Source of the DNA: Bacillota bacterium
GTDB taxonomy: Bacteria; Bacillota; UBA4882; UBA8346
NCBI GenBank assembly: GCA_029776205.1
Contig: JAKOTQ010000096.1
Location: forward strand, 1 to 64,000
Direction of reading: 5' to 3'
DNA: 64,000 nt
In this document: in pieces, positions 1 to 64,000 of the stretch
How positions within the stretch are numbered: the stretch's first letter is position 1
How the letters are laid out: each line of letters begins with the position of its first letter
Position numbers and translations under genes: made by a program
Notes under the pieces: model-generated
Databases searched by the model: none
Told to the model about the DNA's origin: nothing
Seen by the model: the letters and a program-made list of their open reading frames with translations, nothing else

Positions 1-26
1 AACAAAAAAGGCGGGAAATCCCGCCA
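1..26 (-). terminator. Rho-independent terminator after ylxF
   Basis: Read on the minus strand, a GGCGGG/CCCGCC stem is followed at once by a run of six T. It lies about 20 bases past the ylxF stop codon, so it ends or attenuates the flagellar transcript here. Later flagellar genes would lie to the left, outside the window. Confidence 0.75.
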
Positions 27-48
27 CAATTACAATAGATGATTACCA

Positions 49-609
49 TTATGGATTAAGACGTTTTTCTGTTAACGCAACTACATAATCAGCAGATAAA
101 TTCTCCATAATCTTCGTTGCCTGCGAAGCCCGAAATTCCTTTAAAATTGCCAAAGAAGTTTCAACCGGTAATTTCTCAATTACTTCTGCTGCTTTCGCCG
201 GTTTCATCCCGCCGATTAATGCCAGATATTGCTTGATTTCAGCCTCTGCTGCCGAAGCCTCTTTTGAACTTTTTGAAGTTTTCCCGGAAGCCTCCTTCAA
301 ATGAAGCTTTTCCCATTGGAGTTTTTGGATTTCAAATTCCTCTCTTTCCTCTGCGAGTTTTGCTTCCGCCTTCTTCAATAAATTTTCCCTGGCACGAAGG
401 TCATTCTCCATTTCTTGCAGCATTTGGCTGCGCTTTTTTCCCAATTCAACTTCTTTGACCACATTTTCCAATCCAGGCAAAACACTGACAGCTTCTAAAG
501 CTAACTTGTTCATCTGAAGAAATCCCAGCACATCACAAAGCCATATGCCTAAAACAAGGATAAATATTAGTAATAACGGTATGCAAAAACCCATCAAAAA
601 CCGGCCCAC
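49..609 (-). CDS. ylxF: YlxF/MotE-like flagellar operon protein
   Basis: This 186-residue protein has one N-terminal membrane anchor (about residues 5-28), a charged coiled coil (about 55-125) and a C-terminal helical domain (about 125-186). The C-terminal part resembles the MgtE-N/FliG-middle fold seen in MotE, a chaperone of the flagellar stator, and in Bacillus YlxF. It starts with GTG, 8 nt after an AAGGAGG ribosome-binding site. It directly follows fliJ, the position of ylxF in the Bacillus fla/che operon. A role in stator or export-apparatus stability is likely but inferred from family and position. The terminator right after it means fliK and later genes, if present, may form another unit. 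Confidence 0.75.
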   Translation of the reverse strand: MGRFLMGFCIPLLLIFILVLGIWLCDVLGFLQMNKLALEAVSVLPGLENVVKEVELGKKRSQMLQEMENDLRARENLLKKAEAKLAEEREEFEIQKLQWEKLHLKEASGKTSKSSKEASAAEAEIKQYLALIGGMKPAKAAEVIEKLPVETSLAILKEFRASQATKIMENLSADYVVALTEKRLNP

Positions 610-682
610 TCTTTAGACCTCCTTATATCCACTCATCCTCAGCCATACCCCGTCAATTGTCTTGCGACTGTCAGTCCCCGGT

Positions 683-1135
683 TCACGTTTCTTGGTCCTG
701 GCGATTAAAACGCGATGTCCCCAACTCATCCAAAAACTCGATCTCAGCATGTAATTCGGCAGTTTGATACTCCCGGTAAGCTTTTTCTTTCAATTTATCA
801 ACGATCTTTTTCTCTTTCGACGCCTCAACCAGCCGTTGCCGGGCATCCGCTACTTTCACTTCACAAGTTTGCAGATGGGCTTCATCTAATACCACCATCT
901 GTTTCAGCCAGGCAGAATAACGATCATAATGAATCATTGTCGCCAAATCCAGATTACCGGAGACCCGCTGCCGATAAGCATTTAACATCTCATCTTGCTG
1001 TGCCCGGCGGTACTCCAACTGTCGTTGAGCTTCGTCCCTTATATACTGCGCCTGGCGCAATTCCTGTTGCCGCTGTTCTTCAATGCGGGTTCTCAGTTTC
1101 AATACGGTGTCCAGTTTAAACTGAAACTTTTTCAT
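683..1135 (-). CDS. fliJ: Flagellar export chaperone FliJ
   Basis: The protein has 150 residues, the usual FliJ size, and is almost entirely coiled coil. It opens with the typical FliJ start, MKKFQFKLDTVLKLR. FliJ inserts into the FliI ATPase hexamer like the gamma subunit of F1 and links it to FlhA in the type III export gate. The start codon overlaps the fliI stop as ATGA, so the two are translationally coupled. Sequence identity among FliJ proteins is low, so the call rests on the N-terminal pattern, coiled-coil character and position between fliI and ylxF. Confidence 0.88.
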   Translation of the reverse strand: MKKFQFKLDTVLKLRTRIEEQRQQELRQAQYIRDEAQRQLEYRRAQQDEMLNAYRQRVSGNLDLATMIHYDRYSAWLKQMVVLDEAHLQTCEVKVADARQRLVEASKEKKIVDKLKEKAYREYQTAELHAEIEFLDELGTSRFNRQDQET

Positions 1136-2472
1136 CCTTTGACTACACCGCCCATCATTTGAATCAACTGATTGACTGTATCGTTATAGGATGCTTTTTC
1201 ATGGACTCCTTGTTGTAAAAAACGATTAATTTCACCAATCATCTGAATGGCCGTATCGATTTTCGGATTACTTCCCCGACTATAGGCCCCAATATTGATT
1301 AAATCTTCATTATTTCGGTAGGTTGCCATAATGTTTCGACATTCTCCGGCCGCTTCCTGATGTTCGGAAGTGGTCAATTCTACCATCAACCGACTGATAC
1401 TGGCCAATATATCGATCGCCGGATAATGATTGAGATGGGCCAATTGTCTGGAAAGAACGATATGCCCGTCTAAAATACCCCGGACTGCATCGGCAATAGG
1501 TTCATTCATATCGTCACCTTCGACCAGTACCGTATATAGTCCGGTTATACTCCCGGTTTCCGCTGTCCCGGACCGTTCCAATAACCGGGGAAGCAATGCA
1601 AAAACGGAAGGGGTATATCCGCGCGTTGTCGGCGGCTCTCCAATGGCTAAGCCCACTTCCCGCTGGGCCATAGCAAAACGGGTCACCGAATCCATCATCA
1701 GCATTACATTGGCGCCTTGATCCCGGAAGTATTCGGCAATAGCCGTTGCGACCATGGCTCCTTTGATCCGGACCAAAGCCGGTTGATCCGACGTTGCCAC
1801 CACAACCACCGAACGAGCCAACCCTTCCGGCCCCAAGTCCCGCTCCAGAAAGTCACGGACCTCACGTCCCCGTTCACCGATGAGCCCGATCACATTGATA
1901 TCGGCTTCAGTATTTCGGGCAATCATTCCTAACAGAGTACTTTTTCCCACACCGCTGCCTGCAAAGATTCCAACCCGTTGTCCCCGGCCACAGGTGAGCA
2001 ACCCATCGATAGCCCGTACACCCATGGCCAACGGAGTGGTAATTCGTTTTCGATACAACGGATTGGGCGGTGCGGCACTTAATGGATAAAAGTTGCCAGT
2101 TAACAGCGGCCCTTTTTCATCCATTGGATTTCCAAGGCCGTCTAAAACCCGGCCGAGAAGGCCTTCACCGACCTCCACCCGGAGTTGTTGCCCAGTAGCG
2201 ATAATTTCGGCACCCGGACTGACCCCCGGCATATCTCCCAGGGGCATCAACACTACCCGGCCCGACTTAAAACCTACCACTTCCGCAGAGACATATTCCT
2301 GTTCCCTAAGTTTTATAAGGCAATGTTCTCCCAGATTTACTGCTGGTCCATCGCCTTCAATGGTCAACCCCAATATTTGATTGACCCTGCCCGTTGACTT
2401 CACAGTTTCCATCGAGCCGAGCAGGGTAAGATATTTATCTGCATAAAAATTCGGAAACCCCGACTTTTTCAT
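1132..2472 (-). CDS. fliI: Flagellum-specific ATPase FliI
   Basis: FliI hydrolyses ATP at the cytoplasmic face of the flagellar type III secretion gate and helps unfold and release export substrates. The 446-residue protein has the F1-beta-like layout: an N-terminal beta-barrel (about 1-100), a RecA-like core with Walker A AGSGVGKST at 171-179, a Walker B with MMDSVTRFAMAQ near 260, and a C-terminal helical domain. It overlaps fliH by 4 bp upstream and fliJ by 4 bp downstream, giving a tightly coupled fliH-fliI-fliJ block. Nothing suggests inactivation. Confidence 0.97.
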   Translation of the reverse strand: MKKSGFPNFYADKYLTLLGSMETVKSTGRVNQILGLTIEGDGPAVNLGEHCLIKLREQEYVSAEVVGFKSGRVVLMPLGDMPGVSPGAEIIATGQQLRVEVGEGLLGRVLDGLGNPMDEKGPLLTGNFYPLSAAPPNPLYRKRITTPLAMGVRAIDGLLTCGRGQRVGIFAGSGVGKSTLLGMIARNTEADINVIGLIGERGREVRDFLERDLGPEGLARSVVVVATSDQPALVRIKGAMVATAIAEYFRDQGANVMLMMDSVTRFAMAQREVGLAIGEPPTTRGYTPSVFALLPRLLERSGTAETGSITGLYTVLVEGDDMNEPIADAVRGILDGHIVLSRQLAHLNHYPAIDILASISRLMVELTTSEHQEAAGECRNIMATYRNNEDLINIGAYSRGSNPKIDTAIQMIGEINRFLQQGVHEKASYNDTVNQLIQMMGGVVKG

Positions 2473-3245
2473 GATAATCGTCCTATTTTAAGCAATTCCG
2501 TCATAATCCGTTCACATTGAACCTTCACTCGGGCATCCACATTCCCGATCTCTGTTTCCACAAAGCACCCGCCGCCCTTAATAGCTGCATCCGCTTCAAA
2601 GATGATGGGTTTGGGTTCACTGAGCACCTCATCAAAATCCAATCCGTCTTCAGCTGTCAATCTCTCCAAATCATCGGGATGTAATCGGACTTTGATGCGG
2701 CTGGCTCCGGCGACTTTCTGTAGAGCCGCACGGATCATCTCCCGAATGGCCTGATTGTCGGTTCGCAATTCCATACCAACAATCTTTTCGGCGATGGCTA
2801 CTGCCAACCGAATTAATTCCGGTTCAGAATCAGCAATCCGTTCCGCTCGAAGCATTTCTGCTTCATTCAATAAAGCCAGCGCATTTTCCAAATGGCCGGC
2901 TAATTCCTTCCTAACAGCGGCCTCACCAGCCGCACGTCCAGCTTCAAAACCTATTTGCTCTGATTGAGCTTTGATTTTCTCTGCTTCAGCAACAGCCGCC
3001 GTCAATATGGATTCTTTCTCCACCCGAGCTTGATCCAGTATTTTCTCAGCTTGTTCTTTCGCAGCGGCTAACAACTCTTCCGGAGATACCTCCTCTACCG
3101 GATGTTCTACCTGTTCGAGGGTATCCAGGGAGTCTTCCCAAGCTTCTCTAGAGACAGGGGCAACAACCGGCAAGGGGACCTCGATAACTTCTAATTGACA
3201 TGGATTAGCTTGAATACACTGCTCTGATTTAAAAACCTTAGACAA
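2469..3245 (-). CDS. fliH: Flagellar assembly protein FliH
   Basis: FliH binds two per FliI monomer and tethers the ATPase to the C-ring through FliN. The 258-residue sequence has a long acidic/alanine-rich coiled coil (about 50-125) and a C-terminal V-ATPase-E-like/FliH domain (about 130-258, with IAEKIVGMELR). It starts with TTG, supported by an AAGGAGG site 9 nt upstream that lies inside the end of fliG; the start overlaps the fliG stop. The 4-bp overlap with fliI fits stoichiometric coupling of the two partners. Confidence 0.92.
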   Translation of the reverse strand: MSKVFKSEQCIQANPCQLEVIEVPLPVVAPVSREAWEDSLDTLEQVEHPVEEVSPEELLAAAKEQAEKILDQARVEKESILTAAVAEAEKIKAQSEQIGFEAGRAAGEAAVRKELAGHLENALALLNEAEMLRAERIADSEPELIRLAVAIAEKIVGMELRTDNQAIREMIRAALQKVAGASRIKVRLHPDDLERLTAEDGLDFDEVLSEPKPIIFEADAAIKGGGCFVETEIGNVDARVKVQCERIMTELLKIGRLS

Positions 3246-4248
3246 CGAGCTGATCCTCCTTGCCGCGGGATATAATCAATTCTCCGGAATCTTCCAACTG
3301 CCGAATGATGTTGACGATCTTTTGCTGTGCTTCTTCCACATCGCGCAAACGGACCGGACCCATCAAATCCATATCCTCTTTTAGCATCTCAGCAGCACGT
3401 TTGGACATATTCTTCATAATCAATTCTCTTACCTCTTCACTAGAGGTCTTAAGCGCTAAGCCCAAATCTTTAATATCAACCTCACGGAGGAAGCGTTGAA
3501 CCGCTTTGTTGTCAAGCGACAAAATGTCTTCAAAGACGAACATACGGCTCTTAATCTCATCAGCCAATTCCGGATCTTCTTCGGCCAATGCTTCCAAAAT
3601 CGTCTTTTCAGTTCCCCGGTCAACCCGGTTCAAAATTTCGACCATCGGTTCAATACCGCCGGCGATCGTAAAGTCATGCATGACAAAGGAAGACAATTTC
3701 TTCTCCAACACCAACTCCACTTCACGCAAGACTTCCGGAGAAGTCCGATCCATGGTCGAAATCCGCCGGGCCACTTCCACCTGTTGCAATGGAGGCAACG
3801 AAGACAAAATAGCTGCAGCTTGCTCCGGACGAAGATAAGCCATAACCAAAGCAATGGTCTGCGGGTGTTCATTTTGAATAAAGTTCAGCAATTGGCTGGG
3901 TTCTGTCTTTCTAGCAAAATCAAAAGGTCGAATTTGTAAAGTAGCTGTCAGTTTACTGATAATCTCTTTCGCCTTCTGTGCTCCAAGGGCTTTCTCCAAA
4001 ATATCCCGGGCATAATCAATTCCCCCGGTAACAATGTATTCCTGAGCGATACAGATCTGGAGAAATTCCTCAACCACCTGGTCCTTAACTTCTGTGGAGA
4101 CCCGCTTTAAGTTGGCAATCTCCATTGTCAATTCTTCAATTTCATCCTCACGCAGTGATTTCATAATATTGGCAGAAACTTCTGTTCCTAATGAAACCAA
4201 TAAAATAGCCGCTTTTTGCTTTCCGGATAATTCCTGCGTTCTTGCCAT
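3238..4248 (-). CDS. fliG: Flagellar motor switch protein FliG
   Basis: FliG forms the upper part of the C-ring and receives torque from the stator. The 336-residue length is standard. It opens with LSGKQKAAILLVSLG, and the three FliG domains follow in order: N (about 1-105, binds FliF), middle (about 115-195, with EHPQTIALVMAYL) and C (about 200-330, the stator-facing charged domain). A GGAGGG site sits before the ATG. Unlike in many relatives, a 151-bp spacer separates it from fliF; that gap holds an inverted repeat (separate entry). Confidence 0.97.
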   Translation of the reverse strand: MARTQELSGKQKAAILLVSLGTEVSANIMKSLREDEIEELTMEIANLKRVSTEVKDQVVEEFLQICIAQEYIVTGGIDYARDILEKALGAQKAKEIISKLTATLQIRPFDFARKTEPSQLLNFIQNEHPQTIALVMAYLRPEQAAAILSSLPPLQQVEVARRISTMDRTSPEVLREVELVLEKKLSSFVMHDFTIAGGIEPMVEILNRVDRGTEKTILEALAEEDPELADEIKSRMFVFEDILSLDNKAVQRFLREVDIKDLGLALKTSSEEVRELIMKNMSKRAAEMLKEDMDLMGPVRLRDVEEAQQKIVNIIRQLEDSGELIISRGKEDQLVV

Positions 4249-4288
4249 AAGGCCCTCCGCTATAACACTGTATATTTAAAAGTTAGAT

Positions 4289-4335
4289 AAGGCATGAGGC
4301 ACGAAGCTCGAGGTATGAGTGTACCAGCATGCCTT
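4289..4335. repeat. Inverted repeat in the fliF-fliG spacer
   Basis: Perfect 8-bp arms AAGGCATG (4289-4296) and CATGCCTT (4328-4335) enclose 31 bases rich in degenerate GAGG/TGAG words. It could form a hairpin in the fliF-fliG mRNA. There is no T-run, so it is not a terminator; it could be a processing or stability element, or a repeat remnant. Confidence 0.5.
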
Positions 4336-4399
4336 CGTCATCTATATTCGTTCATTCATCGATGTCGCCTGCAATGTCTAACCGCGATTCTCGCGCCTA

Positions 4400-5944
4400 T
4401 CAATAATCCTCAGACAGCCAAGACCTGAGCAATGAGGCGATTTCTTCCGGTTTTTCCATAGCCAGCTTTTCCAATTGACTGATCCGCTCAATCCGCATCC
4501 GTTCTTCCGGGCTCAATTCGATAACAGCCGCTTGTTCCATCTGAGCATTACCGTCGATCATGGTATCGAGACGGCCACCAACTCCGGGGATATTCCCCTC
4601 AGCTTGAGTCGGACCGATCACCACTTTTTTCAAAACAAACAGCAATCCCACGATCAATAAAGCGACTAATCCATAATTTATCATGGTCTGAATGGGCAAT
4701 CCCGTTTCCTTTTGAACCTCATTGGTCTCGGGCTGTCTTGTAAATTGAATGGTTTCCACCGTCAACATATCGCCACGTTCTTCGCTAATACCGACTGCCG
4801 CAGCGATCGTATTCTCCACTTTTTGTCGGGTTGCCGCCGGTAAATTGCCATCAACCCACACACCAACGGATAAACGTTTAACTTTTCCCGGAGCACTGAT
4901 TCGAAACTCTTCAACCTTATTAAGTTCATAATTAACCGTTCGTTCCGACTTCTCGGAACGATATCCGCTATTGTTGTTATCAACAGCTTTATATTGCGTA
5001 ATATTGGAATCGGTGCCAGGAACACCCATTGCATTTCCGTTTGAAGCCGATTGATGGATTTCACTGCGTTCCTGTTCGCTACGGGGCACACCGGCTTCAC
5101 CATAGGTTTCGCTTTTGATCTCCTGATAGTCCAAATCCAAATCCGCATTAACCCGAACCACAGCTTTGTTAAAGCCGAATACTTTCGCCAACATGCTTTC
5201 CAAGCGTTTTTCAGTTTGGGTTTCATATTCGATCTTTGCGGCAAAAGTATCTGTAATGGTACTGATTCCCGGTTTCATTCCCCGCCTGGAACGAAGCTGA
5301 GCCGTTAAATCATTGGCAAAGTTATCAATGATCGTTACATTTTCCGGACGAATACCGGTGCTCGCCGCCGTCAAATTGGCAATGGCCTCAACCTGAGATT
5401 GGGAAAGTACGCCAGGAGCCCGTAGCTGCAACTGAACGGAAACGGTTCCTTCCGGTTTATCCTCGGCAAACAAGTAATCCGCCGGATCCGGAAGATTGAG
5501 TAAGACTTTGGCATCGGAAATACCATCCATTCGTTGAAGGGTCCGGGTCAACTCACCGGCAATAGCCCGTTGACGATTGATTTCATTACTGAAATCAGTG
5601 GCACTGAACGAGTTTTGATCGAAAATTTCCCAACCAACGACTCCCCCGCGGGGAATTCCTTCTTTTAATAAATTAGCCCGTACCGACACCGCGTTGGGCA
5701 CCTCAATACCGCCTCCGGATGTAGTACGGTATGGGATTTTCATTTCTTCGAGATGAGTAATAATGTCACTCCGGTCCGCTTCAGTAAGACTGGAATAGAG
5801 CAACTGATACCGAGGCGCATTAGCCCAAACCACCACAAAAATGATCAAGCCGACGACTAAAAGCATAACCACTCCGGCTATAATGCGCCGGGTGTTATCC
5901 ATCTGGCTCCATAAATTCTTCAACTGCGTTACTATTTCGTTCAA
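4400..5944 (-). CDS. fliF: Flagellar MS-ring protein FliF
   Basis: FliF builds the MS ring, the base on which the C-ring and export gate assemble. The 514-residue protein has transmembrane helices near 20-43 and 437-455, with the YscJ/FliF ring-building domains between. The cytoplasmic C-terminal tail ending LLRSWLSEDY binds FliG. The start is TTG preceded by GGAGGG with 7 nt spacing. A sigma-A-like promoter lies just upstream inside an inverted-repeat element, so fliF onward may be transcribed partly independently of flgB-flgC-fliE. Confidence 0.97.
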   Translation of the reverse strand: MNEIVTQLKNLWSQMDNTRRIIAGVVMLLVVGLIIFVVVWANAPRYQLLYSSLTEADRSDIITHLEEMKIPYRTTSGGGIEVPNAVSVRANLLKEGIPRGGVVGWEIFDQNSFSATDFSNEINRQRAIAGELTRTLQRMDGISDAKVLLNLPDPADYLFAEDKPEGTVSVQLQLRAPGVLSQSQVEAIANLTAASTGIRPENVTIIDNFANDLTAQLRSRRGMKPGISTITDTFAAKIEYETQTEKRLESMLAKVFGFNKAVVRVNADLDLDYQEIKSETYGEAGVPRSEQERSEIHQSASNGNAMGVPGTDSNITQYKAVDNNNSGYRSEKSERTVNYELNKVEEFRISAPGKVKRLSVGVWVDGNLPAATRQKVENTIAAAVGISEERGDMLTVETIQFTRQPETNEVQKETGLPIQTMINYGLVALLIVGLLFVLKKVVIGPTQAEGNIPGVGGRLDTMIDGNAQMEQAAVIELSPEERMRIERISQLEKLAMEKPEEIASLLRSWLSEDY

Positions 5945-5983
5945 AAGATAACCCTCCGGCTCGAAGGTAGATTTGAAAACATT

Positions 5984-6078
5984 GAGGGTCTATAGTGACC
6001 ACATTCAATTATTTATACCGTCAAAATAGACAACAGTCAACCTACAAAAAGTAACATCATCGGGTACACTATAGACTC
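5984..6078. repeat. 95-bp inverted-repeat element between fliE and fliF
   Basis: The two ends (5984-6000 and 6063-6078) are near-perfect inverted copies built on TCTATAGTG/CACTATAGA, giving an imperfect stem of about 15 bp. The loop of about 62 bases contains a promoter-like sequence. The termini resemble those of a tiny non-autonomous element, but I see no target-site duplication I would defend. Confidence 0.55.
6012..6040 (-). promoter_or_regulatory. Internal sigma-A-like promoter before fliF
   Basis: On the minus strand TTGACT (6035-6040) and TATAAA (6012-6017) are separated by exactly 17 bases. The start point would be near 6005, about 60 nt upstream of the fliF TTG start. The promoter lies within the loop of the inverted repeat at 5984-6078. 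Confidence 0.5.
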
Positions 6079-6081
6079 ATG

Positions 6082-6381
6082 CTAAAATTGAGTCCGCATA
6101 ATCTCCTGATAGGCTTCGAGGATTTTATTTCGCACTTGAATAGTCATCTGCAACGCTAACGTTGCCTTTTCAGACATCACTGTAGACTGATGCAAGTACT
6201 CCAGTTGGCCGGAAGCCAATTTGGCATTCATCGCTTCCGACTGTTGTTGCAGGTCGTTGACTTGTTTTAAAGCATTTCCAAGAACCGACTCAAAAGAAAC
6301 TGCAGCTTGTTTCGACTCCCCGGAATTTTTCTGGATACTCTCCAGCCGGGTTAATGCGATAGGATTAATCCGATTAATCAT
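6082..6381 (-). CDS. fliE: Flagellar hook-basal body protein FliE
   Basis: FliE joins the MS ring to the proximal rod and is the first rod component exported. The 99-residue protein has the typical C-terminal half, with the motif around STVMSEKATLALQMTIQVRN and an ending in the YQEIMRTQF pattern found across the family. It sits 23 bp after flgC. Its stop codon lies three bases from the inverted-repeat element described before fliF. Confidence 0.95.
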   Translation of the reverse strand: MINRINPIALTRLESIQKNSGESKQAAVSFESVLGNALKQVNDLQQQSEAMNAKLASGQLEYLHQSTVMSEKATLALQMTIQVRNKILEAYQEIMRTQF

Positions 6382-6404
6382 GGTTCACCCCTGCTTCGTT
6401 AAAT

Positions 6405-6839
6405 TTATGCCCGACCCATATCCAAAGCTGCCCGAAACATATCTTTGGCCGCATTGAACGCCGTAATATTTGCTTCATACGCACGACTGGCACTGATCAA
6501 ATCGACCATTTCAGCCACGATATTAATATCAGGATAGGCGACATACCCTTCGGCATTGGCATTCGGATGAGACGGATCATAAACCATTCGCGGAGCTCTA
6601 TTATCCGTTTGAATCCCGGTGACTCGAACCCCGGCCAATTGAGTCCGTCCTCCTTCTGGCGTCATAGCGGTTTCAAGGGCTTCCGCAAATACAGGGACCT
6701 TCCGACGATACGGCCCACCCTCCGGAGTCATCGTCGTATTGGCATTGGCTATGTTATTGGATATCAGATCCATTCGCAAGCGTTCTGCAGTTAATGCACT
6801 GGCACTGATTTCGAAATTACGGAATAAATTCATTATCAT
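6405..6839 (-). CDS. flgC: Flagellar basal-body rod protein FlgC
   Basis: FlgC is a proximal rod subunit exported by the flagellar type III system. The 144-residue product has the N-terminal rod motif SALTAERLRMDLISNNIANA and the C-terminal helix with MVDLISASRAYEANITAFN, both hallmarks of the FlgC class. Its start overlaps the flgB stop by 4 bp. The length is normal and no lesion is visible. Confidence 0.96.
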   Translation of the reverse strand: MIMNLFRNFEISASALTAERLRMDLISNNIANANTTMTPEGGPYRRKVPVFAEALETAMTPEGGRTQLAGVRVTGIQTDNRAPRMVYDPSHPNANAEGYVAYPDINIVAEMVDLISASRAYEANITAFNAAKDMFRAALDMGRA

Positions 6840-7252
6840 GCTCTCCCTTCAATAACCATTCGCAGCCGGGACATTCCCCGTTTCCACGAAGAAGCCAATG
6901 CCTGATAAAACATGGAGTTTTCAGCTACCTTTGCCATTTCAAACTCAACATCTACATTATTGCCGTCTACCCGCATGGTGGTCGAATTATCTTTAATTGT
7001 CGGCGGAACAATCGGCATCCCGCCAATTCCCCGGAAGTGCTGGTGATGAGTTGCTTTCATTTCCAAATCCGGCCCTTGGGATGCTTGTTGCATTATCTTG
7101 GCAAAATCCAGATCCACCCGTTTATAATTGGGCGTATTCACATTGGCGATGTTTTGTGCAAGCAATTGACTCCGATACGCCGCTTGGTCCATCGCCCGCT
7201 CCAGGATGCGGCTGGATTGGGTTTCCGTTAAATTCTTCCACACAGGTATCAC
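6836..7252 (-). CDS. flgB: Flagellar basal-body rod protein FlgB
   Basis: FlgB is a proximal rod protein; the rod motif SQLLAQNIANVNTPNYKRVD identifies it. I place the start at the GTG at 7250-7252 (138 residues, the usual size). The open frame continues upstream to a TTG at 7381, but that extension has no ribosome-binding site and would contain the sigma-28-type promoter at 7307-7334. The chosen GTG has a GAGAG/GGACGGG stretch upstream that is only a fair Shine-Dalgarno. It is the first gene of the flagellar operon. Confidence 0.88.
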   Translation of the reverse strand: MIPVWKNLTETQSSRILERAMDQAAYRSQLLAQNIANVNTPNYKRVDLDFAKIMQQASQGPDLEMKATHHQHFRGIGGMPIVPPTIKDNSTTMRVDGNNVDVEFEMAKVAENSMFYQALASSWKRGMSRLRMVIEGRA

Positions 7253-7306
7253 CCCGTCCACTCTCAAATTAAAATCATCTTGTCTAACTGGCACTATCTC
7301 TCTTGA

Positions 7307-7334
7307 ATATCGGCTTAATCGCCTGAATAGTTTA
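7307..7334 (-). promoter_or_regulatory. Sigma-28 (SigD/FliA)-type promoter of the flgB operon
   Basis: On the minus strand, TAAA (7331-7334), 16 bases, then GCCGATAT (7307-7314) match the Bacillus SigD consensus (TAAA, about 15, GCCGATAT). The start would fall near 7300, leaving a leader of about 50 nt before the flgB GTG. The rest of 7253-7562 holds no other element I can defend; a TTGACA at 7509-7514 lacks a properly spaced -10. Confidence 0.65.
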
Positions 7335-7562
7335 GTGATATTTGTACCAACCTTTCGGCAAAACCCCTCAAATTCCTTCAATTATATTCAAAATAATGTC
7401 TCCTTTTCCGGCAAACAGGTAAAAGTCCATTAGGCCCCAAAGCCAGGGATACTCTAAATTTCAGCTCTAAATTAGCCTGATAATATGGCGCTATTTTACA
7501 ACGGTTTCTGTCAAACCATCACGAACAGCTTTCCAAATAATTTTGGGGTTCATTTTAGGACT

Positions 7563-7590
7563 AAAAAAAAAGACCCGGTATACACCGGGC
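7563..7590 (-). terminator. Terminator of the DUF1540 gene
   Basis: On the minus strand CCCGGT and ACCGGG form a stem with a 4-base loop, followed shortly by an uninterrupted run of T. It starts 12 bases beyond the stop codon of the small cysteine-rich gene. Confidence 0.85.
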
Positions 7591-7601
7591 TAAAACTTTC
7601 T

Positions 7602-7793
7602 TCATTTCGCTTTAAAGGTCTGACAACAGGTTTCATCAACCGAGTCCGCCGGAGTTCCTGCCAAATTCTCCAGCTTCGCATGGGGTGAAACTCCACCCTC
7701 AACATCCGATTGAATGATAATTTGCTGTGCACTACAAAGATTTCCGTTAGTCCAGTATTGGCAATTGTCGACGGTGCAGTTGACATCAGGCAT
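7602..7793 (-). CDS. DUF1540 domain small cysteine-rich protein
   Basis: This 63-residue protein begins MPDVNCTVDNCQYW and ends ETCCQTFKAK. The spacing of its cysteines (CTVDNCxxW, LCSAQ, TCC) is the DUF1540 signature. Such proteins are short, cysteine-rich and common in spore-forming Bacillota; their function is unknown and metal binding is only a guess from the cysteines. An AAGGAG site precedes the ATG by about 10 nt. It has its own terminator and sits alone between the lepB and flgB operons, so it is probably monocistronic. A TCACT-N2-AGTGA dyad at 7834-7845 lies upstream and could be regulatory. Confidence 0.85.
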   Translation of the reverse strand: MPDVNCTVDNCQYWTNGNLCSAQQIIIQSDVEGGVSPHAKLENLAGTPADSVDETCCQTFKAK

Positions 7794-7889
7794 ATTTACT
7801 CACTCCTTCATCTTAGTCTTTTTACGGAGGGGATCACTCCAGTGAGTAAAATACCCAAATAAACTGCTGATTATTCTTAAAACCCCATG

Positions 7890-7922
7890 AAACAAGAAAA
7901 GCTGCACCATCCGTGCAGCTTT
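7890..7922 (-). terminator. Terminator of the ylxM-lepB operon
   Basis: AAGCTGCAC and GTGCAGCTT pair around a 5-base loop (7899-7922); on the minus strand the stem is followed by TTTTCTTGTTTC. It lies a few bases after the lepB stop and closes the SRP/ribosome operon. Confidence 0.8.
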
Positions 7923-7929
7923 AGGAAAA

Positions 7930-8502
7930 TTAAAAATTTTCGTATTGGAAATTCGGTTCCACCTTGGGATATTTCGGATTGACCAATACTTTCATCTTCG
8001 GGATGGGCCAAAAGATAAAAATGGCTTTACCCACTAAATTATCATATGGCACGAATCCCACATCCGGATCGCGACTATCCTTGCTGTAATTACGGTTATC
8101 TCCCATGGCAAATACTGCCCGCTCCGGTACAGTGGCAAAATCGTAATCCGTTACCATCAATTCTTTAATATAAGGTTCTTTCAACTCTTCACCGTCAACA
8201 TATACTTTACCGTCGCGAATATAAATCGTCTGGTTAGGTCCAGCAATAACCCGCTTAATATATTTGACGGTAGGATTTTTCGGATATTTTAACACGATAA
8301 TGTCGCCGGTTTTGGGCGGACGTATTCGATATATAAATTTATTGACCAACAATCGTTCGCCGTCCCATAAGGTAGGCTCCATGGAACTGCCTTTGACCAG
8401 GAACGATTGAACGATAAAAATCATAATAAACAGGATCGTAATTACCGCAATGGCAAATGCTTCAACATTCTCGCGAAACACGGATTTTTTGATCTCCAAC
8501 AT
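7930..8502 (-). CDS. lepB: Signal peptidase I
   Basis: This type I signal peptidase cleaves signal peptides of exported proteins on the outer face of the cytoplasmic membrane. From the ATG at 8502, which has a GGAGG site, the product has 190 residues. It has one N-terminal transmembrane helix (about 15-35), the catalytic serine in GSSMEPT (Ser40) and the catalytic lysine in YIKRVIAG (Lys83), plus the MGDNRNYSKDSR box. A longer reading back to 8589 would overlap rplS and lacks such a site. It is last in the ylxM-ffh-rpsP-rplS operon, so SRP targeting and signal cleavage share a transcript. Confidence 0.95.
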   Translation of the reverse strand: MLEIKKSVFRENVEAFAIAVITILFIMIFIVQSFLVKGSSMEPTLWDGERLLVNKFIYRIRPPKTGDIIVLKYPKNPTVKYIKRVIAGPNQTIYIRDGKVYVDGEELKEPYIKELMVTDYDFATVPERAVFAMGDNRNYSKDSRDPDVGFVPYDNLVGKAIFIFWPIPKMKVLVNPKYPKVEPNFQYENF

Positions 8503-8539
8503 GGAACGTCCTCCTAACAATGGACAAACTACTATGGCA

Positions 8540-8887
8540 TCAGCTGTCCCGACGTTCTTCGATACGGGCCGATTTACCGGAACGTTCACGCAGATAATAC
8601 AATTTCGCCCGGCGGACCCGTCCTTTACGCATTAATTCAATTTTATCCAACATCGGGGAATGAACCGGGAAGGTCCGTTCAACACCGATACCTTGGGATA
8701 CTTTTCTCACGGTAAAGGTTTCCTTCAAACCGCCATGGCTGCGGCGAAGAACAACGCCTTCAAACACCTGAATCCGTTCTTTACCGCCTTCCACGACTTT
8801 TACGTGAACTCTGACAGTATCACCCGGTTGAAAATCAGGGATATCCGTACGCATCATTTCCTTTTCTAACGTATCAATAATGTTCAT
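8540..8887 (-). CDS. rplS: 50S ribosomal protein L19
   Basis: L19 lies at the 30S-50S interface (bridge B8). The 115-residue sequence is collinear with the family, with [20 protein letters not shown] near the N-terminus and [18 protein letters not shown] at the C-terminus. The order trmD-rplS-lepB is the conserved arrangement in Bacillota. Confidence 0.98.
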
Positions 8888-8923
8888 TGGCTGAACCTCC
8901 TTTCAAATCGAAACTAGTAAAAT

Positions 8924-9652
8924 TTATTCTTCTTCAAGCAACCGCTGATCTTCTTTGGTCAGCACCAGTTTTTGAAACAAATCCGGCCGACGCTCGGCTG
9001 TCCTTTTTAACGCCTGTTTACGGCGCCATGCTTCGATCTGCGCATGATGACCGCTTAATAGTACTTCCGGAACTTTCATCCCGTTAAATTCAAACGGGCG
9101 GGTATATTGCGGATAGTCCAGAAGATCCTCGGTAAATGAATCATGAACCGCCGAATTTTCCGATCCCAGCACTCCCGGGACCAACCGGGCAACGGCATCA
9201 CTGACAACCATCGCGGCTAATTCTCCGCCGGTTAAAACATAATCCCCAATGGAGAGTTCCAAATCAACCCAAGCGCGAATACGCTCATCAAATCCTTCAT
9301 AATGGCCGCAAATCAGGATCAAGTGACGGCGAGTTGCCAGTTGGCGCGCACGTTCCTGCTTAAAGACTTCGCCTTGAGGTGTCAACAAGATAACCGTAGC
9401 ATCAGGCTTCACCGCTTTGGCAGCTTGCAAAGCCCGGTAAATCGGTTCCGGCTTTAAGACCATCCCGCTACCGCCGCCATAAGGTGTATCATCAACCATC
9501 CGATGCTTATCATAAGTGAAATCCCGATAGTTTACAAAACGGAATTCGATAAGCTGTTGTTCTTGAGCACGTTTTAAAATACTATGATTAAACGGGCCCT
9601 CGAACATCTCTGGAAACAAGGTGAGGATTTGAATCAGCATTGGTTCACTCAT
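8924..9652 (-). CDS. trmD: tRNA (guanine37-N1)-methyltransferase TrmD
   Basis: TrmD methylates G37 of tRNAs reading CNN codons, preventing +1 frameshifting. The 242-residue protein has [13 protein letters not shown] at the N-terminus and the trefoil-knot AdoMet site with [12 protein letters not shown] and [16 protein letters not shown]. The start at 9652 is favoured by a GGAGGG site 8 nt upstream; the ATG four codons later is also possible. It overlaps the end of rimM by 8 bp. Confidence 0.98.
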
Positions 9653-10163
9653 CGAGCAAGCCCTCCGGAAGATCCACCAGCATTTTGGATTGGGAAAGAT
9701 CGATCTCCCGAACCACTGATTTCAATGCGGGGATCAACACCTCTTTCCGGTCATTATTTCGGACCAGGTAAACATCATTAGCTCCGGTTTGAATCACTTG
9801 TTCAACACGACCAAGCATTTCCCCGCTAGTCGTAAAAACCGTTAACCCCTCAATCTCATCGAGATAATAACGTCCCGGCGGCAACTTTGGTCGTTCATTG
9901 CGGGGAATACATAATAACCCTCGGCCTAACGCTTCAGCAGCATTCAAATCATCGATCCCCTTAAACTTAAGTAACACAAATTGCCGAAAGGGCCGATAGC
10001 TTTCAACCTGAAGCTCTTTGACTCCCAAAAGACTTTTTAAGAAAACCCGCTTTAATTTTGCGAACCGCCTTGGATCATCGGTCAGTGGTACTACTTTAAC
10101 CTCACCTTTAATCCCTTGGCATTTTACAATTTCCCCAACAGCAATCAGATCGGATCCATCCAT
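9645..10163 (-). CDS. rimM: Ribosome maturation factor RimM
   Basis: RimM assists maturation of the 30S head by binding S19. The product from the ATG at 10163 has 172 residues, with the N-terminal RimM barrel ([16 protein letters not shown]) and a C-terminal PRC barrel (about 100-165, with [11 protein letters not shown] and [14 protein letters not shown]). I prefer this ATG because GTGAGG precedes it by about 6 nt. A GTG at 10175 overlapping the khpA stop as GTGA is the alternative. Confidence 0.96.
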
Positions 10164-10171
10164 CGAAAACC

Positions 10172-10405
10172 TCACCGGTTGGTTAACTCGACCGCAACTT
10201 TTTTATTATCCCGCATTGCGCAGGACTTCACGACCGTACGAAGGGCTTTGATAATTCGGCCCTGTTTCCCGATGATTTTACCGACATCCTCAGGATTGAC
10301 AGTGATCTCGATTAATGTTTGATTGTTTCGCTCAAACTCCTCTACAATGACGTCTTCCGGGTGGTCAACCAAGGCTTTGGTAACTTGTAAGACCAAATCT
10401 TTCAT
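10172..10405 (-). CDS. khpA: KH-domain RNA-binding protein KhpA
   Basis: This 77-residue single-KH protein carries the RNA-contacting loop GKIIGKQGRIIKALRTVV. KhpA (YlqC) forms a complex with KhpB/Jag in Gram-positive bacteria and affects cell division and elongation. Its place between rpsP and rimM is the standard one. It is read in the same operon; its stop overlaps a possible rimM GTG start. Confidence 0.94.
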   Translation of the reverse strand: MKDLVLQVTKALVDHPEDVIVEEFERNNQTLIEITVNPEDVGKIIGKQGRIIKALRTVVKSCAMRDNKKVAVELTNR

Positions 10406-10418
10406 GGTAACACCTCAC

Positions 10419-10679
10419 TCATTTGCCAGAAGCTTCAGCAATAACGCCAGCCTGCTTCAACAGCCGTTTTACGGTGTCTGAAGGTTGTGCGCCTTTTTTA
10501 AGCCAATCCTGGGTCTTTTCTTTATCGATAACCAATTCCACCGGATCAACAATCGGATTGTAATGTCCGAGGATTTCGATGAAGCGACCGTCGCGAGGAG
10601 CTCTGGAATCAGCGACCACCAAACGGTAAAAGGGTCTCTTTTTGGCTCCCATTCTATTTAAACGGATTCGAACTGCCAT
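10419..10679 (-). CDS. rpsP: 30S ribosomal protein S16
   Basis: The 86-residue product starts [19 protein letters not shown], the classic S16 N-terminus. A GGAGG site precedes this ATG; a few in-frame codons upstream (to 10694) are not needed. S16 binds 16S rRNA early in 30S assembly. It sits between ffh and khpA. Confidence 0.98.
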
Positions 10680-10740
10680 TTCTTCACCTCCCAATCTTAA
10701 ATGAATGATATATTTTTATTGCCTTGTAGAGCAGCATTCT

Positions 10741-12069
10741 CTACATGAAAGGCAATTTGGGTAACTTTCCTTTGCTGCCGATCTCAGCCAACTGTTTCAT
10801 CATCTTTCGGCTCTGCTCAAACTGTTGCAATAGCCGGTTAACAGCCTGGACACTGGTCCCTGATCCGGCGGCAATTCGTCGACGGCGGCTGCCGTTAATG
10901 ATCGACGGATTGGCCCGTTCCTCTTTAGTCATGGACTGAATAATCGCTTCCAGATGAGCCATTTCCTTTTCGTCAATCTGAACCCCTTTGAGCTGCTTGG
11001 AAAAGTTTCCCGGAAGCATTCCCAAGATTTGATCGAGGGGCCCCATCTTTTTCATTTCCCGCATTTGACCAAGAAAATCATTAAGATCAAATTCGGCTTT
11101 ACGCATCTTGTCAAAAAGGGTTTTCGCCTTAACCGGATCCACATTGGCTTCAGCTTTTTCAATCAGTGTTAATACGTCGCCCATGCCCAAAATCCGGGAA
11201 GCCATCCGCGATGGATGAAACACTTCAAAGTTTTCCATCTTCTCGCCCATGGCTGCAAATTTAATCGGGCATTGGGTGACGGCCCTGACTGACAAAGCGG
11301 CACCACCCCGGGTATCACTGTCCAACTTGGTAAGAACCACACCGGTTAAAGGAATCGCTTTCCGGAAAGCATCAGCCACATTGACCGCATCCTGACCGGT
11401 CATGGCATCCACAACCAGTAGGATTTCTTGGGGATGGACATTCTCTTCGATTTGTTTTAACTCATCCATCAATTCTTCGTTGATATGCAAACGGCCGGCA
11501 GTGTCAATAATAATCACGTCCCGCTGATAGGACTCACCATATTTCACAGCTTCCCGGGCAATCTGAACCGGATTGGCTCCCTCGACTGTAAATACCGGAA
11601 TATCCAGTTGATTCCCCAACACCTGCAATTGCTTAATCGCTGCAGGACGATATATATCCGCCGCAACCAACAACGGCCGTCGGCCCTGTTTTTTGAGGAA
11701 TGCGGCCAATTTGCCGGAACTGGTGGTTTTACCGGCGCCCTGCAAACCAACCATCATAATCACAGTCGGTGGATTATCCGCCATTTTTAGCGGTGATTCC
11801 TTCTCACCCATCAATTGGGTCAGCTCATCATAGACCACTTTAATCACTTGCTGGCCTGGGGTTAAACTGCTTAAAACCTCCTGGCCGATGGCCCGTTCCT
11901 TCACCCGGGCGATGAAGTCTTTCACCACTTTATAGCTGACATCAGCTTCTAATAACGCAAGACGTACTTCCCGAAGGGAATCTTCGATATTTTTCTCGGT
12001 AAGCTTACCCATACCGCGAAGTTTTTTGAAGGTTTCCTGTAGTTTATTGGAAAGGTTCTCGAAAACCAT
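10741..12069 (-). CDS. ffh: Signal recognition particle protein Ffh
   Basis: Ffh binds signal sequences emerging from the ribosome and delivers them with FtsY to SecYEG. The 442-residue protein has the N domain (1-90), the GTPase domain with GLQGAGKTTSSGKLA near 105-120, DTAGRLH and TKLDSDTRGG, and a methionine-rich M domain (about 300-442) that binds SRP RNA. The M domain contains the SGTSVQAVNRLLQQFEQSRKM element. It follows ylxM after 85 bp. No SRP RNA gene is visible in this window. Confidence 0.98.
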   Translation of the reverse strand: MVFENLSNKLQETFKKLRGMGKLTEKNIEDSLREVRLALLEADVSYKVVKDFIARVKERAIGQEVLSSLTPGQQVIKVVYDELTQLMGEKESPLKMADNPPTVIMMVGLQGAGKTTSSGKLAAFLKKQGRRPLLVAADIYRPAAIKQLQVLGNQLDIPVFTVEGANPVQIAREAVKYGESYQRDVIIIDTAGRLHINEELMDELKQIEENVHPQEILLVVDAMTGQDAVNVADAFRKAIPLTGVVLTKLDSDTRGGAALSVRAVTQCPIKFAAMGEKMENFEVFHPSRMASRILGMGDVLTLIEKAEANVDPVKAKTLFDKMRKAEFDLNDFLGQMREMKKMGPLDQILGMLPGNFSKQLKGVQIDEKEMAHLEAIIQSMTKEERANPSIINGSRRRRIAAGSGTSVQAVNRLLQQFEQSRKMMKQLAEIGSKGKLPKLPFM

Positions 12070-12154
12070 CTGCGAACCTCCTGTTTTCCAGTATTGATAG
12101 TATATCTATATTGCCACCGGCCCATATCGGCCATTCGAGCGTCTGTTAAAATTC

Positions 12155-12514
12155 TTACTCCGTGGCCAGCAGCTGTTCAATCTTTGACTGTATCTTGGAA
12201 ACATAGGCCTGGCCTGGATGTTCCAATGGAATACTCTCCGCTAAGCTATTCAGATCGGCATTGATGCTTTTTAATAAAGCTTGTTGCATCAAAAAGCGTT
12301 TGAGCAAACCCAATTTTGCCTCATATTCTTCCAAAATACGTTGGCTCCGGTGTAACAGATCATGGACTGCCTGGCGCGAAACAGCTTCTTTCTCGGCAAT
12401 TTCAGTCATTGACCAATCCTCGTTATAATAAAGATCCATGATCTTTTGCTGTTTTTCCGTTAACAATCCGCCATAAAAATCATAAAGCAAGCCGGTTTTA
12501 ACCAGGTCTTCCAC
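12155..12514 (-). CDS. ylxM: YlxM, helix-turn-helix SRP-associated protein (UPF0122)
   Basis: YlxM is a small HTH protein encoded next to ffh throughout Bacillota; in streptococci it modulates SRP activity. I place the start at the GTG at 12514 (119 residues) because GGAGG lies 5 nt upstream; the frame extends to a TTG at 12535 without a ribosome-binding site. The sigma-70 region-4-like HTH spans about residues 15-70 (LTEKQQKIMDLYYNEDWSM, then VSRQAVHDLLHRSQ). Because the protein looks DNA-binding, the palindromes at its own promoter raise the possibility of autoregulation, which is untested. Confidence 0.93.
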   Translation of the reverse strand: MEDLVKTGLLYDFYGGLLTEKQQKIMDLYYNEDWSMTEIAEKEAVSRQAVHDLLHRSQRILEEYEAKLGLLKRFLMQQALLKSINADLNSLAESIPLEHPGQAYVSKIQSKIEQLLATE

Positions 12515-12531
12515 TTTCGCCTCCGAATGCG

Positions 12532-12549
12532 TCAAGTAAAATTACTTAA
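12532..12549. promoter_or_regulatory. Palindrome B (operator candidate) at the ylxM start point
   Basis: An 18-bp near-palindrome, TCAAGTAAAATTACTTAA, begins at the predicted transcription start of the ylxM promoter. It shares the pattern TCAAGTAAAnTTnCTT with palindrome A at 12582-12599, 50 bp away. Confidence 0.5.
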
Positions 12550-12556
12550 CAGCGAT

Positions 12557-12585
12557 AGTATACCTCCACTCTACCGGATTGTCAA
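12557..12585 (-). promoter_or_regulatory. Sigma-A promoter of the ylxM-ffh-rpsP-rplS-lepB operon
   Basis: On the minus strand a perfect TTGACA (12580-12585) and TATACT (12557-12562) are separated by 17 bases. The start point is predicted near 12550, about 36 nt upstream of the ylxM GTG. The -35 box overlaps palindrome A. Confidence 0.8.
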
Positions 12586-12599
12586 GTAAATTTCCTTGA
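12582..12599. promoter_or_regulatory. Palindrome A (operator candidate) overlapping the ylxM -35
   Basis: TCAAGTAAATTTCCTTGA is an 18-bp palindrome with one mismatched pair. It covers four bases of the -35 box. Together with palindrome B it would bracket RNA polymerase, an arrangement typical of repression. Confidence 0.5.
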
Positions 12600-12715
12600 A
12601 TGATTAGATATTCTAAAACTGCCATTTTAGCCCGCTTTTGTCGAATTACCGGAAATAGCAGGACTTTTATCTCTAATCCCGAAGATGTCATCAAAATAGC
12701 GAAAGGCGGTAGACA

Positions 12716-13231
12716 ATGACTAAAAAATTGATCACTCTTTTGACTTTAGCATTTTTGTTGATAACAGGAACCCAAACCGTGCTAGGCAATGACTTAGCCG
12801 ACGACCGTTCGACCAAGGATTATAGTGTGGGTTGGCAGTATTCCCGCCCCATGTATGGCCTTGCCGTTAAAATCCCAGTGTCTGAAGGCTACTTTATCCA
12901 GCCGGTACTCTCCTTTAACACATCTGAAGACAACACTTCATCTAAAGGATGGTATTCAGCCGGATTACGGGCCTTTATCAATCTCCCCAAACGCGAAGAT
13001 TTTCAGCCCTATACCGGAATTGGTGCTGGACATTATAAACAATACCGTGAAACCAATCATGTCAGTACCGATTCATCCTCTAGCAACAGTTATGAAGCAT
13101 TTATCGGCTTTGAGTACCAAAAATATGTCATTCGTCCTTCTGTGGAAATCGCCATGGGAAGTTACACGAAGAAAAACGGGGATCATTTTGGTGGATTCAG
13201 TTTGAATGTGGGGTTAGCTTACTCCTTTTAG
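12716..13231 (+). CDS. Small outer-membrane beta-barrel protein, function unknown
   Basis: This 171-residue protein has a signal peptide (about 1-24, ending VLG). The rest alternates polar and aromatic residues in short strands and ends LNVGLAYSF, with the terminal aromatic residue that directs barrels to the BAM complex. The size fits an 8-stranded barrel of the OmpX/OmpA-N or lipid A deacylase-like kind, but no catalytic motif is visible. A serine-rich loop (about 115-125) would face outward. It is alone on the plus strand, divergent from ylxM. Start supported by AAAGGCGG upstream. Confidence 0.7.
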   Translation: MTKKLITLLTLAFLLITGTQTVLGNDLADDRSTKDYSVGWQYSRPMYGLAVKIPVSEGYFIQPVLSFNTSEDNTSSKGWYSAGLRAFINLPKREDFQPYTGIGAGHYKQYRETNHVSTDSSSSNSYEAFIGFEYQKYVIRPSVEIAMGSYTKKNGDHFGGFSLNVGLAYSF

Positions 13232-13273
13232 CCATGGGAAAACCAATAAAAGTTGCGGTTAGCGGGAAAACGG

Positions 13274-14932
13274 TCAATGAACCACCTGTTTTGAACCGAT
13301 ATCACTATTGACCGGGAACATTCCCGCCCATCCGCAGCAGACCCTGTTTTTACCGGTGTGTTTGGCTTCATAAAGAGATTTATCCGCATATTCAATTAAA
13401 CCTTTGACATCGACTGCATGTTGCGGCAACGTGGCTACACCCAAAGAAACGGTGACCGGCGCCTGTACATCTTTCAATTGTTCAACCGAACGCCGAATAC
13501 TTTCGGCAATCTGCATTGCCAGTGCATTCGCGCAATTTCGCAAGATCACGGCCATCTCCTCCCCGCCATACCGGGCTACAATATCTCCTTCCCGGACGGC
13601 TTCCACAATCACTCCGGCCACTTTCTTCAAAAGCTGGTCTCCGGCGGGGTGCCCAAAGGTATCATTATACTTCTTAAAATTGTCCACATCGATCATTATT
13701 AACGAAAGAGTCCTATCCCGTCTGACTGCATCTTCAATGATCTCATTAAAATATCTACGATTATAAAGTCCGGTTAACCCGTCGGTATCGGCTTTCCGTT
13801 TCTCTTGCTCAAGCTGAATGGCATTTTGCAAAGCGATACTGGCTTGATGAGTAATACTCACCATGATCTGAGATTCTTCTTCAGAGATATTTTTCACCTG
13901 ATAATCAGCAACCACGACCGCCCCGACAATGGTCTCATCTTCGATGATAAGGGGATAAGCAAACAGCGATTTAACCGGTGTACCTGCAAAAGCATGAATC
14001 AATTCGGTATGCTTATAAATATCCGAGCATAACAAAGGCTTTTTAAAAACCAAAATCGGAGCCAAAGTCAAACTGTATCGTGTCAAAGGATATTCGTGGT
14101 AACGATCGATCCAGTTTTTTTCCCATCCAAACTCATCAGCTATCCGTAATTTTCCTTGCATATCAAAGATCATCACAGCTGCCATGGGTGTAGCACTATG
14201 TTCATGTATTGTTTTGAGCGTTTCCGCAAGAATCTGATTTACATCGGAACTTTTGGAAATCTCCTTCAGAAAATGATTCAAGCGTTGAAGATCGTTGTTT
14301 TTCCGAACCAAAGCTTTGGTTGACACTTCTTCAACCATTAAATACGTATGATGTACCAGAAAACCAGCAAAAAATCCAGCCATATAAAGATAACCGGCAC
14401 CAAGCAACATCGAGACCATGGACTGACTTCCGGCGAAATACGCCCCAGTAACATAGATCCCAGCCATCAATGTACACCAGCCGGCCAAACAAATGTAACC
14501 CCCACGAATGGCCGCTGCCACCACTGGCAGAAATAAAAATGGATAAAGTCGGCTCTCGGCTCCGCCGGTCCGGGCAATCATATAGGCCGTAAAAATCACA
14601 TCCATTCCCAGCACCAAATAACGCAACGGACGCATCAATAAATTTTTAAGAAAAGATATCCAAGAGCCGAGAAGATTCCATACAATATAGATTCCGGCCA
14701 ATATATAATCACTGCTGCTTCCTTGGACTCCCAGCGCCAAACTAATGCCAACTCCATGCCAAGGAGCCATTTTCATCCGAATATCCATTAATGAAGTTAT
14801 AAATGCTTGGTGATGATTGCCGATCACATTCGTTTTGGATTTCACGCCGTTTCCTCCAACCAAAACCAATATTTGTTCGAAATATTCGTTAATAATTGGG
14901 AAAATTCCTGCTTTTTCCGTTGAATCCACCAT
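13274..14932 (-). CDS. Membrane GAF-GGDEF diguanylate cyclase
   Basis: The 552-residue protein has about five transmembrane helices (about 60-200), a GAF-like sensor domain (about 225-375) and a C-terminal GGDEF domain (about 380-535). The active-site loop is GGEEM (456-460), a variant of GGEEF; the metal-binding region IMIDVDNFKKYNDTFGH is intact, and so is the product-inhibition I-site R447-D450 five residues upstream. It therefore probably makes c-di-GMP with feedback control, although the M in place of F is unusual. Two PilZ proteins and a degenerate-GGDEF regulator in this window are plausible targets. The start codon has no strong ribosome-binding site, so the first residues are uncertain. 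Confidence 0.88.
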   Translation of the reverse strand: MVDSTEKAGIFPIINEYFEQILVLVGGNGVKSKTNVIGNHHQAFITSLMDIRMKMAPWHGVGISLALGVQGSSSDYILAGIYIVWNLLGSWISFLKNLLMRPLRYLVLGMDVIFTAYMIARTGGAESRLYPFLFLPVVAAAIRGGYICLAGWCTLMAGIYVTGAYFAGSQSMVSMLLGAGYLYMAGFFAGFLVHHTYLMVEEVSTKALVRKNNDLQRLNHFLKEISKSSDVNQILAETLKTIHEHSATPMAAVMIFDMQGKLRIADEFGWEKNWIDRYHEYPLTRYSLTLAPILVFKKPLLCSDIYKHTELIHAFAGTPVKSLFAYPLIIEDETIVGAVVVADYQVKNISEEESQIMVSITHQASIALQNAIQLEQEKRKADTDGLTGLYNRRYFNEIIEDAVRRDRTLSLIMIDVDNFKKYNDTFGHPAGDQLLKKVAGVIVEAVREGDIVARYGGEEMAVILRNCANALAMQIAESIRRSVEQLKDVQAPVTVSLGVATLPQHAVDVKGLIEYADKSLYEAKHTGKNRVCCGWAGMFPVNSDIGSKQVVH

Positions 14933-15163
14933 CAGTCATTCCGTTGACCGAAAATAATTCCAGACCCTAAACGAACACATCGGTTTCATCCTTCGACACC
15001 GACAATTAGCATGTTATCCCAAGCCCTCCTAGCCCTCACCGATTTATTGGAATCTGATGGAACCTGTGATTTTTTAAGCGATTGAACTGGACGAAAAGCA
15101 TTTTCCAATGTATTCTAAAATAGATGTGCCATATTTATTTACACCACCGAAGGAGCGTTCATC

Positions 15164-16084
15164 ATGACCTCAAGTATACTGGCAGAACAAACCCTAACTC
15201 TTTTTATGATTATCATTATCGGATATATCGCGCGCCGTACCAACGTTATCAAAGCGGATATGACCAAGAAACTATCGGATTTTTTACTATACGTAACCTT
15301 ACCGTTATTGATTATCACTTCATTTAATTTTCAGTTTTCCAAAACCATGTTAGTGAACGGAGGAATCATTTTAATAAGTTCATTTGCAGCCCATTTTGCC
15401 GGTTACGGGCTGGGGAAATTATTGTTTGTCCGTTTTCCGGCTTCTAAAAGAAAGATATTAGTTTTCGCTGCCGTGTTTTCAAATTGTGGTTTTATGGGAA
15501 TTCCAATAATTGAAAGCATCTATGGAAAAGTCGGCGTTTTCTACAGTTCCATCTACCAGGTAGCTTTTAATCTTCTGATATGGACTTTGGGAATTATCAT
15601 TTTCACTGAAAAACTGGACCGTCAAACCGCAAGGTCAACCCTTACCAATCCTGGAATTATTGCGGTATTTATCGGAATGATTCTTTTTGTCTTCTCCATC
15701 CCGCTGCCTGCCCCTGTACTCAAAACTTTTTCTATGGTTGGTTCGATGACCACACCGTTGTCTATGATTATCGTCGGTGCAACCCTAGCCGAATGCCGAT
15801 GGCAGGAACTTTTCTCCGACTTATCCGTCTATTATGGCAGCCTGATCCGATTGATCATCCTACCATTAATGACTATGGTAATACTCAAGTTTTTTCACCT
15901 GGACCCCATCGTCACCGGTGTTTGCGTCCTCTCGGTCGCAATGCCAGTCGCCGCAACAACCGCTATCATTTCCGAACTGTATGACGGTGATACTTCTCTG
16001 GCTTCCCGCCTGATTTTCCTTTCCACGGTTTTTTCCATCATCACCATTCCAGGGGTTATGGTGGTATTTGAAATTTTTTCATAA
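15164..16084 (+). CDS. AEC family transporter
   Basis: The 306-residue protein has about ten hydrophobic helices in the 5+5 layout of the auxin efflux carrier (AEC) family, including the SDFLLYVTLPLLIITSF and VFSNCGFMGIPIIESIYG segments typical of the two crossover regions. Bacterial members export or import small organic acids such as malate or malonate; the substrate here is not determined. It starts after AAGGAG. It is alone on the plus strand, divergent from the GGDEF gene, and converges on the LysM gene with a shared terminator. Confidence 0.85.
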   Translation: MTSSILAEQTLTLFMIIIIGYIARRTNVIKADMTKKLSDFLLYVTLPLLIITSFNFQFSKTMLVNGGIILISSFAAHFAGYGLGKLLFVRFPASKRKILVFAAVFSNCGFMGIPIIESIYGKVGVFYSSIYQVAFNLLIWTLGIIIFTEKLDRQTARSTLTNPGIIAVFIGMILFVFSIPLPAPVLKTFSMVGSMTTPLSMIIVGATLAECRWQELFSDLSVYYGSLIRLIILPLMTMVILKFFHLDPIVTGVCVLSVAMPVAATTAIISELYDGDTSLASRLIFLSTVFSIITIPGVMVVFEIFS

Positions 16085-16142
16085 GTTCCGCACAGATCGC
16101 TATATTTTACCGGTTACAGTTATATAAAACCCGTACCCGCAA

Positions 16143-16170
16143 TAAAAAAAGGCCGAATTCGGCCTTTATT
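16143..16170. terminator. Bidirectional terminator between the AEC and LysM genes
   Basis: AAAGGCCGAA/TTCGGCCTTT is a perfect palindrome (16148-16167) with an A7 run on the left and TTTATTTA on the right. The stronger T-run is on the minus strand, immediately after the LysM gene, whose stop codon lies inside the stem. Confidence 0.8.
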
Positions 16171-17002
16171 TACACCGTTTTCCTTTGCCTTTCCGATCCC
16201 GGCATCTTCTGGAACGATATGGGCATTCGTCCCAAGGCACAACCATATACACAGGCATCGGACACATGGGCATCGGGTTATAATTGGGCGGACAGGGCCT
16301 TACCATCGGAGGCACCGCCGGAACCGTTCCCACCGGAGGCTCACTCGGCGGCATAGGCATCGGCACTGGCGGTACAACCTGAGTCGGCGGCGTCGCTGGC
16401 GGTTCCATCGGCATCGGTAAGGTGACAGCCGGCGGTTGAGCCGTCGCTGCCGGAATACAAATAACCTGGCCAGGAACGATCCGATCGGGATTGGTAATCT
16501 GCGGATTGGCAGCCACCAATGCTGCCAACGTAATATGATGACGCCTGGCTATTTCAAACAATGTATCCCCGGCACGAACCGTATACAACATTCCATTGGG
16601 ACAATGGATGGTCGTTCCGCCCGGAATACATATTTCCTGTCCAGGGAAAATTTCATTGGGATTAGTAATTTGCGGGTTTGCCCGGATTAATGCATCTAAC
16701 GTTACACCAAAACGCTGAGCGATGGAATACATGGTATCTCCAGCAACCACACGATACATCCGGCCGCCCGGACACGGCATATCCGACCCTGCCGGAATAC
16801 ATATCACCTGTCCAGGACGGATCACATTTGGATCAGCAATGTGAGGATTGGCATCAATTAAGCGTTGTAGCGAAATATTAGCCCGTTGAGCGATGGAAAA
16901 CATGGTATCCCCGGAACGTATAGTATACAGATGTCCATTGGGGCACGGCGGATTCATTGCGATGTTTTCCCCCATTGAACTTTCATTTATTTGATCAGAC
17001 AT
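16166..17002 (-). CDS. Triple-LysM protein with proline/methionine-rich tail
   Basis: Three LysM domains (about 24-71, 82-128 and 139-186) share YxIxxGDTxxxIAxR and NPxxIxPGQxICIP. Each is framed by cysteines (PCPNG or PCPGG before, ICIP at the end), so each could be closed by a disulfide. A low-complexity P/M-rich tail (about 190-255) and a basic end (RCRDRKGKGKRCK) follow. There is no signal peptide or membrane helix. Similar cytosol-made LysM proteins in spore formers attach to the spore cortex or coat, which is an inference here. LysM binds N-acetylglucosamine polymers. A GGAGG site precedes the ATG. Confidence 0.88.
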   Translation of the reverse strand: MSDQINESSMGENIAMNPPCPNGHLYTIRSGDTMFSIAQRANISLQRLIDANPHIADPNVIRPGQVICIPAGSDMPCPGGRMYRVVAGDTMYSIAQRFGVTLDALIRANPQITNPNEIFPGQEICIPGGTTIHCPNGMLYTVRAGDTLFEIARRHHITLAALVAANPQITNPDRIVPGQVICIPAATAQPPAVTLPMPMEPPATPPTQVVPPVPMPMPPSEPPVGTVPAVPPMVRPCPPNYNPMPMCPMPVYMVVPWDECPYRSRRCRDRKGKGKRCK

Positions 17003-17094
17003 ACTGGGACCTCCTCATCAATCAAGCTTAATGTTCTAATGTAACATATTCTGGAGTCCCGCGTTTGGTCACACCTGGTACAGATTTTTTGCAA

Positions 17095-17128
17095 ACATAA
17101 GAACACCTCCGAAACTTCGGAGGTGTTC
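17095..17128 (-). terminator. Hairpin terminator after pckG
   Basis: GAACACCTCCGA/TCGGAGGTGTTC form a 12-bp perfect stem (17101-17128) with a 4-base loop. On the minus strand it is followed by a weak T-rich stretch, TTATGTTT. It lies about 19 bases past the pckG stop. Confidence 0.65.
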
Positions 17129-17146
17129 ATTGATAAATATCCTTTT

Positions 17147-18934
17147 TTATGCTTCCTCTCTGAGCCGTTTTTCCAAAGCATCCAACTGATCGTTAAGCTC
17201 TTTCGGCAACCGATCAAATTTGGCATAATGCTCACGGATAGAAGCAACTTCTTTCAACCATTCTTCCCGGTCCACTTTGAGCAATTCTTTCATATCCTCA
17301 TCGCTCACATCCAAACCGGTACGATCGATAGCATCCACTGTCGGCATATATCCGATCGGGGTTTTCACCGCTTTTCCTTCGCCGGTCACTTGTTCGAAAA
17401 TCCACTTCAATACACGGCTGTTCTCGCCATAACCCGGCCACAACCATTTGCCGTCGCTGGTCTTGCGGAACCAGTTGACGTAGAAGATCTTCGGCAATTT
17501 GGAAGCTTCGGTTTTGGTACCGATATTCAGCCAGTGAGCGAAGTAATCTCCCATATTATATCCGCAGAAGGGTAACATCGCGAAGGGATCGCGGCGAACC
17601 TGACCGATATTGGCAGAAATAGCCGCTGCTGTAATCTCCGAACCAACGATGGAACCCATAAATACGCCATGATTCCAATCAAAGCTTTGATGCACCAACG
17701 GAATAGTGCTGGGACGGCGACCTCCGAAGAGAATTGCCGAGATGGGCACCCCTTTCGGATCTTCCCATTCCTGAGCGATAGCAGGACATTGACTGGCCGG
17801 TGCCGTAAAGCGGGCATTGGGATGTGCAGCCGGAGTTTCCGAACCGGGTTTCCAGTCCTGGCCTTTCCAGTCAATCAAGTGATCCGGAGCAGGAGTTCCA
17901 ATTCCTTCCCACCACACATCACCATCGTCAGTTAACCCTACATTGGTAAAGATGGTATTTTTCCCGATGGTATGCATAGCATTGGGGTTAGAGTCATAGG
18001 ACGTACCAGGAGCTACCCCAAAGAATCCGGCTTCAGGATTGATGGCATACAATTGCCCATCCGCACCAAATTTCATCCAGGCAATATCGTCTCCGATGGT
18101 TTCCACTTTCCAACCGGGAATGGTCGGAATCAACATAGCCAGATTGGTTTTACCACAAGCGCTGGGGAATGCGGCAGCAATATATTTGGTAACACCTTGA
18201 GGATTGGTAATTTTCAAGATCAGCATATGTTCGGCTAACCATCCCTCTTCGCGGGCGATTACTGAAGCAATCCGCAAAGCGAAACATTTTTTACCCAACA
18301 ACGCATTTCCGCCATATCCGGAACCATAAGACCAGATCATCCGTTCTTCCGGGAAATGGCTGATATATTTCTGTTCAATCGGAGCGCATGGCCAGGTGGA
18401 ATCTTTTTGCCCTTCAGCCAGCGGTGCACCGACTGAATGTAAACACGGAATAAACTCGCCATCGCCCAATACGTCAAGAACCTGTTTACCCATACGGGTC
18501 ATAATCCGCATGTTGACTACAACATAAGGACTATCCGTCAATTCCACGCCAATCTTGGAAATCGGTGAGCCGATCGGACCCATCGAAAAGGGAATTACAT
18601 ACATGGTCCGGCCTTTCATACAACCCCGGTAAAGCTCTTTCATGGTGGCCTTCAATTCGTTGGGGTCAACCCAGTTGTTGGTCGGACCTGCTTCCTCTTT
18701 GGTTTTAGAAGCAATATAGGTGCAGTCCTCAACCCGGGCAACATCCGAAGGATGACTCCGGAACAAGTAGCAACCCGGCCGTTTCTCAGGATTGAGCGGT
18801 TGGGCCATACCCGAATCCACCATTTCTTGGAGGAGGCGCTCATATTCTTCCTGCGACCCGTCACACCAGTAAATTCGGTCAGGCTGACAAAGCTCTGCCA
18901 TTTCTTTTACCCAGTTTTGCAGCTTTGTGTTCAT
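17147..18934 (-). CDS. pckG: Phosphoenolpyruvate carboxykinase (GTP)
   Basis: This enzyme interconverts oxaloacetate and phosphoenolpyruvate with GTP/GDP. The 595-residue length and the motifs [32 protein letters not shown] (P-loop with the reactive cysteine) and [12 protein letters not shown] (GTP-class nucleotide loop) assign it to the GTP class and not the ATP class common in Bacillota. In fermenters it can run toward oxaloacetate, conserving energy as GTP. It is monocistronic, with its own sigma-A promoter, a palindrome abutting the -10 box and a terminator, so it is probably specifically regulated. The closest functional neighbours are glycerate kinase and, further away, L-serine dehydratase. 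Confidence 0.97.
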
Positions 18935-19029
18935 CTCTTTACTCCTCTCACTCTACTTATTTGATTTATATAAAATGACAATGCACAACGAAAGACGGAA
19001 TCAGATTTAGGATAACCAAATCCGCTAAA

Positions 19030-19047
19030 TAAACTCAATTTAGTTTA
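19030..19047. promoter_or_regulatory. Operator-like palindrome at the pckG start point
   Basis: TAAACTCAATTTAGTTTA is an 18-bp palindrome with one mismatched pair. It directly abuts the -10 box, so it would lie across the transcription start of pckG, a classical repressor position. Confidence 0.5.
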
Positions 19048-19076
19048 ATTGTAAAGAGTGCGGGAAAACCTGTCAA
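19048..19076 (-). promoter_or_regulatory. Sigma-A promoter of pckG
   Basis: On the minus strand TTGACA (19071-19076) and TACAAT (19048-19053) are spaced by 17 bases. The leader to the ATG at 18934 is about 107 nt. Between this promoter and the terminator at 19198 (19077-19197) I see only AT-rich sequence with no defensible feature. Confidence 0.78.
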
Positions 19077-19197
19077 CCGCTTTCCTAACTGTATACAATA
19101 CACAATAGCCGTTTTATTATTTAGTCTATAATATAAATTTCGGTATTAAACTCCAAATCGCTGTTAAGGATTGATGAAAAATTTTATGCAATTTTGT

Positions 19198-19232
19198 AAA
19201 AAAGACCATTCCAGTACGGAACGGTCTTTTTT
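19198..19232. terminator. Bidirectional terminator after the glycerate kinase gene
   Basis: A6-GACC and GGTC-T6 arms with inner TTCC/GGAA pairs form a stem flanked by A and T runs on both sides. It serves the minus-strand glycerate kinase gene, 30 bases away. Confidence 0.8.
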
Positions 19233-19262
19233 AACTTTAACCCGCGATAACGATAACATTTA

Positions 19263-20408
19263 TTAACAACAGGAATTTCGGCCTGCCAAGAAGATCCGCA
19301 ACACTCTTTCAGTCGCATCGATGATTAATTCGGTAGCTTCACGAATCGCAGTCTCCTGACTCACCGGCCCGGCAACGATCGGAGCCACAGCCGCCACCCC
19401 GGTTTCATAAATCGTTTGATACTCGCTATCTAAAGCTCCCGCTAACGCAATCACCGGGACCCCAACAGTCTGGGCCGTTTTTGCAACGCCACTGATGGCT
19501 TTCCCCATAACCGACTGTCGATCGATTCGGCCTTCACCGGTAATGACCAGCGACGCCCCTTGAATTCGTTCACTTAACCTGGTTGCTTCCATCATCAACT
19601 CGATTCCTGAAGTCAATTTGGCATTTAAGAAGGCCATCATACCTGCTCCCAAACCGCCGGCAGCTCCAGCGCCGGGAACGTCAGCTACCGATTTCATCAG
19701 TTGTTCCTCAATCACCCGGGCAAAATTGGCCAATCCTTGATCTAACTGTTCAATCGCTGCAGGACTGGCTCCTTTTTGGGGCCCATAAACGACTGCTGCA
19801 CCTTCCGGCCCAGTCAACACATTCTTGACATCGCAAGCCACGACAAACTCCGTCTGGGCAACCCGTGGATCCAATCCGGACAAATCGATTTTAGCCAGAG
19901 AATTTAGCTCCTGCCCCCCTTCACCCAACTCAAAACCGTTGGCATTCAAAAACCGCACTCCGAGAGCTTTGGCCATACCCAAACCGCCGTCAATCGTCGC
20001 ACTGCCTCCGATACACAATACAATCTTGGAAACCCCTTCGTCCAGAGCCGCAGTGATCAGCTGTCCTGTGCCAAAGGTTGAAGTTTTAAGGGGATTACGC
20101 TCATTTTCAGCCAAAAGCTGCAAACCTGATGCTGCAGCGATTTCAATGACAGCCGTGGATCCATCCCCAGACAAACCGAAAAAACCGGTGATTAACCGTC
20201 CCAAGGGATCCTGCACCAATGTTTTGACAATCCGCCCACCGGTCGCTGAGATAAAGGTATCAACCGACCCCTCGCCTCCGTCCGCCAACGGGATTTTTTC
20301 CACTTCGGCATCAGGAAGAACCTTCTTAACGCCACGTTCCATCGCCAAACATACTTGGACAGAAGATAAACATTCTTTAAATGAGTCCGGTGCTAATACA
20401 ATTTTCAT
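19263..20408 (-). CDS. garK: Glycerate kinase (GarK/GlxK type)
   Basis: The enzyme phosphorylates D-glycerate, feeding it into glycolysis as 2- or 3-phosphoglycerate. The 381-residue protein starts MKIVLAPDSFKECLSS and contains IPLADGGEGSVDTF and VITGEGRIDRQSVMGK, signatures of the GarK/GlxK family. The last residues, FLAGRNSCC, are unusual. It is a single-gene unit with its own promoter and a 17-bp palindrome between promoter and start, plus its own terminator. Glycerate could come from sugar acid or serine/glyoxylate metabolism; no such enzyme is adjacent. Confidence 0.95.
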   Translation of the reverse strand: MKIVLAPDSFKECLSSVQVCLAMERGVKKVLPDAEVEKIPLADGGEGSVDTFISATGGRIVKTLVQDPLGRLITGFFGLSGDGSTAVIEIAAASGLQLLAENERNPLKTSTFGTGQLITAALDEGVSKIVLCIGGSATIDGGLGMAKALGVRFLNANGFELGEGGQELNSLAKIDLSGLDPRVAQTEFVVACDVKNVLTGPEGAAVVYGPQKGASPAAIEQLDQGLANFARVIEEQLMKSVADVPGAGAAGGLGAGMMAFLNAKLTSGIELMMEATRLSERIQGASLVITGEGRIDRQSVMGKAISGVAKTAQTVGVPVIALAGALDSEYQTIYETGVAAVAPIVAGPVSQETAIREATELIIDATERVLRIFLAGRNSCC

Positions 20409-20432
20409 TGGATCACCCGTTTTTCTAAATAC

Positions 20433-20449
20433 TTGAACTTCCTGTTCAA
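20433..20449. promoter_or_regulatory. Operator-like palindrome in the garK leader
   Basis: TTGAACTTCCTGTTCAA has perfect 6-bp arms around a 5-bp centre. It lies between the predicted start point and the garK ATG, where a bound protein would block elongation. Confidence 0.45.
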
Positions 20450-20471
20450 TTTTTACAAAACCGCCAATATT

Positions 20472-20501
20472 ATTATAATTATTTTTATTTTGGTTTGTAA
20501 A
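20472..20501 (-). promoter_or_regulatory. Promoter of garK
   Basis: On the minus strand TTTACA (20496-20501) and TATAAT (20472-20477) are separated by 18 bases in a very AT-rich stretch. It lies immediately after the terminator of the Nudix gene. Confidence 0.55.
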
Positions 20502-20563
20502 TAAAAAAATCCCAGCATCTTGAAATTTTCTGGCAAAAGTCAGAAAACCATGAAAGCGGGATT
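20502..20563 (-). terminator. Nested-hairpin terminator after rodA-nudix
   Basis: An outer AATCCC/GGGATT pair (20508-20513 and 20558-20563) encloses an inner TTTTCTG/CAGAAAA stem. On the minus strand T7 follows. It lies about 90 bases past the Nudix stop codon; the intervening 20564-20650 shows nothing else. Confidence 0.6.
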
Positions 20564-20650
20564 GCTAATATCAATCATCGCAACTCTTGTTACGCTGGTA
20601 TTTTCTTTTATTTATAGAAATTATCGAATGATCCCTCGACGATGAATACT

Positions 20651-21097
20651 TCAGTTTTTCTTCGATGAAAGCACTGCCTCATAAGCTCGTCGTAAAAATT
20701 CACGGGATTCATCCCAAAGATTTAACGATTGAATCTCAGGATAACTGAAAAACCGGACATCCCGTCCTTCAGGATTGACCATGATGGTTTTTTCATACTC
20801 CATCAAAAATAAACAGGTATCAATATGGATGTGTTGTTGGTTTCGGTACCAGCTGTAACGGAAATTTCCCAAAGGAAGCAATATTTTTGCACAAACACCG
20901 GCCTCTTCAACGACTTCCCGCAAAGCAGCTTCTTCGGCTGTTTCTCCATTCTCAATATGACCGGCAGGAATGATCCAGCGCTCCCGATTGGAATTACTGG
21001 TAACCAACAAAAACTCATATCGGCCTTCGATATTACGGCATACAATGCCTCCAGCTCGGTATTCCAAAGGAATTTTCGTTGACATCATCGACTTCAC
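20651..21097 (-). CDS. Nudix hydrolase
   Basis: This 148-residue protein has the Nudix box G(H)IENGETAEEAALREVVEEAG at about residues 47-67, which binds the metal and cleaves nucleoside diphosphate linked to a variable moiety. The substrate cannot be read from sequence; the small size and the RWIIPAGHIENGE pattern resemble Ap4A-type or broad-specificity members. It lies 7 bp after rodA and ends the minCDE-rodA transcript. Confidence 0.9.
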   Translation of the reverse strand: MKSMMSTKIPLEYRAGGIVCRNIEGRYEFLLVTSNSNRERWIIPAGHIENGETAEEAALREVVEEAGVCAKILLPLGNFRYSWYRNQQHIHIDTCLFLMEYEKTIMVNPEGRDVRFFSYPEIQSLNLWDESREFLRRAYEAVLSSKKN

Positions 21098-21104
21098 CTA
21101 TTGA

Positions 21105-22226
21105 TCAAAACATAATTTTTTGGCGGCGGGCCCAAATATTACTAAGTACCCCAACAGCAACCAGACTGGCGATCATCGAGCTCCCGCCGGAACTAATAAA
21201 CGGCAGTGGAATACCGGTAATCGGCATAATACCGATATTCATTCCGACATTCTCCAATACATGGAAGAGAAACATCGAAATAATTCCGACTGCAATCAAA
21301 CTACCCGTTTTATCCCGGGCCTGAAATGCGATACGTAATCCCCGCCAAATAAAGGTAAAGAAGAGAAAAAGTACGCCAAACCCTCCGACAAAGCCCAACT
21401 CTTCACATAAAACAGCAAAGATAAAATCCGTATGATTCTCCGGCAAATATCCCAGACGCCCCTGCGTTCCCTGGAACAATCCTTTCCCCGAGAACTGCCC
21501 GGATCCCACTGCAATCACGGCCTGAATCACATTCCAGCCACTTCCGTGCGGATCCTTCTCCGGATTGATAAAACTCGTTAACCGATTAACCTGGTATTCC
21601 TTAATCGGCATCGGAATACCCAAATACTTATTACCCAGGAACATTAATGCAACACTTAAGATCCCTGCCAGAACGACCACTAGAAGTTTTTTACCGGGCG
21701 CTCCGGCCATATACATCATGATAAACATGAAAAAGATAAAAACCAGACCCGTTCCCAAATCCGGCTGGAGCATAATCAGGAAAAGAGGTACACCCATATA
21801 GAAAAAAGGACCGATAAAATCATAAAAGGATCGTAAACTTTCCTTCTCAGCCAGATATTTTCCAAACAAAACAATCATGAGTACTTTGGAAAATTCCGAC
21901 GGCTGAACCCCAAACAGCCAACTTTTTGCCCCGTTTCTAACCGTTCCAAATACTAATACCATAACCAGGATAATAATGTTTGACCCATACAGAAGTTGAG
22001 CCATTCGATCCGAAATCCGGTAATCAAAGGATAGAATTATCACCATGACGATTAAACCGATGACCACCGCAACCAGTTGCTTTTTGACAACATAAAACGG
22101 ATCGCCCCCGGTAAGTTGGGTTTTATCATTGGTGGCACTATACACCATCAACAACCCGACAATCACCAACAAACCGACAACCACCAGAACAGTATAATCT
22201 AAATTTTTCAGTAGCCGGCGATCCAT
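21105..22226 (-). CDS. rodA: Rod-shape SEDS glycosyltransferase RodA
   Basis: RodA polymerises lipid II into glycan strands for lateral wall growth, working with the class B PBP2 and MreBCD. The 373-residue protein has about ten transmembrane helices, the GLFQGTQGRLGYLPENHTDF loop with the SEDS-type W/N-rich GSGWNVIQA segment, and the conserved FISSGGSSMIA in the last helices. It follows minE after 139 bp. Genes for its PBP2 partner (mrdA) and MreBCD lie just upstream of the min genes. RodA rather than FtsW is inferred from this context. Confidence 0.95.
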   Translation of the reverse strand: MDRRLLKNLDYTVLVVVGLLVIVGLLMVYSATNDKTQLTGGDPFYVVKKQLVAVVIGLIVMVIILSFDYRISDRMAQLLYGSNIIILVMVLVFGTVRNGAKSWLFGVQPSEFSKVLMIVLFGKYLAEKESLRSFYDFIGPFFYMGVPLFLIMLQPDLGTGLVFIFFMFIMMYMAGAPGKKLLVVVLAGILSVALMFLGNKYLGIPMPIKEYQVNRLTSFINPEKDPHGSGWNVIQAVIAVGSGQFSGKGLFQGTQGRLGYLPENHTDFIFAVLCEELGFVGGFGVLFLFFTFIWRGLRIAFQARDKTGSLIAVGIISMFLFHVLENVGMNIGIMPITGIPLPFISSGGSSMIASLVAVGVLSNIWARRQKIMF

Positions 22227-22365
22227 TTGAACACTTCCCTCTTGGCCTTATCTTTCACGTGACATCGTAACTAAACGAATGCCATCGAAAGAAATTGCAC
22301 TCATTTTGATTGCCGCATGATATCTTTTATTTCCATATTATCCTGTAGATTCCGCTTTTACGTCT

Positions 22366-22620
22366 TTATCGTTTAATTCTCTTGACAGGAATATTGGCAA
22401 TCAATGCCGTCGACCGTTCACCGGCATTGAGTTTAACTTCCATATTCGTTTCATCGATCTCCATATATTTAGAGATTACTTGAAACATCTCTTCTTTTAA
22501 AGATTCCATTAATCCTGTACTGACACTGGCCCGATCATGGACCAACACTAGCCGCAGGCGTTCTACAGCCATGTTCTTGCTCGCTGTATCCTCTTTAAAA
22601 AGTCGGTTAATAAAATCCAC
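22366..22620 (-). CDS. minE: Cell division topological specificity factor MinE
   Basis: The 84-residue product has the MinD-binding segment ERLRLVLVHDRA near the N-terminus and a C-terminal dimerisation beta-alpha domain. MinE stimulates MinD ATPase and drives pole-to-pole oscillation, restricting Z-rings to mid-cell. It stands 89 bp after minD in the minC-minD-minE order. Confidence 0.95.
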   Translation of the reverse strand: MDFINRLFKEDTASKNMAVERLRLVLVHDRASVSTGLMESLKEEMFQVISKYMEIDETNMEVKLNAGERSTALIANIPVKRIKR

Positions 22621-22709
22621 GTTAATCCCTCCTTTGCTGATAATCCGGATTCGCCGCCTCGCCTATTGATTTAAAAGAGGTCATCTATTCCTCTACCGTA
22701 TACTCGAAA

Positions 22710-23504
22710 TTACTTTTTCAATAACCGTTTAATCCGTTCAAAAAATCCCAAATCAAAATCGAGAGACATAAAGGGAACGTCTTCTCCCTCAATCCGGGCT
22801 ACGATGTTTCGATAAGCTTGTCCGACTCGGGAGGACTGCTCGCTTACAGCCGGTTCGCCTTTATTCGTTGAGACGATAATGCTCTGATCATCCGGAACAA
22901 CCCCGAGAAGGGTAATGGCTAAGATATCATTGACATCATTGACGTCCATCATATCGCCCCGGCGAACCATATCCGGACGGACCCGGTTGATTACCAGTTT
23001 AGGGTCAGTTATCTCATAGGTTTGAAGCAATCCGATAATCCGGTCAGCATCCCGTACTGCGGAGACATCGGGAGTAGTTACGATAATCGCATCATCTGCT
23101 CCGGCCACTGCATTTTTGAATCCATGTTCGATACCAGCCGGGCAGTCAATTAAGATATAATCGAAATCCAACTTCAATTCTTCACAAAGCTCCACCATTT
23201 GCTCAGGTTTGACCGCATCTTTTTCCTTAGTTTGAGCCGCTGGCAGCAAATAAAGGTTATCAAAGCGCCGGTCTTTGATCAACGCCTGACGAAGTTTGCA
23301 ATTTTTTTCAACCACATCGATGAGATCAAAAACAATACGGTTTTCCAATCCCATGACCACATCAAGATTGCGCAAACCGATATCCGCATCGATCAACGCG
23401 ACTTTTTTTCCACGAATGGCCAGCCCCGTCCCAATATTTGCACAGGTGGTGGTTTTACCCACTCCGCCTTTACCGGATGTAATGACTAATACCTTGCCTG
23501 ACAT
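22710..23504 (-). CDS. minD: Septum site-determining ATPase MinD
   Basis: MinD dimerises on the membrane when bound to ATP and recruits MinC. The 264-residue protein has the deviant Walker A GKGGVGKTT (11-19, signature Lys12), the IDCPAGIEHGF switch II and a C-terminal amphipathic membrane-targeting helix (FFERIKRLLKK). It is placed between minC and minE. All functional residues expected appear present. Confidence 0.98.
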   Translation of the reverse strand: MSGKVLVITSGKGGVGKTTTCANIGTGLAIRGKKVALIDADIGLRNLDVVMGLENRIVFDLIDVVEKNCKLRQALIKDRRFDNLYLLPAAQTKEKDAVKPEQMVELCEELKLDFDYILIDCPAGIEHGFKNAVAGADDAIIVTTPDVSAVRDADRIIGLLQTYEITDPKLVINRVRPDMVRRGDMMDVNDVNDILAITLLGVVPDDQSIIVSTNKGEPAVSEQSSRVGQAYRNIVARIEGEDVPFMSLDFDLGFFERIKRLLKK

Positions 23505-23532
23505 TAAACGCCCTCCTCATATGTATCAACTA

Positions 23533-24207
23533 TCAATTGAATTTTTCCACGATGATCTGTTGGTCTTTGACCTTGGCAATCTCCGGGCGAAAATCTTTGG
23601 TACGTTTCAGCTTCTCACCGCCCCGGGCGATCACATCGGCAATCCGCAACTGAACCGGATTGATTTGAAACGCGAAGATCCGGGCATTACGGTCTCCTTG
23701 CATTCCGGCATGGGCCGTTCCCCGTAACTTCCCCATCACAATAATGTCTCCGGAAGCCATCACCTCGGCTCCAGGATTGATATCTCCCCAAATCAGTACA
23801 TTGCCGTCAAATTCAATCCGCTGCCCGGAACGTAATGTTTTCTTAATTGTAAACGTCGGAACCACATGTTCACCATGAATCGCTTTACTCTTGGAGGCCG
23901 GACGTTTAACCGGGCTAGCCGATTCACCGGTACTACGTAAAACCAACCCATTTTCCTGAAACAAACGAATCAACGCGGCCTTTTCCTCAGTATCAAGTTG
24001 CCTGTTTCCAAGCTCCAGATTGATTTTGGCGCCATTAAAAAAATTATGAGAGTTCTTGAGATGATCTCTCAATTCCTGTAAATAGTTTTCAAATGGACCG
24101 GCTTCCGGAATGATCAACGTAAGACCGGACCGATACCCTTTAAACACGATATTATTACCGGGCAAACTTCCCGGTTGCATTAAGTCACCATTATCCGAGA
24201 GTGGCAT
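23533..24207 (-). CDS. minC: Septum site-determining protein MinC
   Basis: MinC inhibits FtsZ polymerisation. The 224-residue product has an N-terminal FtsZ-inhibiting domain (about 15-90) and a C-terminal right-handed beta-helix (about 120-224, with IEFDGNVLIWGDINPGAEV) that binds MinD. It starts the minCDE-rodA-nudix unit, 222 bp after mrdA, and a terminator in that gap separates the two units. No clear promoter is seen in 24208-24272. Confidence 0.95.
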   Translation of the reverse strand: MPLSDNGDLMQPGSLPGNNIVFKGYRSGLTLIIPEAGPFENYLQELRDHLKNSHNFFNGAKINLELGNRQLDTEEKAALIRLFQENGLVLRSTGESASPVKRPASKSKAIHGEHVVPTFTIKKTLRSGQRIEFDGNVLIWGDINPGAEVMASGDIIVMGKLRGTAHAGMQGDRNARIFAFQINPVQLRIADVIARGGEKLKRTKDFRPEIAKVKDQQIIVEKFN

Positions 24208-24272
24208 GATATCTCCCTATATATTTTTTTAGAAACTCTAAGAGGTTTAACAGTAATTAATTCGCTGTTCTT

Positions 24273-24301
24273 AAAGAAAAATCCTCCTCAAAACGGAGGA
24301 C
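24273..24301 (-). terminator. Terminator between mrdA and minC
   Basis: On the minus strand TCCTCC (24295-24300 complement) pairs with GGAGGA (24282-24287 complement) and is followed by TTTTTCTTT. It ends the maf-radC-mre-mrdA unit. The rest of the gap, 24302-24429, shows no feature. Confidence 0.65.
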
Positions 24302-24429
24302 ACAAAAGGTTTTGATGGTTTCCCCAGCCCTCCGTTGACTAGTGAAGACCAACCCTTCGTTTCAATTTAACCGACAGATTATGACCATCTGGATCACTGA
24401 GGAGTAATGCCTGGCGTTACCCGAAGATT

Positions 24430-26394
24430 TTAATTTGCAGCCGATTGTACCGGACCTGCCGAAGTTACATCACCGGATGTTAGCGAAGCCGGTTGACTAG
24501 CCGTAATTTCTGAAGCCGGCGAGGATACTACCGGTTTTTTCCCTTCTTCGGAATTTTCATCTCCAATCCCGAAATAGGCTTCAAAGATTTTCCGAGCAAT
24601 CGGTGCTGCACCGGCACTTCCGGAGCCCCCCTGTTCCACGAAAACAACCACGACTATTTCCGGATTATTCGCCGGAGCATAACTGGCAAATACACCGCCG
24701 TTGTCATAACCGTAACGTTGAGCCGTCCCAGTCTTACCGGCTACCGGGTATTTATCCAGTGGGAACCCGCGGAAATAAGCTGCCGCCGTTCCTCCGCTGA
24801 TAACCTCTTCCAAACCTTTTTTCACAACTTCCAAATCTTCAGCCGGAATATTCAGCTCCCGAACTTTTTGAGCCGGAAAGTTTTTAATGATTTTTCCCGA
24901 TGCATCAGTGATCTTCGACACTACCCGCGGACGGTAAACCACACCGTCATTGGCTAATGCCGCATAAAACTGAGCCAATTGAATGGGAGTGACCGTCAAA
25001 TATCCCTGTCCGATACCAAAATGCAACGTTTCCAATGGATACCACTTTTTATCGCGGGTATTCTTCTCTTTCCACTGGCGATCAGCAACAAACCCCTTCT
25101 TTTCGCCCGGATAGAGATCAATTCCCGTAGGCTTCCCAAATCCCAGATATTTGGTATACTCGGCCAATGCATCAACACCCAGTCTCCGGCTTAGTTCAGC
25201 CATCACAATATTGCAGGAATTTTTCAAACCTTCAATGATGGTTTGCCGGCCATGGGGCGCTTGTCTGCCGGTAACCGTCCAACATTTAAACCGATTTCCC
25301 CAAACCGGATCATACCCATTGCAATAAAAGTAATCATTAACGGTAACTTTATTCTCTTTTAAAGCCGCCAAAACCGTCACCGGTTTAAATGTCGAACCCG
25401 GCGCATATTCTCCTCCGATAGCCCGGTTTAACAAAGGCGTCAGTTTGTTATTGTATAAATTATTGGCAACCTCTTTCGTAATAGGACCTACAAATAGATT
25501 GGGATCATATCCCGGTTTGCTGACCATGGCCAAAATATCGCCGTTCCGGGGATCCAAGGCAATCGCTACTCCGGCTTTGGCGTTTTTATACTTTGTATTC
25601 TTCTGTAAATATAGCAAATGCTCTTCAAGAGCTTTTTCAGCCGCTTGTTGAACCTTATAATCAATAGTCAAATGGAGATTATTACCGGGCTCAGGCTCTT
25701 TCGTTTCCAATTTGGCTTTACGCCGCCCGTATATATCCACTTCAAAGACTTTTCCTCCGTCGGTGCCGCGTAGATATGATTCAAACGTGCGTTCCAATCC
25801 GCTCTTACCGATCAAATCCCCCAGTTTATATCCGTCCGCTTTCATGGCTTCCAGTTCTTTATCATTAATCTCCCGGATATAGCCAAACAAATGACTGGCA
25901 TATTCACCATATTTATAATGCCTTACAGGTACCTCATCGACTTCCACCCCAGGCAGATCCATCTGGGCTTCCAAAATTTTAATGGCAGTGGCCGGATCAA
26001 TATCCTTTTTAATCGTCACATATTGATAAGGACTCCGGTTGTTTTTCGGATCCGGTTGCAATTTAGCCTCAATCTCACTGACGGACATCTTTAAAATTTT
26101 AGCCAATAATGCTATCACTTGCGGTTTATCTTTCACATCTTCCGGAACAACCGTAACATTTCGGGAAATTCGGGTTGAAACCAATATCTCACCGTTACGA
26201 TCATAGAAATATCCCCGAGGAGCATTAATTCGCACGACCCGTGTTTGATTTGCGCGGGATTTGACCATAATCGTAGCACCCTCCATAATCTGTAGCACCC
26301 ACAACCTGGTGATCAGCAATAAAAAAATAACCAGAATCATCCCGGCAAATGTTTTAAATTTCGGTTCCAGTTGCTTGGAAATGGACTCCTTCAC
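24430..26394 (-). CDS. mrdA: Penicillin-binding protein 2 (class B transpeptidase)
   Basis: PBP2 cross-links lateral wall peptidoglycan and activates RodA. The 654-residue protein has one N-terminal transmembrane helix (about 15-37), the PBP dimerisation/pedestal domain (about 55-230) and the transpeptidase domain with SxxK at S334-T-F-K337, SxN at S393-C-N395 and KTG at 554-556. A low-complexity S/A/P tail (about 620-654) follows. It ends the mreBCD operon, the usual clostridial arrangement. Confidence 0.97.
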   Translation of the reverse strand: MKESISKQLEPKFKTFAGMILVIFLLLITRLWVLQIMEGATIMVKSRANQTRVVRINAPRGYFYDRNGEILVSTRISRNVTVVPEDVKDKPQVIALLAKILKMSVSEIEAKLQPDPKNNRSPYQYVTIKKDIDPATAIKILEAQMDLPGVEVDEVPVRHYKYGEYASHLFGYIREINDKELEAMKADGYKLGDLIGKSGLERTFESYLRGTDGGKVFEVDIYGRRKAKLETKEPEPGNNLHLTIDYKVQQAAEKALEEHLLYLQKNTKYKNAKAGVAIALDPRNGDILAMVSKPGYDPNLFVGPITKEVANNLYNNKLTPLLNRAIGGEYAPGSTFKPVTVLAALKENKVTVNDYFYCNGYDPVWGNRFKCWTVTGRQAPHGRQTIIEGLKNSCNIVMAELSRRLGVDALAEYTKYLGFGKPTGIDLYPGEKKGFVADRQWKEKNTRDKKWYPLETLHFGIGQGYLTVTPIQLAQFYAALANDGVVYRPRVVSKITDASGKIIKNFPAQKVRELNIPAEDLEVVKKGLEEVISGGTAAAYFRGFPLDKYPVAGKTGTAQRYGYDNGGVFASYAPANNPEIVVVVFVEQGGSGSAGAAPIARKIFEAYFGIGDENSEEGKKPVVSSPASEITASQPASLTSGDVTSAGPVQSAAN

Positions 26395-26427
26395 GTAAGA
26401 AGTACCTCCAATTCATTTTCATTGGGC

Positions 26428-26928
26428 TCAAGCTTCCCGCTCCGCTATATATTTCTCCATCCTCAGCAGGAAGTAATAGAGTATCGGTGCTAGTAAACTG
26501 TTGTAGACAGCCAACGGGAATATCGCGGATACAAACAGCAGACTAAAGCGGTAATTGGCATGAAAAGAAATATGCATCAACAAATTGAATGACTCAAAGA
26601 TAACGGTTCCTAAAAAAACAGCCAACGTCGGTACCAGAAGATTATCCTTAAAAATCAATTTTTGGAGAAGACCTGTCGAAAATCCGGCGGCCATTTTCAC
26701 CAATGCCCCGATACCGATGACGCCTCCGGATAAAACATCCATAAAAAGCCCGGCGATCAACCCCAAAAAGGCGCCTTTATAATAGCCATGATACAAGCCG
26801 TAGGCAATCACCAGAATTAAGATCATGTCCGGCTTAACAAGACCGAACAGTTCGATTTCTGCCAACCAGGTTGATTGAACTGCAATCAACAAAATAACAC
26901 TGATGGCCAATATCACAAATCGCATCAT
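26428..26928 (-). CDS. mreD: Rod shape-determining protein MreD
   Basis: MreD is an integral membrane partner of MreC and the RodA-PBP2 complex. This 166-residue protein has about five hydrophobic helices and the motif KPDMILILVIAYGLYHGYYK followed by GAFLGLIAGLFMD, typical of the family. It overlaps mreC by 4 bp. Confidence 0.93.
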   Translation of the reverse strand: MMRFVILAISVILLIAVQSTWLAEIELFGLVKPDMILILVIAYGLYHGYYKGAFLGLIAGLFMDVLSGGVIGIGALVKMAAGFSTGLLQKLIFKDNLLVPTLAVFLGTVIFESFNLLMHISFHANYRFSLLFVSAIFPLAVYNSLLAPILYYFLLRMEKYIAEREA

Positions 26929-27803
26929 TCTCCTCCAGGCAGTATCGGTGCAGAAGATTCCGAAGATACCGGATCGTGTTTTTCCTTGATAACAAAAACG
27001 ATATGGAGCTTATTGAGTTTGACCATCGGCTGCAATATGGCTTTAGTCACCATCTTATTGGGACCATAACTGACTTTAACCACCCGCCCGATGGGAATTC
27101 CCTTGGGGAACAAATCACTGGTTGCAGCCGTAATAATAATATCGTTATTCTTTAAATCGGTGAAGAAATTATCGACAGCCGGTTTAACCGTACACTCTCC
27201 CAAATATCCGCCACCGCCAGTCACGATCACCATGTTTTGTGTCCGTTTAACCATACCGCCGATATAATTTCCGTCCCGGGGATCGGTTAACAGGATCACT
27301 TCAGCGGTATTGTCCCGCACTTCCATGATTCGTCCTACGACTCCTTGAGGGCTGATGACGGCCATATTTTTCTTAAGGCCATCATTTTTCCCCCGATTAA
27401 TCGTCAAAGTCCGGCTCCAGTTACTGGGATTGACAGATATCACTTCAGCAGCGACCATTTCATGGGCTTGGGCTTTAACAAACCCGGCCGCTTCCCGTAA
27501 TTCTTCATTTTCCTTTTGCAACTGTTCTAGGCCGAGCTGACGGGTTCTTAAACGCTCTATTTCCTTGCGGAGCAAGTCATTTTCAACTTTTAACTGAGCC
27601 AAATGAGTGACCGTTTTCCAACTGTCATGAATGACTATTCCGCAATAGCTGAAAATACTTTCAAGCGGAGCCATTGCTGTATTAAAAAAATACTCTACTT
27701 TCCCTTCGCCGGCCCGTTCCCGGGAGGTTACAAACATAACCCAAGTTAATAACAGAAATATTAAAGCGATGATCAGAAATCGCCGATTGGCAAACCAATG
27801 CAT
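26925..27803 (-). CDS. mreC: Rod shape-determining protein MreC
   Basis: MreC links cytoplasmic MreB to periplasmic PBP2. The 292-residue protein has an N-terminal anchor (about 7-24), a coiled coil (about 70-105) and the C-terminal double beta-barrel (about 115-280, with EVISVNPSNWSRTLTINRG and SPQGVVGRI). It sits between mreB and mreD with a 4-bp overlap to the latter. Confidence 0.96.
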   Translation of the reverse strand: MHWFANRRFLIIALIFLLLTWVMFVTSRERAGEGKVEYFFNTAMAPLESIFSYCGIVIHDSWKTVTHLAQLKVENDLLRKEIERLRTRQLGLEQLQKENEELREAAGFVKAQAHEMVAAEVISVNPSNWSRTLTINRGKNDGLKKNMAVISPQGVVGRIMEVRDNTAEVILLTDPRDGNYIGGMVKRTQNMVIVTGGGGYLGECTVKPAVDNFFTDLKNNDIIITAATSDLFPKGIPIGRVVKVSYGPNKMVTKAILQPMVKLNKLHIVFVIKEKHDPVSSESSAPILPGGE

Positions 27804-27815
27804 TAAGATGCCACC

Positions 27816-28856
<1,041 letters not shown>

Positions 28857-29029
28857 TCATGTAGCTCCTTCCAGATCATATTCATAGCTGAAACTAAATA
28901 CAACGATTTTTATTGCATCTCTAGAATTTGACCGGTCCGGTGACCGACATATTCTTTCAATATCGCCTTTCCATGATGAAGGATATAGATTTGATCTGAA
29001 ACCGGAGATTGCATCCACAATCTTGCGGC

Positions 29030-29719
29030 TTAAACCAAATATCCATACTCCTTAAGACTCACAAACCGATTATCGCCAAAGATGATATGGTCAATCACAT
29101 GAATCCCAAGAATCTGTCCAGCTTCCTGCAACCGTTTGGTTAATCGCAAATCATCCTGGCTGGGAGTCGGATCACCGCTCGGGTGATTATGAGTCAAGAT
29201 CAGGCCGGCACTGTTCATTTTAACTGCTTCTTTAAAAACTTCCCGGGGATGAACCGGTGAAGAACTCAAAATGCCGATGGCCGTTGTTTCCACCTTTAGC
29301 ACCTGATTTTTCACGTTTAAGTGAACCACTTTGAAATGTTCCCGATCCAGATCCTGATAACTGGCTTTGAGTAAATCATAAACATCCTGAGGCCCTTTGA
29401 TCGAAGGAAGCTGCACCGGGTTACTGGTTAGCACACGTCTCCCAAGTTCGAAGGCTGATTTGATCTGAACGGCTTTCGCCATCCCGATCCCCTTCACCTT
29501 GGCTATCTCGGCGCAAGATGCCCTGGCAACTCCGCGTAAATCTTTAAAATGAACTAATAGTTCTTCGGCCAAAGCCAAGGCCGTCCGCCCTGCGGCACCG
29601 GTCCTGAGAATAATCGCAATTAATTCTGCAGCCGAAAGGTTTTCCGGTCCGTGATGAATCAATCTTTCCCGAGGTCGTTCCTCCAAAGGTAAGTGTTTCA
29701 TCGTCAACCGTTCCACCAA
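29030..29719 (-). CDS. radC: RadC family JAB1/MPN-domain protein
   Basis: The 229-residue protein has an N-terminal helix-hairpin-helix part (about 55-100, KVKGIGMAKAVQIKSA) and a C-terminal JAB1/MPN metal-binding domain with LTHNHPSGDPTPSQDD. Despite the name, a DNA-repair role is not supported in general and the function is unsettled. The frame begins with TTG at 29719; a GTG one codon later has better spacing from GAGGTGA. It is placed between maf and mreB as in most Bacillota. Confidence 0.95.
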   Translation of the reverse strand: MVERLTMKHLPLEERPRERLIHHGPENLSAAELIAIILRTGAAGRTALALAEELLVHFKDLRGVARASCAEIAKVKGIGMAKAVQIKSAFELGRRVLTSNPVQLPSIKGPQDVYDLLKASYQDLDREHFKVVHLNVKNQVLKVETTAIGILSSSPVHPREVFKEAVKMNSAGLILTHNHPSGDPTPSQDDLRLTKRLQEAGQILGIHVIDHIIFGDNRFVSLKEYGYLV

Positions 29720-29723
29720 TGAA

Positions 29724-30314
29724 TCACCTCGCTATGGATACCCCCAATTCCCGAAGAATCATCACCAGTTTGCTCAGGGGAAGCCCCACCACATTAAAAT
29801 AACAACCGTCGATCTTCTCGACCAAAATTGCTCCCAGGCCTTGTATACCATACGCACCGGCCTTATCTAAAGGCTCGCCAGAGGCAACATAAAATTCAAT
29901 CTCTTCAGGGTCTAACTTCCGAAACCAAACCTTGGTTTCAACATAGTCAACCCGCTCAATTTTTTCGGATGCATCAACAACGGCAAGACCGGTAAAAACC
30001 GAATGGACTTTTCCACTGAGCTTAGTCAACATCCGAACCGCATCTCCATGATCTTCAGGCTTACCCAAAATCACACCGTCGGAGACAACCACCGTATCCG
30101 CTCCGATCACCATACCCGTCGTTATATTTGCAGCAACTGAACGGGCCTTGCGCAAAGCCAATTCCATAACAGCGGAAGCAGGGTCCAGTCCCGGCGGGAG
30201 TTCTTCAGATACATGGCTGGGAATAATATCAAACTGACATCCAATCTGACGGAGTAATTCGACACGTCGTGGAGACATTGAGGCTAAAATTAAAGGTTTC
30301 ATCATTCTTTCCAC
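29724..30314 (-). CDS. maf: Maf nucleoside triphosphate pyrophosphatase
   Basis: Maf proteins hydrolyse dTTP/UTP or modified nucleotides and inhibit septation when overproduced. The protein has the signature LASMSPRRVELLRQIG near the N-terminus and GADTVVVSDGVILGKP in the centre. The start is ambiguous: GTG at 30314 (196 residues) or ATG at 30305/30302; the family norm MKPLILAS favours the latter. It is 4 bp before radC. Confidence 0.95.
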   Translation of the reverse strand: MERMMKPLILASMSPRRVELLRQIGCQFDIIPSHVSEELPPGLDPASAVMELALRKARSVAANITTGMVIGADTVVVSDGVILGKPEDHGDAVRMLTKLSGKVHSVFTGLAVVDASEKIERVDYVETKVWFRKLDPEEIEFYVASGEPLDKAGAYGIQGLGAILVEKIDGCYFNVVGLPLSKLVMILRELGVSIAR

Positions 30315-30337
30315 ACACTATTTGCAAATTCCAGAAT

Positions 30338-30592
30338 TCATATCCGGCGATATGCAATAACCCCTAGAATAATTCCAATGATTGTCGCTACATTCAAATG
30401 AATTTTAAACCCCAATGTCAGCGAAAATGCATCCGCCAAACGAAATGTTTGGGCATTCATCTCCGCTGTAGCTCCGGTTGCCATAAATGGCAGATAAGGA
30501 CGTAACAGTTGTCCCAAAATTGTCCCAGCGATAAAACCGATTAAAATAAAAACAATCAATAAAATCCAATTAGGAGAAGAACGGCCTGCCAT
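30338..30592 (-). CDS. DUF4321 small membrane protein
   Basis: From the ATG at 30592, which has GGAAGG upstream, the product has 84 residues with two hydrophobic helices (about 8-30 and 62-82) and the RRSSPNW-like start and TLGFKIHLNVATIIGIILG end characteristic of DUF4321. The function is unknown. It heads the maf-radC-mre cluster, where clostridia usually keep it, so a link to cell envelope growth is possible. Confidence 0.8.
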   Translation of the reverse strand: MAGRSSPNWILLIVFILIGFIAGTILGQLLRPYLPFMATGATAEMNAQTFRLADAFSLTLGFKIHLNVATIIGIILGVIAYRRI

Positions 30593-30723
30593 TGATTCAC
30601 CTTCCAATCTTCACGGGAATTCCACATCTATATGACAAAATCCTTTTCAAATTCGAAAAAGCAGTTAAAAATATTTGGTATTCTTAACTAAAATAGGGAA
30701 GAAAATTCTTCGGGCCCTAATCA

Positions 30724-30750
30724 CAAGAAACGACCCCTCCAGGGCCGTTT
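30724..30750 (-). terminator. Weak terminator after the PilZ gene
   Basis: AAACGaCCC and GGGcCGTTT pair around a 5-base loop, overlapping the PilZ stop codon. The T-stretch on the minus strand (TTTCTTGTGA) is short. Confidence 0.45.
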
Positions 30751-31115
30751 CATGATACTGTCTTCGCCTTTTCGACAAATTGTTTGATTTTCTCTTTTGA
30801 TTCTAAACCTAGTCGGAGAAACCGCATCCGGACAATTTGCTTGGCAAACTTATCTTCATCCGTGCCATATCCAACCACTTCCACTTCGGCCTGGATCTTG
30901 CCATGTCCGGTCAGAACAAACTGACATTGATAAATGCCCAACGGAACTTCCCGGTCTGCAATCTTTTGCATTTTAAGGCCGCCTAAACTGATATCCCGCA
31001 TAAAACCGCTGATCGGTTCATCCTGTCCCGGAGTCATCAATGATACGATAATCGAATTCGCATTTACCCGTTCAAAACGACGATACATTTTTCCGTCCTG
31101 GCCCAAACCATTCAC
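30750..31115 (-). CDS. PilZ domain protein (c-di-GMP receptor)
   Basis: The protein of up to 121 residues is essentially one PilZ domain. The first c-di-GMP-binding element is the RRFERV arginine cluster near residue 12, and the second is DISLGGLKM (the D/NxSxxG motif). It should bind c-di-GMP and act through an unidentified partner. The start is uncertain: GTG at 31115 is too close to AAGGAG, so TTG at codon 4 or the ATG at codon 10 (YRRFERV) may be used. A cyclase at 13.3-14.9 kb could supply its ligand. Confidence 0.85.
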   Translation of the reverse strand: MNGLGQDGKMYRRFERVNANSIIVSLMTPGQDEPISGFMRDISLGGLKMQKIADREVPLGIYQCQFVLTGHGKIQAEVEVVGYGTDEDKFAKQIVRMRFLRLGLESKEKIKQFVEKAKTVS

Positions 31116-31196
31116 TCTCCTTATCTTTTGCCTAGGGGATTGGACGAAGTGGAATGATCAAACTCCAGCATCGATTCCTAATATACCTCATATCCT

Positions 31197-32138
31197 TTAG
31201 CAAAATGTTTTAAAAAACACTGTATCCAAAAACCACTCCGCCAAAACGCCTTGCATATCCTCGCCAAACTGTTGGTAATCCTCAAAATAATAAATTTCTG
31301 TCCCGTCGACACCAAAAATCCGGGTATCACCATGAGCACGACAAGCCGAAACAACCTGCGAAACCGTTTTTCCAATCAAATCTCGTTTGTGATCAACCAA
31401 CGGTGAGATCAACGCAATGGGAATTTCCGGGTGCTTCTCCCGAATGGTTTGGATCCAGCCGATCATATTAGCTAAAAGCATCGATGGTTCCAGCACCTCT
31501 TCTCCAGGGCCCCATTCCACACCTACTGTGATATAATCTACAACCGACACATCACGAATCAGAGAAGCAACCATGGGTTCAAACCGAACCGGTCCATCAA
31601 AACACAAATTCATCAATTGAAGATTTAACTTTTTCGCAACTACAGTCGTCCAGACTTTACGGGATGGGCTCACTGCCGTGGCCCGTCCCAAAAAACCGCC
31701 GTAATGAATCCAAGATTTCCGGTTTGTCGGATTGATGGAAATTTTCGCGCCCTTATCCACCCCTATTGCTTTTATTTTCGCCGGGAACCGGTGATCCAGT
31801 TGAATCTCTACTTGTTTATTCCCGGGAGGAAGGGGATCAAATAGAACCTCACCGGAGTCCTGTTGAATACGGGCATCTTGAATAAGTAATCCATCCACAT
31901 AAAGACTGAAGATTTGCTGTGGTTGACCATCTTCCACCAACAGCCGCAGCACCATCGAATCAGTCATAAAGGCCAATCGGATTCCGGCAGCATCTCCAGC
32001 CCCACGCTCAGAAAATCCCGGAAACAAATGAATCCGGTTGCTATCGATGCGCCAAGGCATCGCCCACGAACCTTCATCCTGAACCGAAGTAGCTCCTTCA
32101 AATTGAAACACCCGATCCCGATACGTATAGAATCGCAT
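31197..32138 (-). CDS. SGNH/GDSL-like protein lacking catalytic residues
   Basis: The 313-residue protein has an N-terminal beta-rich domain (about 1-135) and a C-terminal region resembling the SGNH hydrolase family (Lipase_GDSL_3 type), with WIHYGGFLGRATAVSPSR where active members have YGSSIT, then LCFDGPVRFEPMVASLI (block II-like). The serine of block I is replaced and the terminal DxxH is DGTEIYYFED. I therefore read it as an inactive or repurposed SGNH fold, perhaps carbohydrate-binding. No signal peptide is present. The ATG at 32138 follows GGAGCAGGTG. The family call is tentative. Confidence 0.55.
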   Translation of the reverse strand: MRFYTYRDRVFQFEGATSVQDEGSWAMPWRIDSNRIHLFPGFSERGAGDAAGIRLAFMTDSMVLRLLVEDGQPQQIFSLYVDGLLIQDARIQQDSGEVLFDPLPPGNKQVEIQLDHRFPAKIKAIGVDKGAKISINPTNRKSWIHYGGFLGRATAVSPSRKVWTTVVAKKLNLQLMNLCFDGPVRFEPMVASLIRDVSVVDYITVGVEWGPGEEVLEPSMLLANMIGWIQTIREKHPEIPIALISPLVDHKRDLIGKTVSQVVSACRAHGDTRIFGVDGTEIYYFEDYQQFGEDMQGVLAEWFLDTVFFKTFC

Positions 32139-32240
32139 TGAAACACCTGCTCCAAAAAAACCCAATAAATACTGTAATTTTCGATATCCTTGACGGAAAT
32201 CCTCTCAAACGGTGATATGAATATTTCTCAGTGATTGGCC

Positions 32241-32462
32241 TTAAGCCAATTGCTTTCCCCGGTTCCGAAGATAAAACCGGACAAAACTTTCAAAGGTATA
32301 TTCTTCGAGCCCATCCAGATTGTCCGATACAGCCCTAAAAAAACAAGACGGAATTTCTCCTTGCATTAAATTCTTCTGTATACACGGATCACAACCTTTT
32401 CCAAGCTTTAATGGATGTACTGGACAATTGATGTCCTTACACGTACAAAAATGAGTAGTCAT
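32241..32462 (-). CDS. DUF6485-like cysteine-rich small protein
   Basis: From the ATG at 32462 the 73-residue product has the cysteine pattern CTCKDINCPVH, then CDPCIQKNLMQGEIPSCFF. This resembles small DUF6485-type proteins annotated in anaerobes; metal or Fe-S binding is possible but unproven. The start has AAAGGA upstream. The frame runs further upstream into the SDR gene without good start signals. It follows the SDR gene closely and may be co-transcribed. Confidence 0.6.
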   Translation of the reverse strand: MTTHFCTCKDINCPVHPLKLGKGCDPCIQKNLMQGEIPSCFFRAVSDNLDGLEEYTFESFVRFYLRNRGKQLA

Positions 32463-32485
32463 ATCATTCAGTCCTTTCAACCTCA

Positions 32486-33250
32486 TCAAAGTGAAGCCTG
32501 CCACCCCCCATCAACGTAAAGGGTATGACCATTAACATAATCCGAGGCCGGAGAGGCCAAAAAAATTGCTGCCCCGATCAGATCTTCCGTCTTTCCCCAC
32601 CGACCTAATGGAACTTCTTTTTTGACCCAACTATCAAACTCCGGATCAGCCGCCAGCACTGCCGTAAGTTCAGTCTCAATATAACCGGGCCCAATCGCAT
32701 TGGCCTGGATATTATACTTACCAAGCTCTGTGGCTAATGATTTGGTGAGCATCTTCAATCCACCTTTGGCAGAGCAATAATTAGCGATAGTTGGCCGAGC
32801 CGCTTCTGCATTGAGAGAAGTGATATTGATAATCTTTCCTTGACGGCGTTTAATCATATACCGGGCTACTGCCTGAGAAACGATAAAAGCTGATGTCAGA
32901 TTAGTATCCATTACCATTTGCCAATCAGACAGCGACAGACTTTCAAACGGAGCCCGGCGATGAATACCGGCATTATTCACTAAAACCCCAATCGGCCCCA
33001 CTTCTTGCTCGATGATATCCACCGTTTTGATCACCATCGTTTGGTTCGTCACGTCAAAGGCATAACCCATCACATCGTAACCCTCGCCTTTCAACTCACA
33101 AACCACCTTCTGAAGCTTCTCAGGATCTCTCCCATTGAGAATGACTTTTGCGCCATTCCGGGCAAACCCTCGGGCGATACTAAGCCCAATTCCCTGACTG
33201 GAGCCAGTGACCAAAATAATCCGTCCTGAAATATCAAATAACTTGTCCAT
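32486..33250 (-). CDS. SDR oxidoreductase, gluconate 5-dehydrogenase-like
   Basis: The 254-residue short-chain dehydrogenase has the cofactor motif TGSSQGIG (about 15-22), NNAG, the catalytic Ser in NITSLNAE and YxxxK in YCSAKGG, and the C-terminal VNGHTLYVDGGWQ. The N-terminal FDISGRIILVTGSSQGIG and NGRDPEKL fit the gluconate 5-dehydrogenase/KduD group, which reduces keto sugar acids. The exact substrate is not certain because no sugar-acid genes adjoin it. The 225 bp upstream contain degenerate repeats. Confidence 0.85.
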   Translation of the reverse strand: MDKLFDISGRIILVTGSSQGIGLSIARGFARNGAKVILNGRDPEKLQKVVCELKGEGYDVMGYAFDVTNQTMVIKTVDIIEQEVGPIGVLVNNAGIHRRAPFESLSLSDWQMVMDTNLTSAFIVSQAVARYMIKRRQGKIINITSLNAEAARPTIANYCSAKGGLKMLTKSLATELGKYNIQANAIGPGYIETELTAVLAADPEFDSWVKKEVPLGRWGKTEDLIGAAIFLASPASDYVNGHTLYVDGGWQASL

Positions 33251-33400
33251 CCCTTAAGATCCTTTCATTTTCGTTGTAATGCTGGTTCATAATACACGGT
33301 CCCCAGTACACAGTTACTTTGAGTTTAAAATTTCGGGTTTCCTATTTCGCATGGATCGATGGCGGGAATGCGTCCATGTTCTTATTTTCCCTTTATACTT

Positions 33401-33462
33401 TTAACTGTCCACTGTCAACTGTAAACTGTCAACTCTACTCATGCCTCACGCCTCATACCTTC
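33401..33462. repeat. Composite degenerate repeat tract (AGTTGACAGTT and GAGGYRTGAG units)
   Basis: At 33401-33435 variants of the 7-mer AACTGTC follow each other four to five times. At 33439-33462 a second tract reads, on the minus strand, GGTATGAGGCGTGAGGCATG. A related pairing recurs at 50527-50622. No open frame or known element explains it. Confidence 0.55.
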
Positions 33463-33475
33463 CTATCATCCCGCC

Positions 33476-33988
33476 TCATTCCGCCAACTGTCTTACAGCG
33501 ACAACCTTACCCAAATAAATCCGGTGGAAATCGCCGTTGGAATAATGTTTCAGAGTCGATGGATCCATGGTATCCACATTCAGATCATCGGCATAAATCT
33601 TTTCACACTCGATAATCAATCGAGCTTCTGCAAATGCAGGCGCACCGACCTTCAACGATGGAAGCGGAGTCAATCCTGCTGCAGCCACTTTGTCCATATC
33701 CCGACCGGATTTGGAACCCATAAGAGCCAATACTTCTTTATAACTCGGGTCAAAGGCCGTAATCGTAAATGACGGACTTTTCTCCATAAACTCATACGTA
33801 TAACGGCTAGGGCGGACGACCACCATCGCCACAGGCATTCCCCACATTACGCCAAGACTGCCCCAACCGATGGTCATCGCATTAAACCGGCCGGGCTCAT
33901 TTTCCCCGGCAGTAAGTAACAGGGAATCCTTCCAAAACTGAAAAACATCCAAATTTACTTTGTCCACAGGAATTTCAATATGTTTCAT
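33476..33988 (-). CDS. Flavin reductase-like (flavoredoxin) domain protein
   Basis: This 170-residue protein is a single FMN-binding split-barrel of the flavin reductase-like group, with NAMTIGWGSLGVMWGMPVA (the FMN phosphate loop) and VRPSRYTYEF typical of the anaerobe flavoredoxin branch. Members transfer electrons or reduce flavins with NAD(P)H. It lies 18 bp after an FMN-binding-domain gene, so the two may form a small redox pair. Confidence 0.85.
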   Translation of the reverse strand: MKHIEIPVDKVNLDVFQFWKDSLLLTAGENEPGRFNAMTIGWGSLGVMWGMPVAMVVVRPSRYTYEFMEKSPSFTITAFDPSYKEVLALMGSKSGRDMDKVAAAGLTPLPSLKVGAPAFAEARLIIECEKIYADDLNVDTMDPSTLKHYSNGDFHRIYLGKVVAVRQLAE

Positions 33989-34006
33989 CAGTGCTCCTCC
34001 ATTTCT

Positions 34007-34420
34007 TTAATCACTTTCAACTCCAGTTTTTAATGCAGTTTCAATGGCTTTTAATATCACTTTACTACTGGATGTTGCTCCAGTTACTCCATCCACTTGT
34101 AAAGTTTGAGCTTCTATAACTTTTTCGAGGATAACCTCAGCCGGTTTTCCCCGTCCGTTTTGATGCCGAATGAGTTTAATCTCTGTAATCCGGTGGTCTT
34201 CGACGACAACCTCAACATCCGCTGCGACCAGAATGGCTTCGCTCGAACCCCGGTAGGTCCCATCTTCAACCGTATTTAAATCAACATTAGAAATAGTCAG
34301 TGTCCGAACTGTTTCCCGGTGACGGCTCAACATGTATAAACAATTCACCATCATACCGGCTGCGATGACGATGGCAACAATCAGTCCGAACTTACGCCTC
34401 ATCCGCTTCGTGTCCTTCAC
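34007..34420 (-). CDS. Membrane-anchored FMN-binding domain protein
   Basis: The 137-residue protein has an N-terminal signal anchor (about 12-32) and an FMN_bind domain (about 50-135). The motif VDGVTGATSSSKVILKAIE matches the covalent flavinylation motif (D/S-G-A-T-S/T), in which the Thr of GAT carries FMN. It needs an ApbE flavin transferase, not seen here. It overlaps the preceding Nudix gene by 1 bp and precedes the flavin reductase-like gene, suggesting a shared transcript. Confidence 0.9.
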   Translation of the reverse strand: MKDTKRMRRKFGLIVAIVIAAGMMVNCLYMLSRHRETVRTLTISNVDLNTVEDGTYRGSSEAILVAADVEVVVEDHRITEIKLIRHQNGRGKPAEVILEKVIEAQTLQVDGVTGATSSSKVILKAIETALKTGVESD

Positions 34421-35088
34421 TAAAGATCCTCCTTAACGAGACTGCGCCATCGCTTGATTAAATCATTCAAAATCCGTGCAGTTATTCCCCAGATGGCACC
34501 ATGTTCCGTCCGATAGACATAGACCTTAGAGCGATAACCACCCCAAGCCTGGTGATAGCGTTCCCCCAAGCCTAATTGGGCCGCTGGCAGCAAGCAAATT
34601 TCTTCGCCGGTGTTCCGATCAAGGTAGGAAGGGTGCAACGTGACCATGACCTGATACTCCTCAGGAGGATTTTCAGCAAAGAAACGAACCGGCAACGTAA
34701 ACACTTTGGCTACCTCTTCCCGGTTAATCCGCATGGCGTCCAACCCCAATTGAGCCGTACCAACCACCACGTCAACGGTTGTGCCCATTAAAGCCACCAC
34801 CGTATCTAAACGGCCAATGACTTGAATGACCGTTTCTGAAATTCCCAGTTCCTCCGCTGTCTCCCGAATGGCAGTCTGCTCCGGTGAAACGTCCTGCGCC
34901 GGATCTACACCGCCGCCGGGAAGACAAATCTCATCTCCCTGCGGAATATTGGCATTTCGCTTTTCAAATACAATATGATATTCATCATCGACCGGAATCA
35001 GTAGAACCATCACAGCTGCATTATGATAATCATCTTTACCACTAATTCCGGGAGAAGACGGTAAGTTCTCCCGTAATTTATCAAGCAT
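34420..35088 (-). CDS. Nudix hydrolase, CoA pyrophosphatase type
   Basis: The 222-residue Nudix protein has an N-terminal AAVMVLLIPVDDEYHIVFEKR strand and a GGGVDPAQDVSPEQTAIRETAEELG box. The arrangement, length and LPGGGVDP element match the CoA/acyl-CoA diphosphatase group (NudL/YeaB), which cleaves CoA to 4'-phosphopantetheine and 3',5'-ADP. Substrate assignment is by family resemblance only. Confidence 0.8.
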   Translation of the reverse strand: MLDKLRENLPSSPGISGKDDYHNAAVMVLLIPVDDEYHIVFEKRNANIPQGDEICLPGGGVDPAQDVSPEQTAIRETAEELGISETVIQVIGRLDTVVALMGTTVDVVVGTAQLGLDAMRINREEVAKVFTLPVRFFAENPPEEYQVMVTLHPSYLDRNTGEEICLLPAAQLGLGERYHQAWGGYRSKVYVYRTEHGAIWGITARILNDLIKRWRSLVKEDL

Positions 35089-35156
35089 CCCGATTTTCAG
35101 GTTATCACCTGCTTTCAGGTTTGAATGATAACTTCACTTGCTTCTCATTAATCAAA

Positions 35157-35474
35157 TCAATCGGCTATTAACCGTAAACCGATAATCCCGGACACAATTA
35201 ACGCAATGCAGAAGATCCGGGCTAACTCATACGGTTCATTAAAAAGCAGCATTCCCATAACCGCCGTGCCAACGGCTCCGATTCCCGTCCAAACGGCATA
35301 GGCAGTTCCCAACGGCAATTGCCGTAATGCCATTGAAAGCAAAAATACGCTCAATAACATGGCTGCTACTGTAAACACACTGGGCCAAAACCGTTGAAAA
35401 CCATCTGAATATTTTAACCCAACCGCCCACACCACTTCGAACATTCCAGCCACAATTAAAATAAGCCAATACAC
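35157..35474 (-). CDS. SMR exporter, SugE/Gdx (guanidinium) type
   Basis: The 105-residue protein has four transmembrane helices and the catalytic glutamate in [16 protein letters not shown] (Glu13). WxxGLKYSxGF is typical of the SugE/Gdx branch, which exports guanidinium, rather than the EmrE multidrug branch. It follows murG after 24 bp with no room for a guanidine riboswitch of its own. It works as an antiparallel dimer in the cytoplasmic membrane. Confidence 0.85.
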
Positions 35475-35498
35475 AATGCTTCTCTCCCGGCCACAAAC

Positions 35499-36584
35499 TT
35501 ATATGTTAACCCCCGTTTTCCCCGGCACTGCCAATTCATCAATTAGACGAATCACCGTAGCTGTCGCGTCAATTAAGGGACTTTCTGACATCTTCGCTAT
35601 ATACGACTGCCGTTCCTGATAAAGTTGATTGATCATGGAGAGCAACCGTTCCTTGGATAACTCCTCTTCAAGTAAAACTGCGCTGAATCCCTGTTTTGCA
35701 AAGGAGCGGGCATTTAAGATCTGATCCCCGCGGCTGGCTGCTTTTGACAAGGGAATCAAAAGGGCTGGTTTCTTCAACGCCAGCAGTTCAAAGATAAAAT
35801 TCGAACCAGCCCGAGAAACACAGATATCTGCTACAGCCAAGAGATGAGGTAGCTCTTCATTGACAAACTCAAACTGTCTGTAACCCGGCTGGTCGACCCT
35901 TTGATCGAGATTACCTTTTCCGCAAATATGAACCACTTGGTACCGTTTCAAAAGTTCCGGAAGAATCGCCCGAATGGCCTCATTGATGGTAACCGAACCC
36001 AAACTGCCCCCCAATACAGCTAATACCGGCTTACTTGAATTAAAACCGCATAATTTCAACCCTTTTTCCTTGGAACCCTGCAACAATTGGGCCCGAATCG
36101 GATTTCCGGTCAAATGGGTTTTTTCAGCCGGAAGATGTGCTAACGTCTCCGGAAAAGTGGCACAAATCGCCGTCGCAAAGGGCAACGATAACCGATTGGC
36201 CAATCCCGGGGTAAGATCGGATTCATGAAGAATGACCGGAATCCGGTTAAGCCAAGCACCTATCACCACCGGAACCGATACAAAACCGCCTTTCGAAAAG
36301 ACAATATTCGGACGGAGCTTTCGCATTAAGGCAACTGCCTGCCCCAACCCCTGCACCACCCGGAAAGGATCGGTAAAATTCTTCATCGAAAAATAACGGC
36401 GGAACTTTCCGGTAGCAATCGGGTAATAAGGAATTTCGGCCTCTGTTACCAATTCCCGTTCAATTCCGGTGTAGCTGCCAATATAACTGATCTCCCAACC
36501 ATTGCGGCGCAATTCCGGTACTAAAGCCAAATTAGGCATAACATGCCCGGCTGTTCCGCCGCCGGTCAGAATAATTCGCTTCAT
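35499..36584 (-). CDS. murG: UDP-GlcNAc:lipid I GlcNAc transferase MurG (low-GC Gram-positive type)
   Basis: MurG adds GlcNAc to lipid I, making lipid II at the inner membrane. The product from the ATG at 36584 has 361 residues, two Rossmann-like domains, the [14 protein letters not shown] loop, [14 protein letters not shown] and [24 protein letters not shown]. These features match the clostridial/staphylococcal MurG subtype. It lies outside a dcw cluster, so whether it is the only MurG of the cell cannot be told. GGGAG lies 8 nt before the chosen start; an ATG five codons upstream is possible. Confidence 0.92.
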
Positions 36585-36657
36585 CTGCTCAACTCCCATC
36601 CATCACCTGTTGAATACCATGGAAAACCCGTTTCCAGATTATTATTATACAAATTAA

Positions 36658-37329
36658 TCATTCCTTTTTAAACGTTTTCTGGAAAAACGTTTTCACTTTG
36701 TCTGTCGTCCGTTTAAGGCTGCTTTTAATCTGCCCACTGGAATGATTGCTTCCACCACCCTTCTCAGTCTTTTCATCGAAAACGCCGGTCTTCACCATTC
36801 CGGTAAGCAGCGTTTTTTCCAAATGCTCTATCCCGTCAATGCTGACATCAGTCTGTCTCACATTCACATTTATCGTCCGAATTTTAGGCGGATTGGTACG
36901 GTTATCGATCAGCTTAACTCGTTCCACCGACCAATCCAGACGGTCAATTTTACATTCTTTCGGATGCAACGGGGTCAAATGCAACAATTTAAATTGCCGC
37001 TCTTCCCGGCTGACCACCGCTTCTGTGATCGCCAAATTCATCGTGAGAAAGTGGAGATCCTGCTTAAAGAGTCCCAAAGGTGCCATCTCTCCGGCAATCG
37101 CCGCTACCTGTGTAACCCATTCGCTTCCATCCGGATGATTGACCGACAAATTGTCAATTTCAATTCGATTAAACCCAAGCCCAGTACGGACTTCACCCAT
37201 CATCACATTGATTCCCAGCGTCTGAACGATCCAACGTTCCGCCAGATATCCAGCAATCCCGTTTCTCGCCATCAACAACATCAATATCAGAACCGCCGGT
37301 ATCACCAACCAAATCCCGCGCCGAAGCAT
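36658..37329 (-). CDS. AsmA-like N-terminal fragment protein, membrane anchored
   Basis: From the ATG at 37329 (GGAGGG upstream) the 223-residue protein has one N-terminal transmembrane helix (about 4-22). Next comes a beta-rich part with GEVRTGLGFNRIEIDNLSV, resembling the start of AsmA/YhdP/TamB-type (chorein-N-like) proteins, and then a basic helical tail ending KTFFQKTFKKE. AsmA-like proteins bridge the periplasm and move phospholipid to the outer membrane; this one is far shorter than the bacterial norm. In a diderm it may be an adaptor or a reduced member. I am not sure of the family. Confidence 0.5.
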   Translation of the reverse strand: MLRRGIWLVIPAVLILMLLMARNGIAGYLAERWIVQTLGINVMMGEVRTGLGFNRIEIDNLSVNHPDGSEWVTQVAAIAGEMAPLGLFKQDLHFLTMNLAITEAVVSREERQFKLLHLTPLHPKECKIDRLDWSVERVKLIDNRTNPPKIRTINVNVRQTDVSIDGIEHLEKTLLTGMVKTGVFDEKTEKGGGSNHSSGQIKSSLKRTTDKVKTFFQKTFKKE

Positions 37330-37500
37330 GACACCCTCCAATTCCCTCTGATTATCTACCTTTTCGGCGAGTTGATGCCAATTTCCTCCATTCGCTAAGG
37401 TTATCCGTTTTTTGATTATTTTACCGCAAATTCTGGAAACCTTATATATGATTCACTATAACCATCTCATTCATTATAAAAGAACAGATGGCCCTCAATC

Positions 37501-38193
37501 ATGCCATCCGTCAAAGGAGCGTTGCCTATCGGTATTTTCGACATTATCGGCCCGGTCATGGTCGGGCCTTCCAGTTCCCATACTGCAGGGGCAGTACTTT
37601 TAGGCCTGTTTGCCAGAGCAGCTTTAAACGAACTGCCCATTCAAGCCGATATTGGTCTTCATGGTTCTTTTCATTATACCGGGGAAGGCCATGGGACCCA
37701 TTTGGCCATTTTAGCCGGAATTTTAGGTTTATCACCCGACGATGAACGAATACCCTTCGCCAGTCAATTAGCTGCCGACCATCATTTAGTCTATCAGTTT
37801 AACCCTATCGACCTGGGAGAGGTCCATCCCAACTCCGCCCGGATCATACTCCGTTCTTCAACCCATACCGTTTCAGTCGACGGCAGTTCCCTTGGAGGCG
37901 GAAAAATCTCCATTTGGAAATTAAACCATTACCCCGTTGAGTTAAACGGTTTTTATCCCACCCTCATCTTGGTCCACCGGGATCATCCGGGGGTAGCTGC
38001 CAAAGTAACCGGAGAATTAGCCAAAAAAGGCTTGAATATCGCGGCGATGAAAGTATACCGGACTCAACGCAAGGGCGATGCCTTAATGTGTATTGAACTG
38101 GACCAAACGCCAAACCAAAAACTGCTTGAGACATTAAAAAACCTCCAGAATATCTCCGAAGTCCGGTTTATCCCGAAAATCATCAAGAACTGA
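37501..38193 (+). CDS. sdaAB: L-serine dehydratase, beta subunit
   Basis: This is the small subunit of the two-chain iron-sulfur L-serine ammonia-lyase that converts L-serine to pyruvate and ammonia. The 230-residue protein has FDIIGPVMVGPSSSHTAGA (substrate-side loop) and a C-terminal ACT domain (about 150-222, LILVHRDHPGVAAKVTGELA) that senses serine. The start is unclear: the ATG at 37501 has no ribosome-binding site, while AAAGGAG lies inside at codons 5-7, pointing to a later non-ATG start such as TTG at 37522. The upstream 159 bp probably hold a promoter, but no convincing boxes are seen. Confidence 0.95.
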   Translation: MPSVKGALPIGIFDIIGPVMVGPSSSHTAGAVLLGLFARAALNELPIQADIGLHGSFHYTGEGHGTHLAILAGILGLSPDDERIPFASQLAADHHLVYQFNPIDLGEVHPNSARIILRSSTHTVSVDGSSLGGGKISIWKLNHYPVELNGFYPTLILVHRDHPGVAAKVTGELAKKGLNIAAMKVYRTQRKGDALMCIELDQTPNQKLLETLKNLQNISEVRFIPKIIKN

Positions 38194-38216
38194 AGGAACG
38201 GAGGATTTTATCACAG

Positions 38217-39107
38217 ATGACGGATATCAGTTTAACTTATTTCATCAAACGGGCGACTAACGAAAGCAAACCTCTTTCCCAAATCTTTATGGAGGAAGAA
38301 AGCCGCGAAACCGGTCAAAGTATAACTGTCTTAAAAAAACGGATGGCCGACCGGATCCAAATTATGCGGGAATCTCTGGAAAAGGGACTGGCAACGCCCC
38401 AACATTCCCGAAGCGGATATATTACCGGAGGTGCTTTTCAACTACTGCAATATTCCGAACAAGGACGTTCATTGTTATCTGCAAATTTTACCAAACTCCT
38501 GGCCTATGCCATGGCCGTTCCCGAGGTTAATGCCTGTATGGGCCGGATCGTTGCCGCTCCAACCGCCGGTTCCTGCGGCGTACTCCCTGCCGTCCTGCTC
38601 AGTATCGCCCGAAAACAAAAAATGCCTGATGCAGTTCTTATCCCGGCCTTTTTTACAGCCGGAGGCATCGGCATGATTATTGAAAAAAAAGCTACTATTT
38701 CAGGCGCCCAAGGCGGTTGTCAGGCCGAAATCGGTTCTGCTTCTGCCATGGCAGCCGGAGCCCTGGTAGAAATGGCCGGTGGTACTCCTGAACAATCGGA
38801 TCATGCAGTAGCTTTTGCCTTAAAGAACCTGATGGGGCTGATTTGCGATCCTGTTGGCGGCCTAGTTGAAATCCCCTGTGTCAAACGGAACGCCCTGGGA
38901 GCGATGAATGCTGTTGCAGCCGCCGAAATGGCTTTGGCCGGATTAACTAGTCTTTTTACTGCCGATCAAGTCATTGAAACCATGGGAAAAGTCGGCAAAA
39001 GACTACCCGAAGAATTTCGGGAAACCGCCCAAGGCGGACTGGCCTCCCTCCCCAGGCCTGTTAAGCTTCACCGGGAACCGCCATCATCAGGAAGGGATTC
39101 GATATAA
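38217..39107 (+). CDS. sdaAA: L-serine dehydratase, iron-sulfur alpha subunit
   Basis: The catalytic subunit binds a [4Fe-4S] cluster that acts as a Lewis acid on serine. The 296-residue protein has PTAGSCGVLPAVLLS, CDPVGGLVEIPCVKRN and GAMNAVAAAEMALAG, which include the three cluster cysteines. It follows sdaAB by 23 bp with a GGAGG site. Its last 40 bases overlap the end of the convergent PilZ gene, and the C-terminal PVKLHREPPSSGRDSI differs from the usual lysine-rich end, as if the tail had been replaced by read-in sequence. Confidence 0.96.
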   Translation: MTDISLTYFIKRATNESKPLSQIFMEEESRETGQSITVLKKRMADRIQIMRESLEKGLATPQHSRSGYITGGAFQLLQYSEQGRSLLSANFTKLLAYAMAVPEVNACMGRIVAAPTAGSCGVLPAVLLSIARKQKMPDAVLIPAFFTAGGIGMIIEKKATISGAQGGCQAEIGSASAMAAGALVEMAGGTPEQSDHAVAFALKNLMGLICDPVGGLVEIPCVKRNALGAMNAVAAAEMALAGLTSLFTADQVIETMGKVGKRLPEEFRETAQGGLASLPRPVKLHREPPSSGRDSI

Positions 39108-39415
39108 TCCGCAATCATTCTGCGGTACTCCGGATGAACAACGTTAAATTTAATCCCGTAATAAAAAAACGATCCCTGATCCTTTTGGATATGAACTAAA
39201 GAGCCAGGAATCCGCAACGGAGGAGTATCAGGCCGCAAAGAAAACTGACAGATATATTGTGATTGAGGCAGCAGGTAGTCAGGAGAAAAGATTCCCATCC
39301 CCTCCATTGTCAGGTTTTGCAGATATCCGAGATGAGACGTTTGCGAATAGGGCTCAATTAATTTTAAGGGAATATGGGTGTGAGCCCTTCGGCAATTGCG
39401 CCGTTCAATAGTCAT
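39068..39415 (-). CDS. PilZ domain protein next to the BTAD regulator
   Basis: A 115-residue PilZ-like protein from the ATG at 39415 (AGGGAG 8 nt upstream). The N-terminal RRNCRRAH supplies the arginines of the first c-di-GMP motif; the second motif is NLTMEGM, with T replacing the usual S. Binding is therefore likely but may be weakened. It lies 15 bp after the BTAD-GGDEF gene (same transcript), and its 3' end overlaps sdaAA convergently by 40 bp. It may relay c-di-GMP to the nearby surface-export genes. Confidence 0.75.
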   Translation of the reverse strand: MTIERRNCRRAHTHIPLKLIEPYSQTSHLGYLQNLTMEGMGIFSPDYLLPQSQYICQFSLRPDTPPLRIPGSLVHIQKDQGSFFYYGIKFNVVHPEYRRMIADYIESLPDDGGSR

Positions 39416-39430
39416 TTCACTCACTCCCTT

Positions 39431-40648
39431 TCACCAATAAAATGCTTGTTCCTCAAAAATACCATCAGACCGGATGGATTGCAGTGTCATCTGTAATCCG
39501 GATACAGATACTCTCATCTTTTTTAATTGCTTTTTCAAATGATTCAGAACAGTTTTGCCTCCATCAAGATCGGTCGCCGGTAACAGAACAGCCAAATGAT
39601 CAGGGCCTATCAATGAAATAATATCACTTTTTCGAAAAAATTTACAGATTATTTCCTGAACATCGTTTAATCTCCTACATTTCATTTCGCCCTCATATCG
39701 CCTGATAACGATTATACAGGCAGTTTCTCCCCGGGAAACCCGGCGCTGTTCGATCATGATATAATTTGCAAACAGATCCGGATCACATAAAAAAGGGCCA
39801 CTCGTCCGGTCATCAGCTCGTAGATTTGTAACCTCATTCGGAAAATGACCGCCGTTTATTTTGGTTATAGCCCGATATAACTCTCTTAATTCCCGTGAAG
39901 GCCTTTCACCCAACTCGTTATAAAGCATCGCCGAAAAGGTTGAATATCTTTCTTTGGCTTCCTGAACTTTACCCATTCTCCATAATACTCGAATTAAACT
40001 GCACACGATATCTTCGGCATAAGGATCAGTTTTTAACGCTTTTTCCAAGTACCACCGAGCAGTTTCGTAATCTCCTTCTTCCATTAACCACCCAGCCAAT
40101 TCTTTGGTTGAATTCAAATATAATCTCCGGTAATACTCACGCACCGGCGTTATCCAATCGACATCAGGATCTTCAGCTAAAAAATCTCCCTGGTAAAGAT
40201 CTAACGCTTTCTTATAAATCTCCATCGCTTCCTGTCGTTTGCCTAAGCCATAACCATGAGCTGTATGGCATAACATTTCAAACTCTTCGAAATCGAGCCA
40301 ACACGGGTAAGCCGTATTGAAAAAGCAAGTTCCCTTCCGGTAAATGATCAAGGAATTCAAAGCCGTACTGCTTTTTTTCAAATTTAGTGCTGTTTTCAAG
40401 CGGCAAATCGTCGTTCGTAATACTGCTGTATCCCAGGGTTTCTGATGTTCTGGCCAAAGAGTGGCCAGGATTTCTTCGGTTGGGACCATCAAACCTTTTT
40501 TAACGATTAAGTATTTTAAAAGCATCCACATTTTATGTTTGCTCATGATTCCAAGAGCGGTTTCCTCATGGGGTCCGATGATCCGAAAAAATCCCAAACA
40601 ATAAATCTTCATCAATGATTGCCGCTCTGTCAAAGAGTTTATCATCAC
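39431..40648 (-). CDS. BTAD-family transcription factor with degenerate GGDEF domain
   Basis: The 405-residue protein has an OmpR-like winged helix (about 14-110), a bacterial transcriptional activator (BTAD) TPR domain (about 118-265) and a C-terminal domain (about 290-400) that looks like GGDEF. The active-site loop reads GPDHL (348-352), so cyclase activity should be lost, but R339-K-S-D342 stands exactly five residues before it, the position of the c-di-GMP-binding I-site. I infer a c-di-GMP-responsive activator. It starts at an ATG with AAGGGG upstream. A PilZ gene follows, and an L,D-transpeptidase and a secretin locus lie upstream. Confidence 0.72.
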   Translation of the reverse strand: MMINSLTERQSLMKIYCLGFFRIIGPHEETALGIMSKHKMWMLLKYLIVKKGLMVPTEEILATLWPEHQKPWDTAVLRTTICRLKTALNLKKSSTALNSLIIYRKGTCFFNTAYPCWLDFEEFEMLCHTAHGYGLGKRQEAMEIYKKALDLYQGDFLAEDPDVDWITPVREYYRRLYLNSTKELAGWLMEEGDYETARWYLEKALKTDPYAEDIVCSLIRVLWRMGKVQEAKERYSTFSAMLYNELGERPSRELRELYRAITKINGGHFPNEVTNLRADDRTSGPFLCDPDLFANYIMIEQRRVSRGETACIIVIRRYEGEMKCRRLNDVQEIICKFFRKSDIISLIGPDHLAVLLPATDLDGGKTVLNHLKKQLKKMRVSVSGLQMTLQSIRSDGIFEEQAFYW

Positions 40649-40788
40649 ACTTCCCCTTTTTCGTATACTTTAAAAAAATACCATAACCATTCCTAAAGTT
40701 ATGTCGATATATCATTTTCACCATGTGGCATTTTCTGTAAAAATTTGCTTTTTTACGAAAGTTTCTACCACTCGCCAAGATCTGATCG

Positions 40789-41952
40789 TCAACCGGAGGA
40801 ATCTTCCCAGAAAAACAGTTTTAATAGCCAGTTCTTTTCATCCCATTCAAATGTGCTTCCTATTTTATGAATATCCTTTACCGAAATCCAGGACCGGCCT
40901 TCCATATCAATACAGGTCAACCGTTGATCCCCAATCGCGACTTGGGTACAATCAACATTCCAATGGGAATTCTTCCTTATGACTTTACCGATTTTTTCAG
41001 CATCAATCCAGGGAACATTCTGAAAGACCCTTCCCAAATCTTCAATTTCGCGACCGTTAACCAAAACTTTCAATCGATAGAGATTAACCCGATTCTCTTC
41101 TCCATTAAAATCCCATTTATACTTACCGTTTAATAGAACATTAAGAGCGTTTCCGCTGATATACCCCTTAAAATAAGGCTGATCATTGAGCCCCAGAATC
41201 AAATCTTCTTGCAGATTAAAACTCTTCACACTAAAATAGATTTCATTGTCCCACAAAAATCCATCCGTAGATGTCAGCTCACCAATAACATCCAGCGTTC
41301 TGGGTACTTCAACAACAGAGAAACCGCTCTGAGTCATCAGTTCCCCAAGAGCCTGAAGATGCGGTTGATATTTCCATTGTAGGTTCATTAACACTTCCGT
41401 CACTGCCTGTTCCAAATTAGCCCTTTTATAGATATCCGGAAAAAACTCAAGCCAGGCCCGTTCTTCTGCATCGACCCATCCCTGAACAATCGCATATTTC
41501 ACCTTTACGGGCGTTCCCTTAGGAATGAGCTGAAACAATTTTTCAATATCATCATTTCTCATCCGAAAACATCCTTTGGATACCGGGTTGCCAATGGAAT
41601 TAGGCGAATTATTTCCATGGATCCCATAGCCCTTGATGTTCAAACCCAGCCAATATTTCCCCAGAGGATTCGCAGGTCCGGGGGGAACCGGTTTGCGGCC
41701 TTGTGGATACCAAACAGGATTCACCACTTTATTCACAATATAAAAATCGCCAACCGGTGACGGCTCCGAAGGTTTCCCCACAGCCACCGGATATTTTTCC
41801 AAAAGATTTCCTCCATGATATACGTAAAGTTTATATTCGGGTATATTAATCATAATCTGCCAATCCATTCCATCAGACGCCCAGGTACAAGACTGACTAA
41901 CACCAATGACCATCACGATCAATAAAAAGAACAACACCTGATGCTTTTTCAA
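40789..41952 (-). CDS. Exported L,D-transpeptidase (YkuD domain) with C-terminal extension
   Basis: The best start is a TTG at 41952, 8 nt after AGGGGGG; it gives a 387-residue protein with a signal peptide (about 1-26). The YkuD domain (about 30-150) has YGIHGNNSPNSIGNPVSKG followed by CFRM, the H...SxGC catalytic set, so it should make 3-3 cross-links or attach proteins to peptidoglycan. The C-terminal 200 residues contain a copper-amine-oxidase-N-like repeat pattern near the end (NGREIEDLGR, SWISVKDI). It lies between the secretin operon, which ends in a terminator at 42057, and the BTAD gene. Confidence 0.88.
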   Translation of the reverse strand: MKKHQVLFFLLIVMVIGVSQSCTWASDGMDWQIMINIPEYKLYVYHGGNLLEKYPVAVGKPSEPSPVGDFYIVNKVVNPVWYPQGRKPVPPGPANPLGKYWLGLNIKGYGIHGNNSPNSIGNPVSKGCFRMRNDDIEKLFQLIPKGTPVKVKYAIVQGWVDAEERAWLEFFPDIYKRANLEQAVTEVLMNLQWKYQPHLQALGELMTQSGFSVVEVPRTLDVIGELTSTDGFLWDNEIYFSVKSFNLQEDLILGLNDQPYFKGYISGNALNVLLNGKYKWDFNGEENRVNLYRLKVLVNGREIEDLGRVFQNVPWIDAEKIGKVIRKNSHWNVDCTQVAIGDQRLTCIDMEGRSWISVKDIHKIGSTFEWDEKNWLLKLFFWEDSSG

Positions 41953-42056
41953 TGTTAAAAACCCCCCTAAAATCTGCAGGTCATTTAGCATACCTGACAA
42001 TGCACAATCTCTCAAATTTATATGTGTTTACAGGTTAAACAATGACCAAACAGACA

Positions 42057-42090
42057 AACAAAAAAGACTTTATTAAAAAATAAAGTCCCA
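42057..42090 (-). terminator. Terminator of the secretin/barrel operon
   Basis: On the minus strand GACTTTATT and AATAAAGTC (9 bp, perfect) enclose a 4-base loop, followed by TTTTTTG. It lies about 60 bases beyond the stop codon of the shifted barrel frame (42151), which supports that frame as the original 3' end of the gene. Confidence 0.85.
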
Positions 42091-42150
42091 AACTATTGCA
42101 AACCGAATATGTAGTCTATGTACGACCTCCATGCTGCAAATCGGATTTCA

Positions 42151-43808
42151 TCAGAAGCTAAACTTAATACCCAATTTATACCGTTCCTTCATTTTTAAAT
42201 CATCTATACCCAATATCCATGTCAGGTTATGAATGTCCCATTCTAATCGCATTTTATATTTATTAACCTTCGAGCCGCCCATCGCTGAAACATTCCATCG
42301 CAAAGTACCTTCGTCACATCGGGCACCCACTTCCCAATATCCGGAATCCAAAGTTTTTTATCATCCAATGAGTACGTCTGATAGTAACCAGCATATAAGG
42401 TTGTCCGATGAAACCATTTTGTCTCATCGGTTAAACCAATTGAAACCGATGAACACTGACGCGGGCCGTTTCCTTCTCCAATTTTCAACTCCCAAGCAGC
42501 CCCCTTCAGATATTCCAGGCCCCATTTTAATTTCAATTCATAGCAGTTCTGACTTTCATATTCCAGCCTTGTAGTCATCCGTTGATTGAGGGGAAGATTC
42601 ATGATAAACCACGGGTGAATTCCCCGTCCCTCCCCATTAAAACCCAGCACCAGCTCCCGCCGGCTCCCAAAGTCAGCTAGTGGCAGCGTTTTCCCGGACT
42701 CCTCCAATAGATTAAACCCCTGGAGGTTTGCTACAGACATAAAATTGCCATGACTTAACGGGAAAGCCAGTTGCAGATTTAGCGGGATTGCCGTCAGAAA
42801 TAATCCATAGGTACGGGATTCCTGTTGTTGACGGTATCCAAACCAAAAACGCTCCCGTTTCGAATGATTTCGGCGTACGATGGCTATGGGTTCAAAAGCT
42901 CCCGTTCCGGTTGTAACAGTGGACATTACTGAACTTTTACGACTTTCATCACCCTCAAGTTCAATTCTGGTAGTCACACATCCAGTATCAGGATCAATCA
43001 TAACTGGAGTAATGCCCAAACGAAACCGTTGATCTTCCTCCGGTTGATCTCCTACATAATGCGATATGTCAACCAGTTGCGCAGTTCTGCCGGGCAACAC
43101 CGCCACCCATGGCTGCCGGTTGATCCAGTCACTTCGATTCACGCTAATCTTGCTGAAAATCGTAACCCAATCTCCGGCCGCCCTCATCTGTTCCAACGTG
43201 ATCATCCCCTCCGTCGTTGAGGAGCTAGCATCGTTCGAAACCCTAAATAAACGGCTGACTTCGTCGCTGACATTCGTCATATCCACAATACATAGACTGT
43301 AAATTACTGCAGTTTGTACTCTGGATGAAGAAATCGACCAAAGCTTACCTAATATTTCATTAACCTTTGAAGACGGTGCTTTTATAAAAATAAGTCCCAG
43401 CTTCATATCATATTTCAGATATGGACTGAACTCCGCCAACTCAGTCAAAAGCTTTGAGTCAAGAAAACCAACTGGTATCCGATAAGTTTCCCATTCCACA
43501 AAAACAGTCCGCGGCGAGTCAGTCCCGCTTACAAGATATACCTTGTCAACTGCAGTAAAGGAATATCCTAAAGGACTTAAAATATCGGTGAGCACTGCTT
43601 CGATCGGCCTTTCCATATCGATCGTTGCGTGAACAACACCCTGTACTGACGGGTCTTTGATAATACAAACCCCATAATGCTTACTTAACGCCTCAAGCAC
43701 CTGGGCCAGCGGAGCTTCTTTAAAAATCAGTCTGCTGCTTGCAAAAGAACGGGAACTTAATCCCAGAGCCATCACCACGATAATCCAGAAAAGGTTAACC
43801 CGTTTCAT
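42151..43808 (-). pseudogene. Secretin N-domain/beta-barrel fusion protein, frameshifted near its 3' end
   Basis: The zero frame (42243-43808) encodes 521 residues: signal peptide (1-23), an N0/STN-like domain (about 26-96, LIFKEAPLAQVLEALSKHYG), an N1-like domain (about 108-175) and a large barrel region (about 330-480). After LDDKK at the A6 run 42354-42359 (minus strand) it continues into about 36 residues that do not look like a barrel. Reading -1 there gives TLDSGYWEVGARCDEGTLRW and onward, with amphipathic strands ending LGIKFSF at 42151, a proper barrel end. It overlaps the secretin gene by 4 bp. It could be a decayed gene, a slippage-dependent product or a one-base sequence error. Confidence 0.7.
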
Positions 43809-45013
43809 TCCTTGACAACCTCAGCCGTTATGAAGATCAACAATTGGCTGTCACTTTTCTCAGTGATTTTTTCCCTAAAGAAAAACCGAATAAGCGGGAC
43901 ATCTCCCAATCCGGGAACTTTTTTCTGGTCACTTTTTTCTTTGCTTAAGGTAAGACCCCCAACCATCATAGTCTGGCCCGGAGCCAATCTGACCACGGAC
44001 TCAAACTCCCGGGTTTTGATTAAAATCCGGTCGACCTCTTCTTCTTCAATCCCACTGACCTTTTGACTGATGAATAACTCCAGAAAATCATGGTAAACCC
44101 GGGGAGTAACCTTTAGCGTGATTCCGGCCTCGACCGTTTCAGACTGATTGCTATAAGGTGAGTCCTCATCCGGACGTAAAATAATGGTCTTTTTGTCACC
44201 AACGAATAATTGTCCGGTTTTCCCCTCCGCGATTAAAATCACTGGATCAGCTTGAATGGCTGCCTTCTTTTCCTGACTCAACAATTTAATCTTCGCCAGT
44301 AACTGACCAAAACTCCCACTACCCCGAAGAGTCATTAAACCTTCTGCCATATCATAAGAACCTGCACGACTTGATACGCCAGCTTCATTATTAAATTCCA
44401 ACAGATTCAAACCCAGTTCTTTAATGGCGTCCGTCTGCACCTCCGTCACCAGTGCTTTTATCCTGATCTGGGCTTTTCCTTCATCCATCTTCGCCAGATC
44501 TGCCAAAATCGTCGTAACAATGCTGGACGGAGCATTCACAGTCGCTACATTACTTTCAACATCAAACCGGACATATTCCCTGTAAATTTCCGGCAATAGA
44601 GCCTTAGCAGACTCAGCGCTGATGTTTTTAAACCGAAAGATTTCCGTCTGGCAAAGCAACGCATAAGTAGGATTTTTAGCATCAGGCAACCCTACAATGT
44701 AGTAGTCATCGAATTTGCGGTACATATATCCTCCGCCGCTAATCATCATCCGCAAAGCTTTCTCAAAGGGTACATCCTTCAATTCCATTGTAATGACCCC
44801 TTTGATATTTTCATCAGTGATAATCGTTACTCCCGTCTGGAGAGAAACCTCTTTCAACGCTTCCCGTAGGTCGGTATCAAAAAAAGTAGCGGTAACCAGG
44901 ATATTTTCGGTTTCATGATGGATATTGGTCCCTGCAATTGCGCCCGTACCGAAAAAGTGAATGATAAAACATCCGATACTCACCCACAGAATGATGTGAA
45001 CCCATTTTTTCAA
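43805..45013 (-). CDS. Secretin (GspD/PilQ-type outer-membrane channel)
   Basis: The 402-residue protein has a signal peptide (about 1-27), N0/STN (about 40-105, FFDTDLREALKEVSLQTGV), one N1/KH-like domain (about 120-190) and a secretin domain (about 200-400) with VAPGQ-like RLAPGQTMMVGGL and the signature VPGLGDVPLIRFFF. It is short, lacking N2/N3. Secretins form 12-15-subunit gated pores for type II/III secretion, type IV pili or phage. No ATPase, pilin or inner-membrane platform gene lies in this cluster. It is followed with a 4-bp overlap by a second protein that shares the N0-N1 part. Confidence 0.92.
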   Translation of the reverse strand: MKKWVHIILWVSIGCFIIHFFGTGAIAGTNIHHETENILVTATFFDTDLREALKEVSLQTGVTIITDENIKGVITMELKDVPFEKALRMMISGGGYMYRKFDDYYIVGLPDAKNPTYALLCQTEIFRFKNISAESAKALLPEIYREYVRFDVESNVATVNAPSSIVTTILADLAKMDEGKAQIRIKALVTEVQTDAIKELGLNLLEFNNEAGVSSRAGSYDMAEGLMTLRGSGSFGQLLAKIKLLSQEKKAAIQADPVILIAEGKTGQLFVGDKKTIILRPDEDSPYSNQSETVEAGITLKVTPRVYHDFLELFISQKVSGIEEEEVDRILIKTREFESVVRLAPGQTMMVGGLTLSKEKSDQKKVPGLGDVPLIRFFFREKITEKSDSQLLIFITAEVVKE

Positions 45014-45086
45014 TTCACTCCACCTCTTTTTTGCCCCAGAACAGTCTTTTGAACCAATTACGAACGAAGCCTATTTTTATCCGGTA

Positions 45087-46625
45087 TTATTTCAACTCCA
45101 TAGTCAATCGGGAAACCCCTATTTCATTTGATCCATGATAGATTCTGATTTCTGCCTGATATTTCCCAGGTTTGAAACCTTCAGCATATCCCATAAGAGT
45201 CATCGTTTTGAAAGGCACCACCGCTTGTTCTTTTTCACCGGTCCCATTCACTTTCACCATGCCCAATGTTTTACCGTTTTCGCCTTTGATCACCACATCA
45301 GCCTGGGGAGCGATTTTAATATTCCCTTTATTCTTAACAATGACCGACACTAAGTAATTCGAACCATCCCGGGCAGCAGAAATTCCTACCGCTTCAGCCT
45401 CTGTTTTATATGTACCGGTCACCACCGCTTCCAAGTTTAGCATCGATTCTTCAAGCAACATCGGATTGGGCCCCATCGAAAAGACTTTAACTTTTAAAAT
45501 GCCATAATTCCCTTGAACAACGGAATCTTTCGGAAAATTGGCTTTAACGATAATCGTTGTCATCCTTCGCGGTTCCAGAATGACCTCTTTTCCCGGTTTA
45601 AACTCCAAATTGACGAATTTTAAAACCGAAAAAGGATAATTGGGTTCAATTTCTGTTGGTTCCAAAAGCACTCTCAACGGCTGATTCCACTTGTTCTCCA
45701 CCGAAAAACTCTTCAGCATCGAAGTACCCGGCCGACCATTGAACGTCAGATAATCGGTTGAAACGGAAACACGTTTCAATTTATTTTCCTGATAATAAAA
45801 ATCTCCGGACTTTACCTGAATGGTTTTTGAAAGCAATATCTGACCCGATGAGCCATATTGATAGAACAATCGTAGTTCATATTCACCAGGCGTCAAAACC
45901 TGGTTGGGTGTTCCATAATACTGCAGGATACTGCCTGGAAGCATATGCATTTCGGATTTGCTATTTAGCCAGCCGACTTCCGGACGCAACTCAACCCGTT
46001 CAATCAATCGCTTCGTTTTATTGTCACGAATGGTGATAAATGCACTGGTGTAATAATCCAACAACGAATTATTTTGAACAACCGCATATACCAGAGGCTC
46101 TCCGTTTGCATTCCTGATCAATTCAAAGGCATTAACTTTTGCCGTAGGACGCAATCCCGGAGCATCGATTTTAATATTTAGCAAAACCGCATAACGAACG
46201 CCCAACTGCATAGCATCATTAGCCTGAAAGTTTTTGGGTTCTACCATAACCGCTGCCAGATGACTGCCTTTTGCATTTAAAGGTATCTTCACCGTTCCCC
46301 TGACGGTAAACTCTTCTCCGGGTTTAAGCAGAACGCGGGTAGTATCTAAACGGATCCATTGATTTACCTGAAAATTCTCAGGTATTATAAAGGACAAGCT
46401 ACCATCGGGTTGTTGAAACGGTTGATATATCGCAAACTCAACCTGTTCCGGTATATTGTCAAGGGCCGACAACTTAAATTGAAAGGAACCAGTTTCACCA
46501 GGCTTCAGCTGCAACGGTATTACCAATGGTTGAACCCCAACCGCACAATCCCCCGTAGAAACAAAAAATAACAACAAAATCATTACCATGCAAAAAATAG
46601 AACGTGAATGCCGCTGGTATACCAA
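45087..46625 (-). CDS. Secreted multi-Ig-like protein (DUF916/chaperone-like N-domain)
   Basis: The 512-residue protein has a signal peptide (about 1-28), then several beta-sandwich modules with no transmembrane anchor or sortase signal at the end. The first (about 30-155, LQLKPGETGSFQFKLSA, then LKPGEEFTVRGTVKIP) resembles both DUF916 peptidoglycan-binding proteins and periplasmic pilus chaperones. Three further Ig-like modules follow, the last ending RIYHGSNEIGVSRLTMELK. Its place between two small AGEYxG proteins and a secretin suggests a chaperone, anchor or tip role in surface assembly; this is inference. Confidence 0.6.
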   Translation of the reverse strand: MVYQRHSRSIFCMVMILLLFFVSTGDCAVGVQPLVIPLQLKPGETGSFQFKLSALDNIPEQVEFAIYQPFQQPDGSLSFIIPENFQVNQWIRLDTTRVLLKPGEEFTVRGTVKIPLNAKGSHLAAVMVEPKNFQANDAMQLGVRYAVLLNIKIDAPGLRPTAKVNAFELIRNANGEPLVYAVVQNNSLLDYYTSAFITIRDNKTKRLIERVELRPEVGWLNSKSEMHMLPGSILQYYGTPNQVLTPGEYELRLFYQYGSSGQILLSKTIQVKSGDFYYQENKLKRVSVSTDYLTFNGRPGTSMLKSFSVENKWNQPLRVLLEPTEIEPNYPFSVLKFVNLEFKPGKEVILEPRRMTTIIVKANFPKDSVVQGNYGILKVKVFSMGPNPMLLEESMLNLEAVVTGTYKTEAEAVGISAARDGSNYLVSVIVKNKGNIKIAPQADVVIKGENGKTLGMVKVNGTGEKEQAVVPFKTMTLMGYAEGFKPGKYQAEIRIYHGSNEIGVSRLTMELK

Positions 46626-46752
46626 GATTAGACCTCCTTCAGGAACACTGAACCACTCATCCCATCAATCCGCTTCTAATTTCCCATTCATGAATCTTTA
46701 ATAACTTCCAATTACCAAAACCACTAACGTTAAAATCCCTGGATAAAGAGGG

Positions 46753-46789
46753 AAGTTCACCCCTTTCCCGCAACGAAAGGGGCGAACTT
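46753..46789. promoter_or_regulatory. Intra-operon stem-loop after the AGEYxG subunit gene
   Basis: AAGTTC-CCCCTTTC pairs with GAAAGGGG-GAACTT (14 bp with one mismatch) around a 7-base loop. On the minus strand it lies just after the stop of the 186-residue gene and lacks a clean T-run. It would stabilise the upstream mRNA or allow partial termination, raising the subunit level over the downstream genes, as in many pilin operons. Confidence 0.6.
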
Positions 46790-46802
46790 TTATCTTACAT
46801 TA

Positions 46803-47363
46803 TCATCTGTTACCGTAATCAGCAGCATAAACTGTAGCGATCAATTGTCCTTGATATTCTCCGGCCGGCTGGTCGGATACTCTTCCAAGTTGAGCCTTAT
46901 ATTTAACGCTGTAAGTCGTAATTCCACGACCGACAGGGCTTGGCTTGGCGGTTTCTTTCTCGTTATACCCAGCTTTCATTTCTCTCCAGCCATTACCGTT
47001 GCCAACTTTCATATAGCTTTTAAGCGTAAAACGTTCTTTACCAATCTGTTTATAGAAAGGAACGCCATCCACTTTGACAAGAACATTGCAGTTGCTTTCC
47101 ACCCTAAATTTGGCTTCTCCCTCTTTGACTTCATTGGCTCTACCGACAAAACTCAACTTTTCAGCATTAACCCAACCGATGCATGCATATTTCCCAACTT
47201 CGGCGTTGATCTTGATGGAAGAAGACGGACCACCCAATTGGCTTACCGTACCGCCGTGTTTGTCAATCAGTCCAGCCATCGGATCGCGACCGTTTTGTGC
47301 AAAAGCACTACTGACCGAAACCAACAATAAACCGACCAACATCAACACCATGAACTTTTTCAT
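46803..47363 (-). CDS. Secreted AGEYxG-type structural subunit B
   Basis: The 186-residue protein has a clear signal peptide (about 1-23, ending AFAQ) and a mature beta-rich part with two cysteines (CIGWVN and SNCNV). The end, RVSDQPAGEYQGQLIATVYA, matches subunit A and resembles the last strands of spore-coat-U/DUF4402-type fibre subunits (PAGxYxG/D...TV). It has AGGAGG before its ATG, and a stem-loop follows, suggesting high expression. I infer a secreted structural protein; polymerisation is unproven. Confidence 0.6.
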   Translation of the reverse strand: MKKFMVLMLVGLLLVSVSSAFAQNGRDPMAGLIDKHGGTVSQLGGPSSSIKINAEVGKYACIGWVNAEKLSFVGRANEVKEGEAKFRVESNCNVLVKVDGVPFYKQIGKERFTLKSYMKVGNGNGWREMKAGYNEKETAKPSPVGRGITTYSVKYKAQLGRVSDQPAGEYQGQLIATVYAADYGNR

Positions 47364-47455
47364 CTCAAAATCCTCCTCTGGTTTTGTTATCGTAAAATTG
47401 AAATCAACAATGGTATTCCTTTTCCCTATTCACCTCCATTCAACCGCCTGCACCG

Positions 47456-47944
47456 TCATGGCATTCTAATCACTGTCACGAAAACTTTCCCTGTATACTC
47501 ACCAGCCGGTTGGGCGGATATTTGATGTATCCTTACCCTTCCGTAAAGCACCATCTCCAGGCAACGGGTCTTCCCTTTTTCCAGGGGTGAGTTGGTGATA
47601 GACAGAAGGTAAGGTGTATCCATGGTTAATCGCTGATGCTCTTGATCAATCCAATAAACTGTGTCCAGTTCGTATTTGCCCCTTTCCTGATTGCCCTGGT
47701 ATCGAAGGGGAGTGGCTGTCAGCCGAAGTTGATAATGGCCTTCTCCGACAAAAACTCTGATTTTAACCGGTTCAATAGGATATGTACCAACTGCACCGGA
47801 CAATTTTATTTTAGGCGGGCTGGATATCTCGATACGGGTAAGAACAGCAGAGCTCTTGTCTGCAGCCAAAAGCTTGTTGTCATCCAGCCAATTTCCCAAT
47901 GACATCAATGCACACAGCATTAAAATGATCAAGTTTCGTCTCAT
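47456..47944 (-). CDS. Secreted AGEYxG-type subunit A
   Basis: From the ATG at 47944 (GGGGTG upstream) the 162-residue protein has a hydrophobic N-terminus (about 3-28) that can act as a signal peptide, and a beta-rich mature part. It ends QISAQPAGEYTGKVFVTV plus four residues, parallel to subunit B, with which it also shares the IKI/VGxY-type middle. It heads the operon and could be a minor or initiating subunit. An upstream in-frame extension to 48034 lacks supporting signals. Confidence 0.55.
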   Translation of the reverse strand: MRRNLIILMLCALMSLGNWLDDNKLLAADKSSAVLTRIEISSPPKIKLSGAVGTYPIEPVKIRVFVGEGHYQLRLTATPLRYQGNQERGKYELDTVYWIDQEHQRLTMDTPYLLSITNSPLEKGKTRCLEMVLYGRVRIHQISAQPAGEYTGKVFVTVIRMP

Positions 47945-48041
47945 GATAGGCACCCCAGGTTTACTCAACGCACACCCATAATATATATATATGATAGGTT
48001 GTATTAGCATTGCCAAATTTCCCATATTATTCATCGCGACC

Positions 48042-48070
48042 TATAAATCGGAAAAATTTCCATTTGACAA
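48042..48070 (-). promoter_or_regulatory. Promoter candidate of the subunit/secretin operon
   Basis: On the minus strand TTGTCA (48065-48070) and TTTATA (48042-48047) are spaced by 17 bases; a GGAAA-TT-TTTCC dyad lies in the spacer. A leader of about 90 nt precedes the chosen subunit A start. Confidence 0.45.
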
Positions 48071-48091
48071 CCGTCATTATATGATTAAAGC

Positions 48092-48107
48092 GTAACTAAA
48101 TTGTTAC
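48092..48107. promoter_or_regulatory. GTAAC-N6-GTTAC dyad upstream of the subunit operon
   Basis: GTAAC (48092-48096) and GTTAC (48103-48107) form a 16-bp dyad. It is centred about 65 bp upstream of the predicted start point, a usual place for an activator. Confidence 0.4.
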
Positions 48108-48108
48108 A

Positions 48109-48144
48109 AGAAAAAATTAAAGCCACTCCTGGCAGGAGTGGCTT
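48109..48144 (-). terminator. Terminator of dinB
   Basis: AAGCCACTCC and GGAGTGGCTT form a perfect 10-bp stem (48120-48144) with a 5-base loop; on the minus strand TAATTTTTT follows. It insulates the subunit operon from dinB. Confidence 0.85.
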
Positions 48145-48173
48145 CGAAAAACACTGGATATAACTTACTTACC

Positions 48174-49370
48174 TCAATCCTTCATGAGTTGGTTCATTCG
48201 AATGATGGTCCCTTTGGTAATCGCCTGTTCGCCAAATCTATTTTTCAGTTGATCGACTGTCCGGTGCAGTTTATCAAGTTGAACCATTGTCGGGCTCTCC
48301 AGTTCTTCAAACAAAGCTAATTGGGTTTGTGAAGCTTCAAAACCGCTGACCGTAATGCCCAACAGACGGACTTTCCCGTCACCCCATTGAGCCTGCATAG
48401 CCAAATTTAAAGCAACCTGATAAATGGTTTCTTCAAAGTCGGTCGGCTGTTCCAAGGTGATTTGCCTGGTTATAGTTTTAAAAGCATGATCTCGGATTTT
48501 TACGGCGATCACCCGCCCCTTCAGCTGGTGCTGCCGCAACCTGCGAGCCACCTGATCAGCCAGACATAATAACACACCGGTTAAAAATTCCCGATCATCC
48601 GTATCCTCCTGAAAAGTCATTTCGTGGCCAATACTTTTAGCCGCTTCATCCGTAACCACCGGCCGATCATCCCGTCCATGAGCCAACTGATGGAGATGAG
48701 CTCCAACCTCTCCCAAGCGTTCAATGAGTTTTTCCAACGGATAACGACGTAACATCCCTATCGTCCGAATTCCCATTTGGAACAGAATAGCCTCGGTCCG
48801 TTTGCCTACTCCCCAAAGCTTTCCTACAGGTAAATCTTCCAAAACCTCCAACACATTCTCAGGAGAGATCACTACAAAACCCTTGGGTTTTCTTAAATCC
48901 GACCCTAATTTGGCCAAAAATTTATTGGGGGCTATACCGACCGATGCGGTAAGCCCAATCTCCTTCTCAATCCGTCGCACAATAGTTTTCCCAATCTCAA
49001 CCGCAGGCCCAAAAATCCCTTCGGATCCGGTTAAATCCAAAAAAGCTTCATCCAGTGACAGGGGTTCAACCAGTGGAGAATATTCTGCTAAGATGTTCAT
49101 GATTTGCCGGGAAACCTCAGCATACCTTTTCGCCCGCACCGGAAGAAAAATACCCTGAGGGCATTTACGAAAGGCTTCTTGAAGGGGCATCGCGGAATGA
49201 ACGCCAAATTCGCGTGCTTCATAGGAGCAGGTGGAAACCACTCCCCGTTTTGACGGATCTCCACCAACAATCACGGGTTTCCCTCGATAAGCGGGATTAT
49301 CCAATTGCTCCACGGATGCATAAAAGGCATCCATATCGAGATGTAGTATTTTCCGTTCCATCTTAAACAC
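48174..49370 (-). CDS. dinB: DNA polymerase IV (Y-family)
   Basis: The translesion polymerase DinB copies past damaged bases. The 398-residue protein has the catalytic LHLDMDAFYASVEQ, LSLDEAFLDLTGSEG (acidic pair), helix-hairpin-helix near 170-200 and the little-finger domain (about 240-350). It ends with a QLxLF-like clamp-binding sequence (QLALFEELE) around residue 355. The start is GTG at 49370 or the ATG three codons on. No LexA-type operator is visible upstream; instead a 72-bp direct repeat occupies that gap. Confidence 0.96.
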   Translation of the reverse strand: MFKMERKILHLDMDAFYASVEQLDNPAYRGKPVIVGGDPSKRGVVSTCSYEAREFGVHSAMPLQEAFRKCPQGIFLPVRAKRYAEVSRQIMNILAEYSPLVEPLSLDEAFLDLTGSEGIFGPAVEIGKTIVRRIEKEIGLTASVGIAPNKFLAKLGSDLRKPKGFVVISPENVLEVLEDLPVGKLWGVGKRTEAILFQMGIRTIGMLRRYPLEKLIERLGEVGAHLHQLAHGRDDRPVVTDEAAKSIGHEMTFQEDTDDREFLTGVLLCLADQVARRLRQHQLKGRVIAVKIRDHAFKTITRQITLEQPTDFEETIYQVALNLAMQAQWGDGKVRLLGITVSGFEASQTQLALFEELESPTMVQLDKLHRTVDQLKNRFGEQAITKGTIIRMNQLMKD

Positions 49371-49504
49371 AGGGCAAGAATGATGAGCCGAAACCCAAAA
49401 CAGCCCTCACCAATCTCCTATCTGCAATATCGTTATTTACAAATTCTCGATACTCATCGATTTCCCTCTATTACTTATTCCCAACAGATAAAGTCCACGA
49501 ACTA

Positions 49505-49576
49505 AGGCGCCCGGAGCGTACTACAGGTACGTGAGGACGCCGAGTCCGCAGTGGAACGACGCCATGCGACGCTTAT
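49505..49576. repeat. 72-bp direct repeat, copy 1
   Basis: This GC-rich unit, starting AGGCGCCCGGAGCG and ending GCGACGCTTAT, recurs 124 bp away with a single mismatch. It contains internal dyads (CGTAC-TACAG-GTACG). The wider gap 49371-49753 otherwise holds AT-rich DNA, the second copy and the rpsU terminator; I see no gene in it. Confidence 0.9.
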
Positions 49577-49628
49577 TACCTATCCCCGAAAAATAAATAG
49601 AAGCGAGCAGGGCTAGGCCCACAAGGCG

Positions 49629-49700
49629 AGGCGCCCGGAGCGTACTACAGGTACGTGAGGACGCCGAGTCCGTAGTGGAACGACGCCATGCGACGCTTAT
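49629..49700. repeat. 72-bp direct repeat, copy 2
   Basis: This copy is identical to the one at 49505-49576 except C to T within GTCCGCAGTGG. The 52 bases between copies are unlike the repeat and include CTAGGCCC. Confidence 0.9.
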
Positions 49701-49713
49701 ATTTATTTTTAAA

Positions 49714-49741
49714 TGAAAAAACCCGTCTTGATGACGGGTTA
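49714..49741 (-). terminator. Terminator of rpsU
   Basis: AACCCGTC and GACGGGTT form an 8-bp stem with a 5-base loop; on the minus strand six T follow. It lies 12 bases past the rpsU stop. Confidence 0.85.
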
Positions 49742-49753
49742 TTATTCCTATCC

Positions 49754-49933
49754 TTATCTCGTTTTACGTTTCCTTGCTGCTTCAGATTTCTTCTTCCTCT
49801 TTACGCTGGGCTTTTCATAATGCTCTCTCTTCCGGACTTCGGCTAAAATTCCGGACATTTGGCATTGTCTTTTAAAACGCTTTAACGCGCTATCTAACGT
49901 CTCGTTTTTACCGATCTTAACTTCAGTTGCCAC
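49754..49933 (-). CDS. rpsU: 30S ribosomal protein S21
   Basis: A 59-residue reading frame starting with GTG ([20 protein letters not shown]) and ending in a very basic tail ([14 protein letters not shown]) is S21; [20 protein letters not shown] is the family core. S21 helps select initiation complexes on the 30S platform. An AGGGGAGGG site lies 7-8 nt before the GTG. It has its own promoter and terminator. The usual neighbour yqeY is absent here. Confidence 0.95.
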
Positions 49934-50016
49934 AAATTTTCCCTCCCCTCCACTGCCTGCCTACTTTACGACTTCGTCCGCAGTGTTCGGTTCGAAAGTC
50001 AAAATTACATTATAAA

Positions 50017-50046
50017 ATTATACTATAGTTACCTAGCTTTTGTCAA
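50017..50046 (-). promoter_or_regulatory. Sigma-A promoter of rpsU
   Basis: On the minus strand TTGACA (50041-50046) and TATAAT (50017-50022) are spaced by 18 bases. The -35 box begins right after the hinT stop codon, giving a leader of about 77 nt. Confidence 0.78.
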
Positions 50047-50047
50047 C

Positions 50048-50395
50048 TCATCCCGGAGGCCAACTCATACTGCGTCCGGCAATGACATGAAAGTGTAGAT
50101 GATGAACGCTTTCCAAAGCATCCCGGCCATAATTGACGACCACCCGGAACCCATTTTCCCTCAATCCAAGCTCCTGGGTGACCTTTTGAATGGCTTGCAT
50201 CAAATCCGTCGCCAACCCTTCCTGAAGTAAATTGGGATCAGCAATATTGGCAATATGCCGTTTCGGAATGACCAAGATGTGGGTGGGCGCTGCGGGTTCA
50301 ATATCTTTAAATGCTATAACCCGTTCATCCTCATAAACCACTGTGCTAGGTATTTCTTTGTTAACGATTTTACAGAATACGCAATCTGACACCAA
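50048..50395 (-). CDS. hinT: HIT family (HinT-like) nucleotide hydrolase
   Basis: The 115-residue protein has CVFCKIVNKEIPS at the N-terminus (zinc ligands CxxC) and the histidine triad SVHHLHFHVIAGRSMSWPP at the C-terminus. HinT proteins hydrolyse adenosine 5'-phosphoramidates and aminoacyl-AMP. The start is TTG at 50395 or the following GTG, both served by AAGGAGAG. It is followed by rpsU with its own promoter. Confidence 0.95.
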   Translation of the reverse strand: MVSDCVFCKIVNKEIPSTVVYEDERVIAFKDIEPAAPTHILVIPKRHIANIADPNLLQEGLATDLMQAIQKVTQELGLRENGFRVVVNYGRDALESVHHLHFHVIAGRSMSWPPG

Positions 50396-50526
50396 AAATC
50401 TCTCCTTTTTGGGCTAATTCGACATACCCAAATAAATTCCTTCTGCTTTCCCGATATTTTTACCAATTCATAACTTCAATAATTGAATGGTTTTGATTAC
50501 TAGATTATTGGCCTGGCTACCGGATT

Positions 50527-50622
50527 CGAGGTTTAGGTATGGAACGCTAAGGGTTACCTCAACAACCTGTAACCAAGCCCTCAAACCTCGTATTATTTAA
50601 CTTGCAACTGTAAACTGTTAAC
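50527..50622. repeat. Hairpin plus degenerate repeats downstream of mtaB
   Basis: CGAGGTTT (50527-50534) and AAACCTCG (50583-50590) are perfect inverted arms around an inner GGTTAC/GTAACC dyad. At 50603-50622 there follows an AACTGTAAACTGTTAACT tract like that at 33401-33435. The tract touches the mtaB stop. Confidence 0.55.
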
Positions 50623-51901
50623 TCTCTAAAACTCCTCTTAAACTCTCTCCACTATTTCCGGTGATTTTCACCTGGCAGATTGAATTTTTCAGTTCCTGTT
50701 TACAGTGGACTTTCACCGGGATATACTCTCCGGAAAGACCGGTCCAATCAAGGCCTTCTTTCTCTTCAAACAACACCTCAACGCTTCGGCCGATGAATTG
50801 ATCCGCATAGGCCCGACTCATCTCAGCAGCTATCTTTCCGATACGGTGGCTCCGTTCTTCCTGAATCTTACCTGGAACCCGATCCGGCATCGCCGCCGCC
50901 GGTGTCCCTTTACGGGGCGAATACCGGAATACATGCATCTTACTGAAACGCTGCTTACTAACAAACTCCAAGGTACTCTCGAAATCCTCTTCGGTTTCAC
51001 CCGGAAATCCGACAATTAGATCGGTGCCGATTCCAATCAACGGATTTATCGAACGTAACGCTTTGAGCAAGTCTCTGAAATAGTCCAATCGATAGCCCCT
51101 GTTCATTCGTTCCAATATCCGATCGCTGCCGCTTTGCAAAGGAATGTGTAAATATTGGCATATTCTGGGTTGACCAGCGATTCTTCGAATCAACTCTTCC
51201 GTAAAATCCGTCGGTTCAATAGAACCCAAACGGATCCGAAATTCTCCGGGAAACGTTACCAATTCCTTTAATACATCCTCAAGCGTCAGCCCTAGATCTT
51301 TACCATAACATCCCAGATGAATCCCTGTCAGGACGATCTCCCGATATCCCGCTTCCAACAACTTTTGAAATTCTGAAACCACCCGTTCCAGAGGCATACT
51401 CCGGACTTTACCCCGGGCATAGGGAATAATGCAATACGAGCAAAATTGCTCGCAACCTTCTTCGATTTTAAGCATAGCCCGAGTTCTTCCAGAAACCAGG
51501 CCGTGAGGCAGATCAATCCATCCATCGTGTTCAAAAATCTCTATTTGCAACCGTTTTTGGTGATCAGCCAGATACTTCTCAACCAAATCAACGATTTGAG
51601 GGCGTTCAGCCATTCCCACCAGCAAATCGACGCCTTCGATCCCGCCGGCTTCCTCCGGTGAAACCTGAGAATAACATCCGGTGGCAACCACGATCCCTGA
51701 TCCGAATCCAATAGCTTTCCGAATGATTTGCCTGGATTTGCCGGCACCGGTTTGAGTCACGGCACAGGTATTGATCACATAAATATCAGCTCCAGGGCCA
51801 AAAGGAACTACCTCGTAGCCCCGGTTTTGAAACAGCGTCATTAAACTTTCCGTATCATCTTGATTCACTTTACAGCCTAACGTATGAAAAGCTACTTTCA
51901 T
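50618..51901 (-). CDS. mtaB: tRNA t6A37 C2-methylthiotransferase MtaB
   Basis: MtaB is a radical-SAM enzyme that converts t6A37 to ms2t6A37 in tRNAs reading ANN codons. The 427-residue protein has the N-terminal UPF0004 domain with cluster cysteines (VAFHTLGCKVNQ, NTCAVT, ATGCYSQ), the radical-SAM motif CEQFCSYC and a C-terminal TRAM domain (about 365-427). The HTLGCKVNQ start separates MtaB from MiaB and RimO. It ends the operon that begins in the lpt genes. Confidence 0.95.
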   Translation of the reverse strand: MKVAFHTLGCKVNQDDTESLMTLFQNRGYEVVPFGPGADIYVINTCAVTQTGAGKSRQIIRKAIGFGSGIVVATGCYSQVSPEEAGGIEGVDLLVGMAERPQIVDLVEKYLADHQKRLQIEIFEHDGWIDLPHGLVSGRTRAMLKIEEGCEQFCSYCIIPYARGKVRSMPLERVVSEFQKLLEAGYREIVLTGIHLGCYGKDLGLTLEDVLKELVTFPGEFRIRLGSIEPTDFTEELIRRIAGQPRICQYLHIPLQSGSDRILERMNRGYRLDYFRDLLKALRSINPLIGIGTDLIVGFPGETEEDFESTLEFVSKQRFSKMHVFRYSPRKGTPAAAMPDRVPGKIQEERSHRIGKIAAEMSRAYADQFIGRSVEVLFEEKEGLDWTGLSGEYIPVKVHCKQELKNSICQVKITGNSGESLRGVLES

Positions 51902-51972
51902 TTATATCCTACCTTGATATTAATCTCCAAAATCAGTCTTTTGATAATCCCTAGAAATTCAAATATATCTTT

Positions 51973-52557
51973 TCAAAAGATTCCGTCCGCTTCACGCCCC
52001 GGCCTGTCCACCCAAAAAAGGAGCAATGGGTTGATCACGAGCAATGTCAATAAAGTTAATATTATTACGGGGTATCCATAAGGAAACAGCCAAAACAGAA
52101 GCATGCAGGTATTAAGAAAACCGATCCCATACCCGATCTGAAAGCGATTCCACTTTGGGCTGGTATTTGCAATAATTTTATAAAAACATACTTCAATGGC
52201 AATTAGATAACACCAAGCTAACAGTTCCCGTTGGAGTGCCGGGAGCATTTTAAATCCATACTTCACTTTCCATAAAACAAGCAAGGTTAAGATAAATCCG
52301 GAAAAAGTAAATAATGCATACAACAGAATCCGTTTAAACCCGCTTTTCTCCTGATGTTCCTCTTCCGGACTAAACGTTAAAAAAGCACAGCAAGCCCACA
52401 AGCCCAAAGTGAACCCAACACCCCACAACGGCGGGATGATCATTACCGATAAAAATGACATACCCAGGCTAACTCGGGGAGAAAACCGGAATATCGATTG
52501 CACTAAAAACCCTAAGACAAAGGCTAAGGCAATTGTTAAAAAAGCACTGGTATCCAA
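51973..52557 (-). CDS. Polytopic membrane protein, function unknown
   Basis: The 194-residue protein has about six hydrophobic helices (near 5-22, 28-62, 75-98, 110-128, 140-160 and 163-183) and no charged catalytic motif that I recognise. It is four bases downstream of the YhaM-like gene and 71 bp upstream of mtaB, so it is co-transcribed with RNA-metabolism genes. I do not recognise the family. Confidence 0.6.
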   Translation of the reverse strand: MDTSAFLTIALAFVLGFLVQSIFRFSPRVSLGMSFLSVMIIPPLWGVGFTLGLWACCAFLTFSPEEEHQEKSGFKRILLYALFTFSGFILTLLVLWKVKYGFKMLPALQRELLAWCYLIAIEVCFYKIIANTSPKWNRFQIGYGIGFLNTCMLLFWLFPYGYPVIILTLLTLLVINPLLLFWVDRPGREADGIF

Positions 52558-52561
52558 AGTC

Positions 52562-53560
52562 CTAAGCTCCTTCCGGGCAATCTGCTACCGAATCATCGGT
52601 CCCATGACAGTCGCCGACAAAAATTGACCGGCCCAACCCGGCATCAAATGGCGCCCATTCCGAAGATGACTGATGTTCCCGCATAATCGTGAGAAACTTA
52701 TTGGTTTGGGCATCCATATTATCGGCATGATGTAAGATACAAGCTTCAATCATCAAAGGCTCTATTGGCGATCCCCATTCCATCAGGCCATGATGACTGA
52801 CCAACAGGTGTAGAAGTTTTTCCCGTTCCAACCTGTCCCCACCGGCAACCTGCTCCCAGGCGCGCTCGACCATTTGGACACCAATCACCAAATGTCCCAA
52901 AAGTTTCCCTTCATCGGTCCCCTCAAAACCATTCTGAATTCGATAAGTTTTAACCTTGCCGATATCATGCAATATCGCGCCGGTTAAAAGCAAATCCCGG
53001 TTAACCCTGGGATAATATCCGGCTGCAGCCGAGCATAAGGCAACCACTCCTGCCGTATGTTCTGCCAATCCACCAATATATGCATGATGACGCTTTAACG
53101 CCGCCGGCACTTTCATAAATTCAGCCACAAATTCCGAATCAGCGAAGAAAACGCTCAACACCTTACGATACATAGGGTTGGTAATGGATGCCATGACACC
53201 GCTCAGATAATTCCAGTATTCCTTAGGATTTCCCGGAGTATGCGGTAAAAATTGCGAATAATCCGCTTCATCTCCGGTAAGCACGCGGTAGGCTTGACTT
53301 GAACGTCCATCCCATTCCAGTTGAACTTGATCCTTAAAGATTTTCGCTTCAACATTTTGAAGTTCAATAATCTTGCCTGTTGTCAAAAGTTCGGATAAAG
53401 CATCATCCGCTTCCCATACTTTTACCGGCAGTTGGCCGGTTCGGTCAGCAATTCGCATCGACAGATACCGGGTTCCGTTTTTAGCCATCCGCAACTGGCT
53501 GTCGACGATCAAGAACAATCCATTCACCATTTGGTTTCCGGTAATGTCTTTAATAAACAC
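52562..53560 (-). CDS. YhaM-like 3'-5' exoribonuclease (OB-fold + HD domain)
   Basis: The 332-residue protein has an N-terminal OB-fold nucleic-acid-binding domain (about 10-95) and an HD domain (about 150-300) with HHAYIGGLAEHT, ILHDIGKVKTYR and LVSHHG metal ligands. This layout is that of Bacillus YhaM, an Mn-dependent 3'-5' exonuclease acting on short RNA. It overlaps the yprB-like gene by 11 bp. A tail of about 30 residues is not typical. Confidence 0.88.
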   Translation of the reverse strand: MFIKDITGNQMVNGLFLIVDSQLRMAKNGTRYLSMRIADRTGQLPVKVWEADDALSELLTTGKIIELQNVEAKIFKDQVQLEWDGRSSQAYRVLTGDEADYSQFLPHTPGNPKEYWNYLSGVMASITNPMYRKVLSVFFADSEFVAEFMKVPAALKRHHAYIGGLAEHTAGVVALCSAAAGYYPRVNRDLLLTGAILHDIGKVKTYRIQNGFEGTDEGKLLGHLVIGVQMVERAWEQVAGGDRLEREKLLHLLVSHHGLMEWGSPIEPLMIEACILHHADNMDAQTNKFLTIMREHQSSSEWAPFDAGLGRSIFVGDCHGTDDSVADCPEGA

Positions 53561-54464
53561 AGGACACCGCCTTTCCGCCTTCGCCAGGGATTAATATTCC
53601 CAATAATTTGGCTAAAGCCAGCAAATCACAGGCATTGTGTTTTAAGATCGGATCGATATAAAACCGATCTCCAGTATCCATAAAACGTTGGTAAAATTCA
53701 GGCACTTCGGAGCCAGGAAGATCCCCTTCCCGGACTTCCTTAAAGACAAACTTTTCAATGGTTGTCAAGCGGCAATTTGGTAATATCGGTTTAAACTCTC
53801 TACGGGCATGTTTTAACAAGTCCAGATGAAAGGCTTCAAACCGATCATCCATTTGATAAAATCGCAGCCTGCCTTTGAGATAAGGAATATCAAAACTTTT
53901 ACCATTATAACTGACCAAAATCCCTTGGTTACGAATAGACTCACTAAGTTCAGCCAAAATAGCAACTTCTTCCTCAAAATTCCGGGCTAAAAACTGCCGG
54001 ATGACTCCTTTCCCTTCTTCAAACTGGAGTACACCGATTAAAAAGACGGGATACATATAATAAAGTCCGACAGTTTCAATATCAACAAAGGTCAGATCTT
54101 CCGGACGGTAAAAGCTAAGTAACTCCAGATCCGAGGCACCATATTTCTGCAACCGGCCAATATCCCGTTTTTCTATGATCCGAAGCAGTTCCCGGGCAGC
54201 TCGTGACCATCGCGGATGCCGGCATAAATCGGACAATGTTTCATAACCCTCATTCTTCAACATACCGGCTGTCACAGAGCCGATACCAAACACCAATTTT
54301 AAATCGGAATGAATCAAATCTTTCGATGGGAACACCCATTCCACATTACGGGTTTCATATTCGATCAACTGATAGGTCCCGACATGGTTCTGAACAGCCT
54401 CATCCCTGCGGACCGCCCATTCTTCGGTACCGGATGTAGTTATCGTTGGATCGTAAGCTTCCAT
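53550..54464 (-). CDS. YprB-like RNase H-fold exonuclease
   Basis: The 304-residue protein has a helix-hairpin-helix region (about 55-95) and an RNase H-like domain (about 120-300) of the YprB group. DEDD acidic residues are visible in FVDIETVGLYYM, SYNGKSFDIPYL and HNACDLLALAKLL. The exact nucleic acid substrate is unknown. It begins ten bases after lptA, linking the outer-membrane operon with RNA or DNA turnover genes. Confidence 0.85.
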   Translation of the reverse strand: MEAYDPTITTSGTEEWAVRRDEAVQNHVGTYQLIEYETRNVEWVFPSKDLIHSDLKLVFGIGSVTAGMLKNEGYETLSDLCRHPRWSRAARELLRIIEKRDIGRLQKYGASDLELLSFYRPEDLTFVDIETVGLYYMYPVFLIGVLQFEEGKGVIRQFLARNFEEEVAILAELSESIRNQGILVSYNGKSFDIPYLKGRLRFYQMDDRFEAFHLDLLKHARREFKPILPNCRLTTIEKFVFKEVREGDLPGSEVPEFYQRFMDTGDRFYIDPILKHNACDLLALAKLLGILIPGEGGKAVSCVY

Positions 54465-54473
54465 ATTATCACC

Positions 54474-55286
54474 TCACGGAGAGGCAGTCTGTTCATCGTC
54501 GGATTGCTTCTCACCGTTTTCTTCAGGGAGAGGTTCGTTGCCCGTTATCTCCACATCAGGTCCATCTCCGGAATCCACCGGAATTTCTCCCTGATCGGCA
54601 GGTTGAACAGGGGCTTTTTGATCTTTTTCATCTTCGTCATCATCCACATCGAAATGGATAATGACATTGCTTTCAACCACGAATGTCTTCTGCTCCAGGT
54701 TAATCCGGGTTACGTCTCCTTGTAATTCTTCGCCTTCCGGCTTTTTCAGATGGGTATTTCCCCGAAGGGTTAACAACTGAAGACGATCATTATATTCGAT
54801 AACATCTGCTGTACCGATAAAATCCTTGTGGACGATCCGGCCTGGTTTAGCCGTAAAGTTTTTAGTATTGGACTCAAAATACAATTCATCAGTAAAGAGC
54901 GTGAACGGATCCTTTTTGTCCCCGTCTTTTCCCGTTGTTTTTCTCTCAAGACGCTGCAATAAAACATTAGACTTAAATGTGCCGTTCTTCTTTTTCATAT
55001 TATAATCTAAAATATCCGCACTCACCATCAGATCATCGCTATTGGTGAATGTCACAGTTCCTTCCAAATTAAGCAACTTCTTATCCAAATCCACCGTTGC
55101 AGCATCCGTGGTAATCACATCTGAACCCTGAACTATCCGCACATTACCGGTAATATATGAAATCTTTTTTTCAGTATCTCCGCGAATCCGATCCCCGGTC
55201 ACTTTCACTTTATCTTCGGCTAAGGCGGTTATCGACCCGCCCAACAATATGATGAAAACAATCCAGGGTAACAATTGGCGCTTCAT
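54474..55286 (-). CDS. lptA: LPS transport periplasmic bridge LptA, with acidic tail
   Basis: LptA links LptC to LptD, forming the periplasmic bridge for lipopolysaccharide. The 270-residue protein has a signal peptide (about 1-23) and OstA-type beta-jellyroll repeats (about 28-210, e.g. VKVTGDRIRGDTEKK, NVRIVQGSD). It is longer than typical LptA (about 185) because of a C-terminal tail (about 212-270) rich in D, E, P and G (FDVDDDEDEKDQ) that is predicted to be disordered. It overlaps lptC by 4 bp. Confidence 0.88.
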   Translation of the reverse strand: MKRQLLPWIVFIILLGGSITALAEDKVKVTGDRIRGDTEKKISYITGNVRIVQGSDVITTDAATVDLDKKLLNLEGTVTFTNSDDLMVSADILDYNMKKKNGTFKSNVLLQRLERKTTGKDGDKKDPFTLFTDELYFESNTKNFTAKPGRIVHKDFIGTADVIEYNDRLQLLTLRGNTHLKKPEGEELQGDVTRINLEQKTFVVESNVIIHFDVDDDEDEKDQKAPVQPADQGEIPVDSGDGPDVEITGNEPLPEENGEKQSDDEQTASP

Positions 55287-55921
55287 AAACTCAATACGAC
55301 CCCTTCCGGCTCAACCAGTTCAAATTCTTCCGTTTTCAAGTTATACCGTACCCCTTTTGACCGAAGACTGTCTCCATTCTGTTCTAGTTCGACTCCATTA
55401 TCCAAGATCAGCATTTCGTTTTTGAGATCGAGCTGCATCGAACCTGCTGTCATCTTCAGATTTTTACCGGTAACTGTAACCGGCCGCGAACTATGGATAA
55501 TCTCCGTATCATAACGCATCACCACTTCTTCAGTTGTCAGAATTTTATCTTCGACTCTGGCTTGAAGATTACCTCCTATATAAAGAGATTTGAAAAACTT
55601 CTCCCACCGAGCCCATTTCGATTGGAAAGCGACTTCCTTTCCTTCCAAAGAAAAAATGATTCCTTCTGAAATATTTTCAAAATAAATCTGATTGCCACCA
55701 TTGGTCTGCCAAATTCGCTCGGCCTTCACCTCCCAGGTCTTTTGCGAACCATCCCAGCCGACCAGTTTTGACTGGCGGATAATCATATCCGGTGCTACCG
55801 GTTGAGGCTTGGCCACAGGATCGGAAGTCGGCGGTTCTTCCCACCAGCCGCCGTAATGGCCGAGAACTGCCACCAGTGTCGTTGCCAATATCCAAATGAT
55901 CGGAATAACGAGTCGTTTCAT
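55283..55921 (-). CDS. lptC: LPS export protein LptC
   Basis: LptC anchors the LptA bridge to the inner-membrane LptBFG transporter. The 212-residue protein has an N-terminal anchor (about 5-22), a proline-rich stretch and a beta-jellyroll (about 45-205, LVGWDGSQKTWEVKAERIWQ, then MRYDTEIIHSSRPVTV). It overlaps lptA and lptD by 4 bp each. Similarity to LptC is by fold pattern and position. Confidence 0.88.
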   Translation of the reverse strand: MKRLVIPIIWILATTLVAVLGHYGGWWEEPPTSDPVAKPQPVAPDMIIRQSKLVGWDGSQKTWEVKAERIWQTNGGNQIYFENISEGIIFSLEGKEVAFQSKWARWEKFFKSLYIGGNLQARVEDKILTTEEVVMRYDTEIIHSSRPVTVTGKNLKMTAGSMQLDLKNEMLILDNGVELEQNGDSLRSKGVRYNLKTEEFELVEPEGVVLSL

Positions 55922-58083
55922 TGGTTCAATAACCCCGTCGCATCCATATTGGTCCCGATTTTTGCCTGGGGAAACGCCTTAAAATTTAATTGCAAGTTAT
56001 AAGTCTCTTCCACATAATCATAACTGAAAATAAGATCCCGGCAATGCCAATTATAGGTCAGATCAAAATTTAACACCGAGAAATCGCCGACTAAACCGCT
56101 ATATCGGGCGGAGAACCGTATTTTCCAGTTCTGAGCAAGTTGCTGAGTAATCTGCGTCTCGAGATAACGCTCTCCCCACAACTCGGACTGGAAATCATAA
56201 TTAACGCCCATATTAATTCGCCAATTCTGTTTCGGAAGATAAAGGAAATATACAGTCGTATAACCCAATCCCCGATGGTAATACCGGTCATCTTCAAGAT
56301 AATAGACAGAGGAAAAACTGAAACTGCCTTTGGCATCCGGATTCCACGAAGCCGAAACATTCACCGGATTAAATGTTTGATAGGTCAGGTTATAACCGGA
56401 ACTCAAATTGAGATTGAACGTTTTTAACCTCCAGTTCCAACTGTTGGTCACAGCACCCCCATCGGTCAGATTATCGCCAAATCCGGTTACAAACATATCC
56501 GGAACTTCACCATACTTGGCTGTATAATTAATACCGATAACCGTAGACAATGCCGGACTGAACTTTTTTTGAAAATTAATCCCTTCAATGAGAGCTGCAA
56601 AATCTGAACCGATCCCATCAACCCAATAATGACGATATAACAACTGATTGTTGGTGGAAAGTGTCATATCGTTCTTTTCCCAGAATTTAACGGACTTGCT
56701 GAATTTATTGGCTAAACGTTGACCTTTATAGTGGGTTGTTACTATGTTGTTGGTAATCGCCCGATATTCATAATTGGTAAACTGACTATTATAAACGATC
56801 TCACCCAGCCACGGCAACTTCCACTTTGGAACATTAAAAGTAATATCAGGAAGATAGTTAGTGTCACTGGTATTCACGCTACTGGAAGAATTGCGGGTTT
56901 GGTTATCGGTGATTTTAAGCGTAGCATTGCCCCATCCCCAATCCTTCGATACATTTAAATTGTAGCTAAAATTGTCGTTAAAATCTCCGTCGATTTCCTC
57001 CCGATAATACCAAGCCCCACTCGTAGAAATGTTAACTTTGGATCTTGTCACATAAGACCAGCTTTCACTGAAATTCAGTGTTTCGGCTTCATCTTTATCA
57101 TCTTTATAACTCATTCTCAACGTAGGATACGGAGATATTCCGTCGATGTTCACGATAACTTTAGAATATCCCGAACCCTCTAAATCATCCGTATACCAAT
57201 TCTCAACATCCACTTTCCATTTCATTTTGGAATTGGTTTCATTTTTATATCCAAAAGCCAATTTGTATTCATTATATATTGCATCATTGTCACTATTGTC
57301 TTTATAAAAAAAGTCTTGGTACCATTCGATCTTTTCCGAATATTTCGTGGTATTTTTAATACCGATACCATCTCCGCCCCATTGAGTCAATTTCGTATAA
57401 ATCGTCCCTTTGTTTCTGGCGTTCAAATAGTAATTATACCCTACATAAAGGTACCATCCGGTATCCGTTTCATAACCAATCTTAACATCAAAAATACTGT
57501 CATCTTCCTTCAGGGAAATCACATAATAAGGGAAATAAAGAATCCGGTACTTTCCTTCCCAATACCACATCTGATAAAAGACGATCCGATCCTCCGGATA
57601 GTATTCAACCCGTTCCGCCGTGAAACGATAATGAGGCTCTGCCAAATTACAACTGGTAAAACTGGAGTTTTTAAGAAAAAGATCGTCCCCTTTCACCAAT
57701 CCCTCAACAGCGGAAAAATAAGCCGGGCCTTCCATTCTGGAATCTGTCACTTCTGTAAAAATCGGAGTCACCCATCCTTGTTCGGTGCGGATATCATAGA
57801 TAAATTGCTCCCCTTGGAAGGAATCCTCTCCCTGTTCGATTTGGACATTTCCCGAAGCAACCAACATTTTTAAGTCGCGATCCAACAGCGCATGATCGGA
57901 AAGGATCTTAATATCCTTATATGTAATCTGGACATGACCCCACGCCTCAAGTTGACGCGAATGATCCTCATATTCAATCCGGTCCGCTTTTAACGTTACC
58001 GGATCTCCTTTGGCCCATGCCGGTACATTCCATGATAACAGGAGAAGAAAAGCGAATATTCCTGCAGCCCACCGCAACTTCAT
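55918..58083 (-). CDS. lptD: LPS-assembly outer-membrane protein LptD
   Basis: LptD inserts lipopolysaccharide into the outer leaflet. The 721-residue protein has a signal peptide (about 1-24), an N-terminal OstA jellyroll (about 28-135, VTLKADRIEYEDHSRQLEA) and a large aromatic-rich barrel (about 190-700). There are exactly two cysteines in the mature protein: Cys145 in SFTSCNLAEPHY and Cys681 in NWHCRDLIF. They match one of the two disulfides of the E. coli protein, where the second site is a CC pair. The LptE partner is not recognised. It overlaps lptC and lptF by 4 bp. Confidence 0.95.
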   Translation of the reverse strand: MKLRWAAGIFAFLLLLSWNVPAWAKGDPVTLKADRIEYEDHSRQLEAWGHVQITYKDIKILSDHALLDRDLKMLVASGNVQIEQGEDSFQGEQFIYDIRTEQGWVTPIFTEVTDSRMEGPAYFSAVEGLVKGDDLFLKNSSFTSCNLAEPHYRFTAERVEYYPEDRIVFYQMWYWEGKYRILYFPYYVISLKEDDSIFDVKIGYETDTGWYLYVGYNYYLNARNKGTIYTKLTQWGGDGIGIKNTTKYSEKIEWYQDFFYKDNSDNDAIYNEYKLAFGYKNETNSKMKWKVDVENWYTDDLEGSGYSKVIVNIDGISPYPTLRMSYKDDKDEAETLNFSESWSYVTRSKVNISTSGAWYYREEIDGDFNDNFSYNLNVSKDWGWGNATLKITDNQTRNSSSSVNTSDTNYLPDITFNVPKWKLPWLGEIVYNSQFTNYEYRAITNNIVTTHYKGQRLANKFSKSVKFWEKNDMTLSTNNQLLYRHYWVDGIGSDFAALIEGINFQKKFSPALSTVIGINYTAKYGEVPDMFVTGFGDNLTDGGAVTNSWNWRLKTFNLNLSSGYNLTYQTFNPVNVSASWNPDAKGSFSFSSVYYLEDDRYYHRGLGYTTVYFLYLPKQNWRINMGVNYDFQSELWGERYLETQITQQLAQNWKIRFSARYSGLVGDFSVLNFDLTYNWHCRDLIFSYDYVEETYNLQLNFKAFPQAKIGTNMDATGLLNQ

Positions 58084-59171
58084 CCGCTACCTCCACGGTG
58101 TTCGATGCCAATCATCAGCAAGACCCCTAACACCAAAAAGACGAGATGAGGTATCCAAGCCGCCAACCATGGAATTAAAACACCGTTAGCACCCATCGTC
58201 CTCCCCACAACCTGCATGGTATAATAAGCCATAATAATTAAAAAGCAATATACCAGTCCCAACCAACGGGAATTCCGTCCGGTACAGATCGTCAACGGGA
58301 CCGCAACAAAAGCGAGAACCAACGAGATCAACGGATCAGCAAATTTTTGATGGTAATATACCGCATATACCGGTGAATTTAAACCGCTCTGAACGCTCAT
58401 TTCATAATGCTTCCAAAGTTCCCGGCTGGTCATAGCTGACGGAGATTTATCTTCACCGAGAATTTCAATAAAATTCTTGACCATCTTAAGTTCCATTTCA
58501 TCATAACGCACCTCAGAAATGATCGCTCCCGTATCGTCCGTTTCATGAATAACTCCATTACGCAATATCCAAATTCCCTTTTTTAACGTACCGGATTCGG
58601 CTGTAATAATCCGGGGCCATTGTCCAGATTGGCCGGCTTCAATAATTAAGACTCCGCCAATGGTCCCTTCCTTATGATAAACATGCTTCAAAAAGATAAA
58701 ACGGTTTTCAGGGGCTTTAATGACCACATTTTCCTTTAAAAGTGGCAGATTATCCTGCATCTGCAACCGCTGAACCTCTTTTTGAAACCGGTGATTGGCC
58801 GCAGGTACCACCCGATCATTCCAAAAAAAAGCACCAACACAAAAAACCGTTACTCCGACAAAGATGGAACCCACGGTCCGCATCAGTGAAGCTCCGCAAA
58901 TCCGAAAGACCTCAAACTCCCGTTCACGCAGCAATCGACCTAAACTCAGAATAATCCCAAATAAACAAGCTGCCGGCAGCACATCCATCCACAAAACCGG
59001 CAATTGATTTAAAACAAGGTAGCCCATTAATTGGGCAGTCATCCGATAACCAATAAACATATCATTGTAATCAAAGATGATTTTCCCAATACCAAGCACC
59101 ATAAAACCAAAACTGCAAATAAAAAACTGAAGGATAAACTCCTGCCAAATATACCGATGGATGATACGCAC
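58080..59171 (-). CDS. lptF: LPS export permease LptF/LptG family
   Basis: The 363-residue product from GTG at 59171 (GAGGTG 6 nt upstream) has the YjgP/YjgQ layout: two N-terminal and about four C-terminal transmembrane helices around a periplasmic jellyroll (about 110-270). LREREFEVFRICGASL is the coupling helix for the ATPase LptB. In E. coli two paralogues (LptF, LptG) pair; only one is present in this window, so it may be a homodimer or its partner lies elsewhere. It starts the lptF-D-C-A transcript and is preceded by a T9 terminator. Confidence 0.92.
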   Translation of the reverse strand: MRIIHRYIWQEFILQFFICSFGFMVLGIGKIIFDYNDMFIGYRMTAQLMGYLVLNQLPVLWMDVLPAACLFGIILSLGRLLREREFEVFRICGASLMRTVGSIFVGVTVFCVGAFFWNDRVVPAANHRFQKEVQRLQMQDNLPLLKENVVIKAPENRFIFLKHVYHKEGTIGGVLIIEAGQSGQWPRIITAESGTLKKGIWILRNGVIHETDDTGAIISEVRYDEMELKMVKNFIEILGEDKSPSAMTSRELWKHYEMSVQSGLNSPVYAVYYHQKFADPLISLVLAFVAVPLTICTGRNSRWLGLVYCFLIIMAYYTMQVVGRTMGANGVLIPWLAAWIPHLVFLVLGVLLMIGIEHRGGSG

Positions 59172-59195
59172 ACCAGCCACCTCATTTACTTTTCT

Positions 59196-59220
59196 AAAAA
59201 AAAAGCGCCGAAGCGCCTAC
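59196..59220 (-). terminator. GCGC-TTCG-GCGC terminator before lptF
   Basis: On the minus strand AGGCGC-TTCG-GCGCTT, a stable C(UUCG)G tetraloop hairpin, is followed by nine T. It ends the transcript from the ompH-lpxD side. An lptF promoter must then lie between its T-run and the start, or read-through supplies lptF. Confidence 0.8.
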
Positions 59221-59293
59221 TCGATCATCCTAAACATTACTCTAAGCAAAGCTGTATCGAGAGCCAAGTTATATCAAATCATCCAAAACAAGT

Positions 59294-59345
59294 AAGAACC
59301 GGGTCAAAAGTATCCCTTGCTATTTGCGAGATACTTTCGCCCAGT
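59294..59345. promoter_or_regulatory. Long structured stem-loop after lpxD
   Basis: On the minus strand GAACTGGG/CCCGGTTC and AAAGTATC/GATACTTT form a two-part stem of about 16 bp with a small internal loop and a 16-base top. It lies about 30 bases after the lpxD stop, next to an AAAAAGGAGG with no start codon after it. The rest of 59221-59377 has no gene. It may be a terminator-like or regulatory RNA structure. Confidence 0.45.
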
Positions 59346-59377
59346 TCCCTAAAAAATCCTCCTTTTTATGCTCCTGA

Positions 59378-60403
59378 TCAGGAAAGAATTTTTCCTTCTA
59401 ACTCCGCCACTCTTTTTTGGAGTTCTTTCAGCTCTTTCAAAATTTCAGGCAATCGTCCAGCCGATGCCTGAATGCGCATATCTACCGCATGTGGCCGTGC
59501 CGGTACACCGGATACAAAGGAGTTGGCTGGAAGATTGTTAATAACCAATGAATGGGCAGCAATGACCGAATCGTCGCCAACCTGCAAATGTCCAACTACG
59601 GAGGATTTTCCGAGCATCGTTACCCGATCGCCAAGCTTCGTAGCACCGGCAATCCCCACTTGGCCAACGATGATATTATCTTCGCCAACTTGGCAGTTGT
59701 GAGCGATTTGCACCATATTATCAATTTTACTGCCCCGTTTGATCAGCGTAACACCTGTGGTAGCCCGGTCTACCGTCACACATGCTCCGATCTCCACATC
59801 ATCTTCAATCACGACTTTACCCAATTGGGGAATCTTGATATGTTTAGAATCCACCGTCACATATCCGAAACCATCCGCCCCAATCACCGTACCGGCATGA
59901 ATCTGGACCCGGTTACCGATCACAGTATCCTCACGAATCACCACATTGGCATGGATAATCGCATTTTCTCCGATTCGCACATTATCCTCAATCACTACAC
60001 CAGGAGCAATAATACTGCCTTTACCGATGGTCACCCCATTACCGATAGACACATGAGCGCCTATCGAAACGCCATCACCGCTAAAGTTTTCCCCTATTAC
60101 CGCACTGGGATGAATCCCAGGCTGACAGGATTTTTTTGGAGCAAAATACTCTAAAATCTGGGCAAAGGCCAGACGGGGATTGGCTGCTTTAATCGCCGGC
60201 TTGGCCACTTCGTTTAAATTAACAGGCACGATCAACGCTGTAGCTTGACTATGTACTGCCCGTTCCACCCCCCGTAATGAAGCAACAAGTGCAATATCAC
60301 CAGGCTTGGCATCCTCTACCCCAGCTACTCCTGAGATTTGAACATTAGGATCACCAATGATAGAACCTTTGACATATTCTGCTAATTCTAATAATGTAGG
60401 CAT
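59378..60403 (-). CDS. lpxD: UDP-3-O-acylglucosamine N-acyltransferase LpxD
   Basis: LpxD adds the second acyl chain during lipid A synthesis. From the ATG at 60403 (AAGGAG, 8 nt) the protein has 341 residues: an N-terminal uridine-binding domain (about 1-100), a left-handed hexapeptide beta-helix (about 105-305, e.g. IGNGVTIGKGSIIAPGVVIE) with the catalytic His in NMVQIAHNC, and a C-terminal coiled coil (LKELKELQKRVAELE). It proves that this cell makes lipid A precursors. Other lpx genes must lie beyond the right edge or elsewhere. Confidence 0.96.
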   Translation of the reverse strand: MPTLLELAEYVKGSIIGDPNVQISGVAGVEDAKPGDIALVASLRGVERAVHSQATALIVPVNLNEVAKPAIKAANPRLAFAQILEYFAPKKSCQPGIHPSAVIGENFSGDGVSIGAHVSIGNGVTIGKGSIIAPGVVIEDNVRIGENAIIHANVVIREDTVIGNRVQIHAGTVIGADGFGYVTVDSKHIKIPQLGKVVIEDDVEIGACVTVDRATTGVTLIKRGSKIDNMVQIAHNCQVGEDNIIVGQVGIAGATKLGDRVTMLGKSSVVGHLQVGDDSVIAAHSLVINNLPANSFVSGVPARPHAVDMRIQASAGRLPEILKELKELQKRVAELEGKILS

Positions 60404-60459
60404 GTCGGTAACTCCTTTTACACAATGATTTAGGAATTCTATGATAATATGTACACTGC

Positions 60460-60504
60460 GGCTCACCGAACTCTGAGAGTCGGCAGTGGGCTGCAGCTAA
60501 TTTC
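60460..60504. promoter_or_regulatory. Imperfect hairpin between ompH-3 and lpxD
   Basis: On the minus strand CTGC-GC...CCGACTC and GAGT-CGG...GC-GCAG pair around a TCA loop, forming a long imperfect stem without a T-run. It may tune expression or processing between the two genes. Confidence 0.4.
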
Positions 60505-60521
60505 AAAAGTATACCATGGCT

Positions 60522-60944
60522 TTATTTATCTAATTCTTTGATGACATCATCAGTAATATCCTGTTCCACATATACGAAAAGAGAAGAACTGGCAATAACT
60601 TTAATTCCTTTTTTCTTAGCGACTTTTGAAATAACCTCTTTTACCTGTTCGGTAAATTCATTCTCTTTATTAGCTTTAAATTGATCATACTCATTTGCAA
60701 GTTTATTTTTTTCTTCATCCGTTTTAGCGGATTCGATCTTACCCTCTATTTCTGTACGTTTATTGGATAATTCTTTACTGATCTTTTTCCCCAATTCGCT
60801 TTCCCGGATGATTTTATTGGCATCCACCGTTGCAATTTTAAAGGTCGCATTATTGACAGCAAAAAGCACCATTCCTCCAATTAATAAAGCTCCCAAAAGA
60901 ATTGCGCCGGCAATCAGCCACGTTGATTTGTTCATAGCCTCCAT
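60522..60944 (-). CDS. OmpH/Skp-like protein 3 (membrane-anchored)
   Basis: The 140-residue protein has one N-terminal membrane helix (about 9-30) and a short Skp-like region with FKIATVDANKIIRESELGKK, a coiled coil (about 55-105) and a beta-strand end (VIASSSLFVYVEQDITDDV). Skp/OmpH proteins hold unfolded outer-membrane proteins in the periplasm. An uncleaved anchor would tether this one to the inner membrane. It lies 14 bp after a large coiled-coil gene. Confidence 0.82.
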   Translation of the reverse strand: MEAMNKSTWLIAGAILLGALLIGGMVLFAVNNATFKIATVDANKIIRESELGKKISKELSNKRTEIEGKIESAKTDEEKNKLANEYDQFKANKENEFTEQVKEVISKVAKKKGIKVIASSSLFVYVEQDITDDVIKELDK

Positions 60945-60958
60945 AGTCCACCTTTCAT

Positions 60959-62035
60959 TTATTTGTCAAATAACTCTTCTGCCAATTTCGGAGTCCAATC
61001 GAAAGATTTTAGCCGGGCGAGATCACCGGTAACGACCAGATCGATCGATCCAGCCCGGGCCTTTTGCTTGACTGCAGTTTTCACTTCCCACAGCATATCA
61101 TCTTTTATCTGATTTAACTGTGCCAGAAGCACCTGCCGCTTCGCGTTATACTGTTTATATTCTTTCGATAATTGCTCATTTCGAGACTTCACAGCATTCT
61201 GAAGTTCAGCTTCGCGCTTTTGCCGCCAAGTCTCAAATTCCGATTCAAGCTTCTCCCGATATTTCACAACATCTACGGACATCTCTTGCCGAAGTTGCTT
61301 TTGATAAGCTTCCAATTCATTACTGATCTCGGTTTTCCGTTGTTCAACAAAACGATCATATTCCGTCTTTAACTTTTCGTGCTCCTGTTGAACCCGGTCT
61401 TCGATTTCCCGGTTAATCCGATTGATCTCAGCCTGAACCCTTTCCTTTTCAACTCTGTGTTCCTGAGTATTTAAAGCCAACTCGGCAACGGTCAGTTGCA
61501 ATTGCAAATTGGACAACGTGATTTGATAATCCGCCTGAATCTGCAAACGAATACGGTTTAAGACTTCATTATTGGCCTCAGCACGAGTTTTCAGTTCTTT
61601 CGTTAAGCGGTCATTTAACGCATCAACTTTCTCCTTGTAGAGTGCCGCTGCTTGATTTTGTCGGTTTTTGATATATTCTTCAAGCGACTTGTTGAGATTT
61701 GCCAGCTTAACCTTGATTTCTTCACTGAAAGCCTGCTGAATTTCGTCAGTTTGCCGTTGAAGTTCATCAGTTCCGAATCCGGCATCATCCCATAAAGAAG
61801 GGATTTCTCCGATCTCCTTTGCCCAATTTTTTTCTAATTTATTCAATTCAAGCCGGAGATTTTGATATTTACTCCAATCAGGATGTTTATTCAAAAGTTC
61901 ATCCAGCTGAACCTGGGCCACTTTAACTTCTATCGCAGGAGTCGTCAACAATGTCTGTTTGAGAAGAATAACCGATCCCGCTATACCGATAATCACTAAT
62001 CCGATGAGACCATATTTCAACCGCATCGTTGTCAT
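60959..62035 (-). CDS. Large membrane-anchored coiled-coil OmpH-related protein
   Basis: The 358-residue protein has an N-terminal anchor (about 8-26), an OmpH-like start (IEVKVAQVQLDELLNKHPDW) and a very long coiled coil (about 50-320) with many Q/E/K residues. Its end (IDLVVTGDLARLKSFDWTP) resembles the last strand of Skp. It looks like an OmpH with an inserted, much lengthened tentacle. It is between two ordinary OmpH-like genes with a 4-bp overlap to the upstream one, so a joint chaperone or peptidoglycan-to-outer-membrane spacer role is plausible. Confidence 0.65.
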   Translation of the reverse strand: MTTMRLKYGLIGLVIIGIAGSVILLKQTLLTTPAIEVKVAQVQLDELLNKHPDWSKYQNLRLELNKLEKNWAKEIGEIPSLWDDAGFGTDELQRQTDEIQQAFSEEIKVKLANLNKSLEEYIKNRQNQAAALYKEKVDALNDRLTKELKTRAEANNEVLNRIRLQIQADYQITLSNLQLQLTVAELALNTQEHRVEKERVQAEINRINREIEDRVQQEHEKLKTEYDRFVEQRKTEISNELEAYQKQLRQEMSVDVVKYREKLESEFETWRQKREAELQNAVKSRNEQLSKEYKQYNAKRQVLLAQLNQIKDDMLWEVKTAVKQKARAGSIDLVVTGDLARLKSFDWTPKLAEELFDK

Positions 62036-62613
62036 TTTTTATTTTTTTCGGCGCTGGCTTCTTTTTTACCCTTTTCAATCACCAAACTGGTAATATCCGT
62101 ACCACCGTATAAAACAGCCCCTTTATCCAAGACAACCGACAACTTCTTCTCCTCGGCAACCTCGGAAATCAGTTTCCGGACTTTTTCATCAACCGCTTTT
62201 TTCTGGGTATCCAGAGCCTTCACCAATTCATCGCGTTTCTTTTCTAACTGAGCTTTCGTTTCATCGGTTTTCTTTTGGGCTTCATCATTATAGCGCTTAT
62301 CGATATTAGCTTGCTCTTCTGCCGACTTACCCTTTTTTTCCTGGTCTGCTTTTTCTTTAATTCCCTTTAAAGCATTTTGATGCTGGGTAATGACATAATT
62401 TTGGAATGCCTTAAATTCAGCATCTTTATCTTTGACAAAAGACTGAAGACGTTGATAATCGGGCAACTCGTTTTGAAGCCGTTCCATATCAATGTAACCG
62501 ATATTCGCTGAGTTTTGGGCAGGCGCAGCACCGGAGATACTGCTAAACAGCAAAACTACGGTCATAATGGCAATTCCGGCGATAAGAAATTCCAAGGATT
62601 TGTTGATTTTCAT
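62032..62613 (-). CDS. OmpH/Skp family periplasmic chaperone
   Basis: The 193-residue protein has an N-terminal hydrophobic segment (about 8-28, signal or anchor), an OmpH start NIGYIDMERLQNELPDYQRL, a lysine-rich coiled coil (about 60-150) and the C-terminal strand pair LSVVLDKGAVLYGGTDIT typical of Skp. The tail is basic (KKEASAEKNKK). It should bind nascent outer-membrane proteins. It is the first of three consecutive OmpH-like genes. Confidence 0.9.
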   Translation of the reverse strand: MKINKSLEFLIAGIAIMTVVLLFSSISGAAPAQNSANIGYIDMERLQNELPDYQRLQSFVKDKDAEFKAFQNYVITQHQNALKGIKEKADQEKKGKSAEEQANIDKRYNDEAQKKTDETKAQLEKKRDELVKALDTQKKAVDEKVRKLISEVAEEKKLSVVLDKGAVLYGGTDITSLVIEKGKKEASAEKNKK

Positions 62614-62671
62614 AATACTCTCTCCTTTTTAAATGAAATTGGCAGGATGGTGGTCTAATAAAAGGCTACAA

Positions 62672-63964
62672 TTACCAGAGATGAAACATGAACTGAAGCC
62701 CGAGATCACGATCATAATGAACCACTTCCAGGTTAAAATGATCATTAATACGAATCCCGATCACCGCTTCATCAGGGGATTCATCGAGCCCAAACCGAAG
62801 ATGAAGATAATCACCCCGTTCAAACTGATAATACAGCCCGATATTCTTTAGGTGATTCTCCAATTGATACTCGAATCCTCCATAAAAATTTGTGGATATC
62901 GGAATTTTCAACCCTACTTTAACATGATCGGAAGGGTGCTCCCCCGCAAATACCTTGGTATACACTTCATAATCCTTCAGGCTATAACCGACATATGCTT
63001 GTATATAATGATAATCCTGGTCACCAAAGAAAAAACGGGTTTCGATATTGGTCCGCCAATGTTCGGAATTGACCGTAACAAGTACCTCAGTCTCCTCATC
63101 CGGCTTTAACCGTAAATCGGCATCAAGGCCAATTTTTCGCAAACTGGGAATCCCATCAAATATAGTGAGCAAATAATTTTCAATGTCTCTCTGGTAATGC
63201 ACCAAATACTCAACAGGCATCCCGGTCAGTATATCCAAATCCGCCGGATCCACTCCCAACTTTGAGCGAATCATTTGGACCGGAATCGTCATCGATGAAT
63301 AATTAACCCTAACGTCCTTCACCAGCTGCCCTTTGGGGACCAATTGTAAATAAAACTCAACAATACCGCCAGATTTGCCTTGAAGAGCCAGCATCGGCCG
63401 AAACCCTGGAAAATCGCGTTCCACAAGATACTGAGTGACCATATTGATGATACTTTCCGCCCAAGGCAAGGCTGCCGTCGGCAATCCCTTAAAAATCCGC
63501 TCCAATTCCTCTTCAGTCTTGATGATCGTATCCCGAAACAACGGAGCAGATTCGGGCGATATATCCACAAAATGAGTTTTCAGATTAACCTTGGTAATGA
63601 ACGGACCTTCCGGAACTAACTGCATCTGAATCCGGGTATGTTCTTGAAGTTCAATATCAATGGTTTCGATGCGAAAACCGGCCAACACCTTTGAAAAGAC
63701 ATTATAGATCGCTGATTTTAGTGTTTGCCGGTTCTGTCTCAATAAAGAAAGCGGCTGGGAGAGCAAGATCTTCTCTCCCACCCGGCAAATACTAAATTCG
63801 ATTCGTTCCTGTAACCCTTCATATATTTGACCGGTTATCTTCAGTTGTACTTCAACCGATTCAACCTTTGGTTCTTGCGGTATCCCCAAGGAAACAGAAC
63901 CAATCATCATCAAAAGCCAAGAACATAAAATGCAGCTCAATATTATTTTGGGAAAGTATCTCAA
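62672..63964 (-). CDS. Outer-membrane protein with POTRA-like N-terminus and small barrel, function unknown
   Basis: The 430-residue protein starts with TTG after GGGGTG, has a signal peptide (about 1-28), a mixed alpha/beta region (about 35-275) with repeats resembling POTRA domains, and a C-terminal barrel of perhaps eight strands (about 290-430) ending LGLQFMFHLW. POTRA plus barrel recalls BamA/TamA, but the barrel is about half the Omp85 size. It precedes the ompH genes, the usual bamA position in diderms, so a role in outer-membrane assembly is likely. Whether bamA itself lies to the right cannot be seen. Confidence 0.65.
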   Translation of the reverse strand: MRYFPKIILSCILCSWLLMMIGSVSLGIPQEPKVESVEVQLKITGQIYEGLQERIEFSICRVGEKILLSQPLSLLRQNRQTLKSAIYNVFSKVLAGFRIETIDIELQEHTRIQMQLVPEGPFITKVNLKTHFVDISPESAPLFRDTIIKTEEELERIFKGLPTAALPWAESIINMVTQYLVERDFPGFRPMLALQGKSGGIVEFYLQLVPKGQLVKDVRVNYSSMTIPVQMIRSKLGVDPADLDILTGMPVEYLVHYQRDIENYLLTIFDGIPSLRKIGLDADLRLKPDEETEVLVTVNSEHWRTNIETRFFFGDQDYHYIQAYVGYSLKDYEVYTKVFAGEHPSDHVKVGLKIPISTNFYGGFEYQLENHLKNIGLYYQFERGDYLHLRFGLDESPDEAVIGIRINDHFNLEVVHYDRDLGLQFMFHLW

Positions 63965-64000
63965 CGTATCACCCCGGATTAAAAGCTTTCCTGCATCCCG

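Follow-up and report, generated by a model that had tools for sequence, protein, structure and literature searches.

The five minus-strand genes A, B, C, D and E found in the stretch of Bacillota DNA analysed here (64,000 nucleotides, called the window below) are a genuine operon and, in our assessment, represent a gene system that is new in kind, yet each of its components comes from a known superfamily; no bench test has been made. The gene set itself, the homologies of its products, their predicted folds, their conservation, the restriction to diderms and the independence from type II and type IV platforms are shown by the analyses presented below. As to what the genes do, we lean, by a small margin and without any experiment, towards an ATPase-free chaperone-secretin pathway of diderm Bacillota that would export and assemble the A/B-type subunits.

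Organisation of the operon and its host

An initial annotation, made from the sequence alone, had proposed a five-gene minus-strand operon with a promoter and a terminator, and the ORF listing contains all five open reading frames. The terminator was also found, as a hairpin followed by a T-run at the end of the operon (42060-42090, minus strand, z -4.2). The promoter was supported only in part: a possible -10 box, a perfect TATAAT, can be read at 48076-48081 (minus strand), without a canonical -35, and the promoter scan gave no match at this box.

The two small secreted proteins said to share a QPAGEYxG motif are the products of gene A (47456-48034, minus strand, 192 aa from the first ATG, with AQPAGEYTG near the C terminus) and gene B (46803-47363, minus strand, 186 aa, with DQPAGEYQG), and their families proved in addition to be homologous. 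Gene C (45087-46625, minus strand) encodes a secreted protein of 512 residues, previously described as Ig-like, for which four Ig-like domains are predicted (AF2 pLDDT 85.5); its duplicated WxLIP/chaperone-type module had been missed. Gene D (43805-45013, minus strand) encodes, as had been claimed, a short full secretin of 402 residues with N0, N1 and secretin core (Pfam Secretin, 1.4e-31). The description of gene E as N0-N1 domains joined to a different barrel was only partly right, since a decayed secretin core is kept too and a frameshift had been overlooked: the main frame (42243-43808, minus strand) runs through N0, N1 and the decayed core to the start of the barrel, as judged from the AF2 model of an intact orthologue and Foldseek, and a shifted frame (42151-42351, minus strand) carries the barrel end (...YKLGIKFSF). 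The reported absence from the operon of an ATPase, a prepilin, an inner-membrane platform protein and an usher held, with neither a Pfam usher nor T2SSE (PF00437) detected in it.

A gene for a BTAD-type transcription regulator, possibly acting on the operon, lies at 39431-40648 on the minus strand (Pfam BTAD, 6.3e-22), and six other loci have a homologue of it inside the cluster or next to it (L120, L034, L119, L124, L125 and L130). An L,D-transpeptidase gene (40789-42015) adjoins the operon. The window also contains LptA/D-N, LptC, LptF/G and LpxD genes and two OmpH/Skp genes, and a BamA gene starts at its edge; the host is therefore a diderm, as had been supposed. The related loci come from Bacillota MAGs of anaerobic digesters.

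The cluster secretins and their independence from type II and type IV machinery

In a tree of 37 secretins, all 25 of the cluster secretins tested formed one clade (SH-aLRT 98), the 12 others comprising two secretins of E. coli and, for the rest, secretins of the PilQ/GspD type taken from these genomes or from related ones. The tree, obtained by a quick search without bootstrap, shows within this limit that the cluster secretins are not of the PilQ or GspD lineages. D is the only secretin over threshold in the window genome, and relatives hold D plus a separate PilQ/GspD.

The gene system is independent of type IV filaments and of type II/IV platforms. PF00482 (T2SSF, the PilC/GspF/TadC platform) is absent from six cluster-bearing genomes, three of which, G179 (96% complete), G238 (98%) and G329 (one contig, 99%), also lack any T2SSE over the cut-off; the other three (G199, G223 and G247) were left out of the platform argument because of T2SSE near contig ends. 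G329 holds four secretins, one in the cluster, one beside a second C-type gene (L163) and two elsewhere. Type IV pilus genes of the window genome lie on another contig (C13, L025), which is cut off just after a PilP-like gene, and the PilQ of this genome probably falls in an assembly gap. No locus near the operon supplies a platform protein, and the SctRSTU export apparatus and the ATPase SctN are absent from the locus, the only place where they were sought.

Gene E, a predicted secretin-barrel hybrid

The stop codon of D and the start codon of E overlap as ATGA, and the E protein aligns to residues 44-284 of D, a stretch that covers N0 and N1 and extends into the secretin core. When the window was searched by tblastn with an orthologue, the alignment switched frame near 42341, the position at which E is frameshifted in this assembly; intact copies exist in relatives, and the frameshift could be either a mutation or an assembly error. 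The AF2 model of the intact orthologue of G009 has N0, N1 and secretin-like hairpins, followed by 12 antiparallel strands at 399-566, and is of mediocre quality (mean pLDDT 64, pTM 0.36). Using Foldseek, secretins were retrieved first, and the barrel matched the 12-strand porin KdgM (TM 0.65, rmsd 4.5), so that the model predicts E to be a decayed secretin fused to a 12-strand barrel. In a divergent branch (L132-L148) E was not detected and a barrel-like protein of 233-433 aa follows D in its place, so that the N0-N1 of E cannot be needed everywhere.

The small secreted proteins A and B

The A protein ends with ...QPAGEYTGKVFVTV and the B protein with ...QPAGEYQGQLIATV, and the families to which they belong are homologous with an hhalign probability of 94.9%. 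Signal peptides are visible in the sequences of A- and B-type subunits; the start of gene A probably lies nearer 47944 than the first ATG. Orthologues of gene A were found in L028, L031-L033 and L075, and the B-type profile has matches in many loci. Gene B is tripled in L075, where the three adjacent copies are the most seen among relatives, and subunit genes are also multiplied in L124 and L125. No WxL Pfam match was obtained among 29 subunits, no Pfam fibre family (fimbrial families included) was matched by the subunits, their profiles did not match the K-12 fimbrial subunits, and the comparison with Caf1 was non-significant (E 0.8). Searches of Pfam, NCBIfam and PDB sequences gave no significant family for A, B, C or E.

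A strong hairpin, which may be a partial terminator or an mRNA stabiliser, separates B from C (46753-46789, minus strand; -27 kcal/mol and z -5.4 for 46745-46800). Of the 14 loci compared, 10 have such a hairpin behind the B-type gene (z from -1.8 to -8.2, with a median of -3.1 over all 14), and nothing comparable was seen in the nine stretches after C (median z -0.7) or the 12 after D (median z +0.7). In fimbrial operons, a hairpin after the subunit gene leads to subunits being made in excess. Because the hairpin after the B-type gene matches this fimbrial device, the A- and B-type proteins are, by analogy, probably structural.

Gene C, a doubled two-Ig module

The two halves of C are homologous to each other (96.2%), and each also matches, at 98.8 and 97.9% respectively, a two-Ig family whose members are about 270 residues long. 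Among the Foldseek results for the C model, the top places are taken by long proteins of Ig repeats, whose TM scores are low, and the sole whole-protein fold match listed is the WxLIP of E. faecium (TM 0.55-0.59 over about 250 residues; entries 9i1y/9i25, one of them WxL-bound). The two-Ig family in turn matches a WxLIP-like protein of L077 (98.7%). From the homology of the halves, this fold match and these profile links, C consists of a two-Ig WxLIP/chaperone-like module duplicated in tandem; its chaperone action is inferred. The Pfam WxLIP_PGBD match of C is below the cut-off, and the AF2 model has no C-terminal helix. Full-length two-Ig proteins match the ten pilus chaperones of K-12 at 90.1%, and the halves of C alone at less than 1%; with a background for Ig domains as high as 80%, the sequence case for a PapD-type chaperone is weak.

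Homologues of the two-Ig family in relatives adjoin subunits with an AGxY motif, often together with a large protein of 830-990 residues. A large usher-like protein lies beside two-Ig homologues in several genomes, and D never does; the large protein of L072 (G011) aligns to the plug region of FimD, with the pattern NG...PGxFxIxDI...DG, at 69% probability.

Conservation and distribution

Four other genomes, which belong to two families, keep the order A-B-C-D-E (G009, G014, G015 and G019; L028, L031, L032 and L033), and C-D-E is found at contig edges in two further genomes (G003 and G008; L029 and L030). In a sample drawn from across the phylum, the C profile had matches in 42 of 399 genomes, belonging to 28 of 267 genera. 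About 13 further families of the phylum have C, D and E (or a small barrel-like protein) together with subunits. Of the 43 long-C loci, 39 have D nearby on the strand of C, as against none of the 15 two-Ig loci (Fisher 1.3e-10, uncorrected for relatedness); the four long-C loci without D are two short contigs (L121 and L126) and two loci from genomes without Omp85 (L139 and L151). Of 17 loci in which the gap between D and E was measured, 15 have a value between -19 and +19 bp; the overlap is longer in L031 and L033, where the start of E is uncertain. Since C and D do not keep the same order in all loci, the unit is a conserved gene set and not one fixed order.

Omp85 was found in 37 of the 41 genomes tested, including every genome that bears D, and the four genomes without it (G235, G048, G051 and G299) have WxLIP-like or C-like genes with no adjoining secretin. 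Among these 41 genomes the D-bearing cluster is restricted to diderms. The only test of distribution outside the phylum, a scan of 84,980 species genomes with a single degenerate pattern of low sensitivity, returned 7 loci, all of them from Bacillota.

Comparison with known systems

The features tested place the cluster outside the type II, type IV and Tad systems, outside the chaperone-usher systems and outside the WxL clusters. It resembles the chaperone-usher systems (type 1, P, archaic Csu and F1 capsule) by its multiple copies of small, secreted, beta-rich subunits, its Ig-domain partner protein, the lack of an ATPase, the hairpin after the subunit gene and the presence of an outer-membrane export component inside the operon; it differs by having a secretin and a secretin-barrel hybrid but no usher, by the doubled module of C, and by subunits that fall outside the fimbrial Pfam families. 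By analogy, its working would be closest to chaperone-usher export. A hidden usher was considered and rejected, PF00577 being found in none of 61 genomes of relatives and E being related to secretins, with a barrel for which 12 strands are predicted.

WxL clusters of monoderm Bacillota typically encode one WxLIP (DUF916-DUF3324) and two WxL proteins (PMC10599100). The present cluster likewise encodes two small secreted proteins and one protein with the WxLIP two-Ig module, as indicated by the fold match of C and the profile match of its two-Ig homologues, and the AGxYxG...TV ending of A and B resembles the last strand of WxL domains. By contrast, its hosts are diderm, a secretin and a barrel are present, C is doubled and without a membrane helix, and A and B have no WxL Pfam match. 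With the secretins of type II secretion, type IV pili and Tad, D shares N0, N1 and the secretin core, but the cluster has no platform, ATPase, prepilin or alignment proteins, and D forms a separate clade and is present in genomes without any T2SSF. The clusters of related genomes with a large usher-like protein (L068-L072 and L080-L082), apparently undescribed themselves, have homologous two-Ig proteins and AGxY-motif subunits, and differ by a usher-like/barrel protein of 830-990 aa with Ig and SdrD_B domains and by the lack of a secretin and of E. Secretins of diderm Firmicutes are treated only within type IV filaments in the relevant sections of Antunes et al. and Denise et al., and searches of the open-access literature brought up no account of a system like this one.

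Two outcomes had been named in advance as refuting the initial annotation, a match to a known complete system, for example a split type IV pilus, and a gene order conserved in no relative. Neither occurred: the order is conserved in relatives, and a split locus of the type IV pilus or type II kind was rejected on the separate secretin clade and on the three cluster genomes without a platform or an over-threshold ATPase, so that the claim that this is not a type II or type IV pilus locus held. The proposed export or anchoring of a fibre or surface layer is still only inferred.

Proposed pathway and alternative explanations

In the chaperone-secretin pathway, A- and B-type subunits would cross the inner membrane by Sec and be held in the periplasm by C, probably by the lending of a beta strand, a step inferred from the WxLIP-WxL model of the literature. 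The complexes of C and subunit would dock on the periplasmic N0/N1 ring of D, and possibly on E too. For E, a secretin relative that would have given up its gate and gained a 12-strand outer-membrane barrel of its own, we infer a place in or next to this ring, as a docking, gating or anchoring partner. Subunits would then traverse D and polymerise outside into a fibre or coat, driven, it is inferred, by subunit folding without an ATPase, as in chaperone-usher export. Chaperoning, the export route, polymerisation or fibre formation and the task of E are thus all inferred, and the weak PapD-type match, the lack of any family match for the subunits, the unpredicted subunit fold, the mediocre model of E, its frameshift in the window and the failure to detect E in the divergent branch count against the pathway.

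Among the alternatives, it remains possible that A, B and C form a surface-display complex of the WxL/WxLIP kind, exported via D and held at the surface or at a polysaccharide by E, in which C would be a structural partner and there would be neither a periplasmic chaperone nor a fibre. The specific fold match of C is indeed to WxLIP, the stoichiometry of one WxLIP to two WxL (PMC10599100) is that of A, B and C, and WxLIP-like genes occur in genomes without Omp85; however, C has no C-terminal transmembrane helix such as WxLIP has, the multiplied subunit genes (L075, L124 and L125) and the conserved hairpin suggest synthesis in excess, and two-Ig homologues adjoin usher-like proteins. We find it unlikely that E is a usher-like platform, with subunits threaded through or beside its barrel and D as an accessory ring. 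E does have its own barrel and N-terminal domains, and D and E are always coupled, but a 12-strand KdgM-like barrel lacks the width to let folded subunits pass, the barrel of ushers having 24 strands, and the divergent branch keeps D with only a small barrel-like protein left.

The view that the cluster has been displaced from a type IV pilus, type II or Tad machine whose secretin would be D is suggested by the truncation of the host pilus locus L025 by a contig end after the PilP-like gene with no other secretin found, by a prepilin peptidase-like gene upstream of A in L031-L033 and by a pilus locus adjoining the cluster in L036. This explanation is largely refuted, and we hold it to be most improbable, as D and a separate PilQ/GspD coexist in relatives and belong to separate clades, and three cluster genomes have neither a platform nor an over-threshold ATPase. 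Scarcely more credible is a system for envelope structure or polysaccharide export with A and B as carbohydrate-binding periplasmic proteins, which the neighbouring L,D-transpeptidase gene and a Wzz-like gene near L034 could support; neither gene is conserved beside the core, and the cluster has no glycosyltransferase or polymerase.

Returning to the chaperone-secretin pathway, a bolder reading, against which we would lean slightly, is that a secretin ring and a secretin-barrel hybrid replaced the usher for building surface polymers, that the two-Ig chaperones of diderms and the WxLIP of monoderms are branches of one family, and that the WxL/WxLIP clusters are what remained after the loss of the outer membrane.

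Significance

The well-studied secretins all work either in phage assembly or in machines that possess an inner-membrane platform and an ATPase. A secretin conserved without such a platform, and tied to a chaperone-type protein and to fibre-like subunits, would if true be a new kind of export machine. The cluster occurs widely in a group that is among the least explored of the diderms and is likely to occur in cultivated species. Because the two-Ig family is found with a secretin, with a usher-like protein or with neither according to the type of envelope, the cluster offers a concrete route to the question of the fate of surface appendages at the loss of the outer membrane in Bacillota.

Envelope genes and reading frames in the window

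Outer-membrane biogenesis genes occupy positions 53553-64000 of the window and encode an LptA/LptD-N-like protein, LptC, LptF/G, LpxD and two OmpH/Skp proteins, with the start of BamA at the window edge; together, the Lpt, LpxD, OmpH/Skp and BamA genes support the host being an LPS-bearing diderm. Gene E of the cluster, which encodes the N0-N1 protein with a barrel, carries an apparent frameshift at 42260-42351 in this assembly, and its orthologues are intact, without the frameshift. Elsewhere, a perfect sigma-70 consensus (TTGACA-18-TATAAT, 12/12) is present on the minus strand at 50017-50046, flanked by genes at 48174-49370 (DinB-like by reading) and 50048-50395.

Other secretion and surface loci

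The host genome (G000) contains, on contig C13, a type IV pilus locus (L025) running to the contig end, with genes, named partly by inspection, for PilB, PilT, PilC, prepilins, PilD, PilMNO and a PilP-like protein; PilQ was not seen because the locus stops there. Two similar VirB-type loci on contigs C40 and C42 (L026, L027) are likely to be conjugation systems: their VirB11-like ATPase is supported by PF00437, the VirB4-, VirB9- and VirB10-like genes being named by inspection only. In three related genomes (L031, L032, L033), a gene resembling prepilin peptidase is found directly upstream of subunit gene A. Two more secretins, each about 500 aa long and encoded close to repeat-rich proteins (L161, L162), occur in the single-contig genome G329, which has no type II/IV platform; the role of these two secretins is unexplained.

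The Limnochordia isolate strain L945, which was not matched to any analysed genome, has an S-layer by microscopy, yet no S-layer protein has been identified in its genome (PMC11456536); that this cluster supplies it is conceivable, if speculative.

Relatives of the two-Ig proteins

Clusters at L068-L072 and L080-L082 combine AGxY-motif subunits with a WxLIP/chaperone-like protein of two Ig domains; those with enough flanking sequence also include a usher-like or barrel protein of 830-990 aa. These large proteins have Ig and SdrD_B domains, were not detected by the Pfam Usher model and might constitute an undescribed usher family in Bacillota. At L139, L151, L152 and L158, in genomes without Omp85, the outer-membrane marker used, WxLIP-like genes or genes resembling gene C (four-Ig) adjoin a single small secreted protein of AGxY or similar type, and such pairs may connect the chaperones of diderms with the WxL clusters of monoderms.
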